From the NCBI RefSeq assembly GCF_002868715.1, contig NZ_PKLZ01000010.1, positions 62,001 to 126,000 of the forward strand: a stretch of DNA of 64,000 nucleotides. The letters run 5' to 3'. Below are positions 1 through 64,000 of this stretch, in pieces. The stretch's first letter is position 1, and each line of letters starts with the position of its first letter. The notes under the pieces were generated by a model, which saw only the letters and a program-made list of their open reading frames with translations, ran no database searches and was not told where the DNA came from. The DNA comes from Kineobactrum sediminis. GTDB lineage: Bacteria > Pseudomonadota > Gammaproteobacteria > Pseudomonadales > Halieaceae. Position numbers and translations under genes: made by a program.

Positions 1-316
1 GGTCGTGATCCACTGCCGGAGCCAGGTCAATATCCCGCGTCATGTCCCAGACTTTCTGCAGCGTGTCGGTGTTGTAAATATCGCCGTTGGTACGCTTTAT
101 CATGACTGATAGCGTCAGTGGGTTGCCGAAGTTCGGATGATCGCGAAAAGTTTCCGCATAGGGATGCCCGGTCGGCAGCATGTCGGAAAATATGGTCTTT
201 ATCTGAACGTGCGGCAAACCCGCCGCAGAAATCGCTGTGATCAACAGGATCACCGTGATGGCCAGCACCTGGTTTCTGAATGTCCAGACGGCTATCGCGT
301 GACGCACTGTACCCAT
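1..316 (-). CDS. RND/MMPL-type exporter, N-terminal part (cut by window edge)
   Basis: Reading leftwards from an ATG at 316, about 105 codons are present and the frame stays open to the window edge. The protein starts with a short basic segment, then one hydrophobic helix at about residues 16-36 (VLAITVILLITAIS), then a soluble stretch (MLPTGHPY, FGNPLTLSVMIKRTNG). This is the beginning expected of RND-superfamily exporters, in which TM1 leads into the first large periplasmic loop. It follows surE by 14 bp on the same strand, so the two are probably co-transcribed. Such transporters are common in catabolic islands of marine gammaproteobacteria. The family call rests on the N-terminus only. 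Confidence 0.6.
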   Translation of the reverse strand, partial: MGTVRHAIAVWTFRNQVLAITVILLITAISAAGLPHVQIKTIFSDMLPTGHPYAETFRDHPNFGNPLTLSVMIKRTNGDIYNTDTLQKVWDMTRDIDLAPAVDHD

Positions 317-330
317 CGACTATTCCTCTG

Positions 331-1188
331 TTATGTGTTGGCGTTCGAGACCGCCGGCCCGACAGGGCTCAAGCGTTGCGATAGTGACTCCGGCAGCTCA
401 GCTATCAGCTTTTCGCGGTGTTCCAGAGCACTGAGATCGAGTTTCAGCGGTGTAACCGAAATACAGTTATCGGCGATGGCGCGCAAATCGGAGTCGGGAT
501 GCGAATCGCCATCCCTGTAGGACAGCATGATCCAGTAATAGGGATCCCCCTGGCCATCGGTGCGTTTTTCTGGGATATAACACCCAGGCGGCCTCTGCCC
601 CTGGATCGTGACCCTGACACCCTCAACCTCGTCGGGCGGGACGCCGGGGAAATTGACATTGAGGAACACCCCGGGGGGCATCTCCTGTTGCAGCAACTGC
701 TGCAACAGCGGCAGGCACCACTGCTCCGACGTTTCCCAGTGGATCTTTCGGTCCTCACCCACTGTGAAGTTCTTTTCTCCCGCCGCAAACACCTGGCTGA
801 TGGCGATGGCGGGGACACCAAGCTGGGTGGCTTCCCGGGCAGCGGCAATCGTTCCGGAATAGGCCGTATCCTCTGCCAGGTTGGGTCCGCGGTTGATACC
901 GGATATGCAGACCGAGGGGCGCCCGTCTGCAATGAGCTCATGGATACCCAGCATGGTGCACTCTGTCGGCGTACCACGCACGGCGAAGTGCCTGTCGTCA
1001 CGCTTGTAAACCCGCATGGGAGAATGGATTGACAGGGAATGCGATGCACCAGAACGATTGTCGTCCGGCGCGACGACCCAGACATCATTCGAAATCTGCC
1101 TCGCCGCTTCTTCGAGAATCTTCATCCCCGGCGCATCAATACCATCATCGTTTACCAAAAGAATGCGGTGGTCGGAAAGGTCTCTCAT
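331..1188 (-). CDS. SurE-like 5'/3'-nucleotidase (island copy 1)
   Basis: A 285-aa SurE-fold phosphatase, which in the family hydrolyses nucleoside monophosphates and short polyphosphate with a divalent metal. The N-terminal metal-binding NDDG (ILLVNDDGIDAPG), the SGASHS serine loop, the RGTPTEC segment and the SGINRGPNLAEDTAYSGT loop are all intact, so it should be active. The start at 1188 is preceded by GAGGAAG; an in-frame extension to 1239 adds non-conserved residues. It is divergent from the carboxylase operon and has two operator-like palindromes upstream. A housekeeping SurE normally sits beside pcm/nlpD/rpoS. This copy, and a second at 29975-30754, are in a catabolic regulon, so an island-specific phosphatase role is plausible but unproven. 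Confidence 0.85.
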   Translation of the reverse strand: MRDLSDHRILLVNDDGIDAPGMKILEEAARQISNDVWVVAPDDNRSGASHSLSIHSPMRVYKRDDRHFAVRGTPTECTMLGIHELIADGRPSVCISGINRGPNLAEDTAYSGTIAAAREATQLGVPAIAISQVFAAGEKNFTVGEDRKIHWETSEQWCLPLLQQLLQQEMPPGVFLNVNFPGVPPDEVEGVRVTIQGQRPPGCYIPEKRTDGQGDPYYWIMLSYRDGDSHPDSDLRAIADNCISVTPLKLDLSALEHREKLIAELPESLSQRLSPVGPAVSNANT

Positions 1189-1259
1189 GGCACTTCCTCG
1201 TTGCCGGGTGGTTTTCGCGGGATACAGATTACGCCCCACCGGCTTGAATTTATTCTTTA

Positions 1260-1286
1260 TTGTCCGACAATATTATTGTACAACAA
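1260..1286. promoter_or_regulatory. Two tandem TTGT-N3-ACAA operators upstream of surE copy 1
   Basis: Two perfect palindromes, TTGTCCGACAA (1260-1270) and TTGTACAACAA (1276-1286), lie 72-98 bp before the surE start. Both fit TNGTNNNACNA, the operator known for FadR-type GntR regulators. On the minus strand the second contains a good -10 (TACAAT, 1280-1275) with TTGTTA (1302-1297) 16 bp upstream as a possible -35. A bound regulator would therefore cover the promoter. The remaining 1287-1453 stretch holds no gene that I can support. Confidence 0.6.
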
Positions 1287-1453
1287 CAACACTGTATAAC
1301 AAGATTTGCTGCTGTAAAAGCCCTGCAATATCTTTTGCGTAACTTTCGGGACAGCATATGGGACAATGTTTTCGCAAACGCTTGGGGCCAAGGGCCGTGT
1401 TTACTGGCTTTTGCGGCGAAACAAGCGTGAGAATAAAAATAATATCATTTTCA

Positions 1454-1477
1454 TTGTAGTACAATGTTGTATAACCA
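1454..1477. promoter_or_regulatory. Two tandem operators in the promoter of the carboxylase operon
   Basis: A perfect site TTGTAGTACAA (1454-1464) is followed by TTGTATAACCA (1467-1477), which also fits TNGTNNNACNA. They sit 82 bp before the ATG at 1559. A possible promoter overlaps them: TTTTCA (1448-1453), 16 bp, TATAAC (1470-1475). The arrangement suggests repression by a GntR/FCD protein encoded in the island. The Shine-Dalgarno AAGGAG lies a few bases before the 1559 start codon. Confidence 0.6.
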
Positions 1478-1558
1478 GGCGGCGCTATGTAGACTGCAAA
1501 GTATCCTTCGGAACACGCCACACGGCAATGTGACAATAATTTAAACAAGGAGAAAACC

Positions 1559-2320
1559 ATGACCAAGTTATTTGTGGATACCGACAAATACGGCGATGAA
1601 TCACCCTCCGCGGTGGTCGCCGCCTTTCATGGCAGCCTGCATGAGATTGTCCGTCAACGATTCGAGGAATCAGGCGCCGACTGGAAAGACTTTGTGCTTG
1701 GCGACGCCAACACACTGATTACCAAAGAAGACTTCGAGGCGGTCGACAGCGACCTGGTGGATGCCGGTCACCGCTACGACTGGTCCGCGGGCATTTCACA
1801 GAAAGAGCGCCCGGACGCCTACAAGCCAGCAGAGGGGACCAGTGATGCCGATCTTGCCGCCTTCTGCTTCCAGCACCCTGATGCGCCAATAGCGGAGCCG
1901 GATGCAGAAGGTCGTGAACTCCGTGGCGTCGGCGACAACGTCGTGCGCTACAACGAAAACACCACCGGCATTGCCCGCTATATACGCTCGACAGACCGCG
2001 TCCTGAAGTGGCTCACAGAGGGAGTGCCTGAAAACACGATAGCCGTGATCGACGACTCCGGCGGCACACTTACAGCACCAATCCTGGAACAGTTCAAAGG
2101 CGTCATATGCGCAGGTGGAACCGTGCGCTCGCACCTGGGCATCCTGACACGAGAGTACGGCATACCTTGCCTGATGAACGCCAAGGTCAACGGCATCATG
2201 GAGGGCGACACGGTGTCCATCGAGTCCACTGCCCGCGCCAAGACTGCCGACGATTACCAGGGTCAGACAAAGCGCGAAGTAACAGGCAATATCTGGCGCA
2301 CAGCCAAACGCGACGACTGA
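1559..2320 (+). CDS. Stand-alone PEP-utilising-enzyme mobile (phosphohistidine) domain protein
   Basis: A 253-aa protein and first gene of the operon. Residues about 120-230 resemble the swivelling phosphohistidine domain of PEP synthase and dikinases. The signature GGTVRSHLGI with REYGIP after it places the candidate phosphorylated residue at His192. The spacing GG-TVR-SH is one residue longer than the usual GG-xT-SH. The N-terminal 110 residues are not recognised, and no ATP-grasp is present. In the family, the histidine carries phosphate from an ATP-binding domain to an acceptor. Here the ATP-grasp is in a separate protein at 6051-7832, an arrangement reminiscent of phenylphosphate synthase, whose subunits are split. 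Acceptor unknown. Confidence 0.75.
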   Translation: MTKLFVDTDKYGDESPSAVVAAFHGSLHEIVRQRFEESGADWKDFVLGDANTLITKEDFEAVDSDLVDAGHRYDWSAGISQKERPDAYKPAEGTSDADLAAFCFQHPDAPIAEPDAEGRELRGVGDNVVRYNENTTGIARYIRSTDRVLKWLTEGVPENTIAVIDDSGGTLTAPILEQFKGVICAGGTVRSHLGILTREYGIPCLMNAKVNGIMEGDTVSIESTARAKTADDYQGQTKREVTGNIWRTAKRDD

Positions 2321-2392
2321 TAGCACCCCGATGACCGAAACGTCGCATCGCTCGTGTGATGCTCGCAATAACAGCAATAAAGGATCGAACTA

Positions 2393-3949
2393 ATGAAACT
2401 CGATTATGCACAACTACTGGAAAGCAACAATCTGCTGCAGATCAACGGCGACGAAACCTACTGGCTGTGCGTCACCCGTACCGTGCAGGAATCCAAGCTA
2501 TTCCCGGTACCGGCCTACATGTTGATGTCCTACCTCAACGCCTTCTATCGCTACCCCGCACTGCTGCGTAAGATCGAAGACAACATGAGCGCGGAGGAAG
2601 TGGGTGACCGTGCTCGCCACATGGGTGCAAAGGTCAACGCCATCGCCATGTGGGGCTTGCCCTGCTTTTACCTGCTGGGTCGCGAGTGGATGATCAACAT
2701 GGGCCTCCTGCGGCCACAAGATGCCGCCGAAGACGTCGCCTACATACTGGATTTCTGGAAGCGTTTCGAGCTGTCCTTTCGCCGCAATTCCGGACACAAA
2801 ACGGCATTTGAGGGCGGCCACCGCGGCCAGATTCACTCCGAAGCGCAACTGCAGGTCTTTCACGCGGATCTCTATGATTGTGAAGTCGGCGACTCCCTAC
2901 ACCAGGCCGCTCAGGCATTCGTCGCTTCTGCGTCGCAATATGCATTTCTGATCGCCTGTGAAAGTCGTATCAGCCTGCACAACCATGGTCCATATAACCT
3001 GGGCGATGACCGACAGATGATTGTGAGGGATTTTAACGACATCGCAGAATACGACTTCCCCTGGCTTGACGATGTTGCCGAAGGCGTACCTTATAACAAC
3101 CTCACGGTCACCATGGCCACTCAGGGCGTCAATTTCAATATCATGGACGACTGGGGCAGCTTCGAGTCCGACCCGGAGTTCAAGGACGAAAACATCGTCG
3201 GTGTCGGCCTGTATACCTCCGGCCCCCTGAGCGACGGCTTCCTGCCGGTTGGCATGGACAGCCGGGAAGAGCTGACCCAGACATTTCTCGATCTGAACAC
3301 CAGGGTCAAGGATGCGATGAGCCGCCTGTGGCAGAAGATGGCAGGTTGGTCCCGGGACCAGATGCTGGATGCGGGCGCTCTGACCTATTACGCAATCTTC
3401 AAGGACATGGCACACATCGCCGGCTGCTACGATCCAGAAGACTGGATCAAGATTGATCAGCGCGCCGAGCGCTTCCGTCCATTGCTGAACGATGAATACA
3501 GCCGGGACGCACTTGGCGAAATCTGTGTCGGCACGGGCCCCAGCCACCAGATCAACGACTACATGATGATGATGCACAACGATGCACCCACGCGCATCTA
3601 TTCACCTATCCCCTACTCCATTCTTGTCGACGGTGACTATGCCCCTACTGTTGGCGGCGTGGAGCCGGGTATCACCTATCTGGATGAGAAAAAAGATGCC
3701 TACCGCACAACCGAGGGCACACTGAGCATTGACGAATACAACGCGCGGGTTCGGAAGTTCCAGCCGGAACTTTACAAGGCGGAAAATCGACTCTTTTGCG
3801 AAACCACAGTCAAGTACCGCTATGAAACGCCCGAGGCCGACGCACTGTACAAACTCTATCAGAAGCACTCACGCAATCTTGCTGACAAGGGCGCAGGGCT
3901 ACGCCGTGACGATGTGGAAGCACTCCGCCAGAAAAACAACAAGGGATAG
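2393..3949 (+). CDS. Unrecognised 518-aa protein of the phosphotransfer/carboxylation operon
   Basis: A 518-aa soluble protein without signal peptide or membrane segment. I do not recognise a family. It is rich in aromatic residues and acidic loops, with distinctive short runs HNHGPYNLGDD (near residue 195), MATQGVNFNIMDDWG (near 245), CVGTGPSHQIN and DYMMMMHND (near 380). It starts at an ATG after AAAGGA and ends 5 bp before the CoA ligase, so it is translated with the operon. Its place between a phosphohistidine carrier and the CoA ligase suggests that it could be the substrate-binding or catalytic partner of the split phosphotransferase, as the substrate domain is in rifampicin phosphotransferase. 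That is inference from position only. Confidence 0.6.
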   Translation: MKLDYAQLLESNNLLQINGDETYWLCVTRTVQESKLFPVPAYMLMSYLNAFYRYPALLRKIEDNMSAEEVGDRARHMGAKVNAIAMWGLPCFYLLGREWMINMGLLRPQDAAEDVAYILDFWKRFELSFRRNSGHKTAFEGGHRGQIHSEAQLQVFHADLYDCEVGDSLHQAAQAFVASASQYAFLIACESRISLHNHGPYNLGDDRQMIVRDFNDIAEYDFPWLDDVAEGVPYNNLTVTMATQGVNFNIMDDWGSFESDPEFKDENIVGVGLYTSGPLSDGFLPVGMDSREELTQTFLDLNTRVKDAMSRLWQKMAGWSRDQMLDAGALTYYAIFKDMAHIAGCYDPEDWIKIDQRAERFRPLLNDEYSRDALGEICVGTGPSHQINDYMMMMHNDAPTRIYSPIPYSILVDGDYAPTVGGVEPGITYLDEKKDAYRTTEGTLSIDEYNARVRKFQPELYKAENRLFCETTVKYRYETPEADALYKLYQKHSRNLADKGAGLRRDDVEALRQKNNKG

Positions 3950-3954
3950 CAGCC

Positions 3955-5439
3955 ATGCAAATCAGTAGCCTGATCAGCCGCGCGGCCAGGCACTTCGGCG
4001 ACGCCCCCTGTCTTAGTGAAGGCAGCAGGATGGTCAGTTTCCGGGAGTTTGACGCCGCGACGAACCGCCTGGGTAACAGCCTGCTTGAGATAGGCCTCAA
4101 GCCAGGAGACCGCGTGGGCGTGATGCTACCTAACAGCATCGATTGCCTGGTGGCCTACTATGCCCTGGCCAAGTGTGGCCTGGTGCGAGTGGGCCTGAAT
4201 ACGCGCGAAACCATTGAGGACCATCGCTTCAAGCTGGGCGAGAGCGGCAGCCGGGCGGTGATTCACGATACCAGCGAAAACCTGGATGATCATGTCGAAT
4301 TTGTCATCGACCGCAAACGGCTGGGTCTGATGACCGACCAGGGCGATAACAGCACCTGCGCGGTCGACCGGGACATGGACGCGCCGCTGCGTCTCGGCTT
4401 TACAGGTGGCACGACTGGTCAGCCCAAAGCCGTGACACTCTCCACCCGCGGCGAGCTCAGCGAACTGTCCGCGTTTCTCACTGACCTGGTCCCGGATATC
4501 AGGGAAGGCGACAGCTTCCTGCATGCAGCTCCTATCGCCCACGCCTCTGGTGCTTTTTTCCTGCCGGCGCTATGTCGCGGCGCGCATTCGTTGATCATGC
4601 CCAGGTTTGATGCCGAGGAGTTCGTCAGACTGGCAGTGGAAACACAGGCCAACCTGACTTTCCTCGTCCCGACCATGCTGGCGATGATTCTTGAAGTCCC
4701 CGGTATAGAGGATGCGAACCTCAGTTTTCGTCGAATCGCCTACGGTGCCTCACCCATCTCACCGCGGCTGCTTGAACGCGCGGAATCGCGCTTTGGCCGG
4801 GTGTTTGCACAGAGCTACGGACAGGCAGAAAGCCCGATGGTCATCACCTGCCTGAAACCCGAGGACCACGACCGCATCGGCTCCTGTGGCCGCCCCTTCG
4901 TCATCGCCGACGTTGCGGTTCTCGACGACAACGATCAGCCCCTGCCTCCCGGAGAGACAGGTGAAATTTGCGTGCGCGGCCCTCAGATCATGGCAGGCTA
5001 CTGGAACCGGCCGGATGCGACGGCAAAAGCCATGCGCAACGGCTGGCTGCACACTGGCGACATCGGCACCATGGATGAAGACGGCTTTTTCTACTTGCTG
5101 GATCGCAAGAATGACATGCTGATCTCCGGCGGATTCAACGTGTACCCACGAGAAGTCGAGGACATTCTGATGGCCTGCGACGGGGTCGTTGAGGCGGCCG
5201 TGATTGGCCTTCCAGACGAAAAATGGGGTGATCGCGTGCAAGCCGTCGTGTCCGGACGCCCGGATCTCGACAGCGATGTTGTTCTCGCGTGGGCAAAAGC
5301 ACATCTCGCGAGTTATAAGTGCCCTAAAAGAGTAGAAGTCTGGCAGGAGCTACCCAAGAGCGCAGCAAACAAGATTCTGCGCAGAAAGGTCCGCGAAACA
5401 ATCGTTAAACGCGACTCTGGCGAGACTCGGGAGGTATAA
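3955..5439 (+). CDS. AMP-forming acyl-CoA ligase (ligase 1)
   Basis: A 494-aa ANL-superfamily adenylating enzyme that would activate a carboxylic acid to its CoA thioester via an acyl-AMP. The phosphate-binding loop is GFTGGTTGQPKAV, a variant of the usual YTSGTTGxPKG. Then follow SYGQAESP, GWLHTGDIG, the hinge region LLDRKNDMLISGGFNVYPREVE and the C-terminal catalytic lysine in KILRRKVRE. A good Shine-Dalgarno (AAGGGA) precedes the ATG, 5 bp after the upstream stop. In this operon it could activate the 3-oxoacid product of carboxylation before the thiolase, or the initial substrate. A close functional relative is encoded at 32116-33687. Confidence 0.88.
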   Translation: MQISSLISRAARHFGDAPCLSEGSRMVSFREFDAATNRLGNSLLEIGLKPGDRVGVMLPNSIDCLVAYYALAKCGLVRVGLNTRETIEDHRFKLGESGSRAVIHDTSENLDDHVEFVIDRKRLGLMTDQGDNSTCAVDRDMDAPLRLGFTGGTTGQPKAVTLSTRGELSELSAFLTDLVPDIREGDSFLHAAPIAHASGAFFLPALCRGAHSLIMPRFDAEEFVRLAVETQANLTFLVPTMLAMILEVPGIEDANLSFRRIAYGASPISPRLLERAESRFGRVFAQSYGQAESPMVITCLKPEDHDRIGSCGRPFVIADVAVLDDNDQPLPPGETGEICVRGPQIMAGYWNRPDATAKAMRNGWLHTGDIGTMDEDGFFYLLDRKNDMLISGGFNVYPREVEDILMACDGVVEAAVIGLPDEKWGDRVQAVVSGRPDLDSDVVLAWAKAHLASYKCPKRVEVWQELPKSAANKILRRKVRETIVKRDSGETREV

Positions 5440-5442
5440 AGA

Positions 5443-6048
5443 ATGCAGGATTTACAACTGGTAATGCACGGCATCGCCGTCAAGAAATACGCGACTGTGG
5501 ATGATATCTGCTCTATCACCGGACTCGAATCCACCACTGTCCAGCAACTATTGTCCCAGGCAGTAGCCAAGGGACGAGTGAGTGAGGTGAATGACAAGTA
5601 CCTGTTGACGCCAACGGGGCAGATAATGCTCAAGTCAGCGTACAGTAAGGCTTACGGTAGTCTGCGCCGCGACGAGGAATTTGTTGCAGCCTACGAAGAC
5701 TTCGAACGCATCAACAATGACCTGAAGCAGGTCATCACGGAGTGGCAGACCATCGAGATTGGTGGGCAGACCGTGGCCAATGATCATTCGGATAAGGACT
5801 ATGACTCCGCGATTATCGACCGCATCAGCGATATTCACGAACGGGTGGACGGGGTTCTGGAGCGCCTTGGTCGCCAAGAATCACGTCTTAATCGCTATCG
5901 GGAAAAACTGCTTTCGGCGCTGGAAAAGGCAGAAGACGGCGACATAAGCTGGGTCAGCGATGCTACCATTGAGAGCTACCACACCGTCTGGTTCGAGTTA
6001 CATGAGGATCTGCTCCGTATCATGGGTCGCGAACGAGAGGAATCCTGA
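5443..6048 (+). CDS. Small winged-helix-like / helical protein, possible accessory subunit
   Basis: A 201-aa protein. Residues about 1-70 look like a winged helix: VDDICSITGL, TTVQQLLSQAVAKGRV and KYLLTPTG fit helix-turn-helix plus wing. The remainder is charged and helical, with a probable coiled coil around residues 115-165 (RISDIHERVDGVLERLGRQ). It begins 3 bp after the CoA ligase stop behind a strong GGGAGG and ends 2 bp before the dikinase-like gene, so the stoichiometry is likely coupled. It could be a regulator, but its position inside the operon directly before the dikinase-like gene suggests a dedicated partner, as a third small subunit stimulates phenylphosphate synthase. No family was recognised with certainty. 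Confidence 0.55.
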   Translation: MQDLQLVMHGIAVKKYATVDDICSITGLESTTVQQLLSQAVAKGRVSEVNDKYLLTPTGQIMLKSAYSKAYGSLRRDEEFVAAYEDFERINNDLKQVITEWQTIEIGGQTVANDHSDKDYDSAIIDRISDIHERVDGVLERLGRQESRLNRYREKLLSALEKAEDGDISWVSDATIESYHTVWFELHEDLLRIMGREREES

Positions 6049-6050
6049 GC

Positions 6051-7832
6051 ATGGCCACCACCCCCTTACAGGGCAAATGGCTGCTTGCTCTCGATGGCTG
6101 CGATCTGCCCGAAAAAGCGCTTATTGGAGGCAAGGCCTGGTCCATCGCCCATATGCTGCGCCAGGGACTACCCGTCCCGCCCGCCTTTGTAATCACGACC
6201 GAGGCCTGCGCCGCCTATCTGGAAACAGGCGAACTGCCTGCGGGGCTGGACGACGAACTGCAGGCGGCCATGCAGTGGCTGGAAGGTCAAACGGGCAGGA
6301 CATACGGCCGGGGCAATGCACCCCTACTGGTCTCGGTCCGTTCCGGGGCGCCGATTTCCATGCCCGGAATGATGGACACCGTTCTCAACCTGGGCATCAA
6401 CGCCGAGACCATGCAGGCGTTTGCGGCTGAATCCGGCGATGACCGGTTTGCCCGCGACACCTATCGCCGCTTTCATGAGCTGTATGGAGAGATCGTGCTC
6501 AAGGTTCCCGTTCCGAAGTTAAGCGATGACCAAGAGCTGTCAGAGTGGCGCGCGAGAATCGAGAAAGCAGCCGGCGAAGCGGTCCCTGATGCGCCCATAG
6601 AGCAGCTCAAGGCTACGATAGAAGCCGTTTTCCGTTCCTGGACTTCGCGCCGGGCGAAACGCTATCGCAAGCACCACGATATCCCGGACAGCCTGGGCAC
6701 GGCAGTCACCGTTCAGGCCATGGTATTTGGCAACCTGGACCAGAATAGCGGGACCGGCGTTCTGTTCAGCCGTAATCCGCTTACCGGTGAACCGGTGCCT
6801 TACGGTGAGTACCTGCGCTGCGCCCAGGGCGAGGATGTCGTCTCCGGCAAATATACACCCGAGCACCTTGATGACATGAAAGTCGCTGTGCCGGACGCCT
6901 ACAAGGCGCTGATCGACGCTGCACAGATACTGGAAAGCGCCAACCGGGAGGTCCAGGACATCGAATTCACGGTGCAGCACGGCAAACTCTATCTACTGCA
7001 ATCGCGCACCGCAAAACGCTCCCCCGCGGCTGCCGTGCGTATTGCCGTAGACATGTACCGCGAAGGCCATATAGATATTGAAGATGCCATACGGCGGGTC
7101 AATCCAGATCAGGTCCACAGCATACTCAGCCCGCGATTGGGCGAGGGCGCTAGCGCAGGCGCAACTGTTCTTGCCAGCGGTCTTGGCGTATCCCACGGCA
7201 TCGGCGTTGGCACGGTTGTAAGCGATGCGGATGAAGCCGAACGCCGTGCGCATACCGGAGAGGATGTGGTCCTGGCAACTGCGACGACGAGCCCCGACGA
7301 TGTACACGGCATGCTCGTGGCACGAGCGGTCATTACCGAACAAGGGGGCTCCACCTCTCACGCCGCCGTCGTGGGCCGTGCGCTGGGATTGCCCAGTGTA
7401 GTTGGTTGCGGCGTCGGGGCGGTCACCGCGCTGCATGGCCAGCTAGTGACCGTCGACGGAGAGCACGGCAAGATCTACAGCGGTGCGCTGGAAGTTGTCA
7501 GACCTCAGGAAACTGAAGACGATCGCCTTGCCGAACTCCTGTCCTGGGCGCGCAAACACAGCCCGCTCATCGTATACCGTCCCGACGAGGCACCGCAAGA
7601 CACGCTGGACCTCGAAAGCAACGACGACGCGGCAGACCCGGCTAACCTGCCGGCACTGATAAAAGGTGCCCGCGGTGCCCGCGGCGGTGCGATTGCCAGT
7701 GAAGCGGGCGTGAAAGCCGCGCTGCAAGCGGGACTGGAATATATCGTCGCCGAACCCACGTTGCCGGCCCTGCTGGCAGCAATCCATGCCGGGGGCACAA
7801 CAGAATCAATTCCATCAACAGAGAACGACTGA
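6051..7832 (+). CDS. Pyruvate phosphate dikinase-like protein lacking the PEP/pyruvate barrel
   Basis: A 593-aa protein. Residues 1-330 match the dikinase ATP-grasp (GGKAWS, LPVPPAFVITTEAC, VSVRSGAPISMPGMMDTVLN, DSLGTAVTVQAMVFGN, GTGVLFSRNPLTGE, QDIEFTVQHGKLYLLQSRT). Residues 370-480 form the phosphohistidine swivel domain, with the catalytic His437 in GGSTSHAAVVGRALG. A normal dikinase has about 870-900 residues. The C-terminal TIM barrel that binds PEP/pyruvate is missing here and is replaced by about 110 non-conserved residues ending near GLEYIVAEPTLPALL. It should therefore make phosphohistidine from ATP but cannot make PEP alone. A separate acceptor protein is needed; the neighbours at 1559 and 2393 are candidates. 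Confidence 0.85.
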   Translation: MATTPLQGKWLLALDGCDLPEKALIGGKAWSIAHMLRQGLPVPPAFVITTEACAAYLETGELPAGLDDELQAAMQWLEGQTGRTYGRGNAPLLVSVRSGAPISMPGMMDTVLNLGINAETMQAFAAESGDDRFARDTYRRFHELYGEIVLKVPVPKLSDDQELSEWRARIEKAAGEAVPDAPIEQLKATIEAVFRSWTSRRAKRYRKHHDIPDSLGTAVTVQAMVFGNLDQNSGTGVLFSRNPLTGEPVPYGEYLRCAQGEDVVSGKYTPEHLDDMKVAVPDAYKALIDAAQILESANREVQDIEFTVQHGKLYLLQSRTAKRSPAAAVRIAVDMYREGHIDIEDAIRRVNPDQVHSILSPRLGEGASAGATVLASGLGVSHGIGVGTVVSDADEAERRAHTGEDVVLATATTSPDDVHGMLVARAVITEQGGSTSHAAVVGRALGLPSVVGCGVGAVTALHGQLVTVDGEHGKIYSGALEVVRPQETEDDRLAELLSWARKHSPLIVYRPDEAPQDTLDLESNDDAADPANLPALIKGARGARGGAIASEAGVKAALQAGLEYIVAEPTLPALLAAIHAGGTTESIPSTEND

Positions 7833-7833
7833 C

Positions 7834-8355
7834 ATGAAAAATGTGACTGCAGACGAGATCAAGAACCTGATCCAGATCTTCGATGACTCGGAGTGGCAAG
7901 AGCTGGCGCTACAAGTCGAGGACTTCAGAATTTTCCTGTCGCGCGACCCGAACTCTGCCGGGGCACCCTGGCAAGGCGCGCAGACGGCGCAGGTACCCGC
8001 GACTACAGTGGCGCCGGCGCCTGCTACAGCCCCCCAACAACCGTTAGGCAGCGCTGCGGCAGCCCAGCCCACTGCTGCGCCGGTCGTTGAGAGCACGCTG
8101 GTTCCAGACAACTGTGTGGTAGTGAAGGCACCTAACCTGGGGATTTTCTACCGGGCACCGAAGCCTGGCGCAGCTTCCTATGTCGAACTCGGCGCCGAGG
8201 TTGACAATGAAACTGAGATCTGCCTGATCGAGGTAATGAAGTTGTTTACGCCGGTGCATGCCGGCATGCGTGGCATAATCCGGCACATCTGCGTGGAAGA
8301 TGGTGACATGGTCGAGTTCGATCAACCTCTGTTCTACATTGAGCCTACGGAATAG
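7834..8355 (+). CDS. Biotin carboxyl carrier protein
   Basis: A 173-aa AccB-type carrier. The N-terminal 45 residues resemble AccB (IKNLIQIFDDSEWQELALQVEDF), followed by an Ala/Pro/Gln-rich linker (about 50-90) and a lipoyl/biotinyl domain with the biotinylation motif EVMKL, Lys136 being the acceptor. The start at 7834 is 1 bp after the dikinase stop; the in-frame upstream codons belong to the preceding gene. It would shuttle carboxybiotin between the biotin carboxylase (8364) and the carboxyltransferase (9738). Since accB/accC pairs for fatty-acid synthesis are usually elsewhere with housekeeping neighbours, this is a pathway-specific copy. Confidence 0.92.
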   Translation: MKNVTADEIKNLIQIFDDSEWQELALQVEDFRIFLSRDPNSAGAPWQGAQTAQVPATTVAPAPATAPQQPLGSAAAAQPTAAPVVESTLVPDNCVVVKAPNLGIFYRAPKPGAASYVELGAEVDNETEICLIEVMKLFTPVHAGMRGIIRHICVEDGDMVEFDQPLFYIEPTE

Positions 8356-8363
8356 GTCACGAT

Positions 8364-9731
8364 ATGGCCATTTCACGACTGTTCATCGCCAACCGGGGTG
8401 AAATTGCCGTGCGCATCGTTCGCGCAGCGCATTCCCTTGGAATTGAAACCGTACTCGGCAGCTCGGCTGCCGATGCGGAAAGCCTTGCTGCACGCACGGC
8501 CCACCGCACGGTCATTGTTGGTCCGGCGGAACCCGCCCGCAGCTACCTGGATGAGAAACTGATAGTGCAGGCCGCACTGGGTGCAGGCTGTGACGCCCTG
8601 CATCCCGGTTACGGATTCCTGTCGGAAAGACCTGCGCTGGCCAGGCTGTGCGAAGAAAACGGCATCGCATTCGTGGGCCCGCGTCCGGAAACCATCGAAG
8701 CCCTGGGAGACAAACTCAGCGCACGGCGCATTGCCGAGGCGTCGGGCGTCCCCCTCGTGCCAGGCACCCCGGCACTGGAGTCAGCCGAAGACGCCTGCGC
8801 TGCCGCAGATGAGATCGGTTATCCGGTGGTCATGAAGGCCACGGCGGGTGGTGGTGGCCGCGGCATGTTCCTCGCGCGTGGACCAGAAGATGTCAGGACA
8901 TCTTTCAACAAGGCATCGGAAGAAGCACGCGCAGCATTTGGCGATGGATCACTATATATCGAGCGCTTTGTCGAAAGTGCCCGGCACGTGGAAGTCCAGG
9001 TGTTCGGTGACGGCGAAGGGAGAGTGCTGCATTTCGGCGAGCGCGACTGCTCCGTACAGCGCCGCTACCAGAAGCTGATTGAGGAGGCCCCCTGCACGGT
9101 CATGCCGGATGCGGTTCGCGCCGACCTGCATGCGGCGGCCGTGAAGCTGACCTCCGACCTGAATTACCGCAATGCCGGTACGGTGGAATTCCTGTTCGAC
9201 GTCGAGCGAGGCGAATTCTATTTCATTGAAGTCAATGCCAGAATCCAAGTCGAGCACCCGGTGAGCGAACTCATTTCACGGCGAGACCTGGTTGCCATGC
9301 AGCTGCAGCTCGCTGGCGGTGAACCCCTGAACTTGCAGCAATCCGATATCGTACTGCACGGCCACGCCATTGAATGCCGGGTCAACGCTGAGGATCCGGA
9401 TCATGGATTCCGGCCGAGTCCGGGTCGCCTTACCACCTGGGAGCCACCGGATATGGACTTCGTGCGCCTCGATACATTCTGCAGCGAAGGAACGCTGATT
9501 CCTCCCTATTACGACAGTATGGTTGGCAAGCTGATCGTCTATGGCAACAATCGCAGCGAAGCGCTGCAGCGCATGGATGAAGCCATTGGCCGCTTCTCGC
9601 TGGCCGGCATTAAGACCAATATGCCACTGCAACACTTCATCATCCGACACCCGGATTTTCGCAATAACCTGATAACGACAAGCTGGCTGGAGAAAATCGG
9701 CCTGCCTGCATTCGCCAATCGAGAGGAGTAA
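8364..9731 (+). CDS. Biotin carboxylase subunit
   Basis: A 455-aa biotin carboxylase (ATP + bicarbonate + biotin-carrier to carboxybiotin). The N-terminal domain starts with SRLFIANRGEIAVRI, the ATP-grasp has the glycine loop KATAGGGGRGM, and the catalytic segment EVNARIQVEHPVSE is intact. So is the biotin-carboxylase C-terminal domain (HAIECRVNAEDP, FRPSPG, YYDSMVGKLIVYG). Length and motifs match AccC / pyruvate carboxylase subunit A. It lies between its carrier and an HMGL-type carboxyltransferase, which is the gene set of two-subunit pyruvate-carboxylase or 2-oxoglutarate-carboxylase systems rather than of acetyl-CoA carboxylase. Confidence 0.93.
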   Translation: MAISRLFIANRGEIAVRIVRAAHSLGIETVLGSSAADAESLAARTAHRTVIVGPAEPARSYLDEKLIVQAALGAGCDALHPGYGFLSERPALARLCEENGIAFVGPRPETIEALGDKLSARRIAEASGVPLVPGTPALESAEDACAAADEIGYPVVMKATAGGGGRGMFLARGPEDVRTSFNKASEEARAAFGDGSLYIERFVESARHVEVQVFGDGEGRVLHFGERDCSVQRRYQKLIEEAPCTVMPDAVRADLHAAAVKLTSDLNYRNAGTVEFLFDVERGEFYFIEVNARIQVEHPVSELISRRDLVAMQLQLAGGEPLNLQQSDIVLHGHAIECRVNAEDPDHGFRPSPGRLTTWEPPDMDFVRLDTFCSEGTLIPPYYDSMVGKLIVYGNNRSEALQRMDEAIGRFSLAGIKTNMPLQHFIIRHPDFRNNLITTSWLEKIGLPAFANREE

Positions 9732-9737
9732 GGCGCT

Positions 9738-11192
9738 ATGGCGCATATTGAATTTCTGGACGAAACACTTCGCGACGGACAGCAGAGTCTGTGGGGCATG
9801 CAGATGCGCGCCGGCATGGCGCTGCCCATGACCCCGACCCTTGACAAGAGCGGCTTCCGGGTTATCGACCTGGCCGGGTCTTCGATGTTCGAGGTGCAGA
9901 TCCGGGTCAACAGTGAAAACCCCTGGGAAAGTCTGGACTTGTTGACTGAGTCCATGCCGAACACCCCGATTCGCGGCGGCATGCGCGCTAACGCCTCGGT
10001 GACCTTCGGCGTGACACCGGACGCGATGATGGACATGTGGATGCGCCAGCTGAATGTACACGGCTGCCGCTCTTTCTGGATCTATGATGTCCTTTTCAAC
10101 ATCGACAAGATGCACCGTCTGGCGAAAGTGGCCAAGGAGTTTGGCTCCGAGGTTGCGGGCTCGATCATGTTCACATCCAGCCCGGTACACACTGACGAAT
10201 ACTACGCGGATAAAGCCGACAAGCTGTCCGTTTGCCCCGACATCGACACGATCCTTCTCTACGATACGGCCGGGGTTCTGGATAAGGAACGGATGCAGAC
10301 ACTTATACCGGCCATTCAGGCGAACGCCCGCGGCAAGCCGATCGAGTTCCACTCGAACAATATACTGGGCATGTCCGGCAAGGCCTACTGCGACGCAATC
10401 GAGCTGGGCGTCAGGATCCTGCACACTGCCAGCCGCCCCATGGCAAATGGCCCGTCTGTGCCCTCTACTGAAATCATGACCCGCAACGTCGAACTACTGG
10501 GACACACACACAACATCGACACCTCTATGCTGCCCCCGGTGGCAGAACACTTCGAAAAAGTCGGCAAGGCGGCCGGCTTCCTGGTCAATCAGCACCATGA
10601 GTACGATGTGCTTTCTGCAAGTCACCAGATACCCGGCGGCATGATCGGCACACTGCGAGCGCAGATGGCCAAACACAACCTTAGCCACCGCATGGATGAT
10701 GTGCTGATGGAGACCGCGAAGGTTCGCGCGGAACTCGGCTATCCCGGCATGGCGACTCCGTTCTCCCAGCTCGTCGGCATCCAGGCCGTACTCAATATAG
10801 TTAATGGTGAGCGCTACAAAATCGTCCCGGACGAGGTCATCCAGTACGCAGCCGGCTTCTACGGCGATCCGGTGGCGCCGATCGACGAGAATATCTATGA
10901 CCGTATCATGAGTTCTCCGCGCGCAAAGAAGGTCGCCGCAAACCCCCCGCAGCAGCCCACGGAGGAAGAACTCTATAAGGAATATGGCACCCGCGACCCT
11001 GACGAGCTGATTTTGCGTGCCCTGATGCCAGAGGCAGATCTCAAGAGGATGCGTGAAGCGGGACCGGTGCAGCGGGATTACCCGATGCTCTCCTCTCCCG
11101 AGCTGGCAGAGGTGGGTCGATTGATGAAAGTGGCGCAGGCACCATTGGTGCAAATCGAGTCGCAGAACCTCAGTGTCACTTTGAGGAAGTAA
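9738..11192 (+). CDS. HMGL/pyruvate-carboxylase-type carboxyltransferase with altered metal site
   Basis: A 484-aa protein related to oxaloacetate decarboxylase alpha and the carboxyltransferase domain of pyruvate carboxylase. It has DETLRDGQQSLWG at the N-terminus, a TIM barrel, then HQIPGGM and GYPGMATPFSQLVGIQAV of the conserved C-terminal domain. Family members bind a metal through the Asp of RDAHQ, a carboxylated Lys in IKDMAG and two His in HTHDT. Here Asp13 and His205 remain, but the Lys position is Tyr175 (LLYDTAG) and the second His is Asn207 (FHSNN). The HQ of RDAHQ is also changed, to QQ. There is no biotinyl domain; the carrier is separate. The changes suggest a substrate or mechanism different from pyruvate carboxylation. 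Confidence 0.85.
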   Translation: MAHIEFLDETLRDGQQSLWGMQMRAGMALPMTPTLDKSGFRVIDLAGSSMFEVQIRVNSENPWESLDLLTESMPNTPIRGGMRANASVTFGVTPDAMMDMWMRQLNVHGCRSFWIYDVLFNIDKMHRLAKVAKEFGSEVAGSIMFTSSPVHTDEYYADKADKLSVCPDIDTILLYDTAGVLDKERMQTLIPAIQANARGKPIEFHSNNILGMSGKAYCDAIELGVRILHTASRPMANGPSVPSTEIMTRNVELLGHTHNIDTSMLPPVAEHFEKVGKAAGFLVNQHHEYDVLSASHQIPGGMIGTLRAQMAKHNLSHRMDDVLMETAKVRAELGYPGMATPFSQLVGIQAVLNIVNGERYKIVPDEVIQYAAGFYGDPVAPIDENIYDRIMSSPRAKKVAANPPQQPTEEELYKEYGTRDPDELILRALMPEADLKRMREAGPVQRDYPMLSSPELAEVGRLMKVAQAPLVQIESQNLSVTLRK

Positions 11193-11196
11193 TATT

Positions 11197-12390
11197 ATGG
11201 CTACCCGGCGCGCAGTTATCGTGGATGTTATTCGAACGCCCTTCGGGCGAGGCCGCGAATCGGGCGCCCTGGCGCACTGGCATCCTGTGGATCTGTACGC
11301 ACAGGTGCTGCGGGGCTTAGTAGAACGCAACAGCGTGGATCCGGCTCTGATCGAGGATGTTATCACTGGCTGCGTCATTCAGGTGGCCGAACAGTCGGGA
11401 AACATTGGCAGGCAAGCGGTGCTTGCGGCTGGCTTCCCGGAATCCGTGCCCGCCGTCTCCCTGGATCGCAAATGCGGCTCTGCTCAGCAGGCGGTGGATT
11501 TCGCGGCCCAGGGCGTGATTGCCGGTGCCTGCGATCTCGTCATCGCCGGCGGCGTGGAGATGATGAGCCGCGTACCCATGCGCGCGAACCGCATGGGCAA
11601 GGATAATATGGGTAGTGCATACCACGCGCGCTATCCCCAGGGTCTGGTCGGGCAAGGCATCTCAGCTGAGCTTATAGCGGCGAAGTGGGGTCTTGGGCGC
11701 GAGGAACAGGACCGTTTCGCACTGCGCTCTCACCAGCGTGCCGCAGCAGCAGAAGACACGGGCAGCACAGCACGCGATATTCTCCCTCTTCTCGGCCATG
11801 CGCCCGGGATGCAGCCTGTCAGCCGGGACGAGGGCCTGCGACGAGATACCACTCTGGAGAAGCTGGCAGGCCTGAAACCGGCATTCGAAGATCCTGCCAT
11901 GCTGGAGCGATTCCCGCAAATCAACTGGTCGGTCAGCGCCGGCAACGCAAGCCAGGTGACCGATGGCGCATGCGCCGTCCTGATCGCAGAAGAGAGCACC
12001 GCGGCCCGACTCAATCTCACGCCGCGCGCGAGCGTCGAGGGATTTGCGGTTGTCGGTGATGACCCCCTTATGATGCTGACTGGCGTGATCCCGGCGACGG
12101 AAAAACTGCTTCGACGCTCCGGTCTCTCCATTGGTGACATAGACGCATTCGAGGTAAACGAGGCTTTCGCCTCGGTCGTGCTCGCCTGGCAAAAACACTT
12201 CGGGGCAGATCCAAAACGCATCAATCAGCTCGGGGGAGCCATAGCGCTGGGTCATCCTGTAGGGGCATCCGGAGGCCGGCTCCTGGGTAACCTGTTGCGA
12301 TCACTTGAAGAAAGCAAGGGCAACTATGGCCTGCAGACCATGTGTGAGTCCGGCGGCATGGCCAACGCTACACTGATAAAACGGCTGTAG
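11197..12390 (+). CDS. Acetyl-CoA acetyltransferase-family thiolase
   Basis: A 397-aa thiolase that would cleave a 3-oxoacyl-CoA with CoA, or condense two acyl-CoAs. The nucleophilic cysteine lies in DRKCGSAQQ, the catalytic His in GGAIALGHPVGASGG and the second cysteine in MCESGGMANAT; the NEAFA motif is present. GAGGAAG inside the end of the preceding gene provides the ribosome site, and the ATG is 4 bp after its stop. As last gene of the operon it is a natural final step for a carboxylation / CoA-ligation route that yields a 3-oxoacyl-CoA. Confidence 0.92.
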   Translation: MATRRAVIVDVIRTPFGRGRESGALAHWHPVDLYAQVLRGLVERNSVDPALIEDVITGCVIQVAEQSGNIGRQAVLAAGFPESVPAVSLDRKCGSAQQAVDFAAQGVIAGACDLVIAGGVEMMSRVPMRANRMGKDNMGSAYHARYPQGLVGQGISAELIAAKWGLGREEQDRFALRSHQRAAAAEDTGSTARDILPLLGHAPGMQPVSRDEGLRRDTTLEKLAGLKPAFEDPAMLERFPQINWSVSAGNASQVTDGACAVLIAEESTAARLNLTPRASVEGFAVVGDDPLMMLTGVIPATEKLLRRSGLSIGDIDAFEVNEAFASVVLAWQKHFGADPKRINQLGGAIALGHPVGASGGRLLGNLLRSLEESKGNYGLQTMCESGGMANATLIKRL

Positions 12391-12438
12391 ACCCCGCAAG
12401 GAGATGCAGTTTGCAATCCATGCCTGAGACGACTTCGC

Positions 12439-13167
12439 TCAGTGCTGCGTCGCGGCCGCGTAGGCATCGTCAGGCAGAGTGGTCAGACTCAGGCGTCGAC
12501 GGCGGAGATGCGCCCTTGCGGTACGCTCGGCCTTCTTGGAATCCCCCTCCATCACTGCCTCGACAATTGCGTGCAGCTCCTTGAGTTGACTTTCGTGCTG
12601 TTTGCGCGACACGAAGGCCTGGAACTGCAGACGCAGTAGACTGATTTGCATTCGCGGCACCATATGCTGTAACTCACGATTGCGACCGATATCGTACAGC
12701 GTATCGTAGAACCGCCGACGCTCATCCAGAAACGCCAGTGTCTCGCCCTCCTCGCCTTCATGCATCGCCGACTCGAAAGCTTCCTGTAGCCGCTGGCGGT
12801 TATCGCCTTCGTTGATATGTCGAGCGGCCAGTTTGGCCGCGAGGCCCGCCAGGACTTCCAGAACGCACATCATGTCCCGGACTTCGTCGCGGGACTGGGC
12901 CCGGACAAAGGCGCCACGATGCTTGTTCAGCACCAGGACGCCTTCGCCGGCAAGTCGCTTGAATGCCTCCCGTACCGGCCCCCGGCTCACCTTCAGCTCT
13001 CGGGTCAGGTCAGCCTCAATAAGCCGCTGTCCAGGGACGTAGCGTCCTTTTTTGATGCCCGAGAGAATGGCTTCCATGACGCGACGCGGCGAGCTTACAG
13101 ATTTTCCCGGATCCACTGCCTCCGTGCTTCCTCGGACTCCTGTTTCATTATTCCTGTTAGCTGTCAT
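12439..13167 (-). CDS. GntR-family regulator with FCD-like domain (regulator 1)
   Basis: A 242-aa transcription regulator. The winged helix (GRYVPGQRLIEADLTRELKVSRGPVREAFKRL) covers residues about 38-85 and an FCD-type helical effector domain follows. The recognition-helix core SRGPVREA is identical to that of the second GntR at 33768. In the effector domain the usual metal-ligand FH position reads FYDTL, so classical metal binding is probably lost or altered, although His is kept in ELHAIV and RAHL. The start at 13167 is chosen because it gives the same distance to GRYVPGQ as in the paralogue; starts up to 13245 are possible. It is convergent with the carboxylase operon and is the best candidate for binding the island operators. 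Confidence 0.85.
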   Translation of the reverse strand: MTANRNNETGVRGSTEAVDPGKSVSSPRRVMEAILSGIKKGRYVPGQRLIEADLTRELKVSRGPVREAFKRLAGEGVLVLNKHRGAFVRAQSRDEVRDMMCVLEVLAGLAAKLAARHINEGDNRQRLQEAFESAMHEGEEGETLAFLDERRRFYDTLYDIGRNRELQHMVPRMQISLLRLQFQAFVSRKQHESQLKELHAIVEAVMEGDSKKAERTARAHLRRRRLSLTTLPDDAYAAATQH

Positions 13168-13257
13168 ATCTTCTAACACGCTGCTCGCTCCACGGCTTCC
13201 ACGCTGGTGTGATGTTCGACGCTGGTGCAGATGCATTTCCTGCACACAAATCGCTTT

Positions 13258-13268
13258 CGGTTATACCA
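13258..13268. promoter_or_regulatory. Near-match operator before the GntR regulator 1 gene
   Basis: CGGTTATACCA fits TNGTNNNACNA except at the first base. It lies about 90 bp before the chosen GntR start (13 bp before the alternative start at 13245) and may allow autoregulation. One mismatch makes this weaker than the other sites in the island. Confidence 0.35.
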
Positions 13269-13341
13269 CAATTGGCTCCCTATAACGACTGGATGGATCC
13301 CCGGGCAGCAATAATACCGCCCCGGACCGCGGCCTGCCCTC

Positions 13342-14124
13342 CTAGATACGCGCCGACGTTCCACCATCAATCATGATGATGGACCCATTGGTATAGGTTG
13401 ACTCATCCGATGCCAGATAAACGCAACCGTACGCGACCTCGTCCGGCGTGCCGGTGCGACGCATGGGACAGAAGCGATCCGCCACCGCCTCATCGTCGAA
13501 CATGGAAATGTGGGTCTCAATCATCGGTGTATCGATAAAGCCGGGGCAGACACAGTTGGCGCGCACACCATCAAGGGCGTAGGCCGCGCAAAGTGAGCGT
13601 GTGAGATTGACGATCGCGCCCTTGGCCGTAGTGTAGGCGTGTGCATCCGGGTGTCCCTTGACCCCCAGCACCGAAGAAATATTGATGATCGATCCGTTGC
13701 CCTGCTCCTTCATGTGTGGAATCACGAGTCGGCACATGTAGAAAATCGAGTCCAGGTCAATGGCCATCACCTCGCGCCACAGCTCCGGCGTGGTCTCCGT
13801 CACCGCGCCCATCGACCCGGCGTGGGTCTTCTCCCAGGAATAGCCCACGCCTGCGCCGTTCAGCAGAATATCAACACGCCCGTATTTGGCAATCGCGGCA
13901 TCAACCAGTTTCTGCGACCCCTCAGGCGTGGACAGGTCCGCCGCGACTACAATACCCTCACCGCCGTCGCGGGAAACGTTGGCCAGCGTTTCATCCAGAT
14001 TACTCTGGGTCCTGGAACACCCGACGACCTTCGCCCCCTCACGAGCAAAAAGCTCCATGCAAGCGCGCCCGATTCCTGACCCGGCGCCTGTAACAATCGC
14101 AACTTTATCCTGTAAACGTCCCAT
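13342..14124 (-). CDS. Short-chain dehydrogenase/reductase (SDR 1)
   Basis: A 260-aa classical SDR. The cofactor motif TGAGSGIG is followed by NGAG, the catalytic Ser in NISSVLG, and Tyr/Lys in AYTTAKG; PGFIDTPM follows. A GGAGATAAA ribosome site precedes the ATG. It shares an unusual insert, AGVGYSWEK...GSM, with SDR 2 at 18959 (55-60% similar by eye), so the two are paralogues and probably act on related alcohol or ketone intermediates. It is divergent from the alcohol dehydrogenase at 14366 across a 241-bp intergenic region with an operator. Substrate unknown. Confidence 0.88.
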   Translation of the reverse strand: MGRLQDKVAIVTGAGSGIGRACMELFAREGAKVVGCSRTQSNLDETLANVSRDGGEGIVVAADLSTPEGSQKLVDAAIAKYGRVDILLNGAGVGYSWEKTHAGSMGAVTETTPELWREVMAIDLDSIFYMCRLVIPHMKEQGNGSIINISSVLGVKGHPDAHAYTTAKGAIVNLTRSLCAAYALDGVRANCVCPGFIDTPMIETHISMFDDEAVADRFCPMRRTGTPDEVAYGCVYLASDESTYTNGSIIMIDGGTSARI

Positions 14125-14283
14125 TTTATCTCCTTCATAGATTTATTGTGGGTGCTTAGCCCAGAAGGCAACCCCAAGCCGCATTCCTCGGTTAAGTAGG
14201 ACATTATTGTCCTATATTGCATTAATTGTCCACCTTGCTGTGATGAGATTAGCTTGGCAAAGTGGATAGGGTGATTCACCAAA

Positions 14284-14294
14284 TTGTATTACAA
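14284..14294. promoter_or_regulatory. Operator between SDR 1 and the alcohol dehydrogenase
   Basis: A perfect TTGTATTACAA palindrome, 71 bp before the dehydrogenase ATG at 14366. The SDR 1 side of the same region (14199-14230) holds GGACATTATTGTCC, an inverted repeat with a 4-bp loop, and a second TTAATTGTCC copy. These could be further half-sites. The rest of the 14125-14365 gap contains no gene. Confidence 0.55.
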
Positions 14295-14365
14295 CTACGT
14301 AGGTCATTGACCCGTCGCACAGGCTCATTTATTGTGTAGGACAAAACCTTTAAGGGAGTCGAGCC

Positions 14366-15424
14366 ATGCGCTCTATGAAAGCAGCAGTCCTTCGCGCCGC
14401 GAATGATATCGTGATCGATGAGGTAGCCGTACCCGAGATCGGCCCGAAGGACGTACTCATCAAGGTCAGCCTTTGCGGCATCTGCGGCTCCGACATTCAC
14501 AGTTTCACCACCGGCATGTTTGTTGAGCCGGGACAGATCATGGGCCACGAGTTTTCCGGCACCGTCCACGAGGTCGGCAGCGAAGTCGAAGGCCTGCAGC
14601 CCGGCGACAGAGTAACTGGATTTTCCGCCGGCGTCTGCGGCGAGTGTGAGGCCTGCCAGCGGGACGAGCCTCTTCTATGCGCCGCACTCTTCCAGAATTC
14701 AACGGGATACGGTCGCCCCGGTGCGTTTGCCGAGTACGTCAAGATCGAGAATGCAGTCTTGGGAGAGTCAGTGCACCACCTCTCCGACCAAATGGACAAC
14801 GTGATGGGCGCCATGGTCGAGCCGGTCTCCATTGGTGTCAGCGCGGTAGCCCAGGCCAGAATCGGACCCGGTGACCGGGTAGTGGTACTGGGTGCAGGCA
14901 TGATCGGCAATGCCTGCCTGCAGGCCGCAAAAGCCGCAGGAGCCGCCGAGGTGATTGTCGTGGAAGTCTCCGATACCCGCCTCAGGCTGGCGAAGGAGTG
15001 CGGCGCAGATGACGTCTTTGACGCCAGAACCGGCGATGCCCTGCGCTGGGTCATGGACAAATTCGGCGAGGCGCCGTATCACTATCACGTCGGCGGCAAC
15101 GCCGATGTCGTGCTGGAGGCCGCGGGCCATCCCACGACCATCAAGCAGGCATTCGAAATGGTGCGGCCCGGTGGCCGCATCTGCTTCGTCGGCCTGCCTG
15201 AGGGCGAGGTACCCCTGGACATCACCAAGATCGTGCACAAGATGCCCTATATCGTCGGCTCACTGGGGGGCGATTTCGTCGCCGCCATTGAGGCTATCAG
15301 CGCCGGGAAGATACAACCCAGCGCGCTGGTAACACACCGCTTTCCGCTGGACGATATCGCCAACGCCTTCCAGCAACAGCTCAAGGCCAATGACTCCGTA
15401 AAAGTAATGATCGAGGTCGGCTGA
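14366..15424 (+). CDS. Zinc-dependent alcohol dehydrogenase (threonine/sorbitol dehydrogenase-like)
   Basis: A 352-aa medium-chain dehydrogenase. Catalytic-zinc ligands are visible in CGICGSDIHS and GHEFSG, and the structural-zinc cysteines in CGECEACQRDEPLLC. The NAD(P) Rossmann motif is VVLGAGMIGN near residue 175. It would oxidise a secondary alcohol to a ketone or the reverse. GGGAG precedes the ATG at the right distance. It is followed 12 bp later by a second MDR gene, so the two form an operon controlled from the operator-bearing gap at 14125-14365. Confidence 0.88.
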   Translation: MRSMKAAVLRAANDIVIDEVAVPEIGPKDVLIKVSLCGICGSDIHSFTTGMFVEPGQIMGHEFSGTVHEVGSEVEGLQPGDRVTGFSAGVCGECEACQRDEPLLCAALFQNSTGYGRPGAFAEYVKIENAVLGESVHHLSDQMDNVMGAMVEPVSIGVSAVAQARIGPGDRVVVLGAGMIGNACLQAAKAAGAAEVIVVEVSDTRLRLAKECGADDVFDARTGDALRWVMDKFGEAPYHYHVGGNADVVLEAAGHPTTIKQAFEMVRPGGRICFVGLPEGEVPLDITKIVHKMPYIVGSLGGDFVAAIEAISAGKIQPSALVTHRFPLDDIANAFQQQLKANDSVKVMIEVG

Positions 15425-15436
15425 GGCCGATGCCCA

Positions 15437-16474
15437 ATGATGCCGAGACCGCAGATGACAACCATTAATCGACAATGGCGGCTGGCCCGCCGCCCCAGCG
15501 GAATCGCGAAGCGCGAGGACTTCGAGTATGTGGAGGCCAGTTACCCAACGACGCCTCTGCAAGACGGCGAAGTCGTTGTCAACAATTACGCCTTCCTGTG
15601 TGCGCCAACCATCCGCAACTGGATGGACCCGCCGGGCAACAGTCTGTATCCCTCTATAAATCTGGGCCAGGTCATCATGGGACCAGCATCCGGCGTGGTG
15701 GTGGAATCGCGACATCCGGATTTTTCTCCCGGCGACCGTGTCGCCACCATCAGCAGCTGGCAGGATTACGCTGTGATCCGTCCCGACCAGAGCATGACCC
15801 GTGTGCTTCCTGACGACCATGGGTTTATCGAGGCGGTGGGGGTGTTCGGCCTGAATTCCCTGACCGGTTATTTTGGCATCCGCGAAGTTGGCGCGATCCA
15901 ATCGGGCGATCGCGTGCTTGTCTCCGGTGCCGCGGGCTCTGCTGGCTCAGTGGCGGCACAAGTCGCGAAACTGGGTGGCTGTAATGTGGTGGGTATTGCC
16001 GGTGGCCCAGAGAAGTGCCGCTGGCTGCTGGAGGATTGCGGCCTGGATGCAATCATCGATTACAAGTCCGAGGACATACGTACCCGCATCAGTGAACTTT
16101 TTCCCGACGGAATCAACGTGTTCTTTGACAATGTCGGCGGTGAAATACTACAGGCTGCCGTAGACAACATGGCAGAGTTCGGCCGGATTGTACTCTGCGG
16201 ACAGATTACCGGCTACAATGATAACGCCGCCCCGGAAGGACCCCGCAACATGATGCGCCTGATCTATGGGGGCATCCGTATGCAGGGTTTCCTGGTAGGC
16301 CATTTCGCCGACCGTTTCGACAACGCACTGCGGGACCTGACGGAATGGGAGCGCAGTGGCCGACTGGCACATCGGGAGGATGTCCGCTCGGGCTTTGCGG
16401 CCATCCCGGGAGCCTTCAATTCGCTGTTCGATGGTAGCAACACCGGGACCCTGATCGTCAATATCGACGCCTGA
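15437..16474 (+). CDS. Zinc-free MDR NADP-dependent oxidoreductase (alkenal/one reductase-like)
   Basis: A 345-aa medium-chain oxidoreductase of the leukotriene-B4-dehydrogenase / NADP-dependent double-bond reductase group: NRQWRLARRPSG at the N-terminus, GPASGVVVES, VSGAAGSAGSVAAQ as nucleotide-binding loop, VFFDNVGGE and RIVLCGQITGYN. No zinc ligands are present. These enzymes reduce alpha,beta-unsaturated ketones or aldehydes. The family usually begins near NRQ, so the ATG at 15455 is an alternative start; GAGG favours 15437. It follows the zinc dehydrogenase by 12 bp. Confidence 0.85.
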   Translation: MMPRPQMTTINRQWRLARRPSGIAKREDFEYVEASYPTTPLQDGEVVVNNYAFLCAPTIRNWMDPPGNSLYPSINLGQVIMGPASGVVVESRHPDFSPGDRVATISSWQDYAVIRPDQSMTRVLPDDHGFIEAVGVFGLNSLTGYFGIREVGAIQSGDRVLVSGAAGSAGSVAAQVAKLGGCNVVGIAGGPEKCRWLLEDCGLDAIIDYKSEDIRTRISELFPDGINVFFDNVGGEILQAAVDNMAEFGRIVLCGQITGYNDNAAPEGPRNMMRLIYGGIRMQGFLVGHFADRFDNALRDLTEWERSGRLAHREDVRSGFAAIPGAFNSLFDGSNTGTLIVNIDA

Positions 16475-16498
16475 CTCCCGGCCTTTCCCGCCTCATTT

Positions 16499-18820
16499 CT
16501 AGAAAGAGACCCGCATCGTCACGCCGTACCAGCGCGGCTGCTGTAGGGTGATCTCGCCGGAGTTACCCACGCCAGCGAGGTCGAACTTGTTGGTCGCATG
16601 GCGTGTGTCGAACACGTTGTTTACCCAGGCGCTTATGGACCATTGCTGATTCGGCGGTGCATAGCCGAGCAACACGTCGGTCTGGAACAACGAGCCCATC
16701 TCCGTAGACCGGTTATTGAGCGAGTCGCGGTGCATGGCGGTGCGTCCGTGGCTGGTCTGCTGTATGTGCATGTCGCCGCCGAAAGCATTCCAGGTATAGC
16801 GGATCATGAGATTCCCCGTAAAGTCCGGCGCCAGAGGCAGGTCCAGATCGCCAGTGAAGGGAACGGCGCCGGTCGGGTTCGAAATGTCTTCCACCTCAGT
16901 ATCCAACATACCGATGCCCCCGGAAATTTCCAGACCGTCGATCGGATTGGCGGTCAGCTCCAGCTCACCACCAATAACGGTAGCATCGTTGTTGGTCACC
17001 AGATTAGTGATGTTCACGAAGCTCGTGTTCTGCATGTCCTGGTAGTCATAATAGAAAAGTGCACCATTTAGTCTTGCCAGCCCATCCATGAGCGTGGCCT
17101 TGAAACCGATCTCATAGGCGTTGTTGGTCTCTTCGTCGTACTTGCGCACATCCGGTGCCAGGCCGGAAACATTGCCGGTAATGAAGCCACCGCTCTTCAC
17201 ACCACGCCGGTAGGCGCCATACAGAAGCAGGTCCTGGTTAGGACGGTAGTTGAGCTGCAGATTGGTGTTTATCAGCCCCTTGTCGAACACCGCCAGGTCG
17301 CCATGCAGGTCGGTGTTAAGCCGGGTGATCACGGATGCCGGGTTGTTGCGGATGGCGCTGCCAATCGCGTTGAACTGCGCCAGGTTGGTTGGCTTGGGAG
17401 TACTCAGTGGCAGGGCACCAAAGCCATCCAGCGCATTCACTTCCTTGTCATCCCGCGTGTAGCGCGCGCCAAGAATCAGCGTCATCTTTTGCGACAGGTC
17501 ATACTCACCCTGAACGAACGCGGCCCAGCTCTCCAATTGCTGCTGGTCAAAGTAGCTCTCCGCCAGGAGCCCGTTGGGGACCGGCGTGACCTCCTCGTTG
17601 AAGAACAGTGGTGTAGCTGATCGGGTGAGCAGGTCCTGGTCGAGATAGTTGGCACCTGCGGTGATACGCCAGCCGGTTTCTTCGTAGGTGGCACGGACCT
17701 CAGCCGTCCAGTGCTCGGATTCGCTGTCGTTACTGAACAGACAGAGCGGGTCCGGCCCGTTGTCGCAGTCCTCGACCTCGAACTTTTCGCTCTTTAGCCA
17801 GCCGGCCAGGCCGTTTATGGACAGTTTGTCGGAGACCTCCCAATTGACGCTGGCCAGGTAGTGTTCGATCTTGTTGCCGATGCTGTTGGGCCCGTCGACG
17901 TTAGCGAGATCCTCCCCTTCTGTGTTTGTACTTTCCCGGCTGTTGCCAAAGGCATCGGACTCGACCGCAATAGTGCCGAAGCCGTCGGAAGGGGCGACCG
18001 GATAAAGGATTTCGTTGGAACCATTGGTCGGCCCCATTTCCCCACGCTCCGCTTTCAGGTTGACGGATACGCTCTCACTGGCTTTAATCAGCAGCTGTGC
18101 GCGACCCGCCCAGAACTTGTTCTTGCCGCCCTTGTCGTACAAGGCCTGCGGGTGGATATTTCTGACGTAACCGTTGTTGCGGTCTGTTGCGAAGGAGCCA
18201 CGAAATGCCATCGTATCGCTCAACGGTACATTGATGTGGCCGTCGGTGCGCACCAGGCCATAACTACCTCCAGTAACGGAGATAGCCCCGGCAACGCTCT
18301 CGAAGTCTGGTTTGCGCGTGTAGAAGTTGATGGTTCCCGCCGTTGAGTTGCGCCCCTGTATGGTGCCCTGTGGGCCGCGCGCCACTTCAACTCGCTCCAG
18401 GTCGAACATCAGGAAGTCGGCCTGACCGGCACCGATCATGTAGAACTCGTCCACATAGGATGTTGCCGTTGCCTCTGTTGTGTCCTCAAAGTTGGGCTGC
18501 CCAACACCGCGCAGCGTAACCTGCGTATTGAAACCGGGCGTGGCATAGGAACGCACGATCTGATAATTGGCTATCGAGGACGTGAGGTCGCCGGCGGTCG
18601 TCAATGGCCGTGCTTCGAGTTCATCACCGGAAAGTGCGGACACCGATATGCCCACATCCTGCAGGTTCTGCTCCCGACGGTTGGCAGTAACCACGACCTC
18701 CTCAAGTGCGTTGGCGCGGGACTGGCGGGAGGTTTCCTCCTGGGCGATGGCCCCCGCAGCGGTAGTGACGGTAAAGCCCAACAATATACGGATCGCATTA
18801 GTCAGCGGTGATTTCTTCAT
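16499..18820 (-). CDS. TonB-dependent outer membrane receptor 1
   Basis: A 773-aa receptor with a signal peptide (about residues 1-26, cleavage after AIAQ), a TonB-box-like LEEVVVTA, a plug domain (VTLRGVG, DLERVEVARGPQGTIQGRNSTAGTINF) and a long beta-barrel ending in the aromatic residue Phe. No FecA-type N-terminal signalling domain is present and no FecR/sigma factor is nearby, so it probably imports an organic substrate rather than acting in iron signalling. GGAGACGAGG precedes the ATG. It is divergent from SDR 2 across a 138-bp region with an operator. Confidence 0.93.
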   Translation of the reverse strand: MKKSPLTNAIRILLGFTVTTAAGAIAQEETSRQSRANALEEVVVTANRREQNLQDVGISVSALSGDELEARPLTTAGDLTSSIANYQIVRSYATPGFNTQVTLRGVGQPNFEDTTEATATSYVDEFYMIGAGQADFLMFDLERVEVARGPQGTIQGRNSTAGTINFYTRKPDFESVAGAISVTGGSYGLVRTDGHINVPLSDTMAFRGSFATDRNNGYVRNIHPQALYDKGGKNKFWAGRAQLLIKASESVSVNLKAERGEMGPTNGSNEILYPVAPSDGFGTIAVESDAFGNSRESTNTEGEDLANVDGPNSIGNKIEHYLASVNWEVSDKLSINGLAGWLKSEKFEVEDCDNGPDPLCLFSNDSESEHWTAEVRATYEETGWRITAGANYLDQDLLTRSATPLFFNEEVTPVPNGLLAESYFDQQQLESWAAFVQGEYDLSQKMTLILGARYTRDDKEVNALDGFGALPLSTPKPTNLAQFNAIGSAIRNNPASVITRLNTDLHGDLAVFDKGLINTNLQLNYRPNQDLLLYGAYRRGVKSGGFITGNVSGLAPDVRKYDEETNNAYEIGFKATLMDGLARLNGALFYYDYQDMQNTSFVNITNLVTNNDATVIGGELELTANPIDGLEISGGIGMLDTEVEDISNPTGAVPFTGDLDLPLAPDFTGNLMIRYTWNAFGGDMHIQQTSHGRTAMHRDSLNNRSTEMGSLFQTDVLLGYAPPNQQWSISAWVNNVFDTRHATNKFDLAGVGNSGEITLQQPRWYGVTMRVSF

Positions 18821-18920
18821 CCTCGTCTCCCGACTTGTTTATGGTTGTTATGGGTCGCATGCGGACAGCAGTGTTGACGCTACAACGACTGTAGTCGTCG
18901 GTCAATAGTTTCATTTAATA

Positions 18921-18931
18921 TTGTTCTACGA
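18921..18931. promoter_or_regulatory. Operator between TonB receptor 1 and SDR 2
   Basis: TTGTTCTACGA fits TNGTNNNACNA. It ends 27 bp before the SDR 2 start codon, almost the same spacing as the sites before the genes at 30875 and 35178, and overlaps a possible -10 (TATTGT, 18919-18924). It lies 101 bp from the receptor start, so it could control both directions. Confidence 0.5.
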
Positions 18932-18958
18932 TAATGTAGCAATAAAGAGGAGAAACCC

Positions 18959-19744
18959 ATGGGACGTTTAAATGGCAAAGTGGCACTGATTACCGGTGCA
19001 GGCAGCGGTGTGGGCGCCGCATGTATGGACCTGTTCCTTGCCAAGGGAGCAAAGGTGGTGGGTGTCGGCAGGACCGAGTCACATCTGCAGGACACTCTTG
19101 ACGGTCTTGAGGATATTCATGCCAGCAGCGCCCGCATCGTAGCCGCCGATGTCAGCACCGAGACAGGTGTCGAGTGTGCGGTCCAGCACGCAAAAGACGC
19201 ATTTGGCAGCATAGATATACTTGTGCATGCGGCGGGTGTGGGCTACAGCTGGGAAAAGCAAAGCCCTGGATCCATGGCGGACGTGGTCCACGTTACGCCA
19301 GACAAGTGGAGCGAGGTCATGCGTATTAATCTAGACGCATACTATCTGCTGTGTCGGGCCATTGTGCCTGTAATGAAGGCAGGAGGCGGTGGGTCTATTG
19401 TCGGCGTGACCAGTATCTCCGGCTTCCAGGGGCTGTCGGCAGCGCATGCGTACACTGCTGCAAAAGCCGGCATGATCAACCTGACCCGATCCATGAGCGT
19501 GAGTTACGTAAGGGACAATATCCGCGTCAACTGCATCGCTCCGGGGTTTATCGCCACGCCGATGGTCGAGGACGTGCTAAATCTCTTTGACGATGCACAA
19601 ACCGCAGAGCAGCTGAGCCCGATGTGCCGGCCGGGAACGCCGGAGGAAATGGCCTATGGCTGCCTGTACCTCGCCTCTGATGAATCCACCTATTGCAGTG
19701 GCACGGTACTGGTAATCGATGGCGGCACTACCGCGAGACAGTGA
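18959..19744 (+). CDS. Short-chain dehydrogenase/reductase (SDR 2), paralogue of SDR 1
   Basis: A 261-aa classical SDR: TGAGSGVG, HAAGVGYSWEK, catalytic Ser in VTSISG, Tyr-Lys in AYTAAKAG, then APGFIATPMVED. The shared AAGVGYSWEK...GSM insert identifies it as a paralogue of SDR 1 at 13342. AGAGGAGAAA precedes the ATG. It heads a plus-strand unit with acyl-CoA dehydrogenase, enoyl-CoA hydratase and 3-hydroxyacyl-CoA dehydrogenase, so it likely oxidises a hydroxyl on the route into beta-oxidation. Confidence 0.9.
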   Translation: MGRLNGKVALITGAGSGVGAACMDLFLAKGAKVVGVGRTESHLQDTLDGLEDIHASSARIVAADVSTETGVECAVQHAKDAFGSIDILVHAAGVGYSWEKQSPGSMADVVHVTPDKWSEVMRINLDAYYLLCRAIVPVMKAGGGGSIVGVTSISGFQGLSAAHAYTAAKAGMINLTRSMSVSYVRDNIRVNCIAPGFIATPMVEDVLNLFDDAQTAEQLSPMCRPGTPEEMAYGCLYLASDESTYCSGTVLVIDGGTTARQ

Positions 19745-19804
19745 ATGCGCCGCAGCCATAACCCTACAGACAACCAACGCGTCAGCGACGCAGGAAGCAA
19801 CGCC

Positions 19805-21109
19805 ATGGAATTCGAATACAGCGACAAAGTTCAGGAATACTCGGTACGTATCGAGGACTTCCTCGCCGAGCACATCTATCCCAACGAAGAGCGTTTCTAT
19901 CGAGAGGCCGAGACCCTTGGTCCCTGGAAGGTCTACCCGGTGGTGGAGGAGCTCAAGGAAGTTGCCCGCAAGCAGGGGCTTTGGAACCTGTTCCTTCCCG
20001 ACAGCGAGCACGGGGCTGGCCTGAGCAATCTGGAATACGCCCCGCTGTGTGCCTTGATGGGGCGTTCTCACCTGGCGCCGGAGGTGTTCAACTGCTCTGC
20101 GCCCGACACGGGCAACATGGAGACTATCATCCGCTACGGTACAGAGGCGCAGATCAGCGAGTGGGCGGAGCCGCTGCTGAGTGGCGAGATCCGCAGTGCT
20201 TTCGCCATGACCGAACCCGAGGTGGCGTCCAGTGACGCCACAAATATAGAAAGCTCCATTGTCCGCGACGGGGACGAGTACGTGGTCAACGGACGCAAGT
20301 GGTATACCACCAATGCTACCGACCCGCGCTGCAAGATCATCATTTTCATGGGCAAATCGTCGCCGAATCACGAGAGCCGCTACAAGCAACAGTCCATGAT
20401 TCTCGTACCCAAGGATACCCCCGGCGTGCGAGTAGTGCGCTCACTGCCAGTTTTCGGTTTTTATGGTGTGCCTGATCGCGCGGCTGAGGTCGTTTTCGAG
20501 AACGTGCGGGTGCCCGCGAGCAACATACTGCTGGGCGAGGGACGTGGCTTCGAGATTGCCCAGGGCCGTCTTGGCCCCGGTCGCATCCATCACTGCATGC
20601 GACTCACCGGACTTGCAGAGCGCATACTGGAACGCATGTGCCGGCGCCTGGAAGCGCGCGAGGCCTTTGGTGGCACCGTCGCGAAACAGTCGGTTTCACT
20701 CGAACGTATCGCCGAGGCTCGCATCATGATCGAGCAGTCACGCCTGTTAACCCTCCATGCGGCCTGGAAAATGGACCGAGTTGGCAACAAGGAAGCGCGG
20801 CGTGAGATCGCCATGATCAAGGTGACAGCGCCTAACATGGCCTGCCAGGTGATCGATTGGGCGATACAGGCATTTGGCGGTGGTGGCACCAGCAATGACC
20901 ATCATCTCACGTCAGCCTATGCAACGGCTCGCCTGCTACGTCTCGCGGACGGTCCCGACGAGGTGCACCGCAATCAAATCGGTCGCCTGGAGCTCCGTCG
21001 CGTCGGCGAGATGGATTCTTTCCGCTGCGGTAACAGCGGCGACTTCCTGACCCTCGCCGAGGCGGATGCGAAGGCGCAAGGCGGACTTTTCCCGCCGGAG
21101 CCGGGCTGA
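19805..21109 (+). CDS. Acyl-CoA dehydrogenase (ACAD10/11-like)
   Basis: A 434-aa flavoenzyme that would introduce a 2,3-double bond into an acyl-CoA. Typical motifs are [48 protein letters not shown]-like [11 protein letters not shown] and [15 protein letters not shown]. The ATG at 19805 follows AGGAAG and gives the conserved N-terminus; the frame is open further upstream but those residues are not conserved. The gene is 60 bp after SDR 2. Electrons would leave through ETF, which is not encoded in the window. Confidence 0.9.
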
Positions 21110-21124
21110 CCAGGAGTAGACGTC

Positions 21125-21928
21125 ATGCGCGACCAATTGCTGCAGACCTATGCCCAGGGGGCGGTAACAATAACCTGCCACAGCGACCACATTGTGGTTG
21201 TGACGCTTAACCGGCCGGAAGCACGCAATGCCATAAACCCTGATGTGACCCAGCGATTGGATGAAATCGTCCAGGCGATTGAAACTGACGATGACATCTG
21301 GGCCGTTATTCTGACGGGTGCCGGTGGACGCGTTTTCAGTGCTGGCGCCGATCTCAAAGAAGTCGCCGATAACGGTTTTGGCAGTCTGTACACGGAACGC
21401 GGTGGATTCGCGGGCTTCTCTTTCGTAGAACGCCGCAAAATATGGATTGCCGCGGTAGAGGGCTTTGCTCTCGCGGGCGGCTTTGAGCTGGTGCTGGCCT
21501 GTGACATGGTGGTGGCAGGCGAGTCAGCACAGTTCGGTTTGCCCGAAGTAGGCGTGGGCCTGGCCGCCGCAGCTGGCGGTGTCTACCGTCTGCCCCGAAC
21601 GCTGCCCCGCACCCTGGCCATTGAACTGATTGCCACCACGGAGCGGCTGCCGGCCAAGCGGGCACTTGCGTCCGGACTGATAAACAGGGTAGTTGCCGAT
21701 GGGTCGGTCCTGGAGGCGGCGGCACAATTAGCCGAACGCATATGCGAAAACGCGCCGCTGGCCGTACAGGAAAGCGTTGCCCTGGCACGCAAGGCATTCG
21801 ACATGACAGACCAGGAGCTGGCGAAAGCGAGCATCGAGGCGCAGGCGCGACTATCCGTGACAGAAGATTTCAGCGAGGGTCCGCGAGCATTCATCGAAAA
21901 GCGGCCGCCGGTATGGAAAGGCAGGTAA
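21125..21928 (+). CDS. Enoyl-CoA hydratase/isomerase
   Basis: A 267-aa crotonase-fold protein. The oxyanion-hole segments FSAGADLKE and EGFALAGGFELVLACD and the second acidic segment FGLPEVGVGL are present, with Glu residues at both expected catalytic positions, so hydration of a 2-enoyl-CoA is likely. It follows the acyl-CoA dehydrogenase by 15 bp with a good AGGAG site and is followed by the 3-hydroxyacyl-CoA dehydrogenase 19 bp later. Together they form a three-step beta-oxidation unit. Confidence 0.9.
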   Translation: MRDQLLQTYAQGAVTITCHSDHIVVVTLNRPEARNAINPDVTQRLDEIVQAIETDDDIWAVILTGAGGRVFSAGADLKEVADNGFGSLYTERGGFAGFSFVERRKIWIAAVEGFALAGGFELVLACDMVVAGESAQFGLPEVGVGLAAAAGGVYRLPRTLPRTLAIELIATTERLPAKRALASGLINRVVADGSVLEAAAQLAERICENAPLAVQESVALARKAFDMTDQELAKASIEAQARLSVTEDFSEGPRAFIEKRPPVWKGR

Positions 21929-21947
21929 TCCGCAAGAGGGGCAAGTT

Positions 21948-22805
21948 ATGAAGATGGGGGTAGTAGGCGCTGGCCTGATGGGCCGGGAAATCGCCTTTGT
22001 ATACGCGATGGCGGGTTGGAACGTGGTGCTTGCCGACAAATCGCAGACGCAGCTTGACCAGGCACTGAGCATTTTAGGCGAGCTGGTTGGCAAAGGCGTA
22101 AAGCGTGGCTTATTTGAGCAGGGGCCGGCGAATGTCGCCTTGGAACGAATCCATGCGTCCACAGAGCTCGAAGCCATGCATGATGTCAAGTTCGTGGTGG
22201 AAGCGGTATTCGAACAGGAGTCGGTCAAGGCCGAGGTGCTCGAGAAGCTCGACCAAATCTGCAGCGAGTGTTGCATTCTCGCCTCAAATACCTCGACTAT
22301 CCCGATCTCCACACTGGCCAGCTACCTGTCGATCGTGCGCCGCCGTCGCTTTGTCGGGACCCATTACTTCTCCCCGGTGTCGCGGATGAAACTGGTCGAG
22401 GTGATTCCCGCCTTCGATACCTCGGAAGAAACAACGGCCTACGCCATGAAAATGTGCTCCAATGCCGGCAAAACCCCTGTCCGCATCAAGGATGTCGCGG
22501 GATTCGCTGTAAATCGTATGCTGCATTCTTTCATGATTGAGGCGGTCAGGCTGGTGGAGGAAGGTGTCGCGACGCCGGAGGATCTTGATACTGCGTGCCG
22601 CCTCGGACTCGGACATGCCATGGGGCCCTTTGAGTTAATGGACGCGGTGACTGCGGACCTGTGTGTAGAGGCACAGGAAATCATGCAGGAAGCCTACGGA
22701 GAGCGATTCCGCCCACCGGCGCTGCTCAAGCAACGGGTGCGCGCCGGACTCGGGGGTGGTCATGGTCGACGTGGTTGGAGAGAGCATACCAAAAAGCCGG
22801 GGTAG
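21948..22805 (+). CDS. 3-hydroxyacyl-CoA dehydrogenase (HbdA-type)
   Basis: A 285-aa single-function dehydrogenase: NAD motif GAGLMGREIAFVYA, SNTSTIP, catalytic His in GTHYFSPVSRMKLVEV, and the C-terminal domain (GFAVNRMLHSFMIEAVRLVEEG, GPFELMD). It oxidises 3-hydroxyacyl-CoA to 3-oxoacyl-CoA. The last residues RVRAGLGGGHGRRGW are a degenerate form of the usual glycine-rich tail (GRKTGKGFY); the length is normal, so I do not call a frameshift. It is the last gene of the 18959-22805 unit and is followed by a hairpin. Confidence 0.9.
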   Translation: MKMGVVGAGLMGREIAFVYAMAGWNVVLADKSQTQLDQALSILGELVGKGVKRGLFEQGPANVALERIHASTELEAMHDVKFVVEAVFEQESVKAEVLEKLDQICSECCILASNTSTIPISTLASYLSIVRRRRFVGTHYFSPVSRMKLVEVIPAFDTSEETTAYAMKMCSNAGKTPVRIKDVAGFAVNRMLHSFMIEAVRLVEEGVATPEDLDTACRLGLGHAMGPFELMDAVTADLCVEAQEIMQEAYGERFRPPALLKQRVRAGLGGGHGRRGWREHTKKPG

Positions 22806-22844
22806 GAAAGTTTCGCACCGCCACTCCTCTAACGTAAACACATC

Positions 22845-22865
22845 GTGGCGCTTTAATAGCGCCAC
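22845..22865. terminator. Hairpin between convergent genes
   Basis: A perfect 8-bp stem (GTGGCGCT / AGCGCCAC) with a 5-base loop, between the end of the beta-oxidation unit (+) and the end of SDR 3 (-). No clear T-run follows on either strand, so termination efficiency is uncertain. Nothing else coding is seen in 22806-22988. Confidence 0.45.
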
Positions 22866-22988
22866 CCTTGCCGGACAGAACCCTGCAAACGATCAAAGAC
22901 CATCGGCTCCATCCTCTGGCAGGTCCTTTCTATCAAGTGGGCAGTCGGCGCAGTACATACACCAGCCCTCTTCAAGCCCGAGCTAACA

Positions 22989-23792
22989 TCAGCCTGCTCC
23001 GGACATTCCTCCGTCAACCGGAAGCGCAACACCGTTGATGAAGGATGCCTCCTCCGAGCACAGGTACAGCGCCGCATTCACCACATCGGACAGCTCGCCG
23101 AAGCGGCCGACCGGAATCCGCGCGATCAATCCTTCTTTCACAGCCTCGACGCTTTCACCCAGGCCAAGGCCGGGAAAGTCATTCAGCAGCTTGCGACCCA
23201 TGTCGGTATTGAACAGGCTGGGACAGAGGCAATTGGCGCGCACGCCGTAATCAAAGGTGCCCGCCTCTGTGGCCGCGAGCTTCGTCAGGCTGATGACGCC
23301 CGCTTTCGAGGCGCTGTAGGCTGCCAGGCCCGGAGTCGACGAAAGGCCGGCCACCGACGCGAGGTTCAGGATGGCGCCGCCGCGACCGCTCGCACCGCCC
23401 GGCTGCATGGCAAGGAAAGCGTGCTTGATACCTAGCATGGTGCCGACCAGATTGATGTCGAACAAATCCCTGCAGGCCTGGGGTGTCGTGTCGATATAAA
23501 GTTCAGAAATCTCTACCCCGGCATTGTTGATCACCACATCGAGGCCACCGACCTCGGAAACGCAGTAATCGACAGCGGCTGCCCAGTCAATGTCACTGCG
23601 CACGTCCAGTGAGAGGAAGTGACACGCCGAGCCGCCACGGGAAATTTCAGCAACAGTTGCCTCGCCGAGTTCCGTATTGATATCACCGATCACCACCGTC
23701 GCACCGCGTCCGGCGAAACCCCGCGCGAATTCAGCGCCGAATCCTCGTGCGCCACCGGTGATGAGAACAACTTTGCCCTTATAATCAATCAT
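22989..23792 (-). CDS. Short-chain dehydrogenase/reductase (SDR 3)
   Basis: A 267-aa classical SDR: TGGARGFG, NNAGVE, Ser in NLASVAG, Tyr-Lys in AYSASKAG, and PVDGGMSGAG at the C-terminus. AAAGGAGAAAC precedes the ATG. It lies 47 bp downstream of TonB receptor 2 on the same strand and is probably co-transcribed with it. It is not a close relative of SDR 1 or 2. Substrate unknown. Confidence 0.88.
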   Translation of the reverse strand: MIDYKGKVVLITGGARGFGAEFARGFAGRGATVVIGDINTELGEATVAEISRGGSACHFLSLDVRSDIDWAAAVDYCVSEVGGLDVVINNAGVEISELYIDTTPQACRDLFDINLVGTMLGIKHAFLAMQPGGASGRGGAILNLASVAGLSSTPGLAAYSASKAGVISLTKLAATEAGTFDYGVRANCLCPSLFNTDMGRKLLNDFPGLGLGESVEAVKEGLIARIPVGRFGELSDVVNAALYLCSEEASFINGVALPVDGGMSGAG

Positions 23793-23839
23793 GCTGTTTC
23801 TCCTTTATTGTTTTGTGTCCGGTCTGTTGCGTGTGCAGA

Positions 23840-26254
23840 TTAAAAGCGGTACGCGGCACGCACGCCGTATTCCGCGGGGCGCCCAGGGTAGCGCCCGTCA
23901 GTGTCGAATGCAGGTACGGCACTGTGCCAGTAGTACTCATCCGTCAGATTCTTGCCCCACAGGGCCAGCTCCCAGTCTGCCGAACGTGAACGTATACCGA
24001 TATTCATGTCGAGCAGTGAGTAGCTGTCAATACTGTAGCGTTCTTGCCTCGCCGGCACGGGTGTGAGTACGCCGACGCTGTCCGACTGACCGGTCAGCCC
24101 TACACTGGCAAAGCCCTGCAGCGCCGCGGACAGGTCGAAGGTGTAGGTAGTTCGCACAGCGTAGGACCATTCCGGGGTATACGGCAATTCGACCCCGGCG
24201 TAGGACGCGTTGATGGGCTCGAAACCCATCGGACCCATCGTTGACCCCACGGCTCCCTCGTATTCCGTAACCTCCGAGTCCAGCCACGTGCCGGCAACAC
24301 TTATTTCCAGGGCGTCGGTGACCAGGGCTGTGAACTCCAGCTCCGCGCCAGTGACTTCCGACTTTGGCACATTCAGCAGTTTGTCGAGTTGGTTGAAGAT
24401 GGGATCGACAAATTTCGCGCGGAGTTGCTTGTTCTCGTAGTCGTAAAAGAACGCGGCGCCATTCAGGGAAGCACGTCCGTTCCACAGCCGCGCCTTGAAG
24501 CCCGCCTCGTAGTCAACCAGCGACTCCTGTTCCACGGGTTCGTACGCTTCGTAGATCGACCCGGACAGGGTTGGCATGCTGCCAGCCTTGTAGCCCTTCA
24601 TTACGTTAACGTAGATAAGTACATCGTCCGTCAGCCTGTAGTCCACACCCAGTGACCAGGAGACATTGTCCTCTTCAAGCTCAAACTGTGGTTTGACGTT
24701 TGGTTTTAAATAGGTATCCGGATTCACCGGATTGCCGTTGGCATCCGTCCGTGTGTCCAGCGCGATATTGTCGCCCGGTTGCAGGACGCCCTCGTAGCCG
24801 AGATCGCCAAATAAAACGGGCCAGGCCAGATTGAAGAATTCGGTCACCGTGAACTCGGCGCCGTTACGCGGCTCGAGGAAGGGATGATTCGCCAGGTTCG
24901 AGATGGAATCGCGATCCGCCTCGGTATAGCGCAAACCGCCACGCAATGTGACAGCTTCGCTGAAGTCATATTCGAGGTTGGCGAAAACGGCCCGGTTGTC
25001 CATCTCCTGGTCGGACTCGAAGATGTTCACGCTGATGCCGTTGACCATCGTGGATGTCGTATCCGGATAGTAGTAGCCCGCGGACTGGGACACTTCGGAA
25101 TCCTCATAATTCAGGCCCACCATCCAGCGCAAGTCGTTAGAGGGGTCGTTGGACAGCCGCAGCTCTTGGGAGAACGATTCGATGTCCCCCTGATCGGGCA
25201 ACAAGTCTATCAGGATCAGGTAGGTACCATCGGATTCGATACCCGCATCAATCTTGGCGTCGGAGCGCGACGTAATCGACGTCAGGGTCAGGTCATTGCC
25301 GAAACTATAATCAAAGCGCAGGCTGACCTGCCAGAATTCGTTGTCCTGATAAGGCAGGCCGGGAGTCCAGCCCGCGTCGCGGCCACTGTTGCCATTGTAG
25401 GGTTCATAGCTCTGGATCGGGATTTCGTTCTCTTCCAGGACACCGCCGAAGCCCGCGGCGCCGACCTCGTATTCTGGGTTGTAGGCGATCATCTGCACAC
25501 CGATCGGATCGTCCTTCTTGCGCCAACCGTTGATGTTCAGCGTGACGTCGAGGTTCTCCGCCGGCGTCCAGTTCAGCAGCATGCGTGCAGCGGTATTGTC
25601 TTTCTCGCCGAGGGTGTCGCCCGGTGTGTCATAACTGCGCTGCCAGTCGTCTGCCCTTACCGATTTTACCGCCAGCCGACCGCGCAGCTCCGGCGACAAA
25701 GGCCCGCTGACGAAGCCCTCGGCCTCCAGTGTCTGGAATCGACCGTAGGACACGTTCAAGCCTGCCGCCAATTCGTTGGTGGGTTTTTCTGCAATGAAGT
25801 TGATTGCGCCGCCGGTAGCGTTGTTGCCAAAAAGTGTTCCCTGCGGTCCCTTCAGAATTTCGACGCGCTCAAGGTCAAAAGCTACCAGATCGGCCATGAT
25901 CGGAAAAGGGAGTGGTGCCTGGTCCATGTAAAGGCTAACGTCGGGGTAGGCGGCCAGCGTGGATTCAAAGAACCCGATACCGCGCAGCGTATATACGGGA
26001 GAGGAAGAGAGCGAAGGGGCGTAGGTCAGACCAGGCACCTGTGTTGCGAGATCGGCGACGTTACTGATCCCCAATTCACGCATTTTGTCTCCGCTCATGG
26101 CGGTCACGGTGAGGCCGACATCGCTCAGGCTCTGGGAGCGCTTGGTGGCTGTGACCACTACCTCCTCCAGGGCCGATAGGGCATGGGAAGAGAACATCAT
26201 CGTGCCAAGAAAGGGCATAACCCAAAAAGATTTTATTGTTAATCGATTATACAT
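23840..26254 (-). CDS. TonB-dependent outer membrane receptor 2
   Basis: An 804-aa receptor from the ATG at 26254, which has ATGAGG as ribosome site; in-frame upstream codons to 26290 add a non-signal-like N-terminus. It has a signal peptide ending near SSHALS, LEEVVVTA, plug motifs (VYTLRGIGF, DLERVEILKGPQGTLFGNNATGGAINF) and a barrel ending RAAYRF. It is a clear paralogue of receptor 3 (both share VYTLRG-G, SLY-D-APxPFP and ERxEVLKGPQGTLFG). It lies downstream of the alpha/beta hydrolase and upstream of SDR 3, all on the minus strand. Confidence 0.92.
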   Translation of the reverse strand: MYNRLTIKSFWVMPFLGTMMFSSHALSALEEVVVTATKRSQSLSDVGLTVTAMSGDKMRELGISNVADLATQVPGLTYAPSLSSSPVYTLRGIGFFESTLAAYPDVSLYMDQAPLPFPIMADLVAFDLERVEILKGPQGTLFGNNATGGAINFIAEKPTNELAAGLNVSYGRFQTLEAEGFVSGPLSPELRGRLAVKSVRADDWQRSYDTPGDTLGEKDNTAARMLLNWTPAENLDVTLNINGWRKKDDPIGVQMIAYNPEYEVGAAGFGGVLEENEIPIQSYEPYNGNSGRDAGWTPGLPYQDNEFWQVSLRFDYSFGNDLTLTSITSRSDAKIDAGIESDGTYLILIDLLPDQGDIESFSQELRLSNDPSNDLRWMVGLNYEDSEVSQSAGYYYPDTTSTMVNGISVNIFESDQEMDNRAVFANLEYDFSEAVTLRGGLRYTEADRDSISNLANHPFLEPRNGAEFTVTEFFNLAWPVLFGDLGYEGVLQPGDNIALDTRTDANGNPVNPDTYLKPNVKPQFELEEDNVSWSLGVDYRLTDDVLIYVNVMKGYKAGSMPTLSGSIYEAYEPVEQESLVDYEAGFKARLWNGRASLNGAAFFYDYENKQLRAKFVDPIFNQLDKLLNVPKSEVTGAELEFTALVTDALEISVAGTWLDSEVTEYEGAVGSTMGPMGFEPINASYAGVELPYTPEWSYAVRTTYTFDLSAALQGFASVGLTGQSDSVGVLTPVPARQERYSIDSYSLLDMNIGIRSRSADWELALWGKNLTDEYYWHSAVPAFDTDGRYPGRPAEYGVRAAYRF

Positions 26255-26362
26255 AGCGTGCCTCATATTGATTATTGGTTTTGCATTCAAGTAAATGAAT
26301 CTGACTTCACTTAGTCTTGTTACGAACCGGCTTTGCCGCAGAAGCCCCGATGACGCAGACCT

Positions 26363-27199
26363 TCACGTCCGCGGACAAGGGCCAAAAAAATCCAGTAGCA
26401 GGTCATTCAGAGCCGGTGGCCGATCCAGCATCAGCCAGTGCGAAGCACCTTCCAATCGCTCGTAGCGCCACTCCGATTCCATGAATTCTGCTGAGCCCAA
26501 CATCTGACTCTCTGTCAGGTAGATATCACCACTGCTCCAGATGCCCATTGTCGGTACCGTGACCGGCGGCATCTGCCAACCTTCCTCGGTCCAGGTCTCG
26601 AGGTCCATATTGGCGCGGTACCAGTTAAGTGCCGCGGTAAGGGCACCCGGACGCGAGAGATCGGAGATCCAGGTATCAAGCTCGGGATGATGGCACCAAA
26701 GATCCCTGAAGAACTGCCAGTCCTGTCTCGTAATGATATCCTCTGCCGTTCCTCGCCGCATGAACACCAGCATGTACCATGCCAGACGCCGCTGAGCGAT
26801 ACCTGCGTTCCACAATGAAGTGATATGCCCAACCGACAGAGCAACATGTCGCTCAACTCGCTCTGGATACAGCGCGGCCAGATTCCAACCGACAGCCGCA
26901 CCCCAGTCATGACTCACTAACCGCACTTTCTCAAGCTCAAAATAATCCAGCAGCGCGATGATGTCTCCCACCACCTCGGGCATCGCATAAGCCTCAACCT
27001 CCTGCGGCTTGTCCGAACCGCCAAAACCGCGCTGGTCAGGTGCGATCACCCGATAACCCGCTTCGAGCAGTGAAGGCACTTGGTTTCGCCACAGGCGTGC
27101 GGAGTCAGGAAACCCATGCAACATCAGTACTGGAGCACCGGATCCTTCGTCCATCACCTGGAAGTTATAATCACCCAAAGTCAGCATCTGAATCGACAT
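26363..27199 (-). CDS. Alpha/beta hydrolase, epoxide hydrolase / haloalkane dehalogenase-like
   Basis: A 278-aa alpha/beta hydrolase. LMLHGFPDSARLW contributes the oxyanion hole, the nucleophile elbow is SHDWGAAVGW (Asp nucleophile, as in epoxide hydrolases and haloalkane dehalogenases) and the catalytic His is in GASHWLMLDRP. A cap domain lies between about residues 130 and 215. An Asp nucleophile argues against an esterase. It has no signal peptide and lies between two TonB receptors, so it may open an epoxide or remove a substituent early in the pathway. The reaction cannot be decided from sequence alone. Confidence 0.82.
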   Translation of the reverse strand: MSIQMLTLGDYNFQVMDEGSGAPVLMLHGFPDSARLWRNQVPSLLEAGYRVIAPDQRGFGGSDKPQEVEAYAMPEVVGDIIALLDYFELEKVRLVSHDWGAAVGWNLAALYPERVERHVALSVGHITSLWNAGIAQRRLAWYMLVFMRRGTAEDIITRQDWQFFRDLWCHHPELDTWISDLSRPGALTAALNWYRANMDLETWTEEGWQMPPVTVPTMGIWSSGDIYLTESQMLGSAEFMESEWRYERLEGASHWLMLDRPPALNDLLLDFFGPCPRT

Positions 27200-27242
27200 A
27201 GTATTGCTTCAACTCCATATGTTTCAAAGAACCGGCATGTCG

Positions 27243-27257
27243 CGATATCAAATATCG
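27243..27257. promoter_or_regulatory. Perfect inverted repeat upstream of the alpha/beta hydrolase
   Basis: CGATAT-CAA-ATATCG, a perfect 6-bp inverted repeat with a 3-base centre, 43 bp before the hydrolase start. It differs from the TNGTNNNACNA operators. A second palindrome, TTTGCGCAAA, is at 27300-27309. The 27200-27442 gap contains no gene that I can support. Possible site for an unidentified regulator. Confidence 0.35.
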
Positions 27258-27442
27258 TGCGCTATCTTCGACTTAAAGCGGAAGAACGTCCCAACTGGCT
27301 TTGCGCAAACAAATACCGGAGCCAGGGAAGGAGTACCTACTCCGCCAGTCCGGGCCAGCTTGATTGACCTCATTTCGAGTACCAGCGACGAGCTCTGCAC
27401 AGACAAACAATCAAGCTCGAAAAACGCGTACGCTACCAAGCC

Positions 27443-29788
27443 TCAAAAATCGTAGGCGAGGGTCACGCCGTACGTTCGGGGCTGTCCCACCATGCGCATG
27501 ACCACATCACTGTTGGAGACAAGGTTTGTCGCGTAGAACTCGTCGAAGAGGTTTTTGCCCCAAGCCGTGATGGTCAGCCCGTTCTCGAGCATTTGCAGGC
27601 CGAGACGGGCATCAACCGTCGTGTAGCCGTCAATGATGAATGGGCGTTCATACACGGTACGTATGTCGGCTCGATCCGGCAGAGGTATCCTACTGCCGCC
27701 GATGTAGGCATCCGCATCAGTACGATAATTGTAGGTGAACCCCATGAAGAGCTCGCGCTCGCCCCGGGCGCCCAGGGGCATGCGGTAGTCCACGTCAAAG
27801 ACAGCAGCCCACTCGGGTGCGAATGGCAACCTGTCGCCCGAGAAATCCTGATCATTACCATAGATGTCAGTGCTTTCGAATTTCTCTACCTCGGTATCGA
27901 GATAACTCAGGGTTCCAGTCAGCGTCAGGCCATTCACTGGCACCCAGGAGACATCTGCCTCGGCACCCAGAATCCGTGACTCCGGCACATTCTGCAGCTG
28001 CTGCAGCAGGCCAAACAGGTCATCCTTGAGTGTGCCCTGAATCTGCTTGTCTTCGTACTCCTGGTAGAAAACCGCGGCATTGGCCTGCATTCTGCCGTCA
28101 AGCAAAGTGGCCTTGGTACCCAATTCATAGGACAGCACGGACTCTTGAATTGCCGGTATGAGTGCCGACTGCACGGATGCAGTAATCGCGGGGAAGCTGC
28201 CGGCCTTGTAGCCCCTGGAAACATTCAGATAAAGCAAGGTGTCCATATTCAAGCGATAGTCTGCGCCGACCTTCCATGACACATTGTCCTCGGAAAGCTC
28301 CGAGACGAAAGGATCTCCGGGCAGTAACTGCTCGTTCAGGGTATAGCAATCTCGCGGGCCCAGTTCGATCCGCTGGCCCGCAAAAATCTCGCCAAGCAGG
28401 GTAAAAAGCTCGGCCACCCGACCATCACCCGGGCTATAGCCGCAGATGTAGGTGTCGTTGGTCATGTCGGTGTAGCGGGCGCCTGCACGAAGTGTCAGAT
28501 CCTCGCTGAGGTCGTATTCCATATTACCAAATACCGCATAGCTCTCGATATCGGCCTCGGAATCGATACCACTGACATTAATAAACAAGTTTGCGGCATT
28601 GCTCAGGGAATTGTCTCCGTAGGCAATATGCTGGTCTTCCTTGACCTCGGCAGTTTCGTAGTTCGTGCCCAGTGTCCAGCGCACACTGGCTCCCAGGGCG
28701 CCCGCATTTGAAAGGCGCAACTCCTGGTTGAAGGTACGAATCTCACCTTCGTCTTGCGGATTGTCCGCAAATTGCGGCGCCGCGCCGTCGAGATCAGTGA
28801 CTGGATCCTGATCCAGGTGGTTATAGGTTGAGAGTGAGGTCAAAGTCACGGCATCAGTGATGTCGTAGTCAATCCGCAATGAGGCCTGCGCGATCTTGCG
28901 GTCACCCTCCGGGTAAGGATCTGGCGACCAGTCAGCCAGCCGCGCATCGTCTCCCGGTATCAGGGGGTAGTTGGCCTCATCTTCTGTAGGGGCACCAGCC
29001 GCGCTGGGAATAATCGTGATGGTCTGCTTGGCCTGCGGGTCCGACTTGTCGATGGATCCATTCAGGTTAAATAAAAGGGATAATCGATCCGTCGGCCTGG
29101 ATTCCACGATCAGTCGTGCCGCAACATATTCCTGGGCACCGAGCTCATCGTCCCGGGTGTAGCTGCGCTGCCACTCGTCCCGGTTACGGTAATCAAAGGC
29201 CAGACGCACGCCGGTGGAGTCGCTGACCGGGCCGCTCACGAAGCCGTTCGCCGTGAACTCACTGAAGCGGCCATAGCCAACCTCAATGCTGCCTGTGGGC
29301 TCCGTGGTTGGCTTGGCGGCGATGTAGTTGATCGCCCCGCCAGTGGAGTTCTGCCCGAATAGTGTTCCCTGGGGTCCCTTCAGAACCTCAATGCGCTCAA
29401 GGTCAAACAGTGAGCGCCCACCCAGCACCGGGAAAGGCATGGGCGCCTCGTCCAGGTACAGACTGACCGCCGGGTAGACCGCCAGCGCATCGGCGTTGTA
29501 GCCCACGCCTCGCAGCGTGTATACCGGCGTATTATGACTCGAGGGCGCCAGCGCCAAGCCGGGAACAATAGCGGCGAATTCTTCCGGATTGGTGATCTGG
29601 CGATTCCGTATGGCGTCACCGGATAATGCAGTCACCGTAAGGCCGACATCATTAATGCTTTGCTGGCGCTTGTTTGCGGTGACGACGATTTCCTCCAGCA
29701 CACTACCTTGCGCCATCACCATGGCCGAACTTAGTCCGAGGGGCGCGCACGCAATTGCGTACGCCAGGAATTTTCTTTTGCCTGTCAT
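27443..29788 (-). CDS. TonB-dependent outer membrane receptor 3
   Basis: A 781-aa receptor: signal peptide ending near VMAQG, LEEIVVTA, plug motifs (VYTLRGVGYN, DLERIEVLKGPQGTLFGQNSTGGAINY) and a barrel ending TLAYDF. It is a paralogue of receptor 2. CTGGAGACAG precedes the ATG. A perfect TTGT-N3-ACAA palindrome lies 105 bp upstream, so its expression probably follows the catabolic regulon. No iron-box-like site was recognised. Substrate unknown, but regulon membership argues for the island's carbon substrate. Confidence 0.93.
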   Translation of the reverse strand: MTGKRKFLAYAIACAPLGLSSAMVMAQGSVLEEIVVTANKRQQSINDVGLTVTALSGDAIRNRQITNPEEFAAIVPGLALAPSSHNTPVYTLRGVGYNADALAVYPAVSLYLDEAPMPFPVLGGRSLFDLERIEVLKGPQGTLFGQNSTGGAINYIAAKPTTEPTGSIEVGYGRFSEFTANGFVSGPVSDSTGVRLAFDYRNRDEWQRSYTRDDELGAQEYVAARLIVESRPTDRLSLLFNLNGSIDKSDPQAKQTITIIPSAAGAPTEDEANYPLIPGDDARLADWSPDPYPEGDRKIAQASLRIDYDITDAVTLTSLSTYNHLDQDPVTDLDGAAPQFADNPQDEGEIRTFNQELRLSNAGALGASVRWTLGTNYETAEVKEDQHIAYGDNSLSNAANLFINVSGIDSEADIESYAVFGNMEYDLSEDLTLRAGARYTDMTNDTYICGYSPGDGRVAELFTLLGEIFAGQRIELGPRDCYTLNEQLLPGDPFVSELSEDNVSWKVGADYRLNMDTLLYLNVSRGYKAGSFPAITASVQSALIPAIQESVLSYELGTKATLLDGRMQANAAVFYQEYEDKQIQGTLKDDLFGLLQQLQNVPESRILGAEADVSWVPVNGLTLTGTLSYLDTEVEKFESTDIYGNDQDFSGDRLPFAPEWAAVFDVDYRMPLGARGERELFMGFTYNYRTDADAYIGGSRIPLPDRADIRTVYERPFIIDGYTTVDARLGLQMLENGLTITAWGKNLFDEFYATNLVSNSDVVMRMVGQPRTYGVTLAYDF

Positions 29789-29893
29789 TGTCTGTCTCCA
29801 GAATGGGCCGGATGCTATGGGATGCCGACCGCAGATATTATTGTGAAAGCCCCGTTAACACTCTACTGATTTTCCAATGATTGTAAACAAATA

Positions 29894-29904
29894 TTGTATG
29901 ACAA
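29894..29904. promoter_or_regulatory. Operator upstream of TonB receptor 3
   Basis: TTGTATGACAA, a perfect palindrome. On the minus strand, in the receptor's reading direction, it contains the -10-like TACAAT (29898-29893). The 14 bases TTTTGTCATACAAT read on the minus strand at 29906-29893 recur exactly at 30834-30847 before the SCP2-type thiolase. Confidence 0.6.
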
Positions 29905-29925
29905 AATTATCAAATCTATTTAGAT

Positions 29926-29962
29926 GCTTTCGTCCCCTCCGCTTTCGTCCCCTCCGCTTTCG
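29926..29962. repeat. 15-bp tandem repeat, about 2.5 copies
   Basis: The unit GCTTTCGTCCCCTCC occurs at 29926-29940 and 29941-29955, followed by a partial GCTTTCG at 29956-29962. It lies just beyond the 3' end of surE copy 2. No function is seen; it may be a slippage product. Confidence 0.7.
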
Positions 29963-29974
29963 GCGCAGGCCAAG

Positions 29975-30754
29975 TCAACCCTGACTCAACCTCATGCCGA
30001 CGAGAGACGAGAGCATAGCGCGATGAGTCATATCCACCTGTAGAGGGCAGACCGATATCGCCGCATCGGTCATCGCACGAAGATCGGTGCCATCCAGATC
30101 ACCTCCTGCATCCGGCTCCAGATGAACCCAGTAATAAGGTATCTGCCGATTATCCACCCGACCTTCGGTCTTGAACGCGCCCGGCGGACGTCGGCCCATG
30201 GACACCACCTGCACGCCACTGACCGCATCAGCACTAACCGGCGGGAAATTGATATTGACGAAGGAGCCGTCGGCGATTCCGCACTCGAGCACCTGTTCGA
30301 CGACAGATACGAGGTAACGCTCCGAGGTATCCCAGGGCACATCCTTGCCACGCTCGAATACCTGGCTGAGCGCGATAGCGGGAATCCCCATTAGCGCAGC
30401 CTCCATGGCGACAGCGATTGTGCCGGAATAGTGTATCTCGTCCGCGAGATTGCCGCCGCGGTTTATACCCGCGAGTACCAGCGTCGGCAGCTCTTGCATG
30501 ATCTCCCGCAGCGCCATCAAAACACAGTCAGTGGGTGACCCCTTGATGGCGATATGCCGGTCGCCCAGCTGCCTGAGTCGAATGGGCGTATGCATGGAGA
30601 CCGAATGGGAGGCCCCGGATTTTTCCTCGTCAGGCGCGACCACCCACACGTCCTTACAATGCTCTCTTACAATCTTTTCGAGCAGCTGAATGCCCGGGGC
30701 GTGTATGCCATCATCGTTGACGATCAGCACCCGATGGTCGGCCAGTCTAGTCAT
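29975..30754 (-). CDS. SurE-like 5'/3'-nucleotidase (island copy 2)
   Basis: A 259-aa SurE paralogue with all active-site segments: VLIVNDDGIHAPG, SGASHSVSMH, IKGSPTDC and AGINRGGNLADEIHYSGT. The start at 30754 follows CTGGAGAAAA; the in-frame extension to 30814 is not conserved. It is divergent from the SCP2-type thiolase and shares the operator-bearing gap with it. A second SurE in the same island, again next to an operator, points to a specialised function for both copies. Confidence 0.85.
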   Translation of the reverse strand: MTRLADHRVLIVNDDGIHAPGIQLLEKIVREHCKDVWVVAPDEEKSGASHSVSMHTPIRLRQLGDRHIAIKGSPTDCVLMALREIMQELPTLVLAGINRGGNLADEIHYSGTIAVAMEAALMGIPAIALSQVFERGKDVPWDTSERYLVSVVEQVLECGIADGSFVNINFPPVSADAVSGVQVVSMGRRPPGAFKTEGRVDNRQIPYYWVHLEPDAGGDLDGTDLRAMTDAAISVCPLQVDMTHRAMLSSLVGMRLSQG

Positions 30755-30835
30755 AGTATTTTCTCCAGGACAATGCGCGGTATGCACCGGCGTAGTTGAT
30801 AAGAAGTCATGCAAGCATGTTACATTACTACTTTT

Positions 30836-30846
30836 TTGTCATACAA
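30836..30846. promoter_or_regulatory. Operator and promoter between surE copy 2 and the SCP2-type thiolase
   Basis: A perfect TTGTCATACAA palindrome ending 28 bp before the thiolase ATG. It overlaps a good plus-strand -10, TACAAT (30842-30847), with GTTACA (30819-30824) as a -35-like element 17 bp upstream. Binding would block RNA polymerase. It is 82 bp from the surE start on the other strand. Confidence 0.6.
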
Positions 30847-30874
30847 TAAAATGTCACCCAAAAGGCGAAACAAT

Positions 30875-32119
30875 ATGAAAGATGTATACATAGTCGGTGT
30901 CGGCATGACGCCATTCGGGCGCTTTCTGAACCGCTCGCTGACTGCCATTTCAGAGGAAGCCGTAGGCCTTTCACTCACGGACGCTGGCCTGTCACACGAT
31001 GACATTGAGGCAATTACCTTCGCTAACGCAACTCAGGGCGCCATGGAGGGACAGTTTGGTATTCGCGGGCAGGTTGCTCTCTCTGGCCTGCCTTTCGACG
31101 GCGTGCCTATCATTAACGTGGAGAATGCCTGCGCCAGCGCCTCCACGGCCCTCCAGATCGCCATGACCCAGATACAGGCGAGCCAGGTCGATATCGCTCT
31201 CGTTATCGGCGCTGAAAAGATGTGCCACACGGACTCGGCTCTATCCATGGCGGCCTTCCAGGGCAGCTGGGACCGCGCCAACAGCGAAAATACCATGGGC
31301 CGGCTGGATGCCATGTCTGCCGTCGTACCTACGCCAGCGGAAGAGGCGGCCCGCGAAAGTACGCGCACCGTTTTCATGGACATCTACGCGGCCTTTGCCA
31401 AGTATCACATGGGACGCTTTGGTACAACTCAGCGGCAGATCGCCGCGGTCGCCGCCAAGAACCACCGCCATTCAGTAGAAAACCCGCTGTCCCAGTACCG
31501 AAAGCCCTTTACCACCGAAGAGGTACTGGCCAGCCGGCTTATCGCCTGGCCGTTCACCCTACCCATGTGCTCGCCAATCAGTGACGGCGCAGCCGCCGCC
31601 ATCATCTGTAGTGAATCGGCACTCAAGCGCATGGCACATCCAGGTCGGGCCGTAAAGATACGGGCGTGCTGCCTGATGAATGGTGGCCGCCGAGAGCATA
31701 CCGAGATCGAGAAACACATTTCGCGCCGCGCCGCCTTAAAGGCCTACGAGACAGCCGGGGTAGCGCCGAAGGATATTGACGTAGTGGAATGCCACGATGC
31801 TACCGCTTTTGGCGAGATCCAGCAGAGCGAGAACCTGGGCTTTTTTGACTTCGGAGAGGGCGGCCCTGGCGCGGAGCGGGGAGAGACCACCCTGGGTGGA
31901 CGCATACCCTTTAACCCCTCGGGCGGTCTGGAATCCAAAGGTCATCCCATAGGAGCAACGGGTCTCGGGCAGATTCACGAGCTGGTTACCCAGCTGCGCG
32001 GTGAAGCTGGACCGCGACAGGTAACGGGGGCAAGGCTGGCGCTGCAGGAAAACGGCGGCGGCCTGATCGGCATCGAAGAAGCCGCAGTGGTGGTGAGCAT
32101 ACTGGAGGCTTGTAGATGA
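30875..32119 (+). CDS. SCP2-type thiolase (lipid-transfer protein family)
   Basis: A 414-aa thiolase-superfamily protein of the sterol-carrier-protein-x / Ltp group: YIVGVGMTPFGRF at the N-terminus, the nucleophilic Cys in NVENACASAS, VECHDATAFGE, and the catalytic His in GHPIGATG. Family members act as 3-oxoacyl-CoA thiolases for branched substrates or, with a DUF35 partner, as retro-aldolases on steroid side chains. No DUF35 gene is present in the window, which favours a thiolase role. The start at 30875 follows AAAGGCG. It overlaps the CoA ligase by 4 bp (ATGA), so the two are translationally coupled. Confidence 0.88.
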   Translation: MKDVYIVGVGMTPFGRFLNRSLTAISEEAVGLSLTDAGLSHDDIEAITFANATQGAMEGQFGIRGQVALSGLPFDGVPIINVENACASASTALQIAMTQIQASQVDIALVIGAEKMCHTDSALSMAAFQGSWDRANSENTMGRLDAMSAVVPTPAEEAARESTRTVFMDIYAAFAKYHMGRFGTTQRQIAAVAAKNHRHSVENPLSQYRKPFTTEEVLASRLIAWPFTLPMCSPISDGAAAAIICSESALKRMAHPGRAVKIRACCLMNGGRREHTEIEKHISRRAALKAYETAGVAPKDIDVVECHDATAFGEIQQSENLGFFDFGEGGPGAERGETTLGGRIPFNPSGGLESKGHPIGATGLGQIHELVTQLRGEAGPRQVTGARLALQENGGGLIGIEEAAVVVSILEACR

Positions 32120-33687
32120 ACATCGCACAGCTACTGGAAAACACAGCGCGGAGCTTTCCCAGACGCCCGGCGGTTTCCTTGGGACGCCGTACCGCTCTTG
32201 ACTATTCACAACTTGCAGAGCGCACCGCACGCCTGGCTCGCGCCATCGGCAGCCGGGCTGGTGACAGCAGAACGGTTGCGATCACTATTCCGAACTGCCC
32301 TGAATACCTGGAAATACTCTACGCGATCTGGCACGCCGGGCTGACCGCGGCCCCCTTGAACGCCAAACTCAGCACCAGCGAGCTGGCTTTCATGGTGCGG
32401 GACTGCGGCGCCCGGCTGGCATTCACAAGCACAGAGCAGGCCGTGGAGCTGCGAGCACTGCTTGACGACGTGGCCACTCTGGCTCCCTGCACCGCGGACT
32501 ATGATACGGCGCTTCAGTCACCGACCGTCGCCATTGCGGACCGTCAGCCGAACGACCCGGCTTGGATTTTCTACACCAGCGGCACCACCGGCAAACCCAA
32601 GGGGGCAATTCTCTCCCACGGCAACCTGATGGCGATGACGCTGGCCTACTACGCCGATATCGACTCGCTGGACGAGCACGACACGTTATTGCACCTGGCG
32701 GCAACCTCTCATGCCTCGGGTCTGTTCGGGCTGTCTTTCATCGCCAAGGCCGGCAACAATGTCCTGCCGGAAAGTGGCGGCTTTGAGGCTGCGGAACTCG
32801 CGGCACTGATCAACCATTACCCAAACCTGACCTTCTTCATGCCACCCACCCTCCTGCGGCGACTCGATCGCTACCCGGCACTAGGACATGCGAACCTGGA
32901 CAATGTAAAGGCGGTACTTCTGGGCGCAGCTCCGATCACGCCGGCGGATCTGCGCGCCGGCTACGCAATGTTCGGAGCAAAGCTGTGGAATGGTTACGGT
33001 CAGGGGGAAAGCCCTTGCACGATCACCGCCATGAGCAAGTCCATGATTGCCCAGTGCATCCGCGATCAGCGTGAGGACCGACTGGCGTCCGTAGGTATTG
33101 TGCGCACCGGCCTGCGAATCGCCGTACTCGACGACCAGGGTCAGCCGCTTCCGCTCGGCACAACCGGCGAGATCGCTGTTAGCGGCGCAACCGTCATGCA
33201 AGGGTACCTTAACCGGCCCGATGCCACCGCGGAAACAATCGTGGCAGGCTGGCTACGCACTGGCGATATCGGGCGACTGGATAGTGAAGGCTATCTCACA
33301 CTGCTGGACCGGAAAAAGGATGTGATTATTTCCGGCGGCATGAATATCTATGCCCGCGAGGTTGAGGACGTACTGCATGAATCGGAGGATATCGCCGATA
33401 TTGCCGTGATCGGACTACCGGATGCGGAATGGGGCGAAAACGTACTTGCCATCGTGGTGCCGTCGCCAGGGGCGACTCCGGATCTCGCGGCACTGGACGA
33501 CCTCTGCCTGGAGCACTTGGCGCGCTTCAAGCGGCCAAAGCGCTATTACTTTGTGGACGAACTGCCACGGAATGCCAGCGGGAAGGTGCTGAAACGACAG
33601 TTACGCGATGAAATAGCCCGGAAAGACCCCGGCGAGCTCCTCAGGCCCCGCCAAGTTGTTACTGTTAAGTATCGCTCGCCCTGTTAA
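32116..33687 (+). CDS. AMP-forming acyl-CoA ligase (ligase 2)
   Basis: A 523-aa ANL-superfamily ligase with the standard loop FYTSGTTGKPKGAILS, GYGQGESPCT, GWLRTGDIGRLD, LLDRKKDVIISGGMNIYAREVED and the catalytic Lys in KVLKRQLRDE. It should convert a carboxylate to its CoA ester. Coupled to the SCP2-type thiolase through an ATGA overlap. Ligase 1 has an atypical phosphate loop whereas this one is canonical, so the two probably use different substrates. Confidence 0.9.
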   Translation: MNIAQLLENTARSFPRRPAVSLGRRTALDYSQLAERTARLARAIGSRAGDSRTVAITIPNCPEYLEILYAIWHAGLTAAPLNAKLSTSELAFMVRDCGARLAFTSTEQAVELRALLDDVATLAPCTADYDTALQSPTVAIADRQPNDPAWIFYTSGTTGKPKGAILSHGNLMAMTLAYYADIDSLDEHDTLLHLAATSHASGLFGLSFIAKAGNNVLPESGGFEAAELAALINHYPNLTFFMPPTLLRRLDRYPALGHANLDNVKAVLLGAAPITPADLRAGYAMFGAKLWNGYGQGESPCTITAMSKSMIAQCIRDQREDRLASVGIVRTGLRIAVLDDQGQPLPLGTTGEIAVSGATVMQGYLNRPDATAETIVAGWLRTGDIGRLDSEGYLTLLDRKKDVIISGGMNIYAREVEDVLHESEDIADIAVIGLPDAEWGENVLAIVVPSPGATPDLAALDDLCLEHLARFKRPKRYYFVDELPRNASGKVLKRQLRDEIARKDPGELLRPRQVVTVKYRSPC

Positions 33688-33767
33688 AATTCCAGTCTTT
33701 ACATTCACAACGACAGGATAGCCGGTCGCCAATATGTGGTGGCACCCGGGTGCAGGGGAATGATCAG

Positions 33768-34490
33768 ATGAGCGAATTGCAGAAACCGGGACCAGACAAG
33801 TCAAAGAAACGCGTGAACAAGGGCGGAAATTCGCCCGACATTGTCGTAGACTGGATCCAGGAAGGGCTGTACAACGGCCGCTATGTCCCCGGGCAAAAGC
33901 TGGTCGAGGCGGACCTGATCGCGACCTTGAACATCTCACGGGGTCCTGTACGAGAAGCCCTCAAACGGCTGCATGGCAAGGGCATCACCAAGCAGATTCC
34001 TTACCGTGGCGCGCACATCCGGGCGTTTTCCCGCAAAGAGGCCGCCGACCTGCTGACCGTTCTTGAACCCATGACCTCGTTGATGGCGAAGCTCGCCGCG
34101 GAGGCCGTTGCGGCAGGCGCTTCGACAAAACCGCTTGCCGGCATTCAACAATGGATCAACAGGTTCCAACGTGGCAGCGTGAATGACGTAACCTTCGTCG
34201 GCAAGCGACAGCACCTGTACCAAACCCTGATGGAAATCGGGGGCAATGTCGAACTCCCCTACATCATGCCCATTGCACTACTACACCTCCTGCGCCTGCA
34301 GTCTTTCCCCTACCTCGATCGCAAAACGCGCCAGCAGGTCATCGACGAGTACATGCGCATTATTGATGCGGTACTCAACGGCGATGCGACCCGCGCCGCC
34401 CGGGTCGGCAAGCAACATGTTCAGGCCGCAAAGAAGCGCCTCGCGGCACTGCCTGATGAGGCATTTCCGGACTTTCGCGCCAGCAGCTAG
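33768..34490 (+). CDS. GntR-family regulator (regulator 2), paralogue of regulator 1
   Basis: A 240-aa GntR protein with a winged helix (GRYVPGQKLVEADLIATLNISRGPVREALKRL) and an FCD-like helical domain. The recognition core SRGPVREA is identical to regulator 1. Two metal-ligand positions of classical FCD domains are changed (LYQTL for the FH site, EYMRII for the EH site), so effector binding may not need a metal. The ATG at 33768 follows AGGGGA; a GTG at 33750 is possible. It lies 80 bp after ligase 2 on the same strand. Confidence 0.85.
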   Translation: MSELQKPGPDKSKKRVNKGGNSPDIVVDWIQEGLYNGRYVPGQKLVEADLIATLNISRGPVREALKRLHGKGITKQIPYRGAHIRAFSRKEAADLLTVLEPMTSLMAKLAAEAVAAGASTKPLAGIQQWINRFQRGSVNDVTFVGKRQHLYQTLMEIGGNVELPYIMPIALLHLLRLQSFPYLDRKTRQQVIDEYMRIIDAVLNGDATRAARVGKQHVQAAKKRLAALPDEAFPDFRASS

Positions 34491-34552
34491 GCCTTGTGCC
34501 GCGACAGAATGAGCCAAACCTGGGCCAAAGCACGCAGGTGAGGCCGCACGAT

Positions 34553-35044
34553 CTACAGCACCTCATGGATGTGGTACCGCGGCCCGGCGTCGAGACGCTC
34601 CCCAATGCCCACTGCCAGCATCCGGTTCAACCAATTATAGCGTGGGTCAGCCGTATCAAAGCGCGGCACGATACGAAAATAGATCTTCCGGTAATCGACC
34701 GCTTTTCCCGCGGCCAGTTCCGCCATAGCATCCGCGGGGCCATGGCGCATACCGAGATATTCGCAGTTGATCAGCGCACCGTCGTGAGTCTCTATCACCA
34801 GCCTCACATTCAGCTCGAGAATACCCGCGGCATTGGTTACCGCCCAGTCGCTTCCGCCTGAAAGAATACGCCCGGACAGACGCGGGCCCTCAATGCTGCC
34901 ACCGCGCACGGGCACACACTTACGCTCACCCACGGGTGTGGCACCAAGCCTGTGCGGCTCGTCGAGAACCGCCGTGAGAATTGCCAGTGGCCTGGTGTGT
35001 AATGGATAAGGCACAACGCCCCGGGTTGTCTGAATCTCCGTCAT
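34553..35044 (-). CDS. DUF3237-family protein
   Basis: A 163-aa protein of the DUF3237 (UPF0311) family, recognised by the layout of a small beta-barrel with GARKxVPVxGG-like ERKCVPVRGGSIEGPRLSGRILSGGSDW and the terminal YNWLNRMLAVGIGER. No biochemical role is firmly known for the family, which often accompanies catabolic CoA-dependent clusters. No signal peptide. It is divergent from SDR 4 across a 133-bp gap containing operator-like sites, so it likely belongs to the same regulon. Confidence 0.8.
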   Translation of the reverse strand: MTEIQTTRGVVPYPLHTRPLAILTAVLDEPHRLGATPVGERKCVPVRGGSIEGPRLSGRILSGGSDWAVTNAAGILELNVRLVIETHDGALINCEYLGMRHGPADAMAELAAGKAVDYRKIYFRIVPRFDTADPRYNWLNRMLAVGIGERLDAGPRYHIHEVL

Positions 35045-35137
35045 GATGTCGCTCCTATACTCAGGTTGTCGACGCCATCATTGCCTGGGGGCGCCACAAG
35101 CCCCGTTGCGCGTTGACCGCAGTCGGGACATCTAATA

Positions 35138-35161
35138 TTGTATTACCAAATTATTATACAA
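35138..35161. promoter_or_regulatory. Operators and promoter between the DUF3237 gene and SDR 4
   Basis: TTGTATTACCA (35138-35148) fits TNGTNNNACNA, and TTATTATACAA (35151-35161) fits with one mismatch. The first overlaps the -10 of a plausible plus-strand promoter, TTGACC (35113-35118), 17 bp, TATTGT (35136-35141). It ends 29 bp before the SDR 4 start. Tandem sites here resemble the paired sites at 1260 and 1454. Confidence 0.55.
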
Positions 35162-35177
35162 ACTGTGAGGAATTGTT

Positions 35178-35918
35178 GTGTCTACACTTGTGCTTGGCGG
35201 CTCTCGGGGAATCGGGTTGGAAATTGCAAGCGGCTTCGCACGCGACGGCAGCCATGTTTTTATCAATTATGCGGGTAATGATGCCGTTGCAGAGAAAGCG
35301 AAACAACGGATTTTAGACGAAGGCGGTCACTGTACCCTGGTTAAGGCGGATGTATCAACGACGGAAGGTTGCACGGCGATCGCGCATGCCGTGGCGCGTG
35401 AAACCGACAGGGTCGATCAGCTCGTACACAGCGCTGTGATGGCTTACCCGACAACCACGCTAGGCGCCGAGCCCAGTCGTTTTGCAAAGGCAGTGTCAGT
35501 GAATGGCCTGTCTCTGCTGTACATCACCCAAGCGCTTGAGGGTCTGCTCATCCGAGGAAGTACCGTTTTTTACCTCACAAGCCGCGGCGGTCGTACGGTG
35601 GTTGAAAACTATGCCGCCATTGGCGTAAGCAAGGCGCTGGCAGAGAGTCTGGTCCGCTACATGGCGGTGGAACTGGCCCCGAGTGGCATCCGAATCAACT
35701 GTATCGCCCCCGGCATCGTCGAAACGGAAGCGGTACGCGCAGTTTTCGGGAGTGACGCTGGCAGTATTGTTGCGCAGTCAGGAGACAAGAACCCCAGCGG
35801 GCGCGGCGTACAAAGTGACGACTATACCGAACTGATGCGCTTTCTCGCCTCACCGGCCGCCGAATACATTACCGGGCAGACGTTTTTTGTGAATGGCGGG
35901 GCGAATCTCCATGCATGA
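35178..35918 (+). CDS. SDR 4 with enoyl-reductase-type active site (FabL-like)
   Basis: A 246-aa SDR. The cofactor motif is GGSRGIG. Instead of the usual Tyr-x3-Lys it has Tyr-x6-Lys (YAAIGVSK), with ESLVRYMAVELAPSGIRINCIAPG after it. This is the pattern of enoyl-ACP reductases such as FabL, so reduction of a C=C bond in an enoyl-thioester is more likely than alcohol oxidation. GAGG precedes the start. It may act as a 2-enoyl-CoA reductase in the island pathway; a fatty-acid synthesis role is the alternative. It is the last recognised gene of the catabolic island. Confidence 0.8.
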   Translation: MSTLVLGGSRGIGLEIASGFARDGSHVFINYAGNDAVAEKAKQRILDEGGHCTLVKADVSTTEGCTAIAHAVARETDRVDQLVHSAVMAYPTTTLGAEPSRFAKAVSVNGLSLLYITQALEGLLIRGSTVFYLTSRGGRTVVENYAAIGVSKALAESLVRYMAVELAPSGIRINCIAPGIVETEAVRAVFGSDAGSIVAQSGDKNPSGRGVQSDDYTELMRFLASPAAEYITGQTFFVNGGANLHA

Positions 35919-36019
35919 CGGCGAGGTTCTGGGCGGATATTACACGGTGATAAAATTGGGCCCTCGCCCGATATACCAGCCTCCATGACTGGCACACCGG
36001 ACTTGCCTGACCACCCGAC

Positions 36020-37306
36020 CTAGGCGTGCACCGGGCAGCGCGACACCTCTGGCTGAGCTTCAGGAACATCCTGACCCGCACTTTTCTCCAGCGCCTGGCG
36101 GGGGCCAAAGAACTCTAAATGAACCTGGGCCGCCGGTATCCCCCACGCAAGCAAGTCATGATAAATGTTGATCATGAAGGGCTGCGGCCCACAAAAGTAG
36201 TAGTCGGCATCCCGCTTTGGCACCAGGGATTCAATCAGCTCAGCGTCAACCAGACCGGTACTTGAAGAGCCCGAGCGGTCGGCACCCGCGGCGGCCGGCT
36301 CATCGTAGCGGTAATGAACCCTCAGGTTCGGGTACTGTGAAGCCAGGGCATCAACAGTGCCACGGAATGCCTGGGACTTCTCATCCTGGGCACCGTGAAC
36401 AAAGATAATCTCGCGCCCGGGCATCGCCTCAAGGGCACTCAGGAGCATGCTCATGAGTGGCGTAACACCCACACCCGCCGCCAGGAGAACCAAGGGTCGC
36501 TGGTGTTTTTCTGTTACATCGAGGAAGAATTCACCACAGGGAGCGACCAGCTCCAGCTCTGAGCCAACCCCCAGTTCCGCGTGCAGGAGATTGGAAACGT
36601 AGCCATCCGGCGTCCCTGCGCCAGGCCCGGTTTCCCGTTTTACGCTAATGCGGAAGTGATCCTGCCCGGGCTTGTCCGAGAGGCTGTAGTTGCGCATGGT
36701 CGTGTACCCGTCGGGGCCTTTTACGCGCAGGGTGATGTACTGTCCCGGCTTGTACTCCGGCAGCTCACCGCCATCAACCGGGGACAGGTAGAAGGATGTG
36801 ATGACGGTGCTTTCGATATCTTTCCGGATAATGCGGAAACCCCTGAACCCGTTCCAGCCGCCGGGAACACCTGCGAGTTCACTATAAACCTGCTCCTCGC
36901 GGCCAATCAGGATATCCGCCAGGAAACCATAGGCTTCGGCCCAGGCGTTAATCACCTCATCCGTCGCGCCCTCGCCCAGCACCTCGGAGATCGAGGCCAG
37001 CAGGTTCTCGCCTACAATGGGATAATGCTCGGGCTGGATCTGCAGGGAAACATGCTTCTGTGCGATAAGCTCGACTGCACCGCCGAGCGCCTCCAGGTTA
37101 TCGATATTGGCCGCGTAAGCACAGATGGCCCCTGCCAACGCCTTTTGCTGGAGACCGGCAGCCTGATTGGCCGGATTGAACAGTGGTGCAACTTCGGGAT
37201 TATGGGAAAACATCCTCTTGTAGAAATGACGGGTCAGGGTCTCCCCGTGCTCTTCAAGAATTGGTGCGGTGGCTTTAACGACTTTGATGGTTTCTTCGCT
37301 TAACAT
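36020..37306 (-). CDS. hmp: Flavohemoglobin, nitric oxide dioxygenase
   Basis: A 428-aa protein of standard length for Hmp: a globin domain (residues about 1-140, with FYKRMFSHNPEV, proximal His region KHVSLQIQPEHYPIVGENLL), an FAD-binding domain (RNYSLSD) and an NAD-binding domain (AAGVGVTPLMSML, YYFCGPQPFM). It converts NO and O2 to nitrate with NAD(P)H in the cytoplasm. It ends with a short Cys-containing tail (SRCPVHA). It is divergent from an NsrR-type regulator, the usual NO-responsive arrangement. Confidence 0.95.
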   Translation of the reverse strand: MLSEETIKVVKATAPILEEHGETLTRHFYKRMFSHNPEVAPLFNPANQAAGLQQKALAGAICAYAANIDNLEALGGAVELIAQKHVSLQIQPEHYPIVGENLLASISEVLGEGATDEVINAWAEAYGFLADILIGREEQVYSELAGVPGGWNGFRGFRIIRKDIESTVITSFYLSPVDGGELPEYKPGQYITLRVKGPDGYTTMRNYSLSDKPGQDHFRISVKRETGPGAGTPDGYVSNLLHAELGVGSELELVAPCGEFFLDVTEKHQRPLVLLAAGVGVTPLMSMLLSALEAMPGREIIFVHGAQDEKSQAFRGTVDALASQYPNLRVHYRYDEPAAAGADRSGSSSTGLVDAELIESLVPKRDADYYFCGPQPFMINIYHDLLAWGIPAAQVHLEFFGPRQALEKSAGQDVPEAQPEVSRCPVHA

Positions 37307-37335
37307 CCGGGATCCTTATCTATCATAAATTTATA

Positions 37336-37350
37336 ATATGTATAACATAT
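37336..37350. promoter_or_regulatory. Palindrome in the hmp/nsrR divergent promoter
   Basis: ATATGT-ATA-ACATAT, a perfect inverted repeat in a very AT-rich 104-bp gap. It is a reasonable operator for the adjacent Rrf2/NsrR-type regulator, although it is not a close match to the enterobacterial NsrR consensus that I know. Confidence 0.45.
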
Positions 37351-37410
37351 ACACATTAAGATTATTCCCGGTTGTGCCAGCCTTTGCAAGACTAATTTCA
37401 AGGTGACTCC

Positions 37411-37845
37411 ATGCATTTGACAACGTTTACCGACTACGGCCTGCGCACCCTCATGTATCTTGCGGCGGAGCCTGACAAGCTTTGCAGCGTTCGCGAGATC
37501 GCGGAGCACTACGCTATTTCGCGGAACCACCTGGTTAAGGTGGTCCACAAACTGAGCCAACTGGGCTACGTGGCCAGCAGCAAGGGGAAAGGCGGGGGCA
37601 TTCGGCTGGCCCGGAATCCGGGTGACCTTTATCTGGGCGACCTGATCAGCAGTCTCGAACCCAACATGAACGTGGTTGAGTGTTTTAACGAAGAAACCAA
37701 CACCTGCAAGGTGAGTAGCAGCTGCCAGCTGAAGTACTTTCTCGGCGACGCCAACCAGGCTTTTATCCGCTCACTTAACAGCCACACTCTGGCGGATACA
37801 GTTCCCGACCGGGAACTGTTCCTCCAGCCTCTCAAGTTTGTCTGA
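37411..37845 (+). CDS. nsrR: Rrf2-family NO-responsive regulator, NsrR-like
   Basis: A 144-aa Rrf2 regulator. It starts MHLTTFTDYGLRTLMYLA and has a winged helix (SVREIAEHYAISRNHLVKVVHKLSQLGYV, GKGGGIRLA). Three cysteines, VECF...TCK...SCQL, fit the iron-sulfur ligand pattern of NsrR. Divergence from hmp supports NO-sensitive repression of hmp. IscR would carry a different cysteine spacing. Confidence 0.88.
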   Translation: MHLTTFTDYGLRTLMYLAAEPDKLCSVREIAEHYAISRNHLVKVVHKLSQLGYVASSKGKGGGIRLARNPGDLYLGDLISSLEPNMNVVECFNEETNTCKVSSSCQLKYFLGDANQAFIRSLNSHTLADTVPDRELFLQPLKFV

Positions 37846-37887
37846 TACCCGATTAGCGAATCGGCCCCTCAGGATGGACATCGACCT

Positions 37888-38352
37888 CTAGCGCGCCGAT
37901 AACCCCTTAAAACGGTCGGGCGCGTAGGTTTGGTGACATTGCAGACAGGACTCCGTCATCTGCTGGAATACATCAAGCTGTGCCGCGCTGTCCTCTTGCG
38001 TGCCGCTTTCCGACAGTTCGGCAGCCAGGCCGTGAAAAGCTTTGTCCAGCTCCACGAAACCGCCTGGCAGCGCGGCCCGCAGGGTGCGCCGATCTTCCTC
38101 GCTCAGGGACTGGGCCAGAATAAAGCTGTCGTGGATCGCCTGCCCGCGCTCCTCTACAACGTCGTGCTGGCCGCGGACGATTGCACTGAGGACACTCTGC
38201 ATGGCGCCCTCAATTGCCCTCATCTCTTGCTGTAGCAGGCTGCGAATTCGCGGATCCAGGTTTTCGGTCGCATTCTCTGCCCCCGCTGTGTGCGTGATGA
38301 GTACCAGCATCATGGCCATGGCAGTGCAGTGGTGGTTTCGCAGCAGCTTCAT
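37888..38352 (-). CDS. Periplasmic cytochrome c'-like protein
   Basis: A 154-aa protein with a signal peptide (MMLVLITHTAGAEN) and a single haem-binding CLQCH motif near the C-terminus (about residues 137-141), preceded by a four-helix-like region. The position of the haem motif fits the cytochrome c' / c556 class. Cytochromes c' bind NO in other proteobacteria, and the gene sits beside hmp and nsrR, so a role in NO handling is plausible. GGGGACTG lies upstream of the start. It is convergent with nsrR. Confidence 0.75.
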   Translation of the reverse strand: MKLLRNHHCTAMAMMLVLITHTAGAENATENLDPRIRSLLQQEMRAIEGAMQSVLSAIVRGQHDVVEERGQAIHDSFILAQSLSEEDRRTLRAALPGGFVELDKAFHGLAAELSESGTQEDSAAQLDVFQQMTESCLQCHQTYAPDRFKGLSAR

Positions 38353-38519
38353 AGATCAGTCCCCGCAGGTTGTACGGCTCAGATCCTGTAGTATGGCACA
38401 GCGCGCAAGCAGGGAAACGTCAGCCGTGGTCGGCGAGGCAAGCAAGTCACAGTAGCATTCCCTGCCGCTTGCCATTATCCTGCGTCGTCACCTGAATTAC
38501 GGATGTAACCCCAAAAGAT

Positions 38520-39275
38520 ATGACCTATTGCCTAGCCATCGCTGTGGAAGACGGACTGATATTCTGCTCGGACTCCAGAACGAATGCCGGACCGGACCGG
38601 GTAAGCACCTATAGCAAGATGCACCGGTTTTCGGTGGCCTATGATCGCTCGCTGATCCTGTTGAGCGCCGGCAACCTCGCCACCAGCCAGGCGGTTATCA
38701 CCCAGATCCAGCGCGATCTTGAAGAAGACGCCAAATTCAATATCCTCAAGGCGCGCTACGTAGCGGATGTCGCCGACTATGTAGGTGAGATAAATGTGCG
38801 GGAGCAGGCCAAATATACAGCTTCCAGTGCACCGGGAGCCGGGCCAGGCTTCAATGCCACCGCCTCCTTTATTATCGGCGGCCAGATCAAGGGCCACTCC
38901 CAGGAACTTTACCTGGTGTACCCGGAGGGCAACCACATTACCGCCTCGGAAATTTATCCCTACCTGCAGATTGGCGAAACCAAGTACGGCAAACCGATCC
39001 TGGACCGCATTATTCGCCCCGACACCCCCTATGAGACGGCTATGCGTTGTGCGGTGGTCTCCATGGATTCCACCATCCGCTCCAACGCCACGGTCGGGCC
39101 ACCACTGGAGTGCCTGTTTTACCGCAATAACAGCCTGAAGCCGCACGAACGCTACTTCAACCTTCCGGAACACCATCCCTATCTGGCAAAACTGCGCCAA
39201 AGCTGGGACGAGGGGTTGCGCGATGCGTTTGACAAACTCCCGGGCTTCAATGAAGTGTTTGCAGACGACGAATAA
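38520..39275 (+). CDS. Anbu proteasome-type peptidase
   Basis: A 251-aa proteasome-fold (Ntn-hydrolase) protein. After removal of Met the N-terminus is Thr1 (TYCLAIAVEDGLIFCSDSRTN), with Asp17 and a Lys at 32, close to the T1/D17/K33 triad of proteasomes. The family is Anbu, known as an ancestral beta-proteasome relative that forms open rings and is encoded with alpha-E, circularly permuted ATP-grasp and transglutaminase or metallopeptidase genes. Here those partners lie immediately downstream but on the opposite strand, and the 3' ends overlap by 29 bp. No strong Shine-Dalgarno is seen. Confidence 0.88.
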   Translation: MTYCLAIAVEDGLIFCSDSRTNAGPDRVSTYSKMHRFSVAYDRSLILLSAGNLATSQAVITQIQRDLEEDAKFNILKARYVADVADYVGEINVREQAKYTASSAPGAGPGFNATASFIIGGQIKGHSQELYLVYPEGNHITASEIYPYLQIGETKYGKPILDRIIRPDTPYETAMRCAVVSMDSTIRSNATVGPPLECLFYRNNSLKPHERYFNLPEHHPYLAKLRQSWDEGLRDAFDKLPGFNEVFADDE

Positions 39276-40272
39276 CCCCGTCCACAAAACACAGCTTGGA
39301 CTCAACCCGGCTATTGATGACGAATGGGTAGGCATCGCCCCTACCGACGCTGCGGTTCAATTCATTCAGCGCAATACTCAGTGTTCGCCACAGGCCGATA
39401 CGGGCGTTAATGGTCAGGGTTGAGATATCCTGCCGGGTAATCTGGTAAGCCGCCGCCGTTTCCAGCGCGTCGTGAATATGCAGGTAGTGGCCCCAGGTTT
39501 CGGCCCAGTCCTCCGTGGGGTGAACGCTGGCATAGGCGCTGATGTAGTTGTTGCGCCAGTCCAGCGCCGGCCCCTCGCGATAATGCCTGTTCAACGCAGC
39601 CTGGTAATCCAGGCTGTCGTCGCCGAAAAGCGCCGTGAACTCGGCTCGCATCTTGTCATCCGCGTGCAGACGGGCCCAGTAATAGTGCCCTGATTCGTGA
39701 CGCAAATGACCAAGGACAGTGCGGTAGCTTTCGTTCATTTCCTCTCGCACCGAGATTCGTGCAATTTCGTCGGCCTCCAGGGTATTGATGGTAATAACCC
39801 CGCCCAGAAAGCCGGTGCTGACGAAGGTTTCCGCATACTCTTCCCGCGAGCGACCGTCTTCAATGAAATCCAGCAGCAATCCGTTAGCGGGGTCGCGCCA
39901 ACCGTCCACCAGCGGTACTTTCAGGCTCAACAGCGTGTAGAACAGGCGTTTCTTGCCCTGCTCGAGAATGCGCCAGCGCTGGATATTGTCGGGCAGGCTG
40001 AGATCGGGAATAGTCCGATTGAACTGGCACCCAAAACACAGTGGATGGGTGCTTGCCGCCGGACGCAGCCAGTTGCACACATCCCAGCGAATGTCGTTAT
40101 CACAGCGCCGGTATTCGCCTCCATTGTCGGCCCGGTAAATTCCTTCGCCCTGGTCGGTCAGTGCTTGCATGGCCAGGGAGGCGGGATCAAAGCCCAGCCG
40201 CATGCCACAAGCCACACAATGCTGGCTTTCGAAAAAGACCTGGCTGCCACAGGCACACTGCAGGCGTCTCAT
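39247..40272 (-). CDS. Zinc-ribbon plus zinc metallopeptidase of the Anbu locus
   Basis: A 341-aa protein. The N-terminal four cysteines CACGS...CVACG form a zinc ribbon; two further cysteines occur in PLCFGCQF. The peptidase signature HESGHYYW (HExxH) lies near residue 190, with Glu/His candidates downstream (EDWAETWGHYLHIHD). It matches the zinc-ribbon metallopeptidase family often found with alpha-E and CP-ATP-grasp proteins. Its start overlaps the alpha-E stop (ATGA), so it is co-translated with it. Confidence 0.82.
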   Translation of the reverse strand: MRRLQCACGSQVFFESQHCVACGMRLGFDPASLAMQALTDQGEGIYRADNGGEYRRCDNDIRWDVCNWLRPAASTHPLCFGCQFNRTIPDLSLPDNIQRWRILEQGKKRLFYTLLSLKVPLVDGWRDPANGLLLDFIEDGRSREEYAETFVSTGFLGGVITINTLEADEIARISVREEMNESYRTVLGHLRHESGHYYWARLHADDKMRAEFTALFGDDSLDYQAALNRHYREGPALDWRNNYISAYASVHPTEDWAETWGHYLHIHDALETAAAYQITRQDISTLTINARIGLWRTLSIALNELNRSVGRGDAYPFVINSRVESKLCFVDGVIRRLQTLH

Positions 40273-41201
40273 GGTGTGTGGGGGTTAAACCAGGTCGCCG
40301 TGATTTGCCGGTGCAACTCACTGAGCAGGGCCTGGAAGTCATCAATATACTGGTGCAGTTGTTCCCGGGACATTGCCCCGGCATCCAGGCGCGCCAGCTT
40401 GCGGCGGCTACGGTCCAGCACCCGCAATGCCGGCCCGTGATTGTTCAGCGGCTTGAGTTCGCCACGGATCTCACTCAGGCAATAAGCAACCGAACGCGGC
40501 AAAATCGCCTCGCGGAACATGAATTCCACCACCAGGTCTGCCTCTATCAGTGGCCCGATCATGCGCCGGTAGGACCCGAAAGCCGACAGCGCCTGCAACA
40601 GGGAACCCCAAAGCAGCGGCTCGATAGCGCTGTCTACGCCATCGCGAGAGAGAATTTCGGCAACACCGACGTCGATCAGGCGGGTGGTCATGTCAGAACG
40701 TTCCAGCAGATGACCGAGCCGGAGAAAGCGGTAGGCATGATCCCGGGGCAAAGTGGTCGCCAGCATGCCATTAATGAGCTGGCAGCGATTGACCACCTCC
40801 TCGAGAAAGGCCCGGCGATTGCGCCGGCCAACGGATTTTTCCGCCATTTCCTCGGTGTAAAGGTACAACTCGTTAATCTGCTCCCAGGTTTCCTCCGGCA
40901 GCACATCCCGGGTGGTACGGACATTTTCCCGGGCACAGCGCACCGCAAAGGGGATACTGGAAACGTTGTCCTGTTCCGCAATCAGGAATTTGAGTACGTT
41001 TTGCTCGTTACCCACACGGTAGCTGCGGAAGAAGGCCGTGTCCGCATCCAGAATCCTGATCAGTACGTCCCAGCCCAGATCGGAGCCCCGCGGGATATCC
41101 ATAATCAGGTGATTGTAGGCCGCCAGCAACCGCGCGGTGTCCTCTGCGCGCTCGAGGTAACGCGCCATCCAGTACAGCCGGTCCGCCACCCGGGAGAGCA
41201 T
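40269..41201 (-). CDS. Alpha-E domain protein
   Basis: A 310-aa all-helical alpha-E family protein, recognised from MLSRVADRLYWMARYLERAEDTARL and the repeated charged helices, of unknown biochemical role. It lies between the CP-ATP-grasp and the metallopeptidase. A GTG at 41207 would overlap the upstream stop and is an alternative start to the ATG at 41201. Family members are consistently encoded with circularly permuted ATP-grasp enzymes, which suggests that a peptide or small molecule is modified by the pair. Confidence 0.85.
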   Translation of the reverse strand: MLSRVADRLYWMARYLERAEDTARLLAAYNHLIMDIPRGSDLGWDVLIRILDADTAFFRSYRVGNEQNVLKFLIAEQDNVSSIPFAVRCARENVRTTRDVLPEETWEQINELYLYTEEMAEKSVGRRNRRAFLEEVVNRCQLINGMLATTLPRDHAYRFLRLGHLLERSDMTTRLIDVGVAEILSRDGVDSAIEPLLWGSLLQALSAFGSYRRMIGPLIEADLVVEFMFREAILPRSVAYCLSEIRGELKPLNNHGPALRVLDRSRRKLARLDAGAMSREQLHQYIDDFQALLSELHRQITATWFNPHTP

Positions 41202-41203
41202 GG

Positions 41204-42652
41204 TCACGTTTTACCCTCCACAATCCAGGTATCTTTGCTGCCGCCGCCCTGGGAAGAGTTAACCACCAGTGACCCTTTCACCAGCGCCACCCGGGTAAGG
41301 CCGCCCGGGGTTACCCAGCTGTCCTTACCCTGCAGGATAAAAGGGCGTAAATCGAGGTGCCGTGGTTCAACGGCGTCGTCAATATAAGTGGGAGCCGTCG
41401 ATAGCGCGAGTGTCGGCTGGGCCACATAATTACGCGGATTGGCCTCAATCAGGGCGGCAAACTCGCGGCGGGTTGCCGCGGTACTGTGGGGGCCTACCAT
41501 AATGCCGTAACCACCGGACTCATTGGCGGGCTTGACCACCAGCTTGTCCAGGTTGTTAAGCACGTATTCGCGGTCCTTCTCGCGCATACACAGGTAAGTG
41601 GGTACGCTGGCAAGCAACGGCTTTTCCTTCAGGTAGTAACGGATCATCTCCGGAACGAACGCATAAATGACCTTATCGTCGGCGACACCGCTGCCGGGTG
41701 CATTGGCGATCGCGACCTTGCCCGCCTTCCAGGCACGCATCAGGCCGGGAACGCCCAGTGCCGAGTCTTCCCTGAACACTTCCGGGTCCATGAAGTCTTC
41801 GTCGATGCGGCGGTAAATAACATCCACCTGCAGTGGGCCATCAACGGTGCGCATGTAAACGCAGTCGTCATCCGCCACCAGCAGGTCACTGCCCTCTACC
41901 AGTTCCGCCCCCATACCCTGGGCCAGGTAGGCATGCTCAAAATAGGCGGAGTTATAAATGCCGGGGGTGAGCACTACAATGCACGGCCGCCGGCGCTCGC
42001 GTGGTGACAGGGAAGCCAGTGTCCCGTATAGCCGTGAAGGGTAGTCGTCCAGCGGCAGGATACTGTAGTTTTCGAACAGCTCCGGTAATACCCGCTTGGT
42101 GATTTCGCGATTTTCAATCATGTAGGAGACACCTGAGGGCACCCGAAGATTGTCCTCCAGCACGTAAAACCTGCCATCACCATCGCGCACCAGGTCAGAG
42201 CCACAGATATGCGCCCATACGCCGTAGCGCGGCGACATACCGGCACAGGGTGCCTTGTAGTTCGCAGATTCCAGCACTATGTCCGCAGGCACTATGCCAT
42301 CGGCGAGAATGCGTTGCTTGTTGTAGATGTCATCGATAAAGCAGTTGAGGGCCCGGCTGCGTTGGCGCAGGCCGTCGCTGACCGCCTGCCACTGCCGCGC
42401 GGAAATCACCCGGGGAATGATATCGAAAGGCCAGGCGCGATCGATATTGCCGCCCTCGGTGTACACGGTAAAGGAAATACCCATTTCCCGGATCGCCAGT
42501 TCGGCCGCCGCACGGCGATCCGCCATCTCCTGCACCGACAAACCCTGCAACAGGCGAATGGCCCCGCGGGCCGCCGTTCGTGGCTGGCCGGCAGGGGTAA
42601 TCAGCTCGTCGAAGAAGTTGCCCGCCTGATAAGACTTCCAGCTTTCGTTCAT
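41204..42652 (-). CDS. Circularly permuted ATP-grasp protein
   Basis: A 482-aa protein of the CP-ATP-grasp (DUF404/DUF407) family: SYQAGNFFDELITPAGQPR, FDIIPRVISARQW, GVWAHICGSDLVRDGDG, LEDNLRVPSGVSYM, DVIYRRIDEDFMDP, KPANESGGYGIMVGP and a C-terminal RHLDLRPFILQG. These predict an ATP-dependent carboxylate-amine ligase. The ATG at 42652 follows GGGAAACG; the open frame to 42730 is not conserved. It is first in the minus-strand unit with alpha-E and the metallopeptidase. No signal peptide. Confidence 0.9.
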   Translation of the reverse strand: MNESWKSYQAGNFFDELITPAGQPRTAARGAIRLLQGLSVQEMADRRAAAELAIREMGISFTVYTEGGNIDRAWPFDIIPRVISARQWQAVSDGLRQRSRALNCFIDDIYNKQRILADGIVPADIVLESANYKAPCAGMSPRYGVWAHICGSDLVRDGDGRFYVLEDNLRVPSGVSYMIENREITKRVLPELFENYSILPLDDYPSRLYGTLASLSPRERRRPCIVVLTPGIYNSAYFEHAYLAQGMGAELVEGSDLLVADDDCVYMRTVDGPLQVDVIYRRIDEDFMDPEVFREDSALGVPGLMRAWKAGKVAIANAPGSGVADDKVIYAFVPEMIRYYLKEKPLLASVPTYLCMREKDREYVLNNLDKLVVKPANESGGYGIMVGPHSTAATRREFAALIEANPRNYVAQPTLALSTAPTYIDDAVEPRHLDLRPFILQGKDSWVTPGGLTRVALVKGSLVVNSSQGGGSKDTWIVEGKT

Positions 42653-42799
42653 CGTTTCCCTGGCCAAAGTGGGCAGACTGTTGAGGTTACACAAACCTGG
42701 CGGGCATAACCAGCGGCATATTGGGGTCACCAGAACCCTTAACCCACCCGCACAAAAGGGCTACACTCTTGGCAAAGCCATAACAGACAAGCGGTGACC

Positions 42800-44932
42800 A
42801 TGAGCACACGAATCCATCATCGGGCCTGCCACCTGTGCGAAGCCATTTGTGGGCTTCTGATCACCACTGACGAAGAGCAGGTCATATCGATCAAGGGCGA
42901 TCCCAATGACCCGCTCAGCAGGGGGCATATCTGCCCGAAAGCCGTGGCCCTGCAGGATATCCACGAAGACCCGGACCGTTTGCGACGACCTGTGCGGCGG
43001 ATCACCGGAGCGGATGGTGCCGATGAATGGCGGGAGATCAGCTGGGAAGAGGCGCTTGATACTACCGCGCAGCGGCTGCTCGAGACGGCCCAGCGCGATG
43101 GGGTGAATGCCGTGGGTATTTACATGGGCAATCCCACCGTGCACAACTACGGCATGATGACCCACCAGAAAAACCTGTTCCGCTATTTCCGCACCGACAA
43201 TCGCTTTTCCGCCACCTCGGTGGATCAGCTGCCCCATCACCTGGTTTCCCTGTGGCTGTTTGGCCACAAGTCCCTGTTCCCGATTCCGGACATTGACCGC
43301 AGCGACTATTTCCTGATGCTGGGGGCCAACCCGATTGCCTCCAACGGCAGCATCTGGACCGTGCCCGATGTGCGCAAACGCATCAAGGACTTGAAGCATC
43401 GCGGCGGCAAGCTGGTGGTGATCGACCCGCGCCGCACTGAAACCGCACAGCTGGCCACTGAACACCATTTCATTACCCCCGGCACCGATGCCCTGTTTCT
43501 GCTGGCGCTGTTGCATACCCTGTTCGCGGAAAATCTCGTGGCGCCTGCGCACCTGGCTGATTTCGTCACCGGGTTGGACGAAATCAGCGCTGCAATTGCC
43601 GATTTCACGCCCGAGTTCGCCACCGACCATACCGGCATCGACGCCGCTACAACACGCCGCATCGCCCGTGAACTCGCCGCCGCCGGTGCCGCTATCTGCT
43701 ATGGCCGCATGGGTGTTTCCACCCAGGCCTACGGCACGCTGTGCCAATGGACAATCCAGATACTCAATATTGTCACCGGCAATCTCGACAAGCCCGGCGG
43801 GTCACTATTCACCCTGCCGGCGGTGGACCAGGTCAGTAACATAAGCCCCGGCGGCTTTGGCCGTCACTTCAGCCGGGTAAGGCAGTTACCCGAGTTCGAT
43901 CGTGAGTTGCCGGCCTCTGCCATGGCCGAGGAAATCAGCACGCCGGGGGAAGGCCGGATACGGGCGCTGTTTGTAGGTGCCGGCAACCCGGTACTGTCCA
44001 CTCCCAACGGACGGCAGCTGGATGATGCACTCGCGCAGCTGGAGTTTATGGTCTGCCTGGATCCTTACCTCAATGAAACAACACGTCACGCGGACATTAT
44101 CCTGCCACCCACGTCACCCCTGGAGCACGACCACTACGACATCGGCTTCCATATCAATGCCATTCGCAACACCGCCCGCCATAGTGAGGCCGTGTTCGAT
44201 AAACCGGAAGACGCACTGCATGACTGGGAAATTTTTGCCCAGCTGGGGGCACGGGTAGGGGCATTGCTGGGTGAAGAGCCACAGCCGGTGATGAGACCAG
44301 ACGAGATTATTGATATGGGCCTGCAGAGCGGCCCCTACAGCGCGCGCAGGGGCAGTGAATTTGAGCTCAGCCTGGCGCGGCTGCGCGACCATCCTTCCGG
44401 TATCGATATGGGCCCACTGCAGCCGCAGCTGCCGGCGCGCCTGCAAACCCGCGACCAGCACATCAACTGCGCCACCCCACAGGTACTGGGAGACCTGCAA
44501 CGCCTGCGCGATGAATTTGCAGTGGCCGAAGACGGGCTGCTGAAGCTGATTGGCCGCCGCCATGTTCGCTCCAATAATTCCTGGATGCACAATTACCGGC
44601 GCCTGGTGAAAGGCAAGGACCGCTGCACGCTGCTGATGCATCCGCATGATATGCACAGCCGCGATATCGGCAATGGCGATGAGGTTGCGGTGAGCTCGAG
44701 GGCAGGGTCGCTTATCGTGCGCGCGGAGGCCAGCGAAGACATGATGCGTGGCGTGGTCAGCCTGCCCCACGGCTTTGGCCATAACCGTCCCGGCATCCGC
44801 ATGGATATTGCAAAGCGTCATGCCGGGGTAAGCTGCAATGACATTACCGATGACCTCGCCCTGGATGCCCTCTCCGGTAACGCCGCCGTCAACGGCGTGC
44901 CGGTAACCGTCAGTACAGTTACCTGTGCATAG
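42800..44932 (+). CDS. Molybdopterin-dependent oxidoreductase (formate dehydrogenase-like)
   Basis: A 710-aa molybdopterin bis-MGD oxidoreductase. The N-terminal Fe4S4 site is CHLCEAICG...GHICPKA, followed by molybdopterin domains (YMGNPTVHNYG, MLGANPIASNGS, VIDPRRTETAQLATEHHFITPGTDA) and the C-terminal molydop-binding domain (NSWMHNYRRLVKG, LMHPHDMHSRDIGNGDEV). No Tat signal is visible, so it is cytoplasmic. No electron-transfer or chaperone subunit is adjacent. The ATG at 42800 is preferred to a GTG at 42794. Substrate unknown. Confidence 0.85.
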   Translation: MSTRIHHRACHLCEAICGLLITTDEEQVISIKGDPNDPLSRGHICPKAVALQDIHEDPDRLRRPVRRITGADGADEWREISWEEALDTTAQRLLETAQRDGVNAVGIYMGNPTVHNYGMMTHQKNLFRYFRTDNRFSATSVDQLPHHLVSLWLFGHKSLFPIPDIDRSDYFLMLGANPIASNGSIWTVPDVRKRIKDLKHRGGKLVVIDPRRTETAQLATEHHFITPGTDALFLLALLHTLFAENLVAPAHLADFVTGLDEISAAIADFTPEFATDHTGIDAATTRRIARELAAAGAAICYGRMGVSTQAYGTLCQWTIQILNIVTGNLDKPGGSLFTLPAVDQVSNISPGGFGRHFSRVRQLPEFDRELPASAMAEEISTPGEGRIRALFVGAGNPVLSTPNGRQLDDALAQLEFMVCLDPYLNETTRHADIILPPTSPLEHDHYDIGFHINAIRNTARHSEAVFDKPEDALHDWEIFAQLGARVGALLGEEPQPVMRPDEIIDMGLQSGPYSARRGSEFELSLARLRDHPSGIDMGPLQPQLPARLQTRDQHINCATPQVLGDLQRLRDEFAVAEDGLLKLIGRRHVRSNNSWMHNYRRLVKGKDRCTLLMHPHDMHSRDIGNGDEVAVSSRAGSLIVRAEASEDMMRGVVSLPHGFGHNRPGIRMDIAKRHAGVSCNDITDDLALDALSGNAAVNGVPVTVSTVTCA

Positions 44933-44991
44933 CGCAGTCGCCGTTTTACGGTAGACTCAGCACCTGGACAACGCCTCTGGAGGGCGCAGAC

Positions 44992-45588
44992 ATGGCTATA
45001 AGCACCATCATATTCTGGCTTTTATTACTGGCTCTGGTGATCTATACGGTTGGCATTTATAACCGGCTGGTCACCCTGAAGAACCGCTATCTCAACGCCT
45101 TTGCCCAGATTGAAGTGCAACTCAAGCGCCGCTACGACCTGATTCCCAACCTGGTTGAGATCGCAAAAGGTTATCTGGGTCACGAACGCGAAACCCTGGA
45201 AGCGGTTACCAATGCCCGCAACGAAGCCGCGGCTGTCCTTAAAACGCTGGATCCCGGGGCAGTGGGTGGCGCCGACATGACCAGGCTTGCCAGCGCCGAA
45301 AATACACTCCAGGGTGCACTGGGCAAACTTAACATCACCATGGAAGCCTACCCCGAACTCAGGGCAAGCGAAAACATGCAGCAGTTGACAGAAGAACTTG
45401 CCAGTACCGAGAACCGGGTTGCCTTCGCGCGCCAGGGCTACAATGACGCAGTTATGACCTTCAACACCTACCGCCAGAGCCTGCCGGCGATACTGCTCGC
45501 CAGTACCTTCGGCCATCCGGAAAATGCCCAATTACTTGAGTTTGATGACTCGGAACAGATCCAGGCTGCGCCGAAGATAAGTTTTTGA
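44992..45588 (+). CDS. LemA-family protein
   Basis: A 198-aa protein with one N-terminal membrane helix (TIIFWLLLLALVIYTVGIY) and the LemA core (LKNRYLNAFAQIEVQLKRRYDLIPNLVEIAKGY...VTNARNEA), mostly helical. LemA proteins are membrane-anchored with unclear function and commonly precede M48 proteases, as here (32 bp before the protease). GGAGGGC lies upstream of the start. Confidence 0.9.
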   Translation: MAISTIIFWLLLLALVIYTVGIYNRLVTLKNRYLNAFAQIEVQLKRRYDLIPNLVEIAKGYLGHERETLEAVTNARNEAAAVLKTLDPGAVGGADMTRLASAENTLQGALGKLNITMEAYPELRASENMQQLTEELASTENRVAFARQGYNDAVMTFNTYRQSLPAILLASTFGHPENAQLLEFDDSEQIQAAPKISF

Positions 45589-45620
45589 GTTTCAAGCCAG
45601 GGCCAACCTGAGTCACTGCA

Positions 45621-47570
45621 ATGGATTTTTTCGCCCAGCAGGATGTTGCGCGACGCAACGCCCGGCTGTTGACACTGCTGTTTGTGCTGGCGGTATTGGC
45701 CCTGGTCCTGCTGACTAACATCCTGGTCGCCGCCATCCTTTGGGGCAGTGACAACTACAGCGTTTACGCCGGCAGCCGGGAAGGTTGGCGCGGCCTGTTT
45801 GCCTACTTCAGCTGGCAACGCTTCGGCAGCATAGGCCTCGCGATTACCGCGACCGTGATGCTGGTGGTACTGGTGAAGTGGCTGCAGCTTGCAGGCGGCG
45901 GCAAAGCGGTTGCAGAGGGCATGGGGGGCAGTCGCCTGCTGCCGCAGACCCGTGACCGTGCCGAACGGCGCTGCCAGAATATTGTGGAGGAGATGGCCCT
46001 GGCTGCCGGCATGCCGGTACCACCGGTTTACATCATGCAGGACGAGCGCGGCATCAATGCCTTTGCCGCTGGCCTCACCCCCTCCGACGCGGTCATCGGT
46101 ATCACCCGCGGTAGCATTGATCACCTCAAACGCCATGAATTGCAGGGGGTAATCGCCCACGAGTTCAGCCATATACTCAACGGCGACATGCGCTTGAATA
46201 TTCGCCTGGCGGCTATGCTCAAGGGCATTACCTTTATCGGCGATGTCGGTTATCTGCTGCTGCACTCCAGCCGACATCATCGCACCGGCCATGAACGCCA
46301 TCGCAGCACCCGCAGCCCTGCACTACCGCTGCTCGGGGTGGGGCTGTGGATTCTGGGCTGGCTGGGAGGCCTCGCGGCAGGCTTTATCAAGGCGGCGATC
46401 AGCAGGCAGAAAGAGTACCTGGCGGACGCCTGCGCCGTACAATATACCCGCAGTAACCGGGGTATTGCCGACGCCCTCAAGGTTATCGGCGGTTATGTTC
46501 CGGGTACGCTGGTACACGCCGGCCGTGCCAGCGAGATGTCACATATTTTCTTTGGCCAGATTGAACATCAGCTGTGGCAGATATTCGCGACCCACCCTCC
46601 CCTCGATAAACGCATCCGCACGCTGGATCCGCAATGGGATGGTAACTATATTCAGCGGCAGGTGAATCACTACGCAGAAGAAGCCTCGGGCAAGACCGCC
46701 GCCGACGTGGGTGTGGGCCGTGCAGCCCTGGTGGCAGCCGCTCTGGCGGTGGCCAATGAAAGTACAGCCGATGCTGATTTTGGCCCGGAGCCGGACCAGC
46801 TGGAGGCCGAGCTGGCCGCTCACAACCAGCTACCCGTGGCCCTGATACGCTACAGCCACGAGCCCCTGGGCGCTATCGCACTGGTCATGGCACTATTGAT
46901 CAGTGAACAAAAAGACGTTCGCGATGCACAGCTGCAGTTGTTGGGAGACAGCGGTATCCAGGGCCTTGAAGATCTCGCGCATACGCTCTTCGGCGCAGTG
47001 GCGCAGCTTGAACCCGGCCACCGGTTACCACTGCTGGAATTGTGCCTGCCGGCGCTGAAAAGCCAGTCCCTGAACCAGTACCGGCGCTTCAAACGCACGC
47101 TATTGGCACTGATCAGGGCAGACCGGCGCACCGACCTGCTGGAGTGGTGCCTGTTCCAGCTGGTACGTCATTACCTCGACCCGGAATTCGTCCAGGTCAG
47201 GACCAGCCGGCCCCGCTACCGGAGCCTGGACAAGATTCAGTATCACCTGCGGGTGGTGTTATCGATGCTCGCTTACCAGGGCAGCGGCGATGCCGACATC
47301 ACCTTCAGGCTGGCCGCGGACGAGCTGGGCTATCCGGCGCTGCAGCTGTTACCGGCGGATCAATGCAGCCTTGCAGCCTTCGCCAAAGCGACAGGCCAGC
47401 TTGCCGATTGCTACCCGCTGCTCAAGCCCATGGTGTTGAAAGCCATGGCCCGGGCCGCAACTGCCGATGGTGAACTCAATGCGGTGGAACGCGAACTGAT
47501 CACCGCTATCGCCGCGGTCATGGATTGCCCCCTGCCGGATGTGCTTGGCAATACCGCGAACGCCCGCTAA
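45621..47570 (+). CDS. Membrane M48-family metalloprotease with C-terminal TerB-like region
   Basis: A 649-aa protein. Two N-terminal membrane helices (about 16-42 and 68-88), the zinc motif HEFSH (near residue 180), a further hydrophobic pair (about 235-260) and the third-ligand region RQKEYLADACAVQYTRS. This is HtpX-like membrane protease architecture. Ordinary HtpX ends around 290-330 residues. Here about 300 extra residues follow, ending in a TerB-like helical segment (MARAATADGELNAVERELITAIA). It pairs with LemA. Probable role in membrane protein quality control. Confidence 0.85.
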   Translation: MDFFAQQDVARRNARLLTLLFVLAVLALVLLTNILVAAILWGSDNYSVYAGSREGWRGLFAYFSWQRFGSIGLAITATVMLVVLVKWLQLAGGGKAVAEGMGGSRLLPQTRDRAERRCQNIVEEMALAAGMPVPPVYIMQDERGINAFAAGLTPSDAVIGITRGSIDHLKRHELQGVIAHEFSHILNGDMRLNIRLAAMLKGITFIGDVGYLLLHSSRHHRTGHERHRSTRSPALPLLGVGLWILGWLGGLAAGFIKAAISRQKEYLADACAVQYTRSNRGIADALKVIGGYVPGTLVHAGRASEMSHIFFGQIEHQLWQIFATHPPLDKRIRTLDPQWDGNYIQRQVNHYAEEASGKTAADVGVGRAALVAAALAVANESTADADFGPEPDQLEAELAAHNQLPVALIRYSHEPLGAIALVMALLISEQKDVRDAQLQLLGDSGIQGLEDLAHTLFGAVAQLEPGHRLPLLELCLPALKSQSLNQYRRFKRTLLALIRADRRTDLLEWCLFQLVRHYLDPEFVQVRTSRPRYRSLDKIQYHLRVVLSMLAYQGSGDADITFRLAADELGYPALQLLPADQCSLAAFAKATGQLADCYPLLKPMVLKAMARAATADGELNAVERELITAIAAVMDCPLPDVLGNTANAR

Positions 47571-47597
47571 AAACCCGCTTTCATCATTTGCGGCCGA

Positions 47598-47626
47598 CCG
47601 CGGCGCAGCGCTACACAACGCCGCGG
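47598..47626 (+). terminator. Candidate terminator after the M48 protease
   Basis: A perfect 8-bp GC stem (CCGCGGCG / CGCCGCGG) with a 13-base loop, followed by GCTTTCT and a moderately T-rich stretch. It starts 28 bp after the protease stop. Confidence 0.45.
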
Positions 47627-47702
47627 GCTTTCTGCTATTGTTTGTTATCGGAAGTGCCAAGGCACAACCCCGAACACCGCCCCAGGGAGGGAACGGTTAC
47701 AT

Positions 47703-48140
47703 ATGGCTGGTAAGGCCAACATCAACCCGAACAAGGAAGTTTTGGTTATGGAACAGACACGCTCTGCATTTATCCCGGTAAATTCCGGAACCACGACACG
47801 CACCTTTGCCCGTCACTCCTGTGCCTCGCGCACTACCGACAGGGTGCTGCATATCCTGCTGCAAGGTGATTTGGCCAGGCTGCGGGCGGAAACCGTCGCG
47901 CAACAGCTGGGCATGAGTTGTACAACCCTGCGCCGACGACTGCGCAATGACCACACCCACTACCAGTACCTGCTGGACCGTGCGCGCCAGTACCGCTGCG
48001 AGCAGTCGCTGCGGGATACCTGGCGCCCTGGAAAGTGCCTGGCTGATGAGCTGGGTTACCTGGAGGTCAACAGCTTCTATCGCGCTTTTCGGCGGTGGAC
48101 CGGGCTCAGTTTCAGCACCTACAAACTCAGCCATTTTTAA
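47703..48140 (+). CDS. Small AraC-type helix-turn-helix protein
   Basis: A 145-aa protein made almost entirely of an AraC-family DNA-binding domain: the first HTH at LRAETVAQQLGMSCTTLRRRLRN and the second at KCLADELGYLEVNSFYRAFRRWTG. There is no ligand-binding domain, in contrast to full AraC regulators (about 250-350 aa). The ATG at 47748 is an alternative start and would remove 15 residues. It is separated from purA by convergent ends. Target genes unknown. Confidence 0.75.
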   Translation: MAGKANINPNKEVLVMEQTRSAFIPVNSGTTTRTFARHSCASRTTDRVLHILLQGDLARLRAETVAQQLGMSCTTLRRRLRNDHTHYQYLLDRARQYRCEQSLRDTWRPGKCLADELGYLEVNSFYRAFRRWTGLSFSTYKLSHF

Positions 48141-48219
48141 TTTGGCGCCGCGGTCCGCTACTCAGGGCAACGCTTCCGCCCGGCCATCCCGGCCAAACTA
48201 CGGATGAGCTGGGAGCGGA

Positions 48220-49530
<1,311 letters not shown>

Positions 49531-49537
49531 TTATTAA

Positions 49538-50707
49538 TCAGGATTGCAGCGGCTGTAACAGCCACTCGTTATCAACTTCCACCAACTGGCGGTCACAGCG
49601 GGGGTCAGGGCTGCCGGAGAGACAGCTGATCACCACCTCTCCTGCTGCCCGTAATTCGCCCACTCGCGCCACCAGGCCAGGCGTATCCAGGTCCGGCGCA
49701 CTGATCGCACCACGTTCTATTTGCGTCACCGAGAAAAGGGTCATCAGTGCCTTGAGGTCAGTGGCAAAGCCGGTAGCGGGACGGGCCCTGCTAAACACCT
49801 TGCCGACATTGTTGTAGCGACCGCCGTTGGCAAGAGCCTGACCATGGTCGGGCACGTAAGCGGCAAAGACGATACCCGTGTGATAGTGGTAGCCGCGCAG
49901 TTCGGCAAGATCGAAATAGATGGTCAGTCCCGGCCGCAGGCGGCGGATGGCCGCGGCAACCTGCTGCAGGGCATCAACCGCTGCCAGGGCTTCCGGCACT
50001 GCTTCGGCAAATGTGGCGCGGGCGCCATCGAGAACGGATTCGTCACCATGCAGGTCAAGCAGGCCGGTTATGAGGCGTATGATCGCCGGGTCCATATCCG
50101 CCAGCGCCAGTTCCAGATCAGGTCTGGATTTACGCTGCAGGGCATCAAAGACCGTCGCCTCCCGTTCTCCATCCAGCCCCGCGTTGGCCAGTACAGCCTC
50201 GTAAACGCCAACATGACCAAGATCCAGTGTCATCTCGTGCATGCCCACAGTATCCAGGGTAGCGAGCATGAGGCGAATAACCTCTACGTCCGCGGCCAGG
50301 GTGTCGTCACCATAGAGTTCGGCGCCCACCTGGATTGGTGAGCGGGAGGCCAGTAGTGACTGGGGCCGGGTATGCAGGGTTGAGCCCGCATAACAGAGGC
50401 GTGTTATCCCGGTTTCCGCAAGGCTGTGTGCATCAATCCGCGCGACCTGCGGGGTGATGTCCGCTCGAATCCCCAGGGTACGGCCGCTGAGCTGATCCGT
50501 CATCCGGAAGGTCAGCAGATCGAGATCGCTGCCCAGGCCAATCAACAGGGACTCGGTGAATTCCATGAGAGGCGGGATCACCAGCTGGTAGCCCCAGCTG
50601 CGATACAGGTCCAGAAGCTGTCGACGCAGCCTCTCTACGACCAGCGCCTGCGCGGGCAGGACTTCTTCCACCCCGTCTGGCAATTGCCAGCGATCAACCG
50701 TTGCCAT
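49538..50707 (-). CDS. hisZ: ATP phosphoribosyltransferase regulatory subunit
   Basis: A 389-aa HisRS-like paralogue: VDRWQLPDGVEEVLP, IRADITPQVARIDAH and GGRYNNVGKVFSRARPATGF. It lacks the anticodon-binding domain of HisRS. It works with short-form HisG in the first step of histidine synthesis; HisG is not in the window. AAGGCAGG precedes the start. Position between hflC/DUF2065 and purA is typical for this lineage. Confidence 0.93.
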   Translation of the reverse strand: MATVDRWQLPDGVEEVLPAQALVVERLRRQLLDLYRSWGYQLVIPPLMEFTESLLIGLGSDLDLLTFRMTDQLSGRTLGIRADITPQVARIDAHSLAETGITRLCYAGSTLHTRPQSLLASRSPIQVGAELYGDDTLAADVEVIRLMLATLDTVGMHEMTLDLGHVGVYEAVLANAGLDGEREATVFDALQRKSRPDLELALADMDPAIIRLITGLLDLHGDESVLDGARATFAEAVPEALAAVDALQQVAAAIRRLRPGLTIYFDLAELRGYHYHTGIVFAAYVPDHGQALANGGRYNNVGKVFSRARPATGFATDLKALMTLFSVTQIERGAISAPDLDTPGLVARVGELRAAGEVVISCLSGSPDPRCDRQLVEVDNEWLLQPLQS

Positions 50708-50715
50708 AACCTGCC

Positions 50716-50907
50716 TTATCGCACCAAATACAGAATCACCAGCCCGAGCAGCATACTGCCAAGACCGACATTACGAATCAACCGGTCCTCGAGCTGGGCG
50801 ACATTCATGACCATCTGCCGCCAGCGGCGAGGACTCAAAAAGGGCAATACCCCCTCAATAACCAGCACCAGCGCCAGCGCAACCGGAAGTACCTGCCAAA
50901 AATCCAC
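50716..50907 (-). CDS. DUF2065 small membrane protein
   Basis: A 63-aa protein from a GTG at 50907, starting (V)DFWQVLPVALALVLVIEGVLPFL, with two hydrophobic helices separated by a basic loop (SPRRWRQMVMN). This is the DUF2065 family, regularly found between hflC and hisZ/purA. The longer frame to 51027 has low-complexity non-conserved codons upstream, so the GTG start is preferred. Function unknown. Confidence 0.8.
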   Translation of the reverse strand: MDFWQVLPVALALVLVIEGVLPFLSPRRWRQMVMNVAQLEDRLIRNVGLGSMLLGLVILYLVR

Positions 50908-51041
50908 GTCAACCCCCCGAACTACCGCACACCCCTCCCCCAGCCGGCCTTTCGGCGAGGGCAGACGATTGCGGCCATAAAAAAACCGCGAGACCAGCGC
51001 TTGTATAGAACAGCGCCGATATCCCACGGTTGCCAGATTCT

Positions 51042-51071
51042 ATCACAGGGGCCGATGAACGCCCCTGTGAT
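51042..51071. terminator. Strong hairpin after hflC
   Basis: A perfect 11-bp stem (ATCACAGGGGC / GCCCCTGTGAT) with an 8-base loop, starting 9 bp beyond the hflC stop. No T-run follows on the minus strand, so it may be a processing or attenuating hairpin rather than a full terminator. The 50908-51079 gap is otherwise without a gene. Confidence 0.5.
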
Positions 51072-51079
51072 TTCTGGGG

Positions 51080-51955
51080 TTATTTACCCCCTTGTGGATC
51101 CTTCAGGTAGCGGAAGAAATTGCTGTCAGGCTGGATCAACAGCAGGTCCCCGCTATTCTGGAAGGAATCCTGATAGGCGCGCAGGCTGCGGGTAAATGAG
51201 TAAAACTCCTGGTCAGCATTAAACGCCTCCGCATAAATTGCCGTAGCCAGGGCATCGCCCTCACCGCGAATCAGCTCGGCATCACGGTAGGCATTGGCCG
51301 TGATGACCGTAACCTCGCGGTCGGCCGCGGCACGTATACCTTCAGCCAGCTCCTGGCCCAGGGCCCGGTGCTCGCGAGCTTCCTTTTCGCGCTCGGCGTT
51401 CATCCTCCGGTAAACTGACTCCGAGACATCGGGCGGCAGGTCAATCTTCTTTACCCTGATGTCCAGCACTTCCACGCCATATTCTTCAAAGGCGACGTCG
51501 GTCAGCGCCTCGGTGAGCTCTTCCATCAGCTGGTCGCGCTGCCCGGATACCACTTCCTGGATCGAACGCACCGCCACCTGGTTGCGCAGGCCGTCGTTGA
51601 TACGCTGCCCCAGCAGGGCCATGGCGCGCTCCTCTTCGCCGTTGGTCGCGGTGTAAAACTTGAGCGTATCCGCAACCCGGAACTTGGCAAAGGAATCGAC
51701 AATCAATGCCTTCTTTTCCAGGGTGAAGAAGCGTTCGGGGGTGGAGTCCACGGTCAGCAACCGCCCCTCAAACTTGCGCACACTGTTGACGAAGGGGATT
51801 TTTACATGCAGCCCCGGCTTGAGATCAGGTGTCACCACCTGGCCAAACTGCAGCATCACGCCCCGCTCGGTCTCCTTGATGATAAAGAGCGAGTTGCTGA
51901 CGACAAACAATGCCAGCACCCCCACCAATATCCAGGTCATACCTTTTCCACCCAT
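51080..51955 (-). CDS. hflC: Membrane protease modulator HflC
   Basis: A 291-aa SPFH/prohibitin-domain protein with an N-terminal membrane anchor (WILVGVLALFVVSNSLFII) and KETERGVMLQFGQV. With HflK it forms a periplasmic cage around FtsH and restrains its proteolysis. The ATG at 51955 is 1 bp after the hflK stop and has GAGG in the end of hflK, so this start is preferred to 51994. Confidence 0.95.
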   Translation of the reverse strand: MGGKGMTWILVGVLALFVVSNSLFIIKETERGVMLQFGQVVTPDLKPGLHVKIPFVNSVRKFEGRLLTVDSTPERFFTLEKKALIVDSFAKFRVADTLKFYTATNGEEERAMALLGQRINDGLRNQVAVRSIQEVVSGQRDQLMEELTEALTDVAFEEYGVEVLDIRVKKIDLPPDVSESVYRRMNAEREKEAREHRALGQELAEGIRAAADREVTVITANAYRDAELIRGEGDALATAIYAEAFNADQEFYSFTRSLRAYQDSFQNSGDLLLIQPDSNFFRYLKDPQGGK

Positions 51956-51956
51956 C

Positions 51957-53120
51957 TTAGCGACCTCCTCTGCGAGTACTGGCTGATGCTGCATCCTGAC
52001 GCAGCTGCTCGGTAACGGAGTTTGTCAGCTCACGGAGCGTGGCACCGCCGATACCGGCATTACCGCCACCGGACCGCGTCCTGTTGCTCTGGTCTACCAT
52101 TTTGTCCAGGGGCAGGTACATGATGTTGTTACCTCCCTCCACATCGACCATGACCTTACTGGTTTTGGTGTATACCTTCTCCAGGGCATCCAGATAGAGC
52201 CGCTGGCGGGTAACCTCGGGCGCCTTGGCATATTCGGTCAGCAGCTTGGTGAAACGCTCGGCCTCACCCTCGGCGTTGGCAACCACCTGTTCACGGTAAG
52301 CCGCTGCCTCCTCTGTCACCCTCTGGGCACGACCGCGCGCCTCGGGCACGATGCCGTTGGCATAGGCCTGGGCCTCGTTCTTCAGGCGCTCTTCATCCTC
52401 GCGGGCCTTGATCACATCATCGAACGCCGCCTGAACCTGGCTCGGCGGCTTGGACTCGTCGATGTTGACCTTCACTACACGAATGCCGGTCTGGTAGTCA
52501 TTGGTATAGCGCTGCAGGCGCGTCTGCACGTCAAAACCAATCTGCGCCCGGCCTTCGGTCAACACCATATCCATCCGGGCATCGCCGACCACGTGGCGCA
52601 AGGCGCTTTGTGCTGCCTGCTGCAGTGAGTTTTCAGGATCGCGAACCTTGAGCACAAAACTGATGGGATCATCAATCACGTACTGCACCGACATGCGCAC
52701 CTCGACGATATTCTCGTCCTGGGTAAGCATGGTCTCGCGGAAGGACGCCGCGCGCACCTTAGTAACGTTGACGGTAGTCACGTCATCGATCAGCGGCGGG
52801 TTCCACTGCAAGCCCGGCTGCACTGTTTCGTAATATTTACCGAAACGCAGCACTACGCCGCGCTCCTGCTCGTCGACCTGGTACAGGCCCATCAGCGCCC
52901 ATATCACCACGACCACCAGCCCAAGCACTACGAATAGACTGGCGGGAATACCACGCCCGGAGCCCTTCCCAGCGCCGCCACCCTTGCCGCCGCCAAACAG
53001 TCCGCCCAGCTTTTCCTGCAGCTTCTTCAGCGCCTCATCGAGGTCGGGGGGACCCTGGTCGCCACCGCCCCAGGGATCCTTGGGCTTGTTGCCACCACCA
53101 CCCGGTTCATTCCAGGCCAT
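51957..53120 (-). CDS. hflK: Membrane protease modulator HflK
   Basis: A 387-aa partner of HflC: Gly-rich cytoplasmic N-terminus (MAWNEPGGGG...DPWGGG), one membrane helix (about residues 64-85) and the SPFH domain (YQVDEQERGVVLRFGKY). The Ser/Arg/Gly-rich C-terminus is typical. The ATG at 53120 follows GGAG. It belongs to the hfq-hflX-hflK-hflC unit. Confidence 0.95.
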   Translation of the reverse strand: MAWNEPGGGGNKPKDPWGGGDQGPPDLDEALKKLQEKLGGLFGGGKGGGAGKGSGRGIPASLFVVLGLVVVVIWALMGLYQVDEQERGVVLRFGKYYETVQPGLQWNPPLIDDVTTVNVTKVRAASFRETMLTQDENIVEVRMSVQYVIDDPISFVLKVRDPENSLQQAAQSALRHVVGDARMDMVLTEGRAQIGFDVQTRLQRYTNDYQTGIRVVKVNIDESKPPSQVQAAFDDVIKAREDEERLKNEAQAYANGIVPEARGRAQRVTEEAAAYREQVVANAEGEAERFTKLLTEYAKAPEVTRQRLYLDALEKVYTKTSKVMVDVEGGNNIMYLPLDKMVDQSNRTRSGGGNAGIGGATLRELTNSVTEQLRQDAASASTRRGGR

Positions 53121-53186
53121 AACCAACTCCTGTTGTCATAATCGCTGCAGTCTAACAAACTTTAGGGCTGCAAAGGTGAATCAATA

Positions 53187-54458
53187 CTAGATGATCGGCT
53201 CGGGGCCGGGTTTCATCAAGCGGTTCCAGTCAGCGCGGGGCAAGCGTACGCTCAGCTGCGCCACACCGTCGTCATCGTATTGTTCGGCAGCCACTGCACC
53301 GAGCCGGTAAAGCGAGGCGCGCAGCCGACCCTGTTCAGGTTCGAGATACACTTCATGCTCCACCATGTCCTGCCCTACCAGTTCCACAATCGCCTTGAAC
53401 AACAGGTCGCAACCTTCTCCCGAGGCTGCACTCAGCCAGACCCGCGCCGGTTTACCGTTCTCATCGTAATCAATACGCGGAGACTGCTCCAGCAGATCCA
53501 GTTTATTGAACACCTGTAGCTGCGGGATATCGGCCGCGCCGATTTCTTCCAGTACCGACTGCACCTGGAACATGTTGTCTTCGCGAGCCTCGGTCGCACA
53601 GTCAATCACGTGCAGCAACAGATCCGCACTGACCGTTTCTTCCAGGGTCGCCTTGAAGGCCTCGACCAGCTTGTGCGGCAAATGCGCAATAAAGCCCACG
53701 GTATCAGCGAGAATGACCGGGCCCACCTCGTCGAGCTCCAGCCGGCGCATGGTCGGGTCCAGCGTCGCAAACAGCTTGTCTGCCGCATACACCCTGGATT
53801 CGGTAAGACGATTAAACAAGGTGGACTTACCCGCATTGGTGTAACCCACGAGGGCCAGCGTCGGGATTTCGGCGCGGCGCCGTGACCGGCGCCCCTGGTC
53901 ACGCTGACGCTGGACTTTCTGCAAGCGCGCCATAATGGATTTGATGCGGGCCCTGAGCAGGCGTCGATCCGTCTCGAGCTGGGTTTCACCAGGGCCGCGC
54001 AGCCCGATGCCCCCCTTCTGGCGCTCGAGGTGGGTCCAGCCGCGCACCAGGCGTGTGCTCATATGCTGTAATTGCGCCAGCTCAACCTGCAGCTTACCCT
54101 CGTGGGTGCGGGCGCGCTGGGCAAAAATATCCAGGATCAGCCCGGTCCGGTCAAGTACACGACACTGTAGCTTGCGCTCCAGGTTACGCTCCTGGCTGGG
54201 GCTGAGGGAATGGTTAAACATGACGATTTCCGCTTCGTTATCGCAGACTACAGTCGCCAGTTCCTCCAGCTTGCCAGTGCCGACAAAATAACGCGAGTGC
54301 GGCCGCTCCCGCTGCCCCATGACAAACGCCACCGGGTCGCCGCCCGCAGACAAGACCAGTTCTTCGAACTCACGGGGATCCTGCTTTTCCTCCTCTCCCG
54401 ATATGGAGAGATGAACCAGCACAGCGCGCTCACCTGATGCGGGCCGCTCAAAAAACAA
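53187..54458 (-). CDS. hflX: Ribosome-associated GTPase HflX
   Basis: A 423-aa GTPase with the HflX N-domain (YFVGTGKLEELATVV, RTGLILDIFAQRA, GIGLRGPGETQLETD) and G-domain motifs GYTNAGKST, DTVGF, NKLD and SAASGEG. In other bacteria it splits stalled ribosomes under stress. The start codon is TTG: alignment with the E. coli N-terminus (AGEQAVLVH versus SGERAVLVH) supports it, and no suitable ATG is nearby. Confidence 0.95.
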   Translation of the reverse strand: MFFERPASGERAVLVHLSISGEEEKQDPREFEELVLSAGGDPVAFVMGQRERPHSRYFVGTGKLEELATVVCDNEAEIVMFNHSLSPSQERNLERKLQCRVLDRTGLILDIFAQRARTHEGKLQVELAQLQHMSTRLVRGWTHLERQKGGIGLRGPGETQLETDRRLLRARIKSIMARLQKVQRQRDQGRRSRRRAEIPTLALVGYTNAGKSTLFNRLTESRVYAADKLFATLDPTMRRLELDEVGPVILADTVGFIAHLPHKLVEAFKATLEETVSADLLLHVIDCATEAREDNMFQVQSVLEEIGAADIPQLQVFNKLDLLEQSPRIDYDENGKPARVWLSAASGEGCDLLFKAIVELVGQDMVEHEVYLEPEQGRLRASLYRLGAVAAEQYDDDGVAQLSVRLPRADWNRLMKPGPEPII

Positions 54459-54514
54459 GGCAACCTCGCACGCGGACGCTCGTCGGCCTCGGGAGTATCG
54501 GGAGAAGACTCAAA

Positions 54515-54769
54515 TCAGCTCTCGGTCTCGTCATCTTCTTCCTGTGGATTCGCCATCGGCACGCGCACCACACGAGACGGGACCACAGTGGAAATGGCGT
54601 GCTTATAGACCATCTGGCTAACCGTGTTCTTCAACAAAACAACAAACTGGTCAAATGACTCAATCTGTCCCTGTAGCTTGATACCATTTACCAGGTAAAT
54701 GGAAACAGGTACGCGTTCCTTCCTCAAAATGTTCAGGTAAGGGTCTTGTAGCGTGTGCCCCTTTGACAT
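54515..54769 (-). CDS. hfq: RNA chaperone Hfq
   Basis: An 84-aa Hfq, a hexameric Sm-like protein that pairs small RNAs with mRNAs. The core is nearly identical to E. coli ([20 protein letters not shown], the [15 protein letters not shown] strand, [12 protein letters not shown]), with a short acidic tail (EEDDETES). GAGGAG lies directly against an ATG at 54775 but 6 bases before the ATG at 54769, so the latter is the likely start and gives MSKG. It is 146 bp downstream of miaA, room for an own promoter. Confidence 0.97.
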
Positions 54770-54921
54770 ATTCATCTCCTCGGCCGGCTCAATTGGAGCC
54801 TTAATAATAGTAAGTAGTTATCACTCTGCGAGCCCGGGTGCGACACAATGGCCACATGCCCGCAAGCCACAGTACTTTTCGGTGCTTGATGCCTGTGCAA
54901 GTATAGAACACGCATAGAGGT

Positions 54922-55914
54922 CTAGATTGGGGCGCGCCGGATATAGTTCAAGGCGTGTCGCAGAGGTTTTTCACCCATTCCACATGCAACATCATCAGAC
55001 CCCGCCGGCGCGCAAATGTTCCCCCGCTCATCCGTCTGCAGCCAATGCAGATCCGGCCATTTGCGCAACCAGGTCAGTTGCCGCTTGGCCAGTTGCCGGG
55101 TTGCCGCAATCCCCTGCTCTATCGCTTCATCAAGTGAGCACTCACCCTCCAGGAAACGCCATACCTGCCTGTACCCCACTGCCCGAATTGCCGGCAGGCC
55201 GGCGTGCAGTTCGGGCCGCTCATGCAGGCGCCTCACTTCTTCCACCAGGCCCGCATCCACCATCGCCAGGAATCGCCTGGCGATGCGCTGGTGCAGCACA
55301 GCACGGTCCCGGGGGCAAATTGCCAGCTGCCGTATCCGGTAGCCCGCAGCCGCCGGTAATGCTCCGGCACCGCTGTGCTGCCAGTGACTCAGGGGAATGC
55401 CGCTGCCGACAAACACCTCCAGAGCTCTACTGATACGCTGGGAGTGGTTGGGGTGGATCTGTGCCGCCGTCTTCGGGTCCACGTCGACAAGACGAGCATG
55501 GAGCGCCGGCCAGCCGATTCGGGCCGCCTCGGCCTCAATGTCGGCCCGGATCACCGGATCGGTGCCCGGCATGCTTGCCAGGCCTTCCAGAAAGGCCCGG
55601 AAGTAAAGCATCGTCCCGCCCACCAGGATCGGTGTCTTGCCACGGGCCACAATATCCGCAATCACGCCCCTGGCATCAGCGACAAAGTCAGCCGCAGAAT
55701 AACTGTCGGCGGGATCGCGAATATCCACCAGATGATGCGGGTAATCCGGTTTGGCACTACCGATATCCAGCCCCCGGTAGACCAGGGCAGAATCCACACT
55801 GACCAACTCACCGCCGAGAGCCTGGGCCAGCTCAATCGCGAGATCGGTTTTACCTGCAGCCGTAGGCCCCAGCAGGCAGACCACCAAAGGCCTGGCGACC
55901 TGTTCCGGTGCCAT
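54922..55914 (-). CDS. miaA: tRNA dimethylallyltransferase
   Basis: A 330-aa enzyme that adds an isopentenyl group to A37 of UNN-reading tRNAs. The P-loop [11 protein letters not shown], the [16 protein letters not shown] segment and [10 protein letters not shown] are intact. The start is 2 bp after the mutL stop, indicating an operon. Length is standard. Confidence 0.95.
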
Positions 55915-55916
55915 TG

Positions 55917-57722
55917 TCAGCGCCCGCGCAGGAACAGCTTGTCCAGCTCCTCAAGTGACATCTGGGTCCAGGTAGGCCGACCGTGGTTACACTGACCGGA
56001 TCGCTCGGTAGCTTCCATGTCCCGCAGCAATGCATTCATTTCCGGAGAGCTCAGCCGGCGGTTGGCACGCACCGAGCCATGGCAGGCCATGGTCGATAAA
56101 ATCTCATCCATATGCGCTTCAATTCGATCGGAACTGCCATATTCAACAAGGTCCGAGAGTACGTCGCGCACCAGCGCCTCAACATCAGAATCACGCAATG
56201 TGACCGGGATTTCGCGAATCAACAGCGATTCTTCCCCGGCGATATCGACAGTGAGTCCCAGGCCCCGGAACAGGTGCTCATGTTCCCGGGCCAGCGTGAC
56301 TTCACGCTGGCTGACTGCCATGGCCTGCGGCACCAATAGCGGCTGGCTGCGAATACCGTCCACGTCGCGCGCCGCTTTCAGGCGCTCGTAGGTAATTCGC
56401 TCATGGGCTGCGTGCATGTCAACCAATATCAGCCCTGAGGTGTTTTCCGCCAGAATATAGATACCCTTGAGCTGGGCTATGGCATAACCCAGGGGAGGTG
56501 CATCTTCCGGAGTTTCGGCAGCGGCGGGCATCGACGGATGTACCCGGCCATAACTCTGGACCTGCTCGAGAGCCCGTCCTGGTATCGGTGCCTGCGCGGG
56601 GCCGTAGGGGGCAGTCGCCGCGCCCCAGCCCAGGCCCGGTTGGCGTGCTATTTCCCCGGTTGCGGCATTGATTGCCAGTCCCTCGGGGGTAGCCAGCGCT
56701 TCCGCTGCCGGCGCCGGGCGAACATCCGCCAGGGCCCGGTGCAGAGTACTGAAAATGCACTGGTGAACGGCCCGGGAGTCGCGAAAGCGAACCTCGTGCT
56801 TGCCCGGATGAACATTGACATCGACCTGAGCAGGGTCGAGTTCCAGATACAATACAAATGCAGGGTGACGGCCGTGATACAACACGTCCCGGTACGCCTG
56901 CTTGACCGCATGCGCCACCAGCTTGTCCCGAATGACCCGACCGTTGACAAAGAAATACTGCAGGTCCGCCTGGCTGCGCGAAAAGGTAGGTAAGGCCACC
57001 CAGCCCCACAGGCGCATATCGCTGCGATCACTGTCGATGTGAATGGCCTGTTCCATGAAGGCCGGACCACAGATGGCGGCTACCCTCCGCTGCTGCTCGG
57101 CGGTTGTCTCTGCGCCCTTCAGGTTGTGGATAACACGGCCATTGTGACGCAGGCTGAAACCAACGCCAAAGCGGGACAGTGCCAGGCGTTTCACCACCTC
57201 CTCGAGGTGATTGAACTCGGTTTTCTCGGTGCGCAGGAATTTTCGCCGGGCAGGGGTATTGAAGAACAGGTCGCGCACTTCCACGGTGGTACCCCGCGGG
57301 TGCGGCGCCGGGCGCAGCTGTACGTCCATTTCGCGTCCTTCGGTCAGGGCGCTGCAACCCTCGCTGCCCTCCTCGCGATTGTTACTGGTCAGGGTGAGGC
57401 GCGAGACCGAACCTATCGAGGCCAGCGCCTCGCCCCGAAAGCCAAGGCTGCCCACGCGCTCCAGGTCTTCCAGGGAAGCAATCTTGCTGGTGGCGTGGCG
57501 GGCGAGTGCCAGGGGCATGTCGTCGGACCCAATGCCAACGCCGTTATCGCGGATTCTTATGAGCCTGCTGCCACCGGCTTCGATGTCTATATCTATCCTC
57601 GTGGCACCGGCATCCAGGCTGTTTTCCAGCACTTCCTTGGCAACGGATGCCGGCCGCTCGACAACCTCGCCGGCGGCAATCTGGTTCGCTAATCGTGGAC
57701 TGAGACGATGTATTATGGCCAT
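55917..57722 (-). CDS. mutL: DNA mismatch repair protein MutL
   Basis: A 601-aa protein: GHKL ATPase N-domain ([40 protein letters not shown]) and a C-terminal dimerisation domain. The C-domain has [12 protein letters not shown], the endonuclease motif DQHA-x2-E-x4-E with Met for Gln, plus ACHGSV and GQCNHGRPT, so an endonuclease-type MutL is likely, as in organisms without MutH. It precedes miaA by 2 bp. Confidence 0.95.
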
Positions 57723-57749
57723 AGGCTGGGACGGCTGGGACGGCTGGGT

Positions 57750-59060
57750 TCAGAGTGCAGGAATTCTCAGGGTCTGCCCGGCATTGATCCGGGCGTCGCT
57801 GATCGCATTGTGGGCCGCAAGCTGTTCCAGTGACACATTGAAACGCTGGGCGATGCCGGACAGTGTATCACCGCGCGCAACCGTGTACTCGTGCCCGTTC
57901 TGTTCTTTCTGCCATGCGATCAGGGTCCCCGCCGGCGGTTGCGCCAGGAACCAGTCCCTGATGCCGGCGTGAATCGCCTGGGCGACTTTGCGCTGGTAGG
58001 CTTTGGTACTGAGTTTCCGGGCCTCTCCCGGATTGGAGATAAACCCGGTTTCGACCAGGATGGAGGGAATATCAGGGGATTTCAGTACCGCGAAGCCGGC
58101 CTGCTCGACCTGGCGCTTATGCAACCGGGCCACCGAATCAATCCGTCGCAATACTTTATCGCCAAGCTGCAAGCTGTGATCAAGGGTATTGGTCATGGAT
58201 AAATCGGTGAGTACCCCGGCAAGGATGTCATCTTTATCATTGATACGAACCCCGCCCACCAGATCCGCCTCGTTCTCACGCTGGGCGAGATAGCTTGCCG
58301 CTGTGCTGGTAGCGCCGCGCAGGGAGAGTGCGAACACCGAGGCACCGTTCGCCTCCTTGCGCTTGAAAGCGTCCGCATGAATTGACACAAACAGGTCTGC
58401 CTGCCGGGCCCGCGCCAGATCGCGGCGCCCCTTGAGGCTGATGTAATAGTCGCCGGTGCGAATCAGTGCCGGCGCAAATCCCGGGTCGCGTGCAAAAAGG
58501 GCATGCAGTTCGCGGGCGATGGCAAATACCACGTCTTTTTCGCGCAGCCGATTGGGACCAATCGCACCCGGGTCCTCACCACCATGGCCGGCATCAATCG
58601 CAATTATGATATCCCTGCGCGCCGATTCAACGGTGTTTTTGCTGATTTTAGCGACCGGCGGGCCGTCGGCATCCCGGTCGTAGAGATCGACAACCAGACG
58701 GTCGCCGGCCTGGGCATTGGCCTTGAGCACAAAACTGCGCGGGTCTACCCTGGTATCGATATCCAGCACGATCCGCAGGTCAGTACCATCGCGAATACCT
58801 GAGCGAATACGCGCAATGGGCGTGTTGGCGAAATCCAGTGACGCCAGGCTGGCCTTGAGCGTCGCGCTGGAGACATCGAGCACGATGCGGTCAGGTGCTT
58901 CCAGTGATAGCAGGCGATGATCAGCGGGAGCACTGAGATCGAACACGATTCGGGTATGATCCGGGGCACGCCAGAGGCGCACATCGTGAATCTCCGCTGC
59001 GAAGGTCGCGGAAACCACACACCACCCCAGGATCAGCCTGATCCAGAAAGCCCTGCCCAT
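57750..59060 (-). CDS. amiB: N-acetylmuramoyl-L-alanine amidase with AMIN and LysM domains
   Basis: A 436-aa periplasmic enzyme that splits septal peptidoglycan. Signal peptide (ending near TFAAE), AMIN domain (about 25-130), Amidase_3 domain with zinc ligands (IDAGHGGEDPGAIG, SIHAD, ILVETGFISN) and one LysM at the C-terminus (YTVARGDTLSGIAQRFNVS). The position between tsaE and mutL is that of amiB in gammaproteobacteria. Confidence 0.92.
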   Translation of the reverse strand: MGRAFWIRLILGWCVVSATFAAEIHDVRLWRAPDHTRIVFDLSAPADHRLLSLEAPDRIVLDVSSATLKASLASLDFANTPIARIRSGIRDGTDLRIVLDIDTRVDPRSFVLKANAQAGDRLVVDLYDRDADGPPVAKISKNTVESARRDIIIAIDAGHGGEDPGAIGPNRLREKDVVFAIARELHALFARDPGFAPALIRTGDYYISLKGRRDLARARQADLFVSIHADAFKRKEANGASVFALSLRGATSTAASYLAQRENEADLVGGVRINDKDDILAGVLTDLSMTNTLDHSLQLGDKVLRRIDSVARLHKRQVEQAGFAVLKSPDIPSILVETGFISNPGEARKLSTKAYQRKVAQAIHAGIRDWFLAQPPAGTLIAWQKEQNGHEYTVARGDTLSGIAQRFNVSLEQLAAHNAISDARINAGQTLRIPAL

Positions 59061-59090
59061 GTCACTCCAGTCGTAAGTTGGTCTATCAAA

Positions 59091-59558
59091 TCAGTTGCCG
59101 GGTTGCCAGCGCTGCGCAACGCGATCACCCACTACGCTACCTGCCCGCACCTGCAGCAGGCGCCCCGTTCCAGCAGGCTCTATACTAATCTCTAAATCTG
59201 CGGGGGGCAAAACACCAATACCGCGCTCGGGCCATTCAATCAGGCATATGCTGTCGCCGCCAAAGTAATCCCTGATGCCCATGAACTCGAGTTCGGCAGG
59301 ATCGCCGAGACGGTACAGGTCGAAATGGAAAACCTCCAGCGCCTCGAAGGTGTAGGGTTCGACCAGTGTATACGTGGGACTCTTCACCGGGCCGCGATGC
59401 CCCAGTGACTGGATAAAGCCGCGGCTGAAGGTAGTCTTACCCATGCCCAGCTCCCCGCGCAGGTAAATCACCAGGCCGGGCTCACTGGCCGCCGCGAGGC
59501 CTGCACCCAGCGCCACCATAACCGACTCATCTGTCGCCTGAAATTCCCGTCGCAGCAT
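59091..59558 (-). CDS. tsaE: tRNA threonylcarbamoyladenosine ATPase TsaE
   Basis: A 155-aa ATPase of the t6A37 pathway: Walker A GELGMGKTTFSRG, SPTYTLVEPY, FDLYRL and IEWPERG. The ATG at 59558 overlaps nothing and lies 2 bp after the nnr stop; upstream in-frame codons belong to nnr. It works with TsaB, TsaC and TsaD, not in this window. Confidence 0.95.
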   Translation of the reverse strand: MLRREFQATDESVMVALGAGLAAASEPGLVIYLRGELGMGKTTFSRGFIQSLGHRGPVKSPTYTLVEPYTFEALEVFHFDLYRLGDPAELEFMGIRDYFGGDSICLIEWPERGIGVLPPADLEISIEPAGTGRLLQVRAGSVVGDRVAQRWQPGN

Positions 59559-59560
59559 AC

Positions 59561-61060
59561 TTATCCCAACAAGGCGCGCAGGGGCACCATCAAATCGCCG
59601 GCGAGCAGGCCCTTTTGCCCTTGCTCGCTGGCGATATCGGCCGCTGCCCCGTGCAGGCACACCGCCAGTGCCGCCGCGTCCAGGCCCACCAGATCCTGGG
59701 CCAGAAGGCCGCCAATCACCCCGGAAAGCACATCGCCCATACCACCGGAAGCCATACCTGGATTGCCATAATCGCAGAGTAGCCCACGTGTGCCATCGGT
59801 CACCAGGCTGCCGTTGCCCTTGAGTATGACGACACCACCAAGGCGTTCCTGTAACCGCTTTGTCGCTGCGAAGCGGTCAGCCTGCACCTGGGCAGTACTG
59901 CATCCCAGCAGCCGTGCCGCTTCCCCCGGGTGTGGCGTGAATACCCAGTTATCCCGAACCCGGGGCGATAACACCCGGCCCGCCGCGAGCATATTAAGCC
60001 CGTCGGCATCCAGCACGCAGGGCTTGCCGCTCTCTGCAATAGTTTGTACCAGCTGCTCCGACCAGGGACTTTGACCCAGGCCGGGACCCACCACCAGCAC
60101 ATCCGCGCTGTCCACCAGTGGCTTCAGCGCCTGGCCGGAGCCGACACTCACCGGCATCGCTTCCGGCGTGCGCGCAATAACGGCTGCAACATGTTCAGCT
60201 CGCGTGGCGACGCGCACCAGCCCGGCGCCGGCGCGCAATGCCGCCTCGGCCGCCAGGGCCACAGCTCCCCCCATACCATAATCGCCACCCACCACCAGCA
60301 CTGTGCCGTAATTCCCCTTGTGGGCATTGGCGGGTCGTGATGGCAATTGCGCCAGTAACAGGTCGAGATCCAGCCGCAGCCAGTCGGGGGCACTTTGTCG
60401 ATACACTTCTGCAGGCACACCGAGATCGGCGAACACCAGGATACCGCAGCAATCGGGCCCATCGAGCGTAAACAGGCCTCGTTTATAGCCAATAAAAGTC
60501 ACTGTCATGTCGGCTCTTGTGGTCGCACCAAGCCTGCGCCCGGTATCGGCACACAAACCCGATGGAATATCCACCGCCAGCAGGGGTAATCCGGACTGGT
60601 TACACAGGGTAATGGCCTCGCTGAAAGGTGCGCGCACCTCGCCCGTCAACCCGGTACCCAGCATGGCATCTATCAAAACACCCTCGGCGCGCAGGGCGCC
60701 CGGATGAAAGGCGGCAACCGCCACGCCGTTGGCCAGCGCCTGTTGCCGGGCCAGCAGGGCGTCCCCGCGCATTTTCCCGGCATCGCCGAGCTGCCAGACC
60801 TGTACCGGGATACCCCGCTTGTGGGCCTGGTCCGCCAGCAGGTAACCGTCGCCGCCATTATTGCCGGTACCGCAGAGGATCTGCAGCAGCAGTGGGTGCG
60901 GCCACCGCAACAACAGGTGATCCAGCGCTGTGGCAGCGGCGCGGGACATCAGCACCGCACCACTGATGCCGTGGTTTTCGATCGCACACCGATCAAGGGC
61001 ACGGGTTTGCTCCGCGCTATACAGTGCCTCCAATTGCATCCACTCAAACACCGCTCTCAT
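59561..61060 (-). CDS. nnr: Bifunctional NAD(P)HX epimerase/dehydratase
   Basis: A 499-aa metabolite-repair enzyme. The N-terminal half is the YjeF epimerase (LCGTGNNGGDGYLLADQA, AMLGTGLTGEVR, VDIPSGLCADTG) and the C-terminal half the ADP-dependent dehydratase (KGNYGTVLVVGGDYGMGGA, FTPHPGEAARLLG, LKGNGSLVTDG, NPGMASGGMGDVLSG). Together they restore damaged NAD(P)H hydrates. The start is either the ATG at 61060 or the one at 61039; both keep the fold. Confidence 0.93.
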   Translation of the reverse strand: MRAVFEWMQLEALYSAEQTRALDRCAIENHGISGAVLMSRAAATALDHLLLRWPHPLLLQILCGTGNNGGDGYLLADQAHKRGIPVQVWQLGDAGKMRGDALLARQQALANGVAVAAFHPGALRAEGVLIDAMLGTGLTGEVRAPFSEAITLCNQSGLPLLAVDIPSGLCADTGRRLGATTRADMTVTFIGYKRGLFTLDGPDCCGILVFADLGVPAEVYRQSAPDWLRLDLDLLLAQLPSRPANAHKGNYGTVLVVGGDYGMGGAVALAAEAALRAGAGLVRVATRAEHVAAVIARTPEAMPVSVGSGQALKPLVDSADVLVVGPGLGQSPWSEQLVQTIAESGKPCVLDADGLNMLAAGRVLSPRVRDNWVFTPHPGEAARLLGCSTAQVQADRFAATKRLQERLGGVVILKGNGSLVTDGTRGLLCDYGNPGMASGGMGDVLSGVIGGLLAQDLVGLDAAALAVCLHGAAADIASEQGQKGLLAGDLMVPLRALLG

Positions 61061-61160
61061 CCTCGTCGCCAAACCTTGCCTGCCACTGCTACACTGTCGC
61101 CTTAGACGAATTCCTGCACTGCGAAATTATAGGCTTCTTACACTGCCGCGGCCCAGCCCC

Positions 61161-62243
61161 ATGTTACCCATATTAACCTCCCGGACAGAGCACGACCTGC
61201 GCCAGCAACTGGAGCAGTGGGCGCGCGATCTTGGTTTTTCCCAGGTAGGGGTCAGTGACATCCAGCTGGCGGAACACGAGGCCTACCTGCAAAAATGGCT
61301 GGATGCCGGCTATCACGGCAGCATGGACTATATGGCCAGGCATGGCCAGAAGCGCGCCCGGCCCGCGGAACTGGTACCGGATACCTGCCGGGTTATCACG
61401 CTGCGCATGGACTACCTGCCCGCGGATACACAGCCCCTTGAGATTCTCAACTCACCTGAAAAGGCCTATATTTCCCGCTACGCACTCGGTCGCGACTATC
61501 ACAAGCTGATCCGCAAAAGGCTCGCCCGCCTGGCACAAAAGCTGGAACACCGGGCAGGTGGCGGCGAGTATCGCGCTTTTGTGGACAGTGCACCGGTACT
61601 GGAACGCGCCCTGGCGGAGCGCGCGGGTATGGGCTGGATCGCTAAAAACGCCATGCTCATAAACGATAAGGCCGGCTCCTGGTTTTTCCTTGGGGAGATT
61701 TATACCAATTTACCGCTGGCGGCAGACCCGCCCAAGCAAACCAAGCATTGCGGCAGCTGCCGTGCCTGCCTCGATATCTGCCCAACCAACGCCTTCGTTG
61801 GCCCCTTTGAACTGGATGCCCGCAAGTGCATTTCCTACCTGACCATAGAACACAAGGGCAGCATTGATCCCGCGCTCCGGCCGCTGATGGGCAACCGGAT
61901 TTTCGGCTGTGATGACTGCCAGCTGGTATGTCCCTGGAACAAGTTCGCACAAATCACCGCAGAACCGGACTTCCAGCCCCGGCACCAGCTGGCGGACAGC
62001 GACCTGGTGGACCTGTTCCAATGGGATGAGGCCACTTTCCTCAGCCGTACGGAGGGCTCTGCAATTCGCCGGATCGGCCACCAGCGGTGGCTGCGCAATA
62101 TTGCGGTGGCCCTGGGTAATGCCGTCACCAGTCCGCAGGTTATCGCCGCACTTGAATCCCGCAGCGACCATGCTTCAGAGCTGGTCCGCGAACATGTCGA
62201 GTGGGCGCTACAACAGCACGCTCGCCCGTCATCTACGGCATGA
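61161..62243 (+). CDS. queG: Epoxyqueuosine reductase
   Basis: A 360-aa B12- and Fe-S-dependent enzyme that makes queuosine from epoxyqueuosine in tRNA. LGFSQVGVSD at the N-terminus, the DSAPVLERALAERAG-like segment, and two Fe4S4 motifs (CGSCRACLDICPTNAF and CDDCQLVCPWNK) are intact. The ATG at 61161 gives the conserved N-terminus; the long upstream open frame is antisense to nnr. Divergent from nnr. Confidence 0.95.
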   Translation: MLPILTSRTEHDLRQQLEQWARDLGFSQVGVSDIQLAEHEAYLQKWLDAGYHGSMDYMARHGQKRARPAELVPDTCRVITLRMDYLPADTQPLEILNSPEKAYISRYALGRDYHKLIRKRLARLAQKLEHRAGGGEYRAFVDSAPVLERALAERAGMGWIAKNAMLINDKAGSWFFLGEIYTNLPLAADPPKQTKHCGSCRACLDICPTNAFVGPFELDARKCISYLTIEHKGSIDPALRPLMGNRIFGCDDCQLVCPWNKFAQITAEPDFQPRHQLADSDLVDLFQWDEATFLSRTEGSAIRRIGHQRWLRNIAVALGNAVTSPQVIAALESRSDHASELVREHVEWALQQHARPSSTA

Positions 62244-62259
62244 CTGCCGGTCAGCGCCG

Positions 62260-63006
62260 TCAGCGTCCGCCGGAGAAGGAATCAGGATCGTTGTCATCCG
62301 GGTTCTGGATGAAGGTTGTCTGGGACAACAAACCCTCTTCAGCGTAGGAATAACCCTTGCTGCCTGTTACCCGGAATACAATATCGTGAAAGCGGATTTC
62401 GTCTTCGCTCTGGAGCGTGCAGCGCCCATTGAGCGGCCTGCCGTTAATGACCGTCCCATTGGATGAACCGAGATCCTCGATCGTTAACTGGCCGCCATCT
62501 ATGTCCAGCCGCGCATGCTGGCGCGACACGTGCGGGCTGACCACGGCAATATCGCTTTCAACGGAGCGCCCCAGTACGAGTGAGCGATCGATTCCAAAAC
62601 TGAGACCCACCAGAGGCCCGGTTTCCGCAGTCAGCGTCCAGGCATAGCTCTCCGGAACTTCACTTTTACGAAAATAACGGGGTACGCCCGTTTCCCTGCG
62701 ATCGTTGACGGGTGGGATGTTGGACAGGACCCGGCGCTCGACAAAAGGACTGGAACGGACAATACCCTCGGGCGTAATCTGGAAAACCCAGGCCAGGGCA
62801 AAGGCCAGGGGGAATCCCGCAATAGCCGCGCCAAAGAGATAGCGCGAGAGCTCGTCTCCCTGCAGCTCAAGCAGGGGGAACAGGAGGTCGATAATCTGCA
62901 GCACCCCCCAGCATGCCACGACATAAAGGATGCAGGTCTGCATCACCTTGCGCCGACGCAACTCACGATAAAGGGCCTTCACGGTGGACTCCCGAACGGC
63001 AACCAT
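62260..63006 (-). CDS. Membrane protein with cytoplasmic FHA domain
   Basis: A 248-aa protein: an N-terminal helical segment (KALYRELRRRKVMQTCILYVVACWGVLQIIDLLFP) and a second hydrophobic segment (LFGAAIAGFPLAFALAWVFQI), then a C-terminal FHA domain (VLGRSVESDIAV, SRQHARLDI, DLGSSNGTVINGR). FHA domains bind phosphothreonine, so the protein may sense a Ser/Thr kinase. No kinase gene is nearby. The N-terminal pair resembles the membrane anchor seen before TPR or adenylate cyclase domains in other gammaproteobacteria. Confidence 0.8.
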   Translation of the reverse strand: MVAVRESTVKALYRELRRRKVMQTCILYVVACWGVLQIIDLLFPLLELQGDELSRYLFGAAIAGFPLAFALAWVFQITPEGIVRSSPFVERRVLSNIPPVNDRRETGVPRYFRKSEVPESYAWTLTAETGPLVGLSFGIDRSLVLGRSVESDIAVVSPHVSRQHARLDIDGGQLTIEDLGSSNGTVINGRPLNGRCTLQSEDEIRFHDIVFRVTGSKGYSYAEEGLLSQTTFIQNPDDNDPDSFSGGR

Positions 63007-63101
63007 CGCGGTGTTAGCGCCCGTAACGCCGCGGCGGGCTACAAGGCGACCTGCCGCGAAGAATGAGGATACCAGTCACTGTAATGTCCAATCGCTTCTC
63101 C

Positions 63102-63647
63102 TCAGCCGAGATTCAAAAAATGACTACGGTAATAGCGCAACTCTTCAATCGATTCGCGGATATCATCCAGTGCCTGGTGGCTACTGGTTTTGGAAATCCC
63201 CTGCTCAAGGTCCGGACGCCATCGTTGCATCAATATCTTCAGGGTACTGACATCCAGGTTACGATAGTGAAAATATTCCTGTAATTGAGACATGTGTCGC
63301 ACCATGAAGCGACGATCCTGGCAAATGCTGTTGCCGCACATTGGCGAGGCGCCGGCTGGCACCCAGAGCTCCAGGAAAGCAATCGTAAGGCTCGCGGCCT
63401 CCGCTTCACTGACCGTGCTTGAACGCACCCTCTCCACCAACCCTGAACGGGTATGATGCGTCGTGTTCCATTCATCCATCCCGGCCAGTGTTTCATCGGA
63501 TTGATGAATCGCAAGCACGGGTCCTTCGGCGAGAGTATTCAGTTCGCTGTCGGTGATAATGGTGGCAATTTCTATCACCCGGTCTGAATCGGGATCAAGC
63601 CCTGTCATTTCCAGATCGACCCAGATCAGGTTGCCCGGCTGCTGCAT
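63102..63647 (-). CDS. orn: Oligoribonuclease
   Basis: A 181-aa DEDDh 3'-5' exonuclease that degrades 2-5 nt RNAs, including pGp[21 protein letters not shown] carries the first Dx[13 protein letters not shown] the next acidic residue, and [11 protein letters not shown] the last His/Asp. The ATG at 63647 gives the conserved [14 protein letters not shown] start. Divergent from rsgA, the usual gammaproteobacterial arrangement. Confidence 0.96.
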
Positions 63648-63730
63648 GATGTCTGCATTCCTGTGATGATTATTGGGGCAGTGTATCAAATTGCCTCGAC
63701 AGCGCCACGCCGGGCGCTAATAATGCTCTG

Positions 63731-64000
63731 ATGACCAAACGCAAACTCAGCCGCCAGCAATCCTGGCGGATCAGCAAGATCCAGCAGGAGCGCACTGACC
63801 GCGCCAACCGGCGCGAGCAACTTACCGACGAGGTGCTGGGCGCGGGAGAGCTGGGCCCGGAACAGGATGGGCTGATCATTGCGCACTTTGGCACCCAGGT
63901 ACAGGTCGAAGCCGAAAGCGGCAGCAGCCAGCGCTGCCACCTCCGCGCCAACCTCGATGGCCTTGTTACCGGGGACCGCGTTGTCTGGTGTGCCGGTGAC
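63731..64000 (+). CDS. rsgA: Ribosome small subunit-dependent GTPase A, N-terminal part
   Basis: The first 90 codons of a gene that continues past the right edge. It starts [18 protein letters not shown], with a basic N-terminus, followed by the OB-fold region ([36 protein letters not shown]). This is the RsgA (YjeQ) N-terminus; the GTPase domain lies outside the window. Adjacent and divergent to orn supports the call. Confidence 0.9.

Follow-up and report, generated by a model that had tools for sequence, protein, structure and literature searches.

What does a bacterium gain from encoding a split dikinase-type phosphotransferase together with a biotin-dependent carboxylase, a CoA ligase, and a thiolase? 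The question is raised by contig NZ_PKLZ01000010.1 of Kineobactrum sediminis, a relative of marine Haliea, of which a window of 64,000 nucleotides was analyzed. Nine plus-strand open reading frames (G1 to G9, Table 1) occupy positions 1559-12390, and both their order and their Pfam domain content bear out the original prediction of nine tightly spaced genes. The intergenic gaps from G1 to G9 measure 72, 5, 3, 2, 1, 8, 6, and 4 bases, a spacing that suggests a single transcript; a site scan found promoter- or terminator-like sites at a frequency not above that in shuffled sequence. Two flanking genes, coding for a SurE-family phosphatase and an SDR dehydrogenase, are likely additional members of the cluster that the original prediction had overlooked.

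The original prediction had also held that no described pathway combines these parts, but two such routes are described, Hpe in Rhodococcus rhodochrous GD02 and the homologous acv in Sphingobium SYK-6. According to the available sections of the two papers, hydroxyacetophenones are there phosphorylated, carboxylated by a biotin enzyme, dephosphorylated, ligated to CoA, and cleaved (PMC9618137, PMC12167813), and the p-ethylphenol route of Aromatoleum EbN1 likewise ends in a carboxylase, a CoA ligase, and a thiolase (PMC10715001, in part). The cluster described here is a variant of the Hpe logic, not a member of Hpe. Judged from its sequence, we give an even chance to the operon encoding an Hpe-like route in which a hydroxylated ketone would be phosphorylated, carboxylated, dephosphorylated, ligated to CoA, and thiolysed.

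Table 1. Features of the cluster, with positions in the window. G6 was taken to start with the Met at 7834, the point from which L016 and L017 align (mechanical open reading frame from 7786).
Feature	Positions	Strand	Evidence
SurE-family phosphatase, divergent from the operon; proposed HpeD role	331..1239	-	PF01975 2e-56
G1, phosphohistidine (swivel-type) protein, 253 aa, His192	1559..2320	+	PF00391 3.3e-8
G2, family-less protein, 518 aa; proposed acceptor-substrate-binding kinase subunit	2393..3949	+	no Pfam/NCBIfam match; fusions in relatives
G3, AMP-forming acyl-CoA ligase	3955..5439	+	PF00501 1.2e-75
G4, winged-helix and long-helix protein, 201 aa; proposed accessory kinase subunit	5443..6048	+	AlphaFold2; fused to G2 in relatives
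G5, half pyruvate-phosphate-dikinase (ATP-grasp and phosphohistidine, His437); proposed phosphate donor	6051..7832	+	PF01326 and PF00391
G6, biotin carboxyl carrier protein	7834..8355	+	PF00364 2.2e-15; VMKL at residue 134
G7, biotin carboxylase	8364..9731	+	PF00289/PF02786/PF02785
G8, carboxyltransferase, separate clade	9738..11192	+	PF02436 (PYC_OADA) 1.1e-27; alignment and tree
G9, thiolase	11197..12390	+	PF00108/PF02803; TIGR01930 437 bits (cut-off 240.55)
GntR/FCD regulator	12439..13245	-	PF00392/PF07729
SDR dehydrogenase, proposed alcohol-to-ketone step	13342..14124	-	PF13561 1e-60

Conservation of the gene cluster

All nine genes are present in unchanged order in six relatives (L015 to L020) at 44-97% identity, namely two Haliea records, bacterium 005FR1, and three genomes from another family of the same class, which makes seven such clusters with the window. 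Because the nine genes recur in one order in these relatives, their grouping is beyond chance. G1 to G8 also occur in order on the plasmids pRB98 of R. oxybenzonivorans and pA of R. pyridinivorans, where G8 is followed by genes for an OB-fold protein, a different type of thiolase, and a phosphatase, and a Novosphingobium plasmid carries the gene set in rearranged form. Complete clusters number ten (the window, L015-L020, L025, L026, and L027) and partial kinase modules six (L021, L022, L023, L028, L040, and L041). Homologues of G2 are rare: the own genome aside, they were found in 3 of 368 genomes of a class sample and 0 of 397 of a partly overlapping phylum sample, and all three class-sample genomes having G2 carry the full nine-gene set. 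The split dikinase-type kinase, the biotin-dependent carboxylase, the CoA ligase, and the thiolase form one co-conserved unit. Going by titles and abstract openings, none of the papers listed for R. oxybenzonivorans S2-17 and R. pyridinivorans P23 apparently deals with the cluster.

The putative four-protein kinase

G5 consists of the Pfam domains PF01326 (PPDK_N) and PF00391 only, scores 705 bits against NCBIfam PRK05878 (cut-off 456), and matches the N-terminal half of PPDK with E-values down to 7.8e-119, and no PEP/pyruvate-binding C-terminal domain was found in it by Pfam. Its His437 is conserved in 11 of 11 aligned rows and His192 of G1 in 15 of 15, counts that leave out L016 and L017 as near-duplicates of the window. 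The His437 loop agrees with the T/SXXGGXXXH motif as published in the available part of PMC12167813, which the GGTVRSH loop of G1 fits only partly. The hallmarks of the small-molecule dikinase superfamily (RPH/HpeHI/Pps/Cre), an ATP-grasp domain and a conserved swivel histidine, are present.

Against the PDB, the G1 profile had no match up to E 0.01 and the G2 profile nothing significant (best E 0.41). In profile-profile comparison (hhalign), G2 showed no similarity to either RPH or the acceptor region of HpeH, but the control itself was weak, the HpeH acceptor reaching a probability of 12.8% against a single RPH sequence (full HpeH against RPH, 99.8%), so this negative result does not exclude common ancestry. 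An AlphaFold2 model of G2 from four close sequences was too poor for use (pLDDT 33). For G4, Pfam gave nothing over cut-off, with winged-helix matches below it; the best AlphaFold2 model had a pLDDT of 86 (other four, 64-79), and Foldseek with this model returned no match below E 0.001 and, at E 0.008 and above, mainly winged-helix regulators and some methyltransferases. Since G1-like and G2-like domains are fused in L026 and L027, G2 and G4 in L021/L022, and G1, G2, and G4 in R. opacus B4, these three proteins belong together. The kinase is not bound to carboxylation, because L028 and L040 have kinase parts with no biotin carboxylase seen and L041 has none annotated; related kinase modules sit among ADH/ALDH genes, accompanied in L041 by a P450, and show no carboxylase. 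The genomes G314 and G091 each carry two G2 modules and a single G5.

The winged-helix part of G4 and the two phosphohistidine domains, of which PTS relays likewise have two, would also suit a regulatory or protein-phosphorylating phosphorelay of G1, G2, G4, and G5 that controls the pathway. We regard this as very unlikely, given the separate GntR regulator and the use of the same kinase superfamily on substrates by Hpe, Pps, and Cre (PMC12167813, in part), and clusters of that kind were also seen here. As a substrate kinase, the four proteins would pass a phosphate from ATP to His437 of G5, on to His192 of G1, and finally to a substrate held by G2, with G4 as a scaffold. An open-access PMC search found no paper on this half-PPDK kinase type or on a role of SurE in such a pathway.

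Carboxyltransferase, phosphatase, and the proposed route

By its domain families, the set could be an ordinary anaplerotic one, for pyruvate carboxylase or for oxaloacetate decarboxylase, next to which the other genes lie by chance. In these enzymes the metal site of the carboxyltransferase is formed by Asp, a carbamylated Lys, and HxH, and an Arg at the position of Arg83 in G8 binds carboxylate in pyruvate carboxylases. G8, whose HMGL-like Pfam match is only just above cut-off, retains Asp8, His205, and Arg83, but Tyr175 and Asn207 occupy the positions that are Lys and the second metal-binding His in most relatives, a replacement seen in 7 of 7 window-type rows; in three Rhodococcus rows, Glu takes the place of the Lys and both His are present. 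Five Hpe-type rows carry Thr at the position of Arg83, and their combination of Thr, Lys, and HxH is not seen in G8. In the tree, which omits L016 and L017 (near-duplicates of the window) as well as L022 and L023 (no carboxyltransferase found), the G8 clade and the Hpe/Xcc-type clade are separate, each with 100/99 support, G8 lying outside the latter; the branching order of the two clades and one long-branched Sulfitobacter row is not settled. The G8 clade adjoins carboxyltransferases whose genes neighbour one for a HAD phosphatase and one for either an HpeHI-type kinase or a Tm-1-like protein, these homologues and not GD02 itself being the reference rows, and is far from two OadA rows. The replaced metal-site residues, the tree position, and a co-conservation with kinase and ligase that spans families and phyla speak against an anaplerotic pyruvate carboxylase, leaving next to no credibility for an anaplerotic set of either kind, the outcome that the original prediction had set against itself. 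Lacking two usual metal ligands, G8 might not be an active carboxyltransferase.

In all 8 proteobacterial clusters examined (the window, L015-L019, L025, and G091), a gene for the SurE protein (PF01975 191 bits, cut-off 22.1; PDB SurE match 2.7e-70) lies no farther than about 5.3 kb away, and a phosphatase gene lies in or beside all ten complete clusters. An annotated tyrosine-protein phosphatase stands in place of SurE in L026, L027, and L041. Among the six partial modules a phosphatase accompanies three, L041 and, as a weakly similar open reading frame (66-80 bits) directly upstream, L021 and L022; none was seen at L023 (contig edge), L028 (unannotated), or L040. No HAD domain was found by Pfam in the 29 window proteins scanned. 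From its domain and adjacency, we propose that SurE dephosphorylates the carboxylated product, as HpeD does, although SurE is a widespread nucleotidase family and its closeness to the cluster could serve another function.

These observations bear on where the phosphate is placed. The original prediction, partly supported overall, was broadly right in its chemistry of phosphorylation, carboxylation, CoA ligation, and cleavage, but its phosphate on the ketone or enol itself is doubtful. G5 is of the PPDK type, the product of PPDK is an enol phosphate, and with Arg83 kept G8 may hold an anion near the reacting carbon, so that an enol oxygen could be phosphorylated PPDK-style and the enol phosphate carboxylated by G8. 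This is unlikely in our judgement: a phosphatase at every complete cluster would be pointless were the phosphate lost in carboxylation, and the related kinase modules among ADH/ALDH genes point to phosphorylation of a hydroxyl. Because a phosphatase accompanies the complete clusters, a better fit is a hydroxyl-bound phosphate that is still in place after carboxylation, as it is in Hpe.

We hypothesize that the Hpe-like route starts with the oxidation of a secondary alcohol to the ketone by the SDR, after which the four-protein dikinase would phosphorylate the substrate hydroxyl. Biotin on G6 would be carboxylated by G7 and the CO2 moved by G8 to the carbon adjoining the ketone, SurE would take off the phosphate, G3 would form the 3-oxoacyl-CoA, and thiolysis by G9 would yield acetyl-CoA (or another acyl-CoA) and a shortened acyl-CoA. 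An SDR homologue adjoins both the clusters of L015-L020 and the partial modules of L021-L023, but its orthology is not certain, because a second SDR of the window (18959-19744) is nearly as similar to the L018-L023 proteins (47-55% identity, against 54-57%). The GntR/FCD gene is kept beside the cluster in L015-L017 (42% in L019), and its product probably regulates the operon.

Substrate class and relation to known systems

An ordinary hydroxyphenylethanone route would begin with a phosphate placed on the phenol group of 4-hydroxyacetophenone or acetovanillone, and carboxylation and cleavage would then give 4-hydroxybenzoyl-CoA or vanilloyl-CoA. Such a route would share its logic with Hpe/Acv (PMC9618137, in part) and parallel the EbN1 p-ethylphenol route, which has an alcohol dehydrogenase (Hped1), a carboxylase, a CoA ligase, and a predicted thiolase (PMC10715001, in part). 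The neighbouring position of the G8 and Hpe-type clades and an HsaC/BphC-like extradiol enzyme in the own genome, below cut-off, are in line with it. However, the kinase type and the G8 residues differ from Hpe, and in the own genome, which is 99.99% complete, no PobA match exceeds the cut-off and neither an intradiol nor a LigB extradiol dioxygenase was found; an intradiol match is absent in four of six carrier genomes and present in G314 and G091. Since PobA over cut-off and an intradiol dioxygenase are missing from the own genome, a simple phenolic route is unlikely, and we hold the hydroxyphenylethanone reading to be doubtful. An alicyclic or isoprenoid substrate would be more likely than a simple phenol.

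The own genome has six KshA_C matches over cut-off, and cholesterol supported growth of a Halieaceae isolate (PMC5790920, in part). Steroid catabolism as the substrate class was rejected, the cluster not being tied to the steroid ring pathway and KshA_C matches being absent in three of six carrier genomes. About 13 kb from the Novosphingobium G2 lies a P450 with best PDB matches of the CYP125, CYP153, and CYP124 types. Given this P450, an isoprenoid or steroid side-chain substrate is possible.

Only tentatively do we suggest a third small-molecule dikinase architecture, in which the half-PPDK G5 would act as a hub that charges its own histidine and feeds exchangeable G1, G2, and G4 modules through a His-to-His relay, much as Enzyme I serves several PTS branches. 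Each module would supply a route for its own kind of hydroxylated compound, by carboxylation or by ADH/ALDH/P450 enzymes; in the present case the compounds would be non-aromatic hydroxy-ketones used by aerobic bacteria, with a carboxyltransferase that works without the carbamyl-lysine/HxH metal site considered essential across its superfamily. The discoverers of Hpe, in the available text, knew no other aerobic aromatic pathway involving carboxylation (PMC9618137). The cluster would be a second, co-conserved instance in which phosphorylation precedes biotin-dependent carboxylation, yet its kinase acceptor and its phosphatase are different and its host has neither PobA over cut-off nor intradiol cleavage. 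This suggests that ketones may be opened in this way more generally and that the strategy is not a lignin speciality. The cluster also gives the unclassified 518-aa family and the half-PPDKs a concrete candidate function, and the altered metal site makes G8 a testable case among carboxyltransferases.

The cluster resembles Hpe (HpeHI, HpeCBA, HpeD, HpeE, and HpeF) and AcvABCDEF in its ATP dikinase, three-subunit biotin carboxylase, phosphatase, CoA ligase, and 3-oxoacyl-CoA cleavage, and in having carboxyltransferases of neighbouring clades. The Hpe kinase comprises HpeH (acceptor and swivel) and HpeI (ATP-grasp only), whereas the cluster has a half-PPDK with its own phosphohistidine domain, a separate phosphohistidine protein, the unclassified 518-aa protein, and a winged-helix protein; SurE replaces the NagD-like (HAD) HpeD, and a thiolase the hydrolase HpeF. 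The metal-site and substrate-Arg positions of G8 also differ from the Hpe type, and the PobA and protocatechuate branch downstream of Hpe contrasts with the enzyme set of the own genome given above. Aromatoleum aromaticum EbN1 (Hped1, HacABC = XccABC, AcsA1, and TioL1) offers a similar series of dehydrogenase, carboxylase, CoA ligase, and predicted thiolase (PMC10715001, in part), and XccBCA genes are reported to cluster with hpeHI homologues (PMC9618137, in part); its p-ethylphenol/4-hydroxyacetophenone route, whose relation to the cluster was judged via the L038/L042 homologues, is anaerobic and aromatic and converges on 4-hydroxybenzoyl-CoA. G5 resembles PPDK in its N-terminal half, the pyruvate/PEP-binding C-terminal domain not being found. 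With PpsAB (phenylphosphate synthase), CreHI, HpeHI, and rifampin phosphotransferase, the cluster shares ATP-grasp and swivel-histidine parts and a proposed small-molecule substrate, and with the first three also the splitting of these parts over proteins. It differs from them in its two histidine domains per system, its PPDK-type donor, an acceptor in which no similarity was detected, and the presence of one donor for two acceptor modules in G314 and G091.

Operon content and distribution

The nine-gene operon described in the original prediction is borne out, with intergenic gaps of 1-72 bases and the domains that had been assigned to its products. The fifth product (G5) is an N-terminal PPDK half with an ATP-grasp and a phosphohistidine domain (705 bits against NCBIfam PRK05878, cut-off 456; E 7.8e-119 against PPDK in the PDB), in which Pfam detected no pyruvate-binding domain. 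A second, more divergent phosphohistidine domain is present in G1. For the 518-aa G2, Pfam and NCBIfam give no match and the PDB none that is significant, and the 201-aa winged-helix protein G4 matches no Pfam or NCBIfam family over cut-off.

Beyond its own genome, G2 was detected in 3 of 368 genomes of a class sample and in none of 397 genomes of a phylum sample. In a species-genome collection (84,980 genomes by its description), where a single-protein query reaches close relatives only, the carriers were Haliea alexandrii (95% identity in G2), a Haliea MAG and bacterium 005FR1. All six carriers (three from the class sample and three from the species collection) have the nine genes in identical order, with 44-97% identity to the window. 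Among plasmids, tblastn with G2 gave matches in 4 of 72,556 records. Rhodococcus oxybenzonivorans pRB98 and R. pyridinivorans pA keep the order G1-G8; next in line are an OB-fold protein, a different type of thiolase and a tyrosine-protein phosphatase. Novosphingobium resinovorum pSA1 has these families in an altered arrangement that includes two thiolases and a ligase that is more distant, while Paraburkholderia PGU19 has distant G1, G2, G4 and G5 homologues beside ADH, ALDH and ligase genes, with no carboxylase seen at that locus. The original prediction would have been refuted by a lack of co-conservation; the families do prove to be co-conserved.

Locations of the operon, its neighbours and related loci
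Feature	Location	Remarks
Nine-gene operon	window 1559-12390	+ strand
SurE-family phosphatase gene	window 331-1239	adjoins operon
SDR	window 13342-14124	
Second SDR	window 18959-19744	
TonB-dependent receptor genes	window 16499-18820, 23840-26290, 27443-29788	all three within 14 kb, in the same catabolic island
Second SurE-thiolase-ligase set	window 29975-33687	SurE gene next to SCP-type thiolase and acyl-CoA ligase
HsaC/BphC-like gene	G000 (own genome) C37:297571-298452 (L051 9551-10531)	thiolase, acyl-CoA synthetase and ribB-type gene nearby
Second copies (kinase modules)	L021 8275-13694; L022 7950-11857; L023 28-2994	within the same family
Fused kinase cluster	L041 884-13154	R. opacus B4 pROB02
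Carboxylase subunits	L037 13099-16467	R. opacus G13 plasmid
Tm-1-like clusters	L035 4936-10321; L036 8883-14365; L039 8929-14317	plasmids of Sphingobium, Pseudomonas putida, Novosphingobium humi
Carboxylase set	L053 5980-9392	Caballeronia NK8 plasmid

Kinase components

G1, G2 and G4 probably act together, because they are fused in relatives. On pRB98 and pA, a separate protein joins a G1-like to a G2-like domain, G2 and G4 form a single protein in the partial modules L021 and L022, and in R. opacus B4 a single 793-aa chain comprises G1 (19-105), G2 (228-548) and G4 (603-790). A PPDK-type gene is located about 7 kb away from the gene for this chain, and the surroundings include P450, ALDH, ADH and phosphatase genes. 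This cluster (L041), which also includes the half-PPDK, a CoA ligase and a tyrosine-type phosphatase and has no annotated carboxylase, is perhaps a phosphorylate-oxidise-dephosphorylate cluster reminiscent of the cre genes. The second-copy modules L021-L023 are limited to G1 (not seen in L023, which lies at a contig edge), G2-G4 either fused or adjacent, and an SDR; L021 has a lone carboxyltransferase, and the donor and biotin subunits of the three modules are not nearby.

Both histidines are invariant in the rows aligned: G1 His192 across 15 of 15, G5 His437 across 11 of 11. Counting G5/PPDK homologues at E up to 1e-20, we find a single G5 in each of G314 and G091, beside two G2 modules; one G5 and one longer PPDK in G213, which likewise has two modules; and the same pair, one G5 plus a longer PPDK, in the own genome. 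Because two G2 modules stand against one G5 in G314, G091 and G213, we read G5 as a single donor that would supply several acceptor modules, probably through a His-to-His relay. PMC12167813 places the ATP-grasp motif of published phenolic kinases nearer to PEP synthase than to PPDK, and the histidine of HpeHI, the kinase of the Hpe pathway of R. rhodochrous GD02, on HpeH and not on the ATP-grasp protein HpeI. The G5 histidine loop fits the published kinase pattern T/SXXGGXXXH, whereas the G1 loop GGTVRSH fits it inexactly.

Carboxyltransferase and associated phosphatases

In a tree of 20 carboxyltransferase rows, G8 and nine relatives form one clade (100/99). A second clade, likewise 100/99, holds five rows from clusters with a HAD phosphatase and either a kinase or a Tm-1-like protein. 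The latter, Hpe-type rows come from HpeHI-type kinase clusters (L038, L042) and Tm-1-like protein clusters (L035, L036, L039). Both clades and a long-branched Sulfitobacter row share one fork (96/90), whose branching order the tree does not settle. At the position of the metal-ligand Lys, the 7 window-type rows all have Tyr, the clade's 3 Rhodococcus rows all have Glu, and the 10 remaining rows all keep Lys; at the second metal His, the seven window-type rows have Asn and the 13 others His. Arg83 is retained in 10 of 10 G8-clade rows, while the five Hpe-type rows have Thr. Because of its clade and its residues position by position, G8 is unlikely to be an anaplerotic enzyme, as in an ordinary pyruvate carboxylase set, and is also distinct from the Hpe type. 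Its way of binding substrate or metal may be different, or the enzyme may be inactive. The L037 carboxylase subunits belong to the G8 clade and have Glu at the metal Lys; no kinase gene was detected in the 31 kb examined.

A SurE-family phosphatase and an SDR are likely operon-associated members that the original prediction overlooked. Each of 8 proteobacterial clusters out of 8 has a SurE gene no more than about 5.3 kb away. Haliea and 005FR1 carry it upstream, three genomes of another family downstream, so the adjacency survived rearrangement. An annotated tyrosine-protein phosphatase replaces SurE in the Rhodococcus plasmid clusters (L026, L027) and in the related L041, and L021 and L022 have an ORF directly upstream with weak similarity to this phosphatase (66-80 bits); at L023 (contig edge) and at the partial modules L028 and L040, no phosphatase was seen. 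That two distinct phosphatase families occupy one role speaks for a dephosphorylation step. Of three SurE matches in the own genome, two fall in the window. The thiolase beside the second shares 49% identity with a thiolase of the pSA1 cluster, so that this set resembles a further cleavage set of the island. Homologues of the first SDR adjoin the full clusters L015-L020 and also L021-L023. The second window SDR resembles the L018-L023 proteins almost as closely, so that their counterpart could be either gene.

Substrate and relation to known pathways

In the own genome no PobA scores over cut-off and intradiol and LigB extradiol dioxygenases are absent, which speaks against a simple hydroxyacetophenone route, if not finally, because this genome does encode one HsaC/BphC-like extradiol enzyme, below both family cut-offs. 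Among the five other carriers, intradiol enzymes are present in G314 and G091 and absent from three. The cluster is surrounded by SDRs, an acyl-CoA dehydrogenase, an enoyl-CoA hydratase, a 3-hydroxyacyl-CoA dehydrogenase, the second SurE-thiolase-ligase set and TonB receptors, the latter hinting at a substrate that is bulky or dissolves poorly. Both Rhodococcus clusters have homologues of the acyl-CoA dehydrogenase (49-51%) no more than about 10 kb away, and the Novosphingobium island also holds a CYP125/CYP153/CYP124-like P450. Our tentative preference is for a hydroxy-ketone of alicyclic or isoprenoid type. The own genome has six KshA_C matches; but KshA_C occurs in only 3 of 6 carriers, and steroids proper are thus not supported for the carriers as a whole.

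On the Tm-1-like plasmids, a Tm-1-like ATP-binding protein, not a dikinase, precedes an Hpe-type carboxylase and a HAD phosphatase, and is possibly an alternative kinase for the same step. The L053 carboxyltransferase, BCCP and biotin carboxylase, near acetoacetate decarboxylase and carbonic anhydrase genes, are perhaps another ketone carboxylase.

As described in PMC9618137, the Hpe dikinase phosphorylates 4-hydroxyacetophenone or acetovanillone, the biotin enzyme carboxylates the phosphorylated ketone only, and HpeD dephosphorylates the product, with CoA ligation by HpeE and acetyl-CoA release by HpeF proposed as later steps; the acv genes of SYK-6 are homologous, and in EbN1 carboxylase genes cluster with hpeHI homologues. 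For p-ethylphenol degradation in EbN1, PMC10715001 gives a dehydrogenase, a carboxylase, a CoA ligase and a predicted thiolase. The original prediction of ketone phosphorylation, carboxylation, CoA ligation and cleavage is thus partly supported: given these precedents, the cluster is a variant of an already known pathway logic and not the undescribed combination it was thought to be. Its kinase, phosphatase, cleavage enzyme and carboxyltransferase clade all differ from those of Hpe, and it therefore stands outside the Hpe pathway proper.
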